Below are positions 1 to 24,972 of a stretch of DNA of 24,972 nt, in pieces. Location: positions 1-24,972 of IMG/VR virus record IMGVR_UViG_3300047457_000793, one strand, 5' to 3'. The DNA comes from a virus. The translations under genes and the position numbers were made by a program. Under the pieces are notes generated by a model. That model did no database searches. It was not told the origin of the DNA and was given only the letters and a program-made list of their open reading frames with translations. Each line of letters opens with the position of its first letter. The stretch's first letter is position 1.

Positions 1-142
1 CTGTAAGCCGTTTCAATTCCTCCACCAGATCCTTGACGATGTCGTCAGTCACGGTCGTCCTTTCGGTTAATAAACATTCCTCGCACCGCTCGCCCTCCCA
101 CGGGCACAGCGGTTGCCTGCACTTGTCGCACAGTTCGGTCAT
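1..142 (-). CDS. Partial CxxC mini-protein running off the left edge
   Basis: An open frame of 47 codons starts at the ATG at 142-140 and reaches the window edge without a stop. Its start overlaps the stop of the 68-aa gene as ATGA (TGA at 141-139), which suggests translational coupling. The visible protein begins MTELCDKC and has CxxC pairs at about residues 5-8 and 20-23 with a further Cys at 13, so a small zinc-ribbon fold is likely. An acidic, helical part follows. Function is unknown. A GTG at about residue 31, preceded by AAAGG, could be a second start in the same frame. Confidence 0.6.
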   Translation of the reverse strand, partial: MTELCDKCRQPLCPWEGERCEECLLTERTTVTDDIVKDLVEELKRLT

Positions 143-345
143 GGTGCCTCAATCTCCGCTCCGTCGTTCGCACACTTGCGAGCATACGCCAGCGCGTCGG
201 CAAACTTGGAATAGGTGTGGTCTGTCCAGTCGTCGTAAATCCGCCAGCCGTCCTCGACCTGCTCAACGACGTAGCCGCATGGATTGCAAGCGGTGCACAG
301 TGCCGCGCCCAGTGCTGCCTCAATCTGCTCAATCTGTGTTGCCAT
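139..345 (-). CDS. 68-aa hypothetical protein (small-gene island)
   Basis: ATG at 345-343 follows a purine-rich GAGGGG eight bases upstream. The protein begins MATQIEQIEAALGAALC, has a CTACNPCG cluster near residues 17-24, then a compact part rich in aromatic and acidic residues (DGWRIYDDWTDHTY) and a helical end. I recognise no family. It lies just downstream of the terminator of the 72-aa gene and has no full promoter module of its own, so it probably depends on read-through. It overlaps the next CxxC gene by ATGA. Confidence 0.6.
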   Translation of the reverse strand: MATQIEQIEAALGAALCTACNPCGYVVEQVEDGWRIYDDWTDHTYSKFADALAYARKCANDGAEIEAP

Positions 346-378
346 CGCCTCATCCCCTCACTCAAAACCCTTGCCACC

Positions 379-407
379 AAAAACCCCCGCCAGCCAGTCC
401 GGCGGGG
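379..407 (-). terminator. Rho-independent terminator after the 72-aa gene
   Basis: On the minus strand CCCCGCC and GGCGGGG pair around a short loop and are followed by five T (the A run at 379-383). The hairpin and its flanks closely match the one at 746-774, so this is a repeated element. Confidence 0.75.
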
Positions 408-422
408 AAGTCGTTTTGTTTG

Positions 423-641
423 TCAGACTGTGAAAAATACGAAACTGGCGTCACACTCTTCGTCATATTCGGCGTTGACGCACTTAAGGATCGGGGCTGT
501 TTTCAGCCAGTTGACAATCAAATCGCAGCAGTTTCCGTCAGCCGTAAACGTGAAATCTCGCGTGCTGCGGATCGTAATTTCGACTTCTACGCCGATTGCC
601 TGACTGACTTTTGCTGCCAACTTTTGAATTGCTGTCGTCAT
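423..641 (-). CDS. 72-aa hypothetical protein (cassette gene)
   Basis: The start chosen is the ATG at 641-639 because it directly follows the leader CGAACGAGGGGAACGACG shared by other cassette genes; the longer frame from 689 runs into that leader. The protein (MTTAIQKLAAKVSQAIGVEV...) has an N-terminal amphipathic helix, probable beta strands, a CC pair and an aromatic C-terminus. No family is recognised. It has its own promoter (642-743) and terminator (379-407). The position suits an accessory moron. Confidence 0.65.
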   Translation of the reverse strand: MTTAIQKLAAKVSQAIGVEVEITIRSTRDFTFTADGNCCDLIVNWLKTAPILKCVNAEYDEECDASFVFFTV

Positions 642-743
642 CGTCGTTCCCCTCGTTCGTTGGTTGTCGTTCACACTTGCCACACCCATATCATACTATT
701 GTTTTCGGAAAGTGCAACCCCAAATCTGAAGTATTTTCCGAAA
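642..743 (-). promoter_or_regulatory. Cassette promoter-operator A
   Basis: A sigma70-like promoter reads leftward: -35 TTGCAC (717-712), 16-bp spacer, -10 TATGAT (695-690). Two palindromes of the form TTTCSGAAA lie at 703-711 (inside the spacer) and 735-743 (upstream of -35), 32 bp centre to centre, so on the same face of the helix. The transcript would carry the purine-rich leader (CGAACGAGGGGA) before the ATG at 641. Steric repression by a dimeric regulator is inferred. Confidence 0.7.
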
Positions 744-745
744 AT

Positions 746-774
746 AAAAACCCCCGCCAGCCAGCCCGGCGGGG
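746..774 (-). terminator. Rho-independent terminator after the 60-aa gene
   Basis: A minus-strand hairpin with arms CCCCGCC and GGCGGGG is followed by TTTTT and then ATTTTCGG. It is nearly identical to the hairpin at 379-407. Its T-tract runs straight into the upstream palindrome of promoter A. Confidence 0.75.
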
Positions 775-787
775 ATGTCGTTTTGTG

Positions 788-970
788 TCAGTCAGCACAT
801 CGGGCGGTCAGTGAAACGGATGTCAGCCCGACGCTTCGCGACCACACACCGAACATCACCATGCCTGCACATGACCGGAACGCCACTTCCACTTCCACGA
901 TTGCATCGTCCGCTGCAATTGTGTTGTTTGCCACTACTTCCGCCTGTGCCAGTGTTGGATAGCTGCTCAT
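788..970 (-). CDS. 60-aa hypothetical protein (cassette gene)
   Basis: ATG at 970-968 follows the conserved leader (CGAACGAGGGGACGAACG). The protein begins MSSYPTLAQAEVVANNTIAA and looks like a small alpha/beta protein without transmembrane segments. No family is recognised. Being flanked by promoter module B and the terminator at 746-774 is the main reason to treat it as a real gene rather than chance. Confidence 0.55.
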   Translation of the reverse strand: MSSYPTLAQAEVVANNTIAADDAIVEVEVAFRSCAGMVMFGVWSRSVGLTSVSLTARCAD

Positions 971-1074
971 CGTTCGTCCCCTCGTTCGTCGTTTGGTTGT
1001 CGTTTACTTGCCACACCCATATCATACAATCATTTTCGGAAAGTGCAACCCCAAATCTGAAGTATTTTCCGAAA
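971..1074 (-). promoter_or_regulatory. Cassette promoter-operator B
   Basis: Minus-strand -35 TTGCAC (1048-1043), 16-bp spacer, -10 TATGAT (1026-1021). TTTCSGAAA palindromes lie at 1034-1042 and 1066-1074, 32 bp apart. It shares most bases with promoter A, including the stretch around the -10. The conserved leader lies between it and the ATG at 970. Confidence 0.7.
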
Positions 1075-1075
1075 A

Positions 1076-1100
1076 TAAAAACCCCCGGAGTTTCCGGGGG
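1076..1100 (-). terminator. Rho-independent terminator after the 76-aa gene
   Basis: The minus-strand hairpin CCCCCGGA-AAC-TCCGGGGG has an 8-bp perfect stem and is followed by TTTTTATTTTC. It sits between the 76-aa gene and promoter B. Confidence 0.8.
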
Positions 1101-1113
1101 TTTCGGGGGCGGG

Positions 1114-1344
1114 TCAGGTTGCGTTTGCCGCATCCCACTTTTGCCCTTGCAGTTCCAGCCACCGCATCTGACATTCCTGCACTGCATCCCTGACTGCGTC
1201 CACCATGCAACCATAGCTGCCGTCTGCCCTCCACAGTCGCTGAATCCGAGTGATTGCCGCTGCACATGCGGCCTGCGTTTTGTAGCCCGGTGCTGCAGCC
1301 TGAATTTTGCGGGCTTTCTCAACTACTCGTGGTGTCGCCTTCAT
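1114..1344 (-). CDS. 76-aa hypothetical helical protein (cassette gene)
   Basis: ATG at 1344-1342 follows the conserved leader CGAACGAGGGGAACGACG. The protein begins MKATPRVVEKARKIQAAAPG, is basic and predicted mostly helical, with two Cys in the second half and a Trp-rich end. No family is recognised; a small nucleic-acid-binding role is possible but unsupported. It has its own promoter (1345-1445) and terminator (1076-1100). Confidence 0.6.
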   Translation of the reverse strand: MKATPRVVEKARKIQAAAPGYKTQAACAAAITRIQRLWRADGSYGCMVDAVRDAVQECQMRWLELQGQKWDAANAT

Positions 1345-1445
1345 CGTCGTTCCCCTCGTTCGTTTGTTTGTCGTTCACTTGCCACGTCAGGATCATACAT
1401 TCATTTTCGGAAAGTGCAACCCCGAATCTGAAGTATTTTTCGAAA
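1345..1445 (-). promoter_or_regulatory. Cassette promoter-operator C
   Basis: Minus-strand -35 TTGCAC (1419-1414), 16-bp spacer, -10 TATGAT (1397-1392). The spacer palindrome at 1405-1413 is intact. The upstream copy (about 1437-1445) has a changed centre, so one operator half may be weakened. Confidence 0.65.
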
Positions 1446-1447
1446 AT

Positions 1448-1471
1448 AAAAAACCCCCGATTTCTCGGGGG
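1448..1471 (-). terminator. Rho-independent terminator after the 83-aa gene
   Basis: The minus-strand hairpin CCCCCGA-GAAA-TCGGGGG has a 7-bp stem and GNRA tetraloop and is followed by TTTTTT. Hairpin and T-tract recur at 4581-4604. Confidence 0.8.
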
Positions 1472-1484
1472 TTTCGGGCGGGTG

Positions 1485-1736
1485 TCACTTGCTTGCCCAG
1501 CCAAGCGACTCGACCGGCAGTGCCATCCACTCTGTGTAAGCCGCAGCCGCCATTGCTTCGCAGAACCGTGCCCAGCCGCTCGCGTCTTCCAGCAGTGCCG
1601 ATCGTCGTGCAATCTGTGTGCACAGACGGAACTGCTGATACTTGACTCGGCAGTTCTTCGTGCTCATTGCTCTTGCATAGCATCGCTTAAACAGCTCCAG
1701 TTCCTTTGTTTCGTATTCTGTTGTCGTTGTCGTCAT
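1485..1736 (-). CDS. 83-aa hypothetical protein (cassette gene)
   Basis: ATG at 1736-1734 follows the leader CGAACGAGGGGACAAGACG. The protein begins MTTTTTEYETKELELFKRCY: a Thr run, then an alpha-helical, charged body with four Cys and a Trp/Met-rich end. No family is recognised. It is driven by promoter module D (1737-1836). Confidence 0.6.
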   Translation of the reverse strand: MTTTTTEYETKELELFKRCYARAMSTKNCRVKYQQFRLCTQIARRSALLEDASGWARFCEAMAAAAYTEWMALPVESLGWASK

Positions 1737-1836
1737 CGTCTTGTCCCCTCGTTCGTTGTTTGGTTGTCGTTCCGATGCGTGAACTATACTTTCATTTTCG
1801 GAAAGTGCAATGGCAATTCTGAAAGATTTTCCGAAA
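1737..1836 (-). promoter_or_regulatory. Cassette promoter-operator D
   Basis: Minus-strand -35 TTGCAC (1810-1805), 16-bp spacer, -10 TATAGT (1788-1783). TTTCSGAAA palindromes lie at 1796-1804 and 1828-1836, 32 bp apart. The stretch 1745-1811 is an exact 67-bp repeat of 4938-5004. Confidence 0.7.
1745..1811 (-). repeat. 67-bp perfect direct repeat, copy 1
   Basis: By eye, base-for-base identical to 4938-5004. It covers the leader, the -10, the spacer palindrome and the -35 of promoters D and F. The nearby terminators (1839-1862 and 5044-5067) also match. The repeats bracket about 3.1 kb holding the glycosyltransferase-methyltransferase and four small genes. Confidence 0.9.
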
Positions 1837-1838
1837 AT

Positions 1839-1862
1839 AAAAAACCCCGCGTTTTCGCGGGG
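1839..1862 (-). terminator. Rho-independent terminator after the GT-methyltransferase gene
   Basis: The minus-strand hairpin CCCCGCG-AAAA-CGCGGGG has a 7-bp stem and is followed by six T. It starts about 10 nt after the stop codon of the fusion gene. An identical hairpin is at 5044-5067. Confidence 0.8.
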
Positions 1863-1871
1863 TTTCTCAGG

Positions 1872-3077
1872 TCATTTTGTTCGCCAGGCTATCAAATCAT
1901 CGTACCTGCCGGACTCTCTCCAGTCCTCGAACGTCCACCCGCCCTCCTGCGCGAATGCGTTCGCGTCCTCCTGCGATTGGATGTCCTCGACCACAAACAC
2001 CCCGCCCGGCCTCAGCAGCGGCCACAACTGCTCCACCGCGGCTTGCTGATGTGCCAACTGGTGGCTTCCATCGTCGATGATCAAATCGAACTGTTGGCCC
2101 TGTAATGCCTGCAGCACTGGCCCGAAGTCCGGCGCAGTCGCCACAATGACCGGCAGATCCGGGACCGCGTTCCTGTCCACCCCGATTGCCTCCACCGGAT
2201 AGCCCACGTGTCGCCATGCCCTCAGGGACGCTCCCCGGAATACTCCGACCTCCAGCACTCGGGACGGCTTCAGGGTCTCCACCAGCCCATCGTAAAACGA
2301 TCCGTAATTGTGCAGGGTGGTTTTGTCCGATCCTTCGTGCAACAAAGCCTGTGACAGCGTCAACGTGCCTGCAGCGGGTCTGCTACGGTGCGTCACGTAA
2401 TCCGGCGCACTCGGACCGCTCTCGGCAATCGCCCGGTCGACCGCTCGCAGATTGATCGGGATTCGCTCGCTGGGTATTCGTGGCAATCGCTTCCGCCGGT
2501 ATCTCCCCAGCGTGGGAGTAACAGCGTCACCGTGTCTGATCCAAATCCATCCGGGCTGATTGCTCACGACTCGATAAAGCCACTGCTCCGCGAACAGGTG
2601 ATGTTTCTGGTCATGCGGGGACTTCATCCCGTCTGTGACGATCGAGACGAATTGATTCCCCTTGTGGCTCCATGCGTACGCGCCCGATCGATAATAGACA
2701 ATCCCGTTCGGCCACAGCAACGCGACTTCCCCGAAGGACGGCGCAGCCGCATAGGTCAGCTCGCAAAACTCCCGGCACAAACAATCGTCATCATCCATGC
2801 GACTGACAACCTTCCGCCCCTCCGGCAGGTTGTAATTCTCGCCATACAGCCGCCACTCGCTGCGCAGCACCTGAATCACGTAACAGCCCGTCCCCCGGAT
2901 CAACTCAAGCCGCTCCGCTGCGTGCGGGTCGTCCGGATGTTGGGCGAGATGGACCACGGGTTTCCGGTTTTGCGCAGCAAGCGAAGGCACGCACGTTGTG
3001 CGGGTAATCGCCAGACGCCTCCGCGATAGCTCGGGATCGGTGTAAACGCTCTGGATTATCAGGATGTGTGGTGTCAT
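1872..3077 (-). CDS. Glycosyltransferase-methyltransferase fusion (sugar-modifying)
   Basis: A 401-aa protein from the ATG at 3077-3075; the longer frame from 3122 overlaps the previous gene. Residues 1 to about 210 look like a GT-A glycosyltransferase of the putative rhamnosyltransferase type, with VVSRMDDDD at 90-98 as the metal/nucleotide-sugar site. Residues about 250-400 are a class I SAM methyltransferase: motif I VLEVGVFRGASL (274-285), an acidic residue after the second strand (D301), DLIIDDGSH (331-339) and RPGGVFVVED (356-365). This resembles metal-dependent sugar O-methyltransferases of the MycE/TylF group. The inferred role is to add a sugar and O-methylate it, capping a glycan. 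It follows the 140-aa gene by about 14 nt and has no cassette promoter of its own. The fold calls are fairly sure; the substrates are not. Confidence 0.8.
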   Translation of the reverse strand: MTPHILIIQSVYTDPELSRRRLAITRTTCVPSLAAQNRKPVVHLAQHPDDPHAAERLELIRGTGCYVIQVLRSEWRLYGENYNLPEGRKVVSRMDDDDCLCREFCELTYAAAPSFGEVALLWPNGIVYYRSGAYAWSHKGNQFVSIVTDGMKSPHDQKHHLFAEQWLYRVVSNQPGWIWIRHGDAVTPTLGRYRRKRLPRIPSERIPINLRAVDRAIAESGPSAPDYVTHRSRPAAGTLTLSQALLHEGSDKTTLHNYGSFYDGLVETLKPSRVLEVGVFRGASLRAWRHVGYPVEAIGVDRNAVPDLPVIVATAPDFGPVLQALQGQQFDLIIDDGSHQLAHQQAAVEQLWPLLRPGGVFVVEDIQSQEDANAFAQEGGWTFEDWRESGRYDDLIAWRTK

Positions 3078-3091
3078 GTTGTTCACGGTCC

Positions 3092-3514
3092 TCACAACTC
3101 CACTTTCATTTTCGCCACCCAATCCGGGACAACACTGGACGGCTGCTGCATTGCGGCCTTTACCTGCGCGAACACCTCACGCGCGTGCTGAATGCGGTCC
3201 TCCTGTGACATTTCACGCCACGATCGTGTTCCGATTTGCCGATAGAATCCCTGCATGATTGCCACCTGCGCCTGTGCCGACCAATTCAGCGGCTGATGCA
3301 CGCGGTCCCAACACTCCATGTTGCTGCGCAGCCCCAGCAGCACGAAATCCGCATGTTGCACCAATCTTGCCGCGGCCATCACCTGCGCTGTGCACCACAC
3401 GCCAAACGGCTGTGATTCCTGCGCGAAAAAACACGCGCTCAATCGGTCAAACGCTGCGTGCAAATATGCCTCAGCCAGCGCTACGTTTGTTTCGTCATCG
3501 ATGTTCACAGTCAT
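3092..3514 (-). CDS. 140-aa hypothetical protein
   Basis: The start chosen is the ATG at 3514-3512 because a strong terminator lies at 3535-3562 and any longer frame would run through it. The protein (MTVNIDDETNVALAEAYLHA...) is mainly helical, with a middle segment rich in aliphatic and aromatic residues and a C-terminus ending VAKMKVEL. No family is recognised. The purine-rich GAGGGG is almost adjacent to the ATG, an unusual spacing. No cassette promoter precedes it; only a short remnant of the leader (GGCAAGTG...GAGGGG) remains. Confidence 0.55.
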   Translation of the reverse strand: MTVNIDDETNVALAEAYLHAAFDRLSACFFAQESQPFGVWCTAQVMAAARLVQHADFVLLGLRSNMECWDRVHQPLNWSAQAQVAIMQGFYRQIGTRSWREMSQEDRIQHAREVFAQVKAAMQQPSSVVPDWVAKMKVEL

Positions 3515-3534
3515 CCCCTCTTTCACTTGCCGCC

Positions 3535-3562
3535 AAAAACCCCGGCAGACATTCTGCCGGGG
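3535..3562 (-). terminator. Rho-independent terminator after the 91-aa gene
   Basis: Arms CCCCGGCAGA and TCTGCCGGGG (3553-3562 and 3540-3549) form a perfect 10-bp stem with a 3-nt loop, followed by TTTTT. This is one of the strongest hairpins in the window. Confidence 0.85.
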
Positions 3563-3576
3563 TGTTGTGTTCGCCT

Positions 3577-3852
3577 TCATTTGCACTTTGCACTCTGCAG
3601 CAGTTTGTGCAGGGTGGCGGTTCCAGCCAAATCGCTGTAGCGGCCCATCAGTGCAATGTCGTTTTCCATGCCGCCCAGATCGCGGGTGATCAGAACGCAG
3701 CACTTGCAACCGTGGTGAGTGTACAGAGTGGCGTCCTCGTAACGTCCGAAGGTGTATTCCTTCTTCACTTCACCGCCATGCGTCGGGCACTCTTCGCTGT
3801 AGCTTGCTGCCAGAATTTCAGTCACACCGCTGTTTGCTGTCGTTGTCTTCAT
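3577..3852 (-). CDS. 91-aa Cys/His-rich hypothetical protein (cassette gene)
   Basis: ATG at 3852-3850 follows the conserved leader (CGAACGAGGGGACAGGGCA); the longer frame from 3897 lies in the leader. The protein begins MKTTTANSGVTEILAASYSE. It has CPTHGG near residue 22 and HHGCKCC near 46-52, which together could bind one zinc ion. No family is recognised. It is driven by promoter module E and ends in a strong terminator. Confidence 0.6.
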   Translation of the reverse strand: MKTTTANSGVTEILAASYSEECPTHGGEVKKEYTFGRYEDATLYTHHGCKCCVLITRDLGGMENDIALMGRYSDLAGTATLHKLLQSAKCK

Positions 3853-3959
3853 TGCCCTGTCCCCTCGTTCGTTTGTTTGTCGTTTCACACTTGCCACACG
3901 TCAGAGTCTACTATTGTTTTCGGAAACTGTAAAGCCCCGTCTTGAAAGATTTTTGGAAA
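3853..3959 (-). promoter_or_regulatory. Cassette promoter-operator E (diverged)
   Basis: Minus-strand -35 TTTACA (3933-3928), 17-bp spacer, -10 TAGACT (3910-3905). The spacer palindrome at 3918-3926 is intact, but the upstream copy is degraded (TTTCCAAAA). It is the most diverged of the six modules in this window. Confidence 0.55.
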
Positions 3960-3986
3960 ATAAAAAACCCCCGCAAAATGCAGGGG
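3960..3986 (-). terminator. Rho-independent terminator after the 97-aa gene
   Basis: The minus-strand hairpin CCCCTGC-ATTTT-GCGGGGG (7 bp with one G-U pair) is followed by TTTTTT. It lies about 40 nt beyond the stop of the 97-aa gene. Confidence 0.7.
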
Positions 3987-4026
3987 TTTCGTTGGTGCGG
4001 GCCGGCGTGCGGGGTTCACCGCCTAC

Positions 4027-4320
4027 CTATTTCGGGGGCTGAAATTCGTACCCTGACCACGCCAGCCCGCACACAATGCTTCCCAATTCGGCCAGCAGGC
4101 TGACGCCGTAGGCCACCAGCACCTTTTCCGATACGTCTGCAGCCTCACGCCCCTCGGCTGCTGCTGCCATCTTCGCAGCAACCTCAACTACGGTGTCGTA
4201 ATGGTCGAAACCCTGCTCCTTAAAATGCTGTTCTGCGTGCTTTGCGGTATGCCGGAACAATTCCAGCAGGGCGGCGCATCGTGCCTGATGTGCTTCGATG
4301 TGATGTGCGATTACAGCCAT
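4027..4320 (-). CDS. 97-aa hypothetical protein
   Basis: ATG at 4320-4318 has a good ribosome-binding site (GGGAG six bases upstream); the longer frame from 4545 covers the repeat-rich regulatory region and is rejected. The protein (MAVIAHHIEAHQARCAALLE...) is His-rich and helical at the N-terminus, followed by an Ala-rich helix and a hydrophobic stretch near residues 70-85 that could be a weak membrane segment. No family is recognised. Its upstream region differs from every other cassette. Confidence 0.6.
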   Translation of the reverse strand: MAVIAHHIEAHQARCAALLELFRHTAKHAEQHFKEQGFDHYDTVVEVAAKMAAAAEGREAADVSEKVLVAYGVSLLAELGSIVCGLAWSGYEFQPPK

Positions 4321-4580
4321 GTTCGTCTCCCGTGAAAAAAAACACTGTCCCGGTGTTACATATGCTCCGAATCGTGACCGGTGCGCGCGGTTGCCACAAG
4401 ATTTGTGGCATTGCCACAAGATTTGTGCGCGGTCCCTATTTGGAGAGCTACGCGAAACGGGCGCGACCTGACGGCGGGCCGGCAGGATTTCCGCCAGATT
4501 TCCGCAATTGCCCCTATCTGGAGAGCTACCCGGAAGTGCTGGCAAGTGACGAAGGATTCTGGGAAAACTTGCCAGAAAAT
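4321..4580 (-). promoter_or_regulatory. Repeat-rich leader/regulatory region of the 97-aa gene
   Basis: The region holds three kinds of ordered repeats. TTGCCACAAGATTTGTG occurs twice with a 20-bp period (4391-4407, 4411-4427), each copy built on the palindrome GCCACAA-GAT-TTGTGGC. CCCTATYTGGAGAGCTAC occurs twice, 78 bp apart (4434-4451, 4512-4529). CTGGCAAGT and ACTTGCCAG form a perfect inverted pair (4539-4547, 4567-4575) next to the neighbouring terminator. Near the ATG, AACAC-N7-GTGTT followed by a T run could be a weak attenuator. No clear sigma70 promoter is seen. Confidence 0.5.
4391..4427. repeat. Tandem palindromic sites
   Basis: Two copies of a 17-bp sequence are separated by three bases (20-bp period). 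The first contains a perfect 7+7 palindrome with a GAT centre; the second has lost the last two bases of it. Spacing of about two helical turns suits cooperative binding of a dimeric regulator. Confidence 0.7.
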
Positions 4581-4604
4581 AAAAAACCCCCGATTTCTCG
4601 GGGG
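4581..4604 (-). terminator. Rho-independent terminator after the 103-aa gene
   Basis: The hairpin CCCCCGA-GAAA-TCGGGGG is followed by TTTTTT on the minus strand. Hairpin and T-tract are the same as at 1448-1471. Confidence 0.8.
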
Positions 4605-4617
4605 TTTTGGGCGGGTG

Positions 4618-4929
4618 TCAGGCGACTCTTGCCCACAGCTTGTCAGCCATTTTTGCGAGGTTGTCAGCACCCCCGGCAATCTCTCGTGCCGTCCGTCCGT
4701 CGTATGGTCGTGGCACCCGCAGCGGCTCGCCGCTTGCAACGAATCCCGTCAGCACTGAACCGTACTCAACCCACCACCCGAAATACTTGAATACGTTGTG
4801 CGCCCATCGCTCGTCGCGGCTCAAAACGCTCAGCACGTCCTGCTTTTCAACACTGGCGTTGCCGAACTGGCAGAAGATTGCTGAACTGATTCCGTTGATG
4901 CACTTTTCCAGTGGGTCGATGTTTCGCAT
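4618..4929 (-). CDS. 103-aa hypothetical protein (cassette gene)
   Basis: ATG at 4929-4927 follows the conserved leader (CGAACGAGGGGAAACGACA). The protein begins MRNIDPLEKCINGISSAIFC, with a helical first half, an aromatic centre (FKYFGWWVEYG) and a helical C-terminus. No family is recognised. It is the first gene of the island after the glycosyltransferase cluster, driven by promoter F and closed by the terminator at 4581-4604. Confidence 0.65.
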   Translation of the reverse strand: MRNIDPLEKCINGISSAIFCQFGNASVEKQDVLSVLSRDERWAHNVFKYFGWWVEYGSVLTGFVASGEPLRVPRPYDGRTAREIAGGADNLAKMADKLWARVA

Positions 4930-5028
4930 TGTCGTTTCCCCTCGTTCGTTGTTTGGTTGTCGTTCCGATGCGTGAACTATACTTTCATTTTCGGAAAGTG
5001 CAATATGGATTCTTCAGACTTTCCGAAA
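4930..5028 (-). promoter_or_regulatory. Cassette promoter-operator F
   Basis: Minus-strand -35 TTGCAC (5003-4998), 16-bp spacer, -10 TATAGT (4981-4976). TTTCSGAAA palindromes lie at 4989-4997 and 5020-5028, 31 bp apart. Over 67 bp it is identical to promoter D. Confidence 0.7.
4938..5004 (-). repeat. 67-bp perfect direct repeat, copy 2
   Basis: Identical to 1745-1811 and 3193 bp away in the same orientation. Recombination between the copies would delete the intervening genes and leave one working promoter. Confidence 0.9.
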
Positions 5029-5043
5029 ATAAAACCAGAAAAT

Positions 5044-5067
5044 AAAAAACCCCGCGTTTTCGCGGGG
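5044..5067 (-). terminator. Rho-independent terminator ending the late operon
   Basis: The minus-strand hairpin CCCCGCG-AAAA-CGCGGGG is followed by TTTTTT. It lies about 30 nt after the last gene of the glycosyltransferase cluster and before cassette promoter F, so it probably marks the end of the long late transcript. Confidence 0.8.
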
Positions 5068-5099
5068 TTTCGGGCGGGTCATTTCGCCGGCCAGCCACC

Positions 5100-5828
5100 T
5101 CACAACTGCAGCGGCTGCAACTCCACTCGCTGCATCAGATTTGACGGACTGCAGCCCCACAGCACCACGGCCGGAAACGGAAACACGCCGCTCCGGTACA
5201 CGTCCGCTGGCAAATTCACACTGCTGCCGTCTGCCGCGTCATACGACTGCCAGCAAACGTACGGCGTCGGCGGGTCCAGCGATTGCGGGGCAGAGCGCGG
5301 AAACATCGACCACCGCCTCAGATCGTCTCCCTCAGTAATTGTGGGTCTGCCGGCCACTGGTGGATTCTCAGGCGGCTCCGCAAACTGTGCACCCGGCGGC
5401 AGGTATTCGTTCGCCTGAATCGTGTACAATTTCCCCGCCCACTTTGGGTGTTCTCGCCCGCTCCCGAACCAGAAAAATCCCGCCATCGAATCCGGTGCAG
5501 CCGTCTGGTTTCGCCGCACGCAAAACTGCCAATTGTAAATGTCGCGAAATATCCTATTGCCTTTCTCCGGCCCCTCAGTCGCGATTAGATCCGCCAGGAA
5601 TTGCTGGTCAGCATAAGGTGCCATGTAACCAACAGTCTGTAATACGCGGCGGCAGACGTCGATTAACACGCCGTCAGAGTATACACCAATCGTGTAGGGT
5701 ACCCCGATTGCGTCAAAACATCCGCGGTTGGTGAGTGCCACCGAAGGTGCCATGGGGTCATCCAGCCCGCCAGGATGCAGCCATCCCGGCATGGGATTCC
5801 ACGGATTACAAATTGTTGAGGCGTGCAT
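5100..5828 (-). CDS. 242-aa protein of unknown function in the glycosyltransferase cluster
   Basis: The start chosen is the ATG at 5828-5826, preceded by CAGGTG, which overlaps the previous gene by 23 nt; an ATG at 5795 is an alternative. The longer frame to 5984 lies over a clear glycosyltransferase and is rejected. The protein begins MHASTICNPWNPMPGW. It contains SDGVLIDVCRRVL (51-63) and DQQFLADLI (74-82), the latter like the DQ-x-FL element near the acceptor site of several GT-A enzymes, then an aromatic stretch and a Pro-rich C-terminal half. I do not recognise a family. Its position last in the cluster suggests glycan transfer or acceptor recognition. Confidence 0.65.
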   Translation of the reverse strand: MHASTICNPWNPMPGWLHPGGLDDPMAPSVALTNRGCFDAIGVPYTIGVYSDGVLIDVCRRVLQTVGYMAPYADQQFLADLIATEGPEKGNRIFRDIYNWQFCVRRNQTAAPDSMAGFFWFGSGREHPKWAGKLYTIQANEYLPPGAQFAEPPENPPVAGRPTITEGDDLRRWSMFPRSAPQSLDPPTPYVCWQSYDAADGSSVNLPADVYRSGVFPFPAVVLWGCSPSNLMQRVELQPLQL

Positions 5829-6564
5829 AGAGCACCTGCGTGTAGGTGTCGAGTTGCGGGACCAGACAGGTAATCCATTCGCGGCCCAGCTGCTGCCGGT
5901 CGTTGTTGCGGTACCAATTGCAATCACCGGGACCGTCGGCGAGTGATTGCCCGTGGTAATGGTTGGTGTTCCAGCGGAACACATAGGACGGCGGCGCGAA
6001 CTGGCAGGGGTCCACGAATCGGCCAGCGGCGGAAAAGTGGGTCATCATCTGCTGATCAAAATTCGCCTGATCGGTCAGCGGCCATCCGCCGCGTTCTGCC
6101 CAATGTGTGCGGCGGAATGCAATCGATCCGTGAAACCTGCCGTCAGCGGCTTCCTCGATGTGCTGCCCGAGACCGCAACCGTAATCACTGAGCACCCGAG
6201 ACGGCTTCGAGAAATCGCCATTCCGCAGCGCTGCCACGTGGGCCATCGTGTGGTGTGGCAGGAATGAGTCATCATCCTCCGCCACGATAATCACGTCATC
6301 GCCTGACTCAACCTCACAGAGCCCCGCCAGTGCGTTGAATTTCGCGGGCAGGCTATTGAATCTCTGCCCGATTGAAATCATCTGCCAGCGGTCTCCACGA
6401 CACGCTGGTGAGTATTGGCCAGCATCATCCAGAATGATCAACTGCAATCGCTCCGGCGGATACTGTTGAGCGAGGAAACACGCAATCAGATTCGGCAACG
6501 TCTGCGGTCTGCAATAGGTTGGTGTGATCCATGTAACGCGTGGCAGAATCAATTCATTTTGCAT
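5806..6564 (-). CDS. GT2-type glycosyltransferase (EDDD motif)
   Basis: A 252-aa GT-A fold enzyme. Visible are an N-terminal nucleotide-binding segment (TWITPTYCRPQTLPNL, 11-26, then LIILDDA, 42-48) and the DxD metal site VAEDDDSF (95-101). These are typical of family 2 glycosyltransferases, which move a sugar from a nucleotide-sugar to an acceptor in the cytoplasm. The ATG at 6564 has GGGA seven bases upstream and overlaps the preceding gene by 16 nt, so the genes are coupled. There is no signal peptide or membrane anchor, so the acceptor is probably a soluble protein or glycan rather than a lipid-linked one. Donor and acceptor are unknown. Confidence 0.85.
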   Translation of the reverse strand: MQNELILPRVTWITPTYCRPQTLPNLIACFLAQQYPPERLQLIILDDAGQYSPACRGDRWQMISIGQRFNSLPAKFNALAGLCEVESGDDVIIVAEDDDSFLPHHTMAHVAALRNGDFSKPSRVLSDYGCGLGQHIEEAADGRFHGSIAFRRTHWAERGGWPLTDQANFDQQMMTHFSAAGRFVDPCQFAPPSYVFRWNTNHYHGQSLADGPGDCNWYRNNDRQQLGREWITCLVPQLDTYTQVLYARLNNL

Positions 6565-7205
6565 TTTAACATCCCGCTCCAGTGTGTTCCGTTTTGGTGA
6601 TCCGGTCGGCTCAAATAGTGTGCGTGATCGGGTGGCAGGTTATCGACGTCCAGATACCACGGCAGATGCCTTGCCGGGGCCAGCCAGCAGCGTTCCGCTG
6701 GATAATATCCACGCCAGTCTGGCGTGCGATAGATTGCCAGTGTGGTGTCGATGTCCGCAGCGTAAAAGCCTTTGATCGTCGGGTTCTGCCAGAACTGCTC
6801 TTCATGCGCCTTGACCTTCGCGGCCAGTGGTGTGTCTGGCAAATCATGCAGCGACAATGCCGAGCCCACTTTGATCAATTGGGGCTGGCTCCTCAGGCGG
6901 TCCAGCATGATCTCGATTTCATCGCCCTGCCAGTGGTTGATGTCCAAGTCCCCATCAGTGACCAGATAATACGGCGGGGAAACCTGATGTGAAAACCGCT
7001 CCCAATAGGCGCGGCAACCGTGGTTTGCACCGTACGAAACCGCAATTCCACCGCTCAGTTTTGAATATGCCTCCAGCAGTGGCGGGTAGGTGGAATTGCA
7101 ATCCAAGATCCAAACGGAACTGATGGTTTTAGACTGCCGCAACTTCTCTGCCAAATCGATCGCAGACATTAAATCGCGACTAGTGATAAATGCCGGGATT
7201 CTCAT
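6549..7205 (-). CDS. GT-A type glycosyltransferase (DGD motif)
   Basis: A 218-aa protein from the ATG at 7205-7203, with GAGG five bases upstream; the longer frame to 7268 overlaps the previous gene and lacks a supported start. It begins MRIPAFITSRDLMSAIDLAE. YLVTDGDLDIN (80-90) is the DxD metal-binding element of a GT-A fold. Before it lies WILDCNSTYPPLLEAY (32-47), the segment after the first strand. It lacks the long C-terminal part of many GT2 enzymes and is short, so it may be a minimal transferase. It sits between the GalNAc-T-like enzyme and the EDDD enzyme. Confidence 0.8.
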   Translation of the reverse strand: MRIPAFITSRDLMSAIDLAEKLRQSKTISSVWILDCNSTYPPLLEAYSKLSGGIAVSYGANHGCRAYWERFSHQVSPPYYLVTDGDLDINHWQGDEIEIMLDRLRSQPQLIKVGSALSLHDLPDTPLAAKVKAHEEQFWQNPTIKGFYAADIDTTLAIYRTPDWRGYYPAERCWLAPARHLPWYLDVDNLPPDHAHYLSRPDHQNGTHWSGMLKCKMN

Positions 7206-7212
7206 CGCAACC

Positions 7213-8136
7213 TCAGCAGAACAGAGACAGTGGCGGATAGGCGACGGGATTCGCGGCCAGTGTGGCAAATTGAGCAGCGGTCAGGCGGCCATCGCGAGAT
7301 TCTGCCAGCCCTGTGTCCTCGTTGATGCCGTAGACATAATGGTTCCGCAGGCGCTCAAGACTGAGCCCCAATTCCTGATGTCCCAACATGAAGTTCCGCA
7401 CCTTACCATGCAGTGACAGCGGAGACTTTCGCCCGCCAACTGGGTCCCCGAATCGGTGTTGCCACAGCAGATCCGGAATGCAGATGCAGCGTCTGCCAGC
7501 TTGCCGGAATTTTGTGTGGATATACCACTCCTCACCGCCAAACTCGCGGAAGTGCGGATTGAATCCCAGCCATGCGTCCTTGCGGCAACTGAAGAGCCCC
7601 AGCCCCATGGCGGGAATCTCCAGCGGCTCAGGGTTATCGAGAATCCTCTTATCGATGCCCCAAATGCCCCACATGCCATCACGCCAGACGTCATCAAAGT
7701 GCGTGTATACAGTGGCCAGACTATCCAGCAGCAGCGGACCAGATAGGAGGTCCATGCAGTCGGGGTTTCGCGTGTAATAATCCAGCAGCGAAAACACCGC
7801 ATCGGGTGCCAGCAACACATGCGAATCCATCACCAGCACAGCGTCACCAGCAGCCTCGCGAAAAATCCTATCGCGTGAGGCTGATGTGCCCTGGATTTCT
7901 CCGAACGGAATCCACCGCGCAGCGAATGGGTGTCCCGGCTTGCCCGATCGAATCCCCACGTTGATGTGGTCAAACAGCCCCTTCGCCCGTTGCCCGCATG
8001 GTGAGTCTGGAGCGTTGTCGATGCAGATCAGTTCCACCTGCGGCATAACCTCAGCGTGGTACATTCTCAGGGCGTTTATTGAGAAATAGAGCCCATCGAA
8101 ATCATTGTGTGTGGCAAAGCCTATTGTGAGTTTCAT
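7213..8136 (-). CDS. Glycosyltransferase resembling polypeptide GalNAc-transferases
   Basis: A 307-aa GT-A enzyme. The metal site is DSH (104-106, in AVLVMDSHVLL), not the usual DxD. It is followed by a central segment with IWGIDKR (158-164) and IPAMGLGLFSCRKDAW (174-189), then FGGEEWYIHTKFRQAG (199-214) and a late His in LLWQHRF (223-229). The order DSH, GGE and late His is the pattern of animal polypeptide GalNAc-transferases (GT27) and GT2 relatives with a galactosyltransferase-like C-terminal segment. The gene starts inside the stop of the Thr-rich tail gene (ATGA at 8136-8133), which ties its translation to that gene. I infer transfer of a first sugar to Thr/Ser of virion proteins. The fold is certain enough; the acceptor is not proven. 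Confidence 0.85.
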   Translation of the reverse strand: MKLTIGFATHNDFDGLYFSINALRMYHAEVMPQVELICIDNAPDSPCGQRAKGLFDHINVGIRSGKPGHPFAARWIPFGEIQGTSASRDRIFREAAGDAVLVMDSHVLLAPDAVFSLLDYYTRNPDCMDLLSGPLLLDSLATVYTHFDDVWRDGMWGIWGIDKRILDNPEPLEIPAMGLGLFSCRKDAWLGFNPHFREFGGEEWYIHTKFRQAGRRCICIPDLLWQHRFGDPVGGRKSPLSLHGKVRNFMLGHQELGLSLERLRNHYVYGINEDTGLAESRDGRLTAAQFATLAANPVAYPPLSLFC

Positions 8137-8981
8137 GGCGTTTCCGGTGGCGGTGTGCTAAATCCGATAGTGGTTGTGGTTGTTGGGTTCGCCGTCGTCG
8201 TTGTGCTCGTGGTCGTCGGTCCGGCCGTCGTTGTCGTTGTCGGACCAGTTGGTGCAGCGGTGGTGGTTGTCGTGGGCTGGTAAATGATCCCGCTGTACTC
8301 TTCATAGATTCGCGGTTCAATCGCCCCGATCATTAAGCCGAGCCCCTGAGTGTACCAGCCTAACGCCAGTGCACCCGCAGCGATTCGCGGGGATGTTGTG
8401 CGGTTGACCAGGCACCAGCAGGGAAACACCATCGGGGCAACGGACAGCGGAGATTGCGAAACACGCAATACGACAGTGTCCAGAGTTCCGGCAGTCAGCG
8501 GAACAGTAGTGAGCCCGCTAAATCGCTCCGGCAACGAAACAAACCAGCGGCCGGGATAGTACGTTTCGCCAGTCGCTACCGTGTCTGTAATCGTGCCGCC
8601 AGTGACCTTACAAATGTCACGCAATGGCTGCGGGAGTGCGGCCCGAAATTGCACCGCTGTTGCGTTAAACGGAATCGGCTCAGACTCTACGCCATTCCAT
8701 GCAACCCGGAATGTGCCCGGCTGTACTTGTCCTGCATTGTAAGCGGCGGGATAGCCGATCAGGCAAACGTCGTAACTGTAGGGGTAAGCGGCGTCGACGA
8801 TCATCGGAGCGTAACGCCCGAGGGTCCACCCCTCAGGCGCTCGCAGGATCATCAGCGGAATGGCCTCGGCTCCACCGCCGGCAGAGAACTGCGGGCCACT
8901 GATCGCAACCCGCTTCCACCAGTCGACCAACTCGTTGAATGGCCGGCGGTCATTCGGTTCGATGCCAAACAGATCAGTCAC
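8133..8981 (-). CDS. Tail-associated protein with a mucin-like Thr/Pro C-terminal tail
   Basis: A 282-aa protein from a GTG at 8981-8979 with GGGGGT about seven bases upstream, closely following the 952-aa gene. Residues about 88-165 (PGTFRVAWNGVESEPI...) form one copy of a domain repeated in the 952-aa protein. Residues 236-271 are a low-complexity tail of four PTTTT-type units about ten residues apart: 23 of 36 are Thr, with Ala, Pro and Gly between. The Thr codons are mixed (ACA, ACC, ACG), so the tail is not simple DNA slippage. Such tails are classic O-glycosylation substrates in mucins. The context suggests a surface-exposed tail-tip or fibre component. It overlaps the GalNAc-T-like gene by ATGA. 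Confidence 0.75.
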   Translation of the reverse strand: MTDLFGIEPNDRRPFNELVDWWKRVAISGPQFSAGGGAEAIPLMILRAPEGWTLGRYAPMIVDAAYPYSYDVCLIGYPAAYNAGQVQPGTFRVAWNGVESEPIPFNATAVQFRAALPQPLRDICKVTGGTITDTVATGETYYPGRWFVSLPERFSGLTTVPLTAGTLDTVVLRVSQSPLSVAPMVFPCWCLVNRTTSPRIAAGALALGWYTQGLGLMIGAIEPRIYEEYSGIIYQPTTTTTAAPTGPTTTTTAGPTTTSTTTTANPTTTTTIGFSTPPPETP

Positions 8982-8984
8982 CAG

Positions 8985-11843
8985 TCACCCCCGAATCGTC
9001 GCCACTCCGGACACCGTCAGTTGTCGCATCAAGATCCGGCCGGCGTTTTTGGTGAGTGTCGTGAGTGCCACCGAACCGCCAACCACCAGCCCGTTGTTTT
9101 GCTCCAGCGTTCCAAGTGTCACGGACTCGCCATCAAATGCCGCCAGCCCGAGCTCGCCCGAAATCACCTCAGCTGTTGCGCTGGTATTGCTGACCAGTGC
9201 ACAGCAGGCAGCCTTGTCCGTCTCGTTGCTGCTGCCCGTTCTCACCACTCGCAGTGTACCGGCGGAAATGCCAAGATCAAGGCGAATCAAATCAGATCCG
9301 CGGCCCAGCCCATTGCCGATCTCAGCGGCGGCGGACGACGGAACGCCAATCATCAAATACCGTGGCAGATATTCCACCGCGTTTGCGGTCGTCCGCTCGC
9401 TGCGTCCCAGCTGTGCCGTGTAGGCTGCAGCAACACGGAAGGATGAAACCTGCAGCCCACAGTAAATCACGCCAGAGCCCGCGCTGGTGATCGTGATCGC
9501 GCTGCCGGTTGCTGTCGCTGACAACTGGAATGTTCCGGCCTCGTTGTCCGAATCCAGAACGTAGTAATTGGTGCCGGCGGACAGCCCACCCGGCAACGTG
9601 CCAGTGGACTGCAGACGCACAATCTGACCGGTCCGAAGATCATGCCCGCCCGAAGCCCGCAGGCGATTCAGCGAGCCCAGCGGCGCGGCAGTTGTGGTGG
9701 TCGTGGAACTGGTGGTGGTTGTCGGCAGTGGTGTGTAAATCACCTCGACCGTAACCGGCACCCACTGGCGCAGCCCGTACCGAATATCTCCGGCGGCGTT
9801 ATCGATTGTCACGTCGTCCGTAGCCCCAGGCAGTCGCCCCAGAGTCCAGTTTGTCGGGTCCGCCCAGTTCCGCGGTCCAGTGGCTCGCTGAGTGACTGAG
9901 ACCGTGGCTACAGTGGAAATGTCGATTGCGTTCTGAGTGATCGAAAATGCCGGCAGCAGTTGGCTGGACAGCCCACTGGTGAACGTAATCAGGTAACTCG
10001 TGGAATCGCTGGAGTACGTCACTACCACGTTGTCCACACTGCCAATCGCCGGCAACGTGGCCAGCAGTGTCCGCAGCGACGCGGCAGACGTCCCCACAGC
10101 CACATAGAGCGGGCCCTGAGTGCCGAAGGACAAATAGAACCCGCCAGAGACTGCAGAGCGGCTGACAGCAATCGTGGCGGTCTGCGTGCGTGCCACAACG
10201 TGACTGCGATACACACTGGCGGACCCAGTGCCATTGCCTCCCAATGCAACCGCAGTCGGGACTGGCAACACTCGCGTTTTCTGGCTGGCAGCGTATGTCA
10301 CCAGCCATGGGCTGGCTTCCGTGCCAGATCCCGTGACTGATGTTCCACTCCCGATCAATCCATCAAACTGAGCCTCTACGGTCGCGGCTGAGGCGTTCCA
10401 CGCGATTGCTGCCGTCAGACCCTCAGGCAGTGTCAGTTTGAAAGTGCCGGAGCTTGTGCGAGCCGGCACTGAGATTGCGTGCACGGCACCCGATGCGGAG
10501 CTTCCAGCGTCGTTGATTTTGCGGAGTGTGCCAGTGCCACCAACCTGACGCAAGCTGCCGTCGATTGCAGCTGCTGCGAGGTTCGTTGAATTGTCAATCA
10601 GGTGCACCAGCTGTGGGTGGTAGAATGACCCCGGAGCGTAGGAGGCGGCACCCCACGTCTCGGCGTTGCCGATGTGCTTTCCCACAATTCCAAGGAAGTC
10701 GCTGAAGTCGCTGAGGTCATTGAGGGCGTTTGCGGCAGCAGCAGCCACAGCGGCATAGGCAGCGTTTGCCGTGCCGTTACTGTAATCTGGCTGAATGGTC
10801 CCGCCAGCGTTTGTGATCGTTGTCTGACGGCCCTGGTATTCCAGCGTGATGCTGTTGCCGGTCGTGAAGTCCAGCAGAAAATGGGCAGCGTATCCGCGGT
10901 TTGCGTTGCTGCCGAAATCCGTCGATACCGACAACTGCGCCGTCGGGTTGTTCAAGATTTTGAGTGCCGTTGCACCTACTACACTGCTGATCGAAATCGA
11001 GGGCCGTGAAGCGGACGTGTAGCCGGTAAAGTCCAGCACATAGTGCGCACCGCGGACCCCGTCACCACTGGCCAAGATTCCGCCGTATACCTCCACGTTG
11101 TTTGCCGCCAGTGATTTGACGATTTGCCGAACGCGAGCGATGCCGTCATCAGATCGCACGGTTGCGGAATTGCCGTCGATTGTCAGACTGAATGAGGAAT
11201 CGGCCTCCACGCCCAGCATCCACACGTCATGCGGTCCCGCCTTGTACGGCGTCTGTTCTCGGACGTTAACCACTCTGCCATTCTGCAGCGTGCTCGCGTC
11301 CATCACCACCGACACCGGAGCAGCGGCCAACTCGCCAATCCATTCCAGGTAAATTTCATCTGCCGTGGACGATCGGATTGTTGCGGATGCCGTTTTCCCC
11401 GTTGCCCCAGCAATTGCCGTCAGCAGACCAGCAGCATCGCCGTAGGTGATCGCACTGGTAATCACGCCGTTGATCGTCAGTTTGTACGTACCCGCGCGAG
11501 CCCCATTGAAACTCAACAGCGTGATTTGATTAACGGGTGTGGCCCCGAAATCGTTGCTCACTGTGACCGTCGGGCGGACGGCCATCGAAATGATGAAATC
11601 GTCATCGTCCGGACCGGCGGCCACAACGTCCTGCCCATCGGCAGTGAATGCGATGTTGGCGAATTCCGGGGCGCCAGAATCCTGCAGCGTCTGGGCAATC
11701 GTCGAGGCGTTCCACGTGCCGAATTTGAACACTCTGGACCCGCAACTGATCTCCACCTCCACCAGTCCGGCAGTACCCGGAGACAGCAGGCGGAGAACCT
11801 TCGGCTGCGGCAGTGCGTCACCGCGGAATTTATTCAGTGGCAT
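8985..11843 (-). CDS. Large multidomain tail protein (952 aa)
   Basis: The ATG at 11843 has GAGG six bases upstream and starts eight bases after the previous stop. The body shows at least five diverged copies of a beta-rich domain, recognisable by (G)T-x-[KR/S]-[LV]-x-[LIV]-x-G at about residues 25, 117, 216, 466 and 566, each followed by a helix rich in Ala/Leu and a strand ending in an F-T-G-like turn. At about 658 is NWADPTNWTLGRLPGATDD, a motif common in secreted beta-structured proteins. At about 705-720 a PTTTTSSTTTTTAAP linker leads into a domain with GHDLRTGQIVRL and LPGGLSAGTNYYVLD (about 734-770), widespread in phage tail and fibre proteins. Probable tail-tip or side-fibre protein; exact role unknown. 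Confidence 0.75.
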   Translation of the reverse strand: MPLNKFRGDALPQPKVLRLLSPGTAGLVEVEISCGSRVFKFGTWNASTIAQTLQDSGAPEFANIAFTADGQDVVAAGPDDDDFIISMAVRPTVTVSNDFGATPVNQITLLSFNGARAGTYKLTINGVITSAITYGDAAGLLTAIAGATGKTASATIRSSTADEIYLEWIGELAAAPVSVVMDASTLQNGRVVNVREQTPYKAGPHDVWMLGVEADSSFSLTIDGNSATVRSDDGIARVRQIVKSLAANNVEVYGGILASGDGVRGAHYVLDFTGYTSASRPSISISSVVGATALKILNNPTAQLSVSTDFGSNANRGYAAHFLLDFTTGNSITLEYQGRQTTITNAGGTIQPDYSNGTANAAYAAVAAAAANALNDLSDFSDFLGIVGKHIGNAETWGAASYAPGSFYHPQLVHLIDNSTNLAAAAIDGSLRQVGGTGTLRKINDAGSSASGAVHAISVPARTSSGTFKLTLPEGLTAAIAWNASAATVEAQFDGLIGSGTSVTGSGTEASPWLVTYAASQKTRVLPVPTAVALGGNGTGSASVYRSHVVARTQTATIAVSRSAVSGGFYLSFGTQGPLYVAVGTSAASLRTLLATLPAIGSVDNVVVTYSSDSTSYLITFTSGLSSQLLPAFSITQNAIDISTVATVSVTQRATGPRNWADPTNWTLGRLPGATDDVTIDNAAGDIRYGLRQWVPVTVEVIYTPLPTTTTSSTTTTTAAPLGSLNRLRASGGHDLRTGQIVRLQSTGTLPGGLSAGTNYYVLDSDNEAGTFQLSATATGSAITITSAGSGVIYCGLQVSSFRVAAAYTAQLGRSERTTANAVEYLPRYLMIGVPSSAAAEIGNGLGRGSDLIRLDLGISAGTLRVVRTGSSNETDKAACCALVSNTSATAEVISGELGLAAFDGESVTLGTLEQNNGLVVGGSVALTTLTKNAGRILMRQLTVSGVATIRG

Positions 11844-11851
11844 GAGATACC

Positions 11852-12874
11852 TCAGGTAAACAGCAGATTGAAATCGAGTTTGCGCGGGATCAGATATTTG
11901 ACGAAATGCAGATCAGATTTTTCCAACTTTTGCTTCAGCACCCATTCATATTGCGGAGTTTCGTCGGGTGGCGCCACGTTTTTGTATTCACGAATTTGAT
12001 TTCCGTCTTTGTTGAGCGGAACCGGCTTTTGCACCGCTTTGCCGGCGGAGTCTGTTGCTGGCCTGCGGATCTCCTGAGTGTATGCCAGAATCTTTCGCGG
12101 CTGGCCAATCAGCGTTTGCTCCCATGGTGCATAAATTGGTTTCGGCGGAAAGTACTCGGTGAGTCCCTGATTCAGGTATTCGCTTCGCCACGTTGATTCG
12201 CGATACATGAATTGCAGCGGCATTTCGCGGTATTCGATTTCGCGTCCGTCAACCTCTGTGTACTGCGGAAGTGACAGCCGGATGCCTCGCATTTTGAGCG
12301 TCTCAGGTGCAGCGATAAATCCGTCCAGTTCGACCGGGTCAGAGTTCACGCACACGTGCGCGAACTGCCCCAGCCACTGCGGAATTTGCGTGACGTATCG
12401 CGTTCCGGAGAACACCAGAATCTGTTCCTCGCGAACGATGCCAATCAGCGCTTCGCCGGCGGTGTTTACCAGTGGGTTGCCCTCGCCGTCAATCTCGGCC
12501 GGCACCTCGTCAAAATCCGTTTCCACCTCGAATTTCAGCGGGCGCCGAAGGGGGTTCGGGTCGCTGGTTGTCCCTCGTCCGGTGCCAACTCTCAACACCA
12601 ACTCAACTACCGCCTGGCAGTGCTCACTGTTGGCGATTTTTTCGATCTTCAATCGCTCGACGTAGTATCCGGTTGAGCGGTAAATGCCCGGCGACAGATC
12701 CGGAAACAATGAGGCGCAGAGGTCCTCAGACATATCCGCTTGATCGGTCAGGCAGATCAGATTCCAGTATTCTGTTACGCGGCGTTCTGGCGTTCCGTCC
12801 TGAGGATACGTCAGTTCCCCATCTCGCTGGTGTGCCAGTTCTCGCCGCCAGAGTCTTGCCTGTGGCAGTGCCAT
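11852..12874 (-). CDS. Tail-tip/baseplate candidate (340 aa)
   Basis: The ATG at 12874-12872 overlaps the tape-measure stop (TAATG) and has GGGAG nine bases upstream. The protein begins MALPQARLWRRELAHQRDGE, is mixed alpha/beta, and has no signal peptide or membrane segment. I do not recognise a family. The gene directly after the tape measure in siphoviruses normally encodes the distal tail protein or another initiator of tail-tip assembly, so that is the likely role by position only. Confidence 0.6.
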   Translation of the reverse strand: MALPQARLWRRELAHQRDGELTYPQDGTPERRVTEYWNLICLTDQADMSEDLCASLFPDLSPGIYRSTGYYVERLKIEKIANSEHCQAVVELVLRVGTGRGTTSDPNPLRRPLKFEVETDFDEVPAEIDGEGNPLVNTAGEALIGIVREEQILVFSGTRYVTQIPQWLGQFAHVCVNSDPVELDGFIAAPETLKMRGIRLSLPQYTEVDGREIEYREMPLQFMYRESTWRSEYLNQGLTEYFPPKPIYAPWEQTLIGQPRKILAYTQEIRRPATDSAGKAVQKPVPLNKDGNQIREYKNVAPPDETPQYEWVLKQKLEKSDLHFVKYLIPRKLDFNLLFT

Positions 12875-15066
12875 TACTTGCGACTCCCTCTAATCACCAC
12901 AGCGTTGTTTCGGGTTTCGCGTCTGGTCCGCTCAAACTCGTCCTCCAGAGTGCCCTCAAGAGACTTCACAGCGTCCGTGGTCTCATCCTGTGCTGTTTGT
13001 TGGTTGAGTGATTCGTAAATCGCTCGCTGACCTTCCTGCGTGCGTTTGTCCACGGCGTCAACAAATGCCGCCCGCTCCTGCTGCACCGCTGCAACATTGC
13101 GGCGTACCTGATTCGCCAATGTCGTGCCAGGTGACGTCGGTGTGCCAGGTTGTGGCGGCTGCGCTGCAGGTGACTGCTGCTGCTCTGCCTTCAGATCCTC
13201 GCTGCGTTTTTTTGCCTTGTCTACGGCCTCCTGCATTTCCAACTGGACAGACTGAATCTCAGCGGCGTATGCCTTGCGTTCTGCCTCATACGCACTCTGC
13301 CGCTGGTCCTCCTCGTCTCGCACCATCTGATTTAATTTTTCAGTGTTGGAGATTCGTTGCGGCACCTCGCGGCCCACAAGCCGATTTGCCCAGTCGGTCA
13401 GTTCCTGAATCTTGTCCATCACCATTGCCACAGCGGATGCCGGAGCGTTGACAATATTCGACCACAACTGAGCCCAGATCTCGCGGATTGTGATCCCCAT
13501 TTCATTCATGCCCGCGCGGATGTTGATCATGCCCATCCGGATCGCGGCCCACGCGGCTGCCATGGCCAATTCCAGAGCACCCTGCAAATCTCCGGATCGG
13601 ATCATGTCCACAATCTGCGTGTAGGCTGGCCCGAACGTGGTCAGCATAGTTTCTGCCATGCCTCGCAGGTTCACGTCAGCCCCCGCAATCGCGACGCCAG
13701 CAGCAGCGAGTACCACGGGGATTGCAATCCACGGATTGAGCATCAGCGTCACCGCGGAGCCCAGCAGACCAGCGGCAGCAGTGGCCACTGAAAACACCAT
13801 GCTCACAGCACCCACGGCAGCCCCAGCAACTGAGGCTATCACCGACAGAGCGGACAGGATTTTCGCCAAAGCAATCAGCGCCACTCCCGCACCGAACACA
13901 ACGGCTGTGGTTTTGAGTGCGTAGACGATCAGTTCCCCATTTTTCGCAATCCAATCTGTGACTCTGCCAGTGGCCTCGGTAATCCACGTGCCCAGCTGCT
14001 CCAGCGTCGGCGCTAACGCCGTGCCGATCGCAATTGCGGCACCCTCAATCGCTGACGTGAACCGACGCCACACGCCACCGGGGCCTGCGTCCATTTCCTC
14101 AGCGGTTCTCTGTGCGGTTCCACCGGCGTTCTGGAGCGCAGCAGAAAGCTGCTGTGTGTTGGCAGCTGTGTTTGCGATTACCGTTGCGCCGGTGATCCCG
14201 AGCAGCCCGAATGCCTCGTTCATTTTGGCGATTCGCTCACCAGCGGGCAGGTTGTTTGTGGCTGCGGCGAGTTCGGCCATGACCTGCACCATCGGGCGGA
14301 GATTGCCAGCAGCGTCGAGAAATTCGACGCCAAACAACTGCCGCATTTTGTCCGCCTCGGCGGCGGTAATCGTGCCAAGTCGGCGGAGTGCGGTTCCGGC
14401 GTTTGTGCCCTGAATCCCGACGTTGCCCAGCGTTCCGAGAATTGCCACCGTATCCTCAAGCGACATCCCCAAATCAGCAGCCACCGGACCAGCGTAACTG
14501 AGGGCCTCGCCCAACTGCTCTACGCTGTTGAAGGTGGCGTTTGCCGCCAACGTCATCACGTCAGCCACACGGGTTGCGTGCTCTGCACCCAGCGAGAACT
14601 GGCGGAGTGTGGCGGCCATGATTCCGGCGGACATCACAGCGTCTGTGCCCGATGCCCGAGATAGATTCAGCACCGCCTCCGTCATCGTGTCGATTTCGTC
14701 GACATTGAATCCGGCTTTGCCAAGCTCACCCATCAACTGAGCGACCTGCACCGCAGTGAATGAGGTCGTGCGGCCCAGTTCCAAGGCAGTGTTCCGCAAT
14801 CGCTCCAGATCGTCGCCAGTGGCCTGTGACACCGCACCGGTCATTCGAATCGCGTCGTCAAACGCAATCAACTGAGCGACGGGCAGAGCGGTTGCAGCAA
14901 GCCCACCGAACCCGGCAGCAAATGCTGTGCGTCCGATATTCTGTACCCGCGCCCCAAACTGCCTTAGACGGCGTTCTGCCACCGTCAAACCGCGCTTCAG
15001 TGGATTATCTTCGAGGAAGAATTCCACAAACGCGCGGCCCGCTCTGACTGATCGACTGGACGCCAC
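12874..15066 (-). CDS. Tail tape measure protein
   Basis: A 730-aa protein from a GTG at 15066-15064 with GAGG seven bases upstream, nine bases after the frameshift-frame stop. The N-terminal half contains the conserved tape-measure region of the TP901/PhageMin_Tail type: LIAFDDAIRMTGAVSQATG, then LELGRTTSFTAVQVAQLM, then GLLGITGATVIANTAANT. A long hydrophobic part (about 385-475) could insert into the host membrane during genome delivery. The C-terminal part is a charged coiled coil rich in Gln, Glu and Lys. By the usual ruler rule its length would fit a tail of roughly 110 nm. The position after the tail chaperone is standard. Confidence 0.93.
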   Translation of the reverse strand: MASSRSVRAGRAFVEFFLEDNPLKRGLTVAERRLRQFGARVQNIGRTAFAAGFGGLAATALPVAQLIAFDDAIRMTGAVSQATGDDLERLRNTALELGRTTSFTAVQVAQLMGELGKAGFNVDEIDTMTEAVLNLSRASGTDAVMSAGIMAATLRQFSLGAEHATRVADVMTLAANATFNSVEQLGEALSYAGPVAADLGMSLEDTVAILGTLGNVGIQGTNAGTALRRLGTITAAEADKMRQLFGVEFLDAAGNLRPMVQVMAELAAATNNLPAGERIAKMNEAFGLLGITGATVIANTAANTQQLSAALQNAGGTAQRTAEEMDAGPGGVWRRFTSAIEGAAIAIGTALAPTLEQLGTWITEATGRVTDWIAKNGELIVYALKTTAVVFGAGVALIALAKILSALSVIASVAGAAVGAVSMVFSVATAAAGLLGSAVTLMLNPWIAIPVVLAAAGVAIAGADVNLRGMAETMLTTFGPAYTQIVDMIRSGDLQGALELAMAAAWAAIRMGMINIRAGMNEMGITIREIWAQLWSNIVNAPASAVAMVMDKIQELTDWANRLVGREVPQRISNTEKLNQMVRDEEDQRQSAYEAERKAYAAEIQSVQLEMQEAVDKAKKRSEDLKAEQQQSPAAQPPQPGTPTSPGTTLANQVRRNVAAVQQERAAFVDAVDKRTQEGQRAIYESLNQQTAQDETTDAVKSLEGTLEDEFERTRRETRNNAVVIRGSRK

Positions 15067-15075
15067 TGGTGCACC

Positions 15076-15471
15076 TCACAACCACCGCAGAAATGGACTG
15101 ACCTCAGGTTTCGGCGGCTTTGGTTTTTCGGTCTTGTACGGATTGAATCGCGATGGATTGCCGGGCTTTCGCGTTTTCGTGTCGACAACCACTGCTATCA
15201 GATTTGACACCCGCTCCCACTCCTCGCACCGGCGGGCCCGATCCATCGTATCGAGTTCCCGCCAAGTGAGAGGATCGGGGTTCAGCCCGAGCCGTCCGGC
15301 TGCGGCATAGACGGATTCCCAGGGATCAGTTCCATCGTCAAAATCTCCCGCGTTACCTCGCTCGCCAGATCCGTCTGTGTGATCCGACTCGCCAGCGTCA
15401 TCCGTGCTGCCTGCATCGTCTCCACCGCCTTCATCAATGCGGCGGCCATCTCTGGTTCGCCGCTTTCGTGG
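15076..15471 (-). CDS. -1 frameshift extension of the tail assembly chaperone (gpGT-like)
   Basis: The -1 frame is open from about 15560 to the TGA at 15078-15076. From there it has no ATG, GTG or TTG until an ATG at about 15245, so most of it can be translated only by frameshifting from the overlapping 155-aa ORF. A slip at 15477-15471 would give 93 shared plus 131 new residues, 224 aa in all. The extension has an Asp/Gly-rich linker, then DPWESVYAAAGRLGLNPDPL and TWRELDTMDRARRCEEW, a Trp-containing motif like the T part of siphovirus chaperones, and a Lys/Pro-rich end (TEKPKPPKPEVSPFLRWL). It ends just before the tape measure gene, as lambda GT does. Confidence 0.8.
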   Translation of the reverse strand, partial: PRKRRTRDGRRIDEGGGDDAGSTDDAGESDHTDGSGERGNAGDFDDGTDPWESVYAAAGRLGLNPDPLTWRELDTMDRARRCEEWERVSNLIAVVVDTKTRKPGNPSRFNPYKTEKPKPPKPEVSPFLRWL

Positions 15472-15749
15472 AAAAAATCCCGGAGGCTTTCGATTGCCCC
15501 GCGAATCAACGCGGCGACATCCGAGCCCACGGCCACTTCGGCCAGTTCGTCCTGCTGCTCAGTGGTCTGCAGTCCGTAGAATTCGCAGATCACCGGGAAG
15601 CAGGTTTCACTGTGGCTGAGGAACTGCGAAAACACGTTGACGTCACGACTCAGCAGGTCGATTCCGCGAACGCGTTTGATGCGTCGCAGCAGCCCCAGCG
15701 TAGCCTCACACTGGAGCTCACGGCCCTTTGCGAGCTTAACCATCGGCAT
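15282..15749 (-). CDS. Tail assembly chaperone (gpG-like, unshifted product)
   Basis: A 155-aa protein from the ATG at 15749-15747, with GGGGGG eight bases upstream; the longer frame from 15788 lacks such a site. It begins MPMVKLAKGRELQCEATLGL and is mainly helical. Tail chaperones bind the tape measure and tail-tube protein during assembly and are absent from the finished virion. The family call rests on position (tail tube, then this gene, then tape measure), size and the frameshift extension. It overlaps the 63-aa gene by 14 nt. Confidence 0.75.
   Translation of the reverse strand: MPMVKLAKGRELQCEATLGLLRRIKRVRGIDLLSRDVNVFSQFLSHSETCFPVICEFYGLQTTEQQDELAEVAVGSDVAALIRGAIESLRDFFHESGEPEMAAALMKAVETMQAARMTLASRITQTDLASEVTREILTMELIPGNPSMPQPDGSG
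15439..15477 (-). other. Candidate -1 frameshift signal (slippery heptamer plus hairpin)
   Basis: In the reading frame of the chaperone the sequence is GA-T-TTT-TTC, a canonical X-XXY-YYZ heptamer (T TTT TTC, 15477-15471). After a 7-nt spacer come GCGGCG (15463-15458) and CGCCGC (15444-15439), which pair into a 6-bp all-GC stem with a 13-nt loop. Spacing and order are as expected for stimulated -1 slippage. Confidence 0.75.
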
Positions 15750-15927
15750 TGTCGCTGCCCCCCTGTTCAACTGCAGACGCCCGAGCAATCTGCTGCTGAA
15801 TAAAATTCGGGTCTGCGATTTTTGCGGCCCCGTGTTCGCGGGCCTGATCGACGGTCATAAACGGCACAGCGGTAAACCACTGAACTGTGCCATCCGGATT
15901 CTGCACACAGTGACGAACTGGTTTCAT
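15736..15927 (-). CDS. 63-aa hypothetical protein between tail tube and tail chaperone
   Basis: The ATG at 15927 has GGGGGA six bases upstream. The protein begins MKPVRHCVQNPDGTVQWFTA; the first half looks like a small beta sheet and the rest is helical and polar. No family is recognised. Its place between tail tube and chaperone suggests a tail-assembly accessory. It overlaps the chaperone start by 14 nt. Confidence 0.65.
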   Translation of the reverse strand: MKPVRHCVQNPDGTVQWFTAVPFMTVDQAREHGAAKIADPNFIQQQIARASAVEQGGSDNADG

Positions 15928-15969
15928 TTTGCTTCCCCCGTGAAGCGTTTACGAAACTGGAAATGACGA

Positions 15970-16440
15970 TCAGACGGTTGTGGTGGTTGGCGCCGCAATC
16001 GTGTTGAATGTCGGCTGGTATGTGCTCACGGCTGCGGGCTGCAGGCCGAATTCCACGGTGTTGAATGCGGCCAAGTCCGAAGGCTTTGGCGCACTGGTCA
16101 CAACCATGTCCGCGAACACGCCACGACTGCCGGCAACTGCAATCCCGCCGTCCATGTCGGCCACTGCAATCGGAGTCCCGTTGCGATAGGCGGTCCAAAG
16201 AATCGCCTGTGCGGCGTCGTCCGGATCGTAGGTCACACTGAGCGTGTAGGACAGCGTGCGCTTGCCCACACCATGCGTCACAAATTCCCCGCGTCGGTTG
16301 GTGATATCGGCCACCGCGCGGCTGTCCTCCATCCCGATTGCCTCGGTCAAATCAACCTCGCTCCAAGTGATCGAAGTGCCCGCCTGGTGCAGCGTTGCCG
16401 AGACGTAAAATTTACCACGAAGGCCATGTTTGTATGCCAT
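15970..16440 (-). CDS. Major tail (tube) protein with Thr-tagged C-terminus
   Basis: A 156-aa protein from the ATG at 16440-16438 (GGGAG eight bases upstream), overlapping the previous stop as TGATG. It begins MAYKHGLRGKFYVSATLHQA. It is rich in short beta strands, with SYTLSVTYDPDDAAQAILWTA in the middle, which suits siphovirus tail-tube proteins that form stacked hexamer rings. The last residues read IAAPTTTTV, the same PTTTT motif seen in other virion proteins here. Position before the chaperone and tape measure supports the call. Confidence 0.8.
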   Translation of the reverse strand: MAYKHGLRGKFYVSATLHQAGTSITWSEVDLTEAIGMEDSRAVADITNRRGEFVTHGVGKRTLSYTLSVTYDPDDAAQAILWTAYRNGTPIAVADMDGGIAVAGSRGVFADMVVTSAPKPSDLAAFNTVEFGLQPAAVSTYQPTFNTIAAPTTTTV

Positions 16441-17102
16441 CACAGAATCTCCCTGAAAATTGCCGGAATCTTTCGATCAATCGCAGTGTCAAATGCTGGC
16501 GCCATGTAGGGACGTGGCGCCACGTTCACAGGTTGTTTTTCATATGCCGCGCGAACTACGCCTTTCGTGGCAAACCATCGCGGGCGGTAGGCCATCGTGG
16601 TGCCGCCGTTCTCCAAGAGTCCCGGTGTATCCTGCCGGTTGAAAATGATCGGCCCGATAACCACAGACGCAAGATTTGGCTCAACAATGAAGAAAATCAA
16701 GTCACGAAATCGGCTGAACAGTTTGCCGCTGTACGTGTAGTCCTTGCGGTATTGCGGGGGCTGTCCAGGTCGTGACGTGGTCCATGGCCAAGGCTGCACA
16801 ATCTCCCGCAGTGTCGCCTCTTTTTGTTTGCGTGCACCGGGGACCATTCGCCCTTTTTCGTCGCGCTTGAGGTCAAATTTTTCGAGGCCTACAAGGTCCT
16901 TGATTTCTTGTGGCAACTCATCCGCTCGCATCTCGCGTTTTGGCTCAAGCGAATTGCGGGCCACCTTCATCACGTAGGCCCCGAACGTGGCGAGTCTCCG
17001 CCGGGCAACTCGATCAAGTCGGCTGATAATCGCAGGACGATCGAGGAACAGGGTTTTCGCCTGCTTCACGGTCATCCGGATTGCGAATTCCTGCCCACTC
17101 AT
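16440..17102 (-). CDS. Tail completion / neck protein (HK97 gp10-like)
   Basis: A 220-aa protein from the ATG at 17102-17100, which overlaps the previous stop as ATGA and has GAGG eight bases upstream; a GTG at 17108 is too close to that site. It is basic, begins MSGQEFAIRMTVKQAKTLFL, and has a long N-terminal helix and a C-terminal NVAPRPYMAPAFD segment. The R-P-[FY]-x-x-P-A element near the end is typical of HK97 gp10-like proteins that close the top of the tail. The family call rests on this motif and on position. Confidence 0.7.
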   Translation of the reverse strand: MSGQEFAIRMTVKQAKTLFLDRPAIISRLDRVARRRLATFGAYVMKVARNSLEPKREMRADELPQEIKDLVGLEKFDLKRDEKGRMVPGARKQKEATLREIVQPWPWTTSRPGQPPQYRKDYTYSGKLFSRFRDLIFFIVEPNLASVVIGPIIFNRQDTPGLLENGGTTMAYRPRWFATKGVVRAAYEKQPVNVAPRPYMAPAFDTAIDRKIPAIFREIL

Positions 17103-17452
17103 TGCCACTGCCTCGTCGTGTAAACCTTCGCGCTGTTATCGGTGTTCCACCACTGCCAATGCCTGCCAGTTGTCACCGACTCACACACTCGATAATCAAT
17201 TTCATCGACTGTGATTTGATCCCCGATTTCGAGGTCCTCAGCACAGACATCCAGCCCAATAATCCAGAGTTGTTCGTTCGAGTCAATCGTAAAATCGCCG
17301 CCGACTGACTGCAGGTTTTTGCGGCTTGAAACTCGCGTGATCAGAATTCCGGAAACAATCGTTTCATCGCCTCGCGTGATCGTCGCAGTTTCGCCAGCAA
17401 CCGCCTTAATGCGGCTGCGGACGTGGGCTGCGGCTTCAGTGCGTCGGCTCAT
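17099..17452 (-). CDS. Head-closure / head-tail connector protein
   Basis: A 117-aa protein from the ATG at 17452-17450. It begins MSRRTEAAAHVRSRIKAVAG and is mainly beta, with EIGDQITVDEIDYRV near residues 75-89, like the strand-turn-strand core of small connector proteins. Its ribosome-binding site is poor (only GAG) and lies next to the T-tract of the hairpin at 17464-17499, so translation may be low or tied to read-through. The function is inferred from position and size. Confidence 0.6.
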   Translation of the reverse strand: MSRRTEAAAHVRSRIKAVAGETATITRGDETIVSGILITRVSSRKNLQSVGGDFTIDSNEQLWIIGLDVCAEDLEIGDQITVDEIDYRVCESVTTGRHWQWWNTDNSAKVYTTRQWQ

Positions 17453-17463
17453 TTTGCAACTCG

Positions 17464-17499
17464 AAAAAAACAGGCTGCAGGCTTTCGCGCTGCAACCTG
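17464..17499 (-). terminator. Terminator or attenuator between head and tail genes
   Basis: On the minus strand CAGGTTGCAG (17499-17490) and CTGCAGCCTG (17480-17471) form a 10-bp stem with one G-U pair and a 9-nt loop, followed by seven T. It lies in the only sizeable gap of the structural operon, just after the decoration gene and 12 nt before the head-closure start. No good promoter is seen between it and the tail genes, so partial read-through is likely. Confidence 0.8.
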
Positions 17500-17534
17500 C
17501 GGGGGGTTGATCTGTCGATCGTTCAGTCAGTCAA

Positions 17535-17921
17535 TCACGGCGCCGGTGTGGTCGTGGTTGGGATCTGTGCTGTGTTCGTTGGCTGTCCAGCGTTGTTGAG
17601 GGCCACCACGCCAAACGCGGCGTTCAGCGGCTTGTCCTTAACGTACGTACCAATCACGGTGCCGGTCAGTGCGAGGCTCTGCGTGGTCATGCTGATTCGT
17701 GCCGGCTGACCAGCTGCAATTGCAGCAAAGTTTCCGGCGGTAATCTTCAGTGTGACCTCGGTTTCAAGTGCTGAAATCACGCCACCGCTGGCCACGCTTT
17801 GCGTGCCGCCATAGTAGCCGATTCTGCCATCGGGACATTCGTGCAAATGACCACTGCTGACGGCTCGCAGGGCGGTCACGTTTTCGACGATCGAGTATTC
17901 ACCGTGGACGGTCGCGCCCAT
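17535..17921 (-). CDS. Putative capsid decoration protein with Thr-tagged C-terminus
   Basis: A 128-aa protein. The start taken is the ATG at 17921-17919, with AGGAG nine bases upstream; a GTG at 17927 forms a GTGA overlap with the previous gene but sits only three bases from that site. It begins MGATVHGEYSIVENVTALRA and is rich in Gly, Ala, Val and Thr with many short strands. It ends QIPTTTTPAP, a PTTTT motif. Position right after the capsid gene suggests a head decoration (cement) protein, but I cannot name the family. Confidence 0.6.
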   Translation of the reverse strand: MGATVHGEYSIVENVTALRAVSSGHLHECPDGRIGYYGGTQSVASGGVISALETEVTLKITAGNFAAIAAGQPARISMTTQSLALTGTVIGTYVKDKPLNAAFGVVALNNAGQPTNTAQIPTTTTPAP

Positions 17922-17923
17922 AG

Positions 17924-18163
17924 TCACTTGCTCCTTTTGCGTTTGGGCTGCGTGTCAGCCTCGTTGTTTTCTGCCTCACCCTGTGTGAGGTCAAACGATT
18001 CATCGGACTCGTCCGACGTGTCAGTGGATGCCGGCACGGCGGTTAAGATCAAACCGAATTTGATCAGCTGTGCGGCGCGGAGGTCATCGAATTCGGCAGT
18101 GGCCCCCACTTCGTGGGTCACACCGTTGTCGATGAATCTTTGCAGCACAAGATAGCTATTCAT
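17924..18163 (-). CDS. Small head-associated protein
   Basis: A 79-aa protein from the ATG at 18163-18161, with GAGG seven bases upstream; a TTG at 18175 is an alternative. Residues 1-45 (MNSYLVLQRFIDNGVTHEVG...) have the strand-G-strand pattern with DLRAAQLIKFGLI seen in a small protein common near phage head genes. The rest is a disordered acidic tail (many Asp, Glu, Ser) ending in basic KRKRSK. Function unknown; probably a connector or minor head component. Confidence 0.65.
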   Translation of the reverse strand: MNSYLVLQRFIDNGVTHEVGATAEFDDLRAAQLIKFGLILTAVPASTDTSDESDESFDLTQGEAENNEADTQPKRKRSK

Positions 18164-18203
18164 GTTTGACCTCAACCGCCGTGGAAAATCAAAGTGTCAG
18201 TGA

Positions 18204-20435
18204 TCAGGCGTTGTTACGCTGAATCGACTTGCGGCGGACCGGAGCGATACCGGCTGCCATGCTGCAGTCGTACCAGAAACCAAACTGGCCGTTGCCCAGC
18301 TGACCATTGCGGAGGCGTGGAACACGGCCAAGGCCTGCCACGTAAACCAACTCGATTGCCGGCTGTGTTGCGTCTGCAATCCACCAGCTGGTGGGCACAC
18401 CTGCAACAGTCGCCGGAACGTCTGCTGTGTCGGTCGGGTCGGTGAATCCGTTGTCGATGCGTGAGTCGGACATCACGCCACCGATCTGGCCGGCCAAGAC
18501 GTTCAGCGAGCTTCGCGTTGCGTTCTCTCCGGTGATCAGAGCGGATGGGCTCAGCAGTTCTGCAGCGGTGAATCGGTTCGCACGGCTCACAATCAGGTGA
18601 GTCGGGCGGACATCGATGTTCACACCGTTTTCCTGCTGCGTTTCAAACGCTGTCAGACCAGTGATCAGGTTCGTGCGGTCCAGTGCCTTGCTGGTTCGCA
18701 GGTTGCCGTCAGTCGTGTTGAAAAACGCCCGAGTGTTCGACATCGTCGGGTTAGCAATCAACACGTAGGCAATCAGGTCATACAGCAGGCGGCGGCTCCG
18801 CTGACCCATCACGGTGCCAGCCTGTCGCAAAGTGTCGAAGCGTTCGTCGATCAGGTCCTGTTCGGAGAACTGGAACCGGTCAGCGTACATCTTCGCCCGG
18901 ATCTGCTCACCATTCGCACTCATCGTGATGTCTTTTGCGACACCCTGATTCGGCAATGGTCTCGGAGTCCCACCGGTCAATTCGAGCGCCTTGCGTTCGG
19001 CGGCCATGAAATTCTGAACGTCGGACTCTGTGACCAACTGCATCAGCTCGCTCGTTTGCTCCACCCACGACGCCATCACGCGGGCATTCAGCGCCTGCGT
19101 GTACATGTCGCTGATGGCGGTACTGGAGAATGCAGCTCGCAGCCATTCGTCGGTCCTCCAGTGTCCCAGTTGTGACAGATCCTGACCACCGAGACGGGCA
19201 GCATGCGCGAACAACTCAACCATGCCATGCCCGCGGTAGCGGTCGGCCTGGTCCATCGCTCGCTGACGGAATGAATCGTTGACCGGACGGCGGAGACTTG
19301 CGTTCAGTGAAATCCGGCTGTCGCGGGATTCGTAAACCGGGTGATCCGGTCGGACTCCCAGACGGTCGGCGAATGCAATCGCGAGTGAGGCCTGCAGCAC
19401 ATCTCGATCGGGCTGATTCGGCGTGTGGACTGCCGGAGCCTGCGGGCGTCTGCGTCGCAGGGCTTCCAGCTCGAATCGCTCAGTGGTCCATCGGTTGGTG
19501 ATCGCGTGTGCCAACAGTGAGACCTGCTGCCCGCTCACCTCAATCGGAGGTGGTGACAGACTGGCGTTCAGCGCAGTCAACTGCTCCACTCGCTGCACTT
19601 GTGCGGCGGCGTCCTGTTCGTACTGGCTCAGCGTCGGCGGAGCAGCCGGAGGCGTTGCCGGCGGAGCAGCTGGGGGCGTGGCTGGCGGGGTGGCATTCTC
19701 CGGTGCCGGAGGCGTTGCCGGAGTTGGTGCCGGAACGTCGTCCTCGGCGTCGGGGTTGGCGGCTCGCCACGTTGCCCGAATCGCTGTCAGCGCGTCGGCG
19801 CCCAGCATTGCCACGGTAAGACCGAGCGAAACAAGGTACTGCGAAAACTTCATTGTGTCTGACTCCCGTGTGTCGAGGCTTGCGGCTAATTTTGCAACCG
19901 CACCCCCAGCGTCTGCGCCGGTCGCGGTAAAAGTGATCTCGCGTAGTTCGGCATGCCTAGCGAGCAAAAACGGACCTGTCAACAGCTGTCCATTCAAATT
20001 TTCAGAACGGCCCTCAGGAATCTCCACAATGTTTGACCGGTCAACCACCACACCCACGCTCAACTGCCATTGAAATCCGTTGGCGGCGCTCATGACAACA
20101 CGGTCGCGCCACTCTGTTTCAGCGCTGGCGTAGCCCGTGGCGGTAATCTGATCGGCACCAATTTTGACTGACTCTGCATGACCCACTGGCTGCGTGTTGT
20201 CATGATCCAACAGTAGTGGGACTGGCATACCATCCACCAGCTTCATCGACTGCAAATCGAACACAACCGGCATACTGCGGCCGGGGATATAGGCCTTACC
20301 GCCAGTGTATGCCAGCAGGGTGAATTTTCGGACCTTCGCGCCGCCGGCAGCCTCGATCGTTTCGAGGGTTGCGAGCCCGCCGAAAATCGGCATGGTGACG
20401 GGTGACGAAGCCTCAAGTTTGATTTTGTGTGGCAT
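18204..20435 (-). CDS. Fused prohead protease, scaffold and major capsid protein
   Basis: A 743-aa protein from the ATG at 20435, overlapping the portal gene by 23 nt. Residues 1 to about 185 are an S78-type prohead protease: LLLDHD (75-79, His78) and WQLSVGV (123-129, Ser126) hold the likely catalytic His and Ser. Residues about 235-268 are a Pro/Ala/Thr linker. Residues about 270-360 form a charged helical scaffold-like region (QVQRVEQLTALN...). Residues about 370-743 are a capsid domain (FSEQDLIDERFDTL, then IAYVLIANPT, then RPTHLIVSRAN), resembling the Mu gpT/HK97 class. A cleavage between scaffold and shell is expected in the 340-380 region. An internal ATG at 19853 could start a protease-free form. 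Confidence 0.88.
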   Translation of the reverse strand: MPHKIKLEASSPVTMPIFGGLATLETIEAAGGAKVRKFTLLAYTGGKAYIPGRSMPVVFDLQSMKLVDGMPVPLLLDHDNTQPVGHAESVKIGADQITATGYASAETEWRDRVVMSAANGFQWQLSVGVVVDRSNIVEIPEGRSENLNGQLLTGPFLLARHAELREITFTATGADAGGAVAKLAASLDTRESDTMKFSQYLVSLGLTVAMLGADALTAIRATWRAANPDAEDDVPAPTPATPPAPENATPPATPPAAPPATPPAAPPTLSQYEQDAAAQVQRVEQLTALNASLSPPPIEVSGQQVSLLAHAITNRWTTERFELEALRRRRPQAPAVHTPNQPDRDVLQASLAIAFADRLGVRPDHPVYESRDSRISLNASLRRPVNDSFRQRAMDQADRYRGHGMVELFAHAARLGGQDLSQLGHWRTDEWLRAAFSSTAISDMYTQALNARVMASWVEQTSELMQLVTESDVQNFMAAERKALELTGGTPRPLPNQGVAKDITMSANGEQIRAKMYADRFQFSEQDLIDERFDTLRQAGTVMGQRSRRLLYDLIAYVLIANPTMSNTRAFFNTTDGNLRTSKALDRTNLITGLTAFETQQENGVNIDVRPTHLIVSRANRFTAAELLSPSALITGENATRSSLNVLAGQIGGVMSDSRIDNGFTDPTDTADVPATVAGVPTSWWIADATQPAIELVYVAGLGRVPRLRNGQLGNGQFGFWYDCSMAAGIAPVRRKSIQRNNA

Positions 20436-21996
20436 CTGCCTGTTGTCCTCTCTGTGCGTTTGGTGTGGTTCGCTGCGGCGTTAAGCCGGGCCCTAAGATT
20501 GCCAGCGCTGCGTCCGGAAATAGGGCCCGGAATCGCGCCTCGCGGAATTGCTCCAGCGTCAGACCATAAGACCGGGCTGAGGCCAAATCCTCTTCCTCTG
20601 GATCGACCCCGTCGTCCTCTTGCCAGAATGCAGGTGATGTTAAGCCGGACCCGCAAGCCTTCTGCCGGCCAGTGTATTCGCGGTTCGTGTCTTGGTGCCG
20701 GCGTCGCGTCCATCGCCATTCATGCGAGATCTCAGCGAGGTTTGCGATATCCTGCGGGATTAACCCCAGCAGAACGGCTTCCTGCAGGAAGTGGCCCAGC
20801 AGTTTATCTAGGCATAACGTCTCCCAGTCCTGCCGCTGTATGTCCACGTCCGCTTCGTAATCCTGCCGGCCCAACTGGCCACCCGCGAAGTTAATCCCTC
20901 CGGAATCTCCTGTTGAGATTTGCGAAGGCTGGCCAAGCGGTCTGGCAGCCCCTGCGGTGTTTGTGCGGACGAAATCCGCATGTTGTGCCGTGGGTTGTTC
21001 AGGCTTCATCTGCGTGGCTTTGTGGCCAGCAGGCAAAAACGACTGCATACCGTAGGCAATCGGCATCGTAACGCCGGGGTCCACGGCGTCGAAATTCACG
21101 TCGCCGTCCTCAAACCGATCGACGTTTGTCTCCACCAGCACAGTATGCTTTGCTGCGGTTGCGGCAGCGTCCACAACAGCCCGGTCATACACGCGGAGCA
21201 TTGGACCGTCACCGATCGACGTCGCCATCTCGGGGTACCCGCGGCCCTGTGACGGTCGCTGCCAATCCCAGACATCAATCACGTACTCTGCCGGCACGGG
21301 CTGTGGGTTCAGTGTCGGCTCATCCGCTGGATGGTAGGGCAGAACCCAGTACCGGACGGGATCGCCTTGACTGTCCAATTCTTTGCCGTCCAGCAGATAG
21401 CGAGTGTTGAATGCCTCGCCGTATAAGTCCGCAAACGGCTGTTGAATCTGTTCTTCTTCGAACGGGACAAAGTTCAGCGTTATGTCCTTAACGCTTACAG
21501 ATTCGGTTAAATCTCGCAGCGGCGACGGAACTGTTGTGATCATCGCAAGCCCGGTGCCGTCGGTGATTTTTGCCCAACACATCACGCGAAGTTTTCGGGG
21601 CCCATGCCGGAGTTTGAACCACTGGTTAAAAAGTGACTCTACATTGCGGGCGGCTTCGGCGTTGCCAGCAATCTTAACTTCGAGGAATGGACCACGTCCG
21701 ATAACCCATGTGACTGCAGCGCGTGCGGCGCCCTTAAACCATTTGTTCGCCTGCAGCACTTCATATCGGCTGCGGTCGATCAGGGTTCGGCGGGCCTGCC
21801 GGTCGTATCCGGTGAGTCCGGATTCGTGCTTAGCGCGTGCGAATAACTCGTTGAGTTCGGGATTCAATTCAGCGTAATCGAACGCGGCGTTTAGTTGCTG
21901 CTGCCCGCGCTGAATCTCGACCACGTGGGCTACTCGCTGCCGTTCGGTCTGCACCCGTGCGGCCTGCTTCGTCACTCGGTTTTTCTTGCGTGCCAT
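20413..21996 (-). CDS. Portal protein (lambda family)
   Basis: A 527-aa protein from the ATG at 21996. After a basic N-terminus (MARKKNRVTKQAARVQTE) comes RSRYEVLQANKWFKGAARAA and VTWVIGRGPFLEV, the pattern that marks lambda-B-type portals. The central part includes RYWVLPYHPADEPTLN and YVIDVWDWQRPSQGRGYPEM, the conserved clip-to-stem segment. The C-terminus is disordered and Gln/Asn-rich. The portal forms the twelve-subunit ring through which DNA is packed and ejected. Position between terminase and protease/capsid is canonical. Confidence 0.92.
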   Translation of the reverse strand: MARKKNRVTKQAARVQTERQRVAHVVEIQRGQQQLNAAFDYAELNPELNELFARAKHESGLTGYDRQARRTLIDRSRYEVLQANKWFKGAARAAVTWVIGRGPFLEVKIAGNAEAARNVESLFNQWFKLRHGPRKLRVMCWAKITDGTGLAMITTVPSPLRDLTESVSVKDITLNFVPFEEEQIQQPFADLYGEAFNTRYLLDGKELDSQGDPVRYWVLPYHPADEPTLNPQPVPAEYVIDVWDWQRPSQGRGYPEMATSIGDGPMLRVYDRAVVDAAATAAKHTVLVETNVDRFEDGDVNFDAVDPGVTMPIAYGMQSFLPAGHKATQMKPEQPTAQHADFVRTNTAGAARPLGQPSQISTGDSGGINFAGGQLGRQDYEADVDIQRQDWETLCLDKLLGHFLQEAVLLGLIPQDIANLAEISHEWRWTRRRHQDTNREYTGRQKACGSGLTSPAFWQEDDGVDPEEEDLASARSYGLTLEQFREARFRALFPDAALAILGPGLTPQRTTPNAQRGQQADATQNQT

Positions 21997-22000
21997 TGTC

Positions 22001-22186
22001 TCACGGCCTTCTGTGTGTCAATCGTGTACGGCGAATCATTGAACGGCCGTCTGGCAGTTCTGCGGCTGCGTTTTGCTGGGCTTTCCACCGCTCAAATTCA
22101 ACCCGATCTTTGAGGTTGTGCTCCTCAATGGTCTCACCACCAATTACGCTTCTCAGGGGGGCGTTTGCCGCGTCGTCGATTTCCAT
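22001..22186 (-). CDS. 61-aa protein in the gpW position
   Basis: ATG at 22186-22184 has a very good GAGGAGG nine bases upstream. It overlaps the previous gene by 53 nt and ends five bases before the portal start. The protein begins MEIDDAANAPLRSVIGGETI and is a charged helix pair with a basic end (RRTRLTHRRP). In lambda this slot holds gpW, a head-tail joining protein of similar size; sequence similarity is not obvious, so only the slot matches. Confidence 0.65.
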   Translation of the reverse strand: MEIDDAANAPLRSVIGGETIEEHNLKDRVEFERWKAQQNAAAELPDGRSMIRRTRLTHRRP

Positions 22187-22385
22187 TGTCCGCAGCCTCC
22201 TCGGTCTTCTTCTGTGCTATCCACTCGTTTTTGGTCGCTGTCCTAGTCATAGCGTGGCAGTAGTCACATTTCCAGACCGCATTCACAAAACCCTTTGTTT
22301 TGTACTGGCGAACAATCGTGAACCGCGGGCATCCGCAGCGGTCGCATTCGTCGGGCAAATTGCATCCGTGTTCCTGCCTGGTCAC
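22134..22385 (-). CDS. 83-aa zinc-ribbon protein between terminase and portal
   Basis: The start is the GTG at 22385-22383, overlapping the terminase stop as GTGA and preceded by GGAGG seven bases upstream. The longer frame to 22499 lies over the terminase end and has no support. Cys pairs CDRC (14-17) and CDYC (40-43) with aromatic and basic residues between them form a probable four-Cys zinc ribbon. The C-terminus is basic (RRRGKRPPEKR), so nucleic-acid binding is likely. It may assist packaging, but I know of no direct evidence. Confidence 0.75.
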   Translation of the reverse strand: MTRQEHGCNLPDECDRCGCPRFTIVRQYKTKGFVNAVWKCDYCHAMTRTATKNEWIAQKKTEEAADNGNRRRGKRPPEKRNWW

Positions 22386-24607
22386 TTGCGAGCCTCCAGA
22401 TTTGCCAGCAAGTCGGCTTGCGTCAACCGGCGTTTTTTGCGTTCGGTTTTGCGTTCGCCAGTGGGTCTGTACCCTGCCAGTTCCGCACCGACTCGACACA
22501 GCACACAGCAGTCCAGCCAGTGGTCCTGATCAATGCCGGGCTTGTTCTGCCACACCTCAACCTCACGTTTTGTTTCGGTGGACTTTTTCACCACTTTGGC
22601 GGACAGGTGGCTGGCCAGAATGGTGTCCGGTGCCGTGGAGTTGTACGTGATGGATCCGGGCAAACCGGGCTCCATGGACAGCCCCTTTTGCAATTGCGAG
22701 CGGTAGAAATTCGCGTCGAACAGAAGCATTCGGCGGTTGCTGCCCTCGCGTTTGGTGTACCACTCGACGGACTTGTCAATCCTTTTGGATCCCGGCTGCA
22801 TTTTGCGGGCGCTGATCGGCGTTTCGTTGCCCGAAATGAACAGACCACCGGAGGGAATCAGGCGTCCAGAAAATCGCGGATCCGATGCGAGGCGGTGGAC
22901 CACGTCCTGGGCCTTGTGCCAGCGGTTGTCAATCATTATCGGGCCCATGGTCACACTGGCTGGCGTGGGTAGTGTGCTCAGCAGCTCCTCAATTGCGGCG
23001 GTGTGTTCCTCCTCCCACGACATTTGCTGCAGCGGAAATTTCTGCCGGCACCACTGGTGGATTGTGCGAGGTGGCCGAAGGTGGTGGAAGTCAGCCACGG
23101 GTTGCTTCGGAAACGTGCTCCGCTCGATAATCCATCCGGTGAGTTGACTGGACCATGCAATCTGTGTCCAGTACAGCAGATGTTCCTGGACGTCGATTCC
23201 CGTAAGGACAATTGCAGCCTGAGACGGGATTTGTCCCGGTCTGATTTTGTTGTAGCGGCTCAGGATCCCGGCATAGTCCAGATAGACGGACAGATCATCT
23301 TCGCCCTGCGGGTCCTGCTGCTGCTCCGCCAGAAATGACATGCGGTCAGACAGGAATTTGTCCATCAGCCCCTGCAGTGCATCGACACAATTTTTCTCGA
23401 TGCGTGCGGGCCATGTGATTTCACTGCCAGCGGACATCTCGGCCCGGTGGTCCAGATAGAACTGCGTGGCTCGCTGGCGGGCCTTGTCGCCCCCTGCCAG
23501 ATCCTCGCGCCGCAACTCGTCGTAGTGGTGCCACAGCGGATTGTCTCGCTGCAAATCGTCAGGCATGCGCGGCATTGCGGGGATGCGGCGGCCGGACCAC
23601 TCGGGGCGTTGGTCGCGGTCCGTAAATTCATACGCCAGATCGCGTTTTGCAATGACTGTGCACGGCATCAGGATTGCCAGTTTTTCGCCGGGGCCTCGCG
23701 TGCCAGCCACGGCCTGCCGGATTTTTTTGGACCGTGATTCCACCTCCTTCGGCTGCCGGGCTGTGTTGTCGTCCTGTGGGTCGTCCAGCATCACCAGCTC
23801 GGGGCGGACAGTAGTTCCGTCGGCCCGGTCGTAGTACCTGCCGCGGATGGATCCTGAATCAATACCGGTGCACGATATCACCGCTTCAGATCCCGGAGCG
23901 CCGGGAATGCGAGGCAATACCAGATCGGGGCGAGAGCGGATCCGGAGCAGCTCACCGTGGTACGTCGCGGAATTTTTCTGGGAGCCCGCCAGCGTCCGCA
24001 TCGGGTAGCAGATTTCGGGGTACAGATCGTAGAGAGTCGGTGAGGTCTCGAGTCGCCGCTTAATGCCCTCGCGTTGGGCCGTCGCCATATCGGCGTTGGC
24101 GCCGATGATTACCGCATAGCGAACCCTGCCGGTCAGACATCCCCACACTGCCGCACCGATGGACAGCTGAGTTTTGCCGAATCCTCGCTCGCACGCAAAC
24201 GCCTCGTATCCGCCGTGCGTCGTGGCGTGCTCAATTGCTGCAATCAGATCGAGATGGGCCTGAGAAAATTGCAGGTGAAACACGTCGGGGAAACACGTCT
24301 CCAGAAACACCTGCAGCGACCGGTCACACTCCGCGCGTTTTGCGGGGTCGACCACGGCGGGGATTTCGCCGATTTCCCGCAGGGCTGCCCGGTGGCGTGC
24401 CACCTTCTCGCGATTCACCAACCGCTTGTGTGCCGTCGCCTGCTCCTGCGCCTGTCTCCGGCTGTCCAGCTGCTGCTGCCGGCGGCTCGACAACAATTGC
24501 TCCAACGCCTGCCGCTCGCTGGTACTCAGACAGGATAGCTCTGAGTCGCTGGATCCGCTCAGAAGGCTCTCCAGATCCTGCAGTTCCTGCTCCATCGTTG
24601 TTGTCAT
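22382..24607 (-). CDS. Terminase large subunit (GpA type)
   Basis: A 741-aa DNA-packaging motor and nuclease. The ATG at 24607 has GAGG six bases upstream. Residues 1-90 are a charged helical extension. The ATPase has Walker A ERGFGKTQ (140-147) and Walker B LVMLDD (271-276). The nuclease domain has LTGIDVQEHLLYW (468-480), whose GIDVQ matches the GpA family, IMIDNRWH (557-564) and IDQDHWLDCCVLCR (692-705) with late acidic residues. It cuts concatemeric DNA and pumps it into the prohead through the portal. Length is close to that of lambda gpA. The first 284 nt overlap the upstream ORF in another frame. Confidence 0.93.
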   Translation of the reverse strand: MTTTMEQELQDLESLLSGSSDSELSCLSTSERQALEQLLSSRRQQQLDSRRQAQEQATAHKRLVNREKVARHRAALREIGEIPAVVDPAKRAECDRSLQVFLETCFPDVFHLQFSQAHLDLIAAIEHATTHGGYEAFACERGFGKTQLSIGAAVWGCLTGRVRYAVIIGANADMATAQREGIKRRLETSPTLYDLYPEICYPMRTLAGSQKNSATYHGELLRIRSRPDLVLPRIPGAPGSEAVISCTGIDSGSIRGRYYDRADGTTVRPELVMLDDPQDDNTARQPKEVESRSKKIRQAVAGTRGPGEKLAILMPCTVIAKRDLAYEFTDRDQRPEWSGRRIPAMPRMPDDLQRDNPLWHHYDELRREDLAGGDKARQRATQFYLDHRAEMSAGSEITWPARIEKNCVDALQGLMDKFLSDRMSFLAEQQQDPQGEDDLSVYLDYAGILSRYNKIRPGQIPSQAAIVLTGIDVQEHLLYWTQIAWSSQLTGWIIERSTFPKQPVADFHHLRPPRTIHQWCRQKFPLQQMSWEEEHTAAIEELLSTLPTPASVTMGPIMIDNRWHKAQDVVHRLASDPRFSGRLIPSGGLFISGNETPISARKMQPGSKRIDKSVEWYTKREGSNRRMLLFDANFYRSQLQKGLSMEPGLPGSITYNSTAPDTILASHLSAKVVKKSTETKREVEVWQNKPGIDQDHWLDCCVLCRVGAELAGYRPTGERKTERKKRRLTQADLLANLEARK

Positions 24608-24881
24608 GCGTCACCTCTGGGGCAACTGGTGGCGGCGGTGGTGGTGTGGCGTGTAGGTGCAATGCGGGCAGGTGCGTGGCGTTGGCATCGTTGAGCATCC
24701 TCAGAATATTTGCAGCCCGCAGCACTTCACGCGGCTTGCCCTTTTTCACGATGTCCCAGAGCTTTTTCGGCAATTCAGAAAACGCGGCCTGAGGAATCAC
24801 CCACCCCTGCTTGACTGCCCTTTCGACATCCTGCAAATCGCTCCGGCTCATTTGCCGTTCTGGCAGCTGCGCGTCAGACAC
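24324..24881 (-). CDS. Candidate terminase small subunit with AT-hook-like end
   Basis: A 185-aa ORF from a GTG at 24881-24879 preceded by GGGAGGGG at a suitable distance. Residues about 16-66 (VERAVKQGWVIPQAAFSELP...) are a compact helical region, possibly DNA-binding. A Pro run (about 80-88) and a low-complexity Gly/Ala/Glu region follow. The last residues, RRNPRRGRPRKTRGV, contain RGRPRK, an AT-hook-like motif. Position before the large terminase fits a small terminase subunit, which recognises the packaging site. The second half overlaps the large terminase for 284 nt; it could be true dual coding, or the functional protein may be shorter. Confidence 0.5.
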   Translation of the reverse strand: MSDAQLPERQMSRSDLQDVERAVKQGWVIPQAAFSELPKKLWDIVKKGKPREVLRAANILRMLNDANATHLPALHLHATPPPPPPVAPEVTHDNNDGAGTAGSGEPSERIQRLRAILSEYQRAAGVGAIVVEPPAAAAGQPETGAGAGDGTQAVGESREGGTPPGSPAGNRRNPRRGRPRKTRGV

Positions 24882-24896
24882 CCCCGGCCCCTCCCA

Positions 24897-24924
24897 AGTC
24901 TAAGAAATTTAACTCAGTTTACAA
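24897..24924 (-). promoter_or_regulatory. Possible promoter upstream of the packaging genes
   Basis: In an A+T-rich gap the minus strand shows TTGTAA (24924-24919), 16 bases, then TAGACT (24902-24897). The start codon at 24881 would be close to the transcription start, leaving little room for the ribosome-binding site, so this is tentative. The same -10 hexamer occurs in cassette promoter E. Confidence 0.3.
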
Positions 24925-24972
24925 CCATTTTTACCGGGTTACGCTTGTTCAGAGGAGGGCTCTTCGGAGGAG

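Follow-up and report, generated by a model that had tools for sequence, protein, structure and literature searches.

A putative virion O-glycosylation cassette pairing a GalNAc-transferase-like enzyme with a threonine-rich protein in a phage late region

Can a phage encode its own mucin-type protein glycosylation, with acceptor and enzyme in adjoining genes? The locus analyzed here raises this question. The window, by which we mean the whole stretch of DNA analyzed, is a linear IMG/VR virus record of 24,972 bases whose minus strand carries a siphovirus-like late region, running from the terminase gene through to a run of glycosyltransferase genes (Table 1). Beyond the tape measure gene the order is p952, p282, and then GT307 with its neighbors. 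Our preferred reading is that the run at 5100–8981 is a virion O-glycosylation cassette, which we consider likely (probability of roughly 0.72); catalysis, the threonine acceptor, the sequence in which the enzymes act, and exposure of the glycan on virions are all inferred, and there is no biochemistry. What the data show directly are features of the sequence, a fold prediction, motif conservation, and a gene pairing that recurs.

Table 1. Late-region and glycosyltransferase genes of the window, with proposed roles
Feature	Coordinates	Strand	Remarks
Terminase	22382-24607	minus	
Portal	20413-21996	minus	
Protease-capsid fusion	18204-20435	minus	
130-aa protein after the capsid gene; possible head protein and acceptor	17535-17927	minus	adjoins the protease-capsid gene
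Tail tube protein; possible acceptor	15970-16443	minus	phrog_1407 major tail protein, 1e-4
Tape measure	12874-15066	minus	
p952, large tail-region protein; possible acceptor	8985-11843	minus	PHROG tail matches weak
p282, C-terminal Thr-rich region; likely main acceptor	8133-8981	minus	GTG start; downstream of tail genes
GT307, GT27-like glycosyltransferase, 307 aa; proposed initiating enzyme	7213-8136	minus	
218-aa protein with GT-A-like nucleotide-sugar-binding fold; possible second glycosyltransferase or sugar-nucleotide enzyme	6549-7205	minus	
252-aa GT2-type glycosyltransferase; proposed extending enzyme	5806-6564	minus	EDDD motif
242-aa conserved protein, no assigned family	5100-5828	minus	last gene of coupled run
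GT416, 416-aa glycosyltransferase and methyltransferase fusion; possible capping enzyme	1872-3122	minus	outside main run

The putative main acceptor, p282, contains the tract PTTTTTAAPTGPTTTTTAGPTTTSTTTTANPTTTTT at positions 8169–8276 (minus strand), exactly 36 residues of which 23 are threonine. An earlier, sequence-only reading had described the protein as ending in this tract; composition and length held, and a further 11 residues (IGFSTPPPETP) precede the stop codon. The p282 stop overlaps the ATG of GT307 in the sequence ATGA at 8133–8136, as that reading had also stated. Among the 17 window proteins examined, threonine runs of four or more number eight, against 0.13 expected after shuffling, which rules out a chance origin of the tract. 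The threonine codons of the p282 tail are mixed (10 ACG, 7 ACA, 6 ACC, and 2 ACT), which speaks against a DNA slippage repeat; the tract therefore looks maintained at the protein level. Three further structural proteins, missed previously, carry PTTTT motifs. These lie at the C-termini of the tail tube protein (PTTTTV, 15976–15990) and of the 130-aa protein (PTTTTPAP, 17547–17561), and internally in p952 (PTTTTSSTTTTTAAP, 9690–9725).

The whole cassette recurs in six other virus contigs, in the same order and directly after a Thr-rich p282, with GT307 identities of 67–85%. In all six, a TTTT stretch is kept in the same four structural proteins, including the C-terminal TTTT of the tail tube, the tail of the 130-aa protein, and the internal motif of p952 (6/6). 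The N-terminal domain of p282 is 63–94% identical in these relatives, whereas the length of its tail varies between about 50 and 130 residues, with a Thr/Pro tract that has grown to about 100 residues in two of them (L006 and L007). A variable tail beside a conserved domain fits a repeat maintained for its composition, an inference that we draw from sequence alone.

GT307 carries the motifs DSH (residues 104–106), FGGEE (199–203), and a late WQHRF containing His227, confirming the DSH, GGE, and late-His pattern that had been claimed for it. A match to the Pfam family PF00535 (1.3e-6; 28.8 bits, above the cut-off of 23.3) covers its N-terminal half, and comparison with PHROGs gave no assignment at E 0.1 or better. 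When GT307 was searched against the PDB as a single sequence, the sole matches were GalNAc-T10 and GalNAc-T7, at E 0.53. A profile of its close relatives found GalNAc-T7 and T10 at 0.0014–0.0035, and a profile of the divergent family found GalNAc-T10 at 1.5e-4 across the region from DxH through GGE to the late His. With the divergent profile, T10, T7, and T4 were the matches spanning all three motifs; within the N-terminal half, general GT2 enzymes match better than GalNAc-transferases do. The DxH motif and His227 align with those of GalNAc-T10, and FGGEE falls at the aligned place of WGGEN. Residues D104, H106, E203, W225, and H227 do not vary among 14 divergent members, and the DxH, GGEE, and WxH motifs are kept across the family.

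The predicted structure points the same way. The earlier reading had proposed comparing GT307 with GT27 structures, and the outcome was positive: for the AlphaFold model (pLDDT 89.6, pTM 0.90), all 50 of the top 50 PDB matches are polypeptide GalNAc-transferases, with E values of 1.3e-14 to 8e-12; in animals, these enzymes begin the sugar chains of mucins. They include human T1, T2, T4, T7, T10, and T12, fly PGANT9, and Toxoplasma T3, at moderate TM-scores (about 0.6) and 13–21% identity. Among viral models (BFVD), one phage protein of the same family matched at 4.5e-24; apart from it, no viral glycosyltransferase did better than 4e-12. The model of the 218-aa neighbor (pLDDT 81.9) gave weak and mixed matches to GT-A enzymes and CMP-sugar synthetases at about 1e-5. 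Set against that mixed list and the BFVD value of 4e-12, the GT307 match exceeds what a generic GT-A enzyme gives. GalNAc-transferases also appear in the neighbor's list, partly because many such PDB entries exist. What counts, therefore, is how strong and how uniform the GT307 matches are and not the mere presence of these enzymes among them. We conclude that GT307 is predicted to be a GT-A enzyme with the GalNAc-transferase fold and, judged by sequence alignment, metal-site motifs. GT307 has no lectin domain, as the protein ends after the catalytic domain and shows no ricin-type Pfam match, and for this reason we call it GT27-like and do not file it as GT27. Distant family members are methyltransferase fusions, with a methyltransferase-like domain where the lectin domain would sit. 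Such fusions would fit capped glycans.

Does the enzyme family travel with threonine-rich proteins? We queried the virus collection with a divergent family alignment (A6), which returned at least 585 relatives, and kept the nearest 80. These loci were retrieved by glycosyltransferase sequence alone, and 64 of them come with 1.5 kb or more of sequence upstream. A Thr-rich open reading frame, for which we required 13 or more Thr in a stretch of 30 residues and which was sought within 4 kb upstream, was present in 39 of the 64, most within 120 bp. Among 553 control genes, a Thr-rich neighbor was adjacent for 2 and within 4 kb for 9. In a non-redundant set of 86 loci, which also takes in some loci found via the PTTTT motif, the Thr-rich gene was adjacent in 41, near in 12, absent in 25, and unknown in 8. 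After clustering at 70% identity, the association held in 28 of 38 informative clusters, and on the glycosyltransferase tree the trait changes at least nine times. The gap between the two genes is mostly 0–40 bp. Partners are diverse in size, down to tiny proteins that are almost wholly threonine repeats, and masking the threonine tracts sorts the 53 Thr-rich partners into 39 groups, a count that may be inflated because some partners are little more than repeats.

The reverse survey used no glycosyltransferase. A codon-blind DNA scan for PTTTTTAAPTTTT returned 107 stretches, in 105 of which an open frame encodes the motif. A PF00535 enzyme over cut-off was found in 31 of 99 PTTTT contigs versus 6 of 50 control contigs chosen for Pro-Ala repeats. 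Where a contig held both, the enzyme lay within 3 kb of PTTTT in 16 of 32 cases (8.8 expected), nearly always downstream of the PTTTT gene and on the same strand. On reading these neighborhoods, many of the nearby enzymes proved to be the GT307 family itself, which occurs in 10 of 80 PTTTT contigs versus none of 50 controls. The converse prediction fails: 68 of the 99 PTTTT contigs show no PF00535 enzyme over cut-off within the available DNA, and most show no GT307 family member, so PTTTT alone does not predict the family.

Pairing also fails for some enzymes. In a marine phage clade (19 tree rows), the gene is flanked by those for terminase and portal, and the available DNA shows no Thr-rich open reading frame; three copies in Schlesneria metagenome-assembled genomes (MAGs) have non-phage surroundings and no Thr-rich neighbor. 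It is possible that unpaired enzymes act on other proteins or serve another role. Certain distant members have DNA polymerase- or recombinase-like genes in their vicinity, a reading of those genes made by eye from sequence.

These surveys bear on several earlier expectations. The co-occurrence survey that had been proposed came out positive, and the search blind to glycosyltransferases leads back to the GT307 family. The finding that would have counted as refutation, namely glycosyltransferase genes occurring independently of PTTTT proteins, is met for part of the wider family, including the marine clade. The expectation that such a pair would be unusual failed, since dozens of uncultured phages that are not related to one another show it. 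The mucin-type interpretation itself is supported, with activity, sugar, and sites remaining inferred.

In the mechanism that we propose, soluble GT307 would take a sugar from a nucleotide donor and attach it to threonines of the p282 Thr-rich region; the donor sugar is unidentified, and GalNAc is named only by analogy. GT307 would probably also modify the p952 loop, as well as the tail tube and 130-aa proteins at their short PTTTT ends. The 252-aa GT2 enzyme, and perhaps the 218-aa protein and GT416, may then extend or cap the glycan. The putative outcome is a virion whose tail, and perhaps head, is covered in glycans.

It is instructive to set this proposal beside known systems. Eukaryotic GT27 enzymes resemble GT307 in predicted GT-A fold, in the DxH/GGE/third-His pattern (Asp209, His211, and His344 form the metal site of GALNT1; PMC4202792), and in having Thr-rich acceptors, which for GT307 are putative. 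Unlike GT307, they bear a C-terminal ricin-type lectin domain and an N-terminal membrane anchor. Their WGGEN motif is related but not identical to FGGEE, and identity to GT307 is only 13–21%. GT307 is also phage-encoded, unlike eukaryotic GT27, and its donor and activity are unestablished. Toxoplasma offers a second comparison, since its cyst-wall protein CST1 is Thr-rich, mucin-like, and glycosylated by GalNAc-transferases (PMC5225312). The window likewise has a Thr-rich, mucin-like protein, and TgGalNAc-T3 is among the fold matches of GT307; however, the Toxoplasma system works in a eukaryotic secretory pathway, whereas the window would encode a cytosolic phage enzyme beside the gene for its putative substrate. 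GT2 enzymes (PF00535, including GtrB-like phage enzymes) are like the N-terminal half of GT307; unlike them, its C-terminal half, with GGEE and the late His, matches GalNAc-transferases.

Another known system is that of the mycobacteriophages, whose capsid and tail tube subunits reportedly carry glycans at the C-terminus (PMC12619734, citing Freeman 2023; PMC11256854); mycobacteriophage virion glycosylation had been invoked as a precedent for this locus, and that holds. Two of the window's PTTTT motifs, at the C-termini of the 130-aa and tail tube proteins, sit in the same place as these known phage glycans (PMC12619734). Mycobacteriophage virions are glycosylated by phage-encoded glycosyltransferases, as would be the case in the window, and the window shares the feature of a glycosyltransferase coupled to structural genes and conserved in six relatives. 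Virion glycosylation by phage enzymes is thus already known. What appears to be new is a GalNAc-transferase-like enzyme recurrently encoded beside Thr-rich virion proteins, its initiating role being inferred. We found no precedent for phage GalNAc-transferases or mucin-like systems in the literature searched, which excluded most subscription papers and preprints, nor the family in PHROGs, and tblastn of GT307 and four relatives against 50,697 phage records returned no family member.

Three rival explanations deserve consideration. The first holds that the targets of the enzymes are host surface glycans of the kind found in O-antigen or capsule, for instance as a way of shutting out competing phages, and that the Thr tails are mere flexible spacers. 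Phage GtrB-type O-antigen conversion enzymes are common. In addition, three of the PHROG matches of A6 members are weak and GtrB-like (0.004–0.007), and the N-terminal half of the family resembles general GT2 enzymes. However, every relative of the window shows translational coupling between these genes and a late gene of the tail region, the predicted GT307 fold fits peptide-acting enzymes far better than GtrB, and recurrent pairing with unrelated Thr-rich proteins is left unexplained. We regard this reading as unlikely.

The second rival, also improbable in our judgment, is shared position only: cargo genes and Thr-rich tail-tip proteins would both gather where the tail operon ends, with no enzyme-substrate relation between them. 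In its favor, many Thr-rich partners are tail-region proteins, most PTTTT contigs (68/99) lack a PF00535 enzyme over cut-off, and GT2 enzymes lie within 3 kb of PTTTT only about twice as often as at random (16 versus 8.8). Against it stand the gaps of mostly 0–40 bp, the diversity of partner sizes, with some tiny Thr-repeat proteins, and the retention of the Thr motif in four proteins at once in the window's relatives. The third rival, action on modified phage DNA bases, draws on viral glycosyltransferases that hypermodify DNA (cited in PMC12619734) and on the distant members near DNA polymerase- or recombinase-like genes, but it is very unlikely, given that the window's cassette comes after tail genes, that the window showed no base-modifying enzyme, and that the predicted fold matches peptide-acting enzymes.

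A bolder version of the virion-glycosylation reading could as easily prove wrong as right. It posits a large unnamed phage family of GalNAc-transferase-like enzymes, each with its own Thr-rich virion protein, as the prokaryotic counterpart of mucin-type O-glycosylation; virions would then bear densely glycosylated, mucin-like tails, and the GT27 fold would have close relatives in phages. If true, this would have several consequences. First, mucin-type protein glycosylation would not be confined to eukaryotes but widespread in uncultured phages, a point relevant to the origin of GT27. Second, the many PTTTT-type repeats that still lack an explanation in structural proteins of phages would receive one, and models of how phages adsorb, remain stable, and are recognized by immune systems would gain a glycan layer. 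Finally, soluble single-domain enzymes with built-in acceptor tags would become available for bacterial glycoprotein engineering.

The host of the window's own virus is likely, though not shown, to be a planctomycete. Relatives at 59–60% identity sit in Planctomycetaceae MAGs. In one of these, a tail module with a Thr-rich 979-aa protein and a glycosyltransferase-methyltransferase fusion ends beside host two-component and RND genes, and a portal gene lies on the same contig and strand; this copy is therefore an integrated prophage.

The remaining genes of the cassette are less well defined, and the claim that two more GT-A glycosyltransferases follow GT307 held only in part. The 252-aa enzyme is inferred to be GT2-type by profile, with a PDB GT2 profile match at 6e-6 and a PF00535 match (1.6e-4, 22.1 bits) just under the 23.3 cut-off; its gene stays beside GT307 in relatives L002–L007 and L009–L012. 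The 218-aa protein, only weakly and mixedly GT-A-like, has no family match and carries a DGDLD motif whose core, DGDL, is invariant across seven relatives. Shallow alignments kept a profile-profile comparison of the three neighboring enzymes from being informative. One protein of unknown function had been expected in the run, and this held: the 242-aa protein is 53–78% identical in six relatives, with no Pfam family and only chance-level matches in a PDB profile search. GT416 matches PF13578 at 8e-8 and PF11316 below that family's cut-off; its glycosyltransferase half was not found in the relatives compared, so we left it out of the core cassette. Alignment with relatives places the true starts at 7205 for the 218-aa protein (not 239 aa) and at 5828 for the 242-aa protein (not 294 aa).

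Several members of the GT307 family, the relatives of the 307-aa glycosyltransferase GT307, are fused to further domains. In L010, L013, L016, and L018, the added domain resembles a methyltransferase and lies at the C-terminus (PF13578 or RMNT_CmcI, the L016 match being weak); two of these four enzymes additionally contain DUF6171. The family member in L136, which is immediately preceded by a protein bearing the Thr-rich PTTTT motif, has a radical SAM domain (PF04055) as its fusion partner. Three near-identical GT-methyltransferase genes (L013, L014, and L015) come from a single Schlesneria MAG, where they sit at contig ends; neither phage genes nor Thr-rich proteins were found in these contig-end neighborhoods. 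These genes may represent a repeated element or host copies.

PTTTT proteins also precede a cassette of another type. In L135 (G080) and L139 (G026), the PTTTT protein is followed by a ∼320-aa "MKNLRYI" protein and then by other glycosyltransferase-like genes, which lie outside the GT307 family.

Small proteins of ∼114–116 aa with a C-terminal PTTTTTAAPTTTT, at residue 97, were met repeatedly across many virus contigs (L019, L029, L031, L049, L051, L058, L069, and others).

Within positions 1–5100 of the window, small minus-strand ORFs (∼80–170 aa) are set apart by intergenic modules that resemble one another. There are at least five of these modules, each ∼130 nt long and containing a G+C-rich, terminator-like hairpin. 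Possibly, each ORF occupies its own cassette.

Coordinates of the intergenic modules and of the radical SAM fusion
Feature	Sequence	Positions	Strand
Intergenic module	window	658–785	
Intergenic module	window	989–1116	
Intergenic module	window	1360–1487	
Intergenic module	window	1751–1878	
Intergenic module	window	4927–5083	
Radical SAM fusion	L136	1–1677	minus
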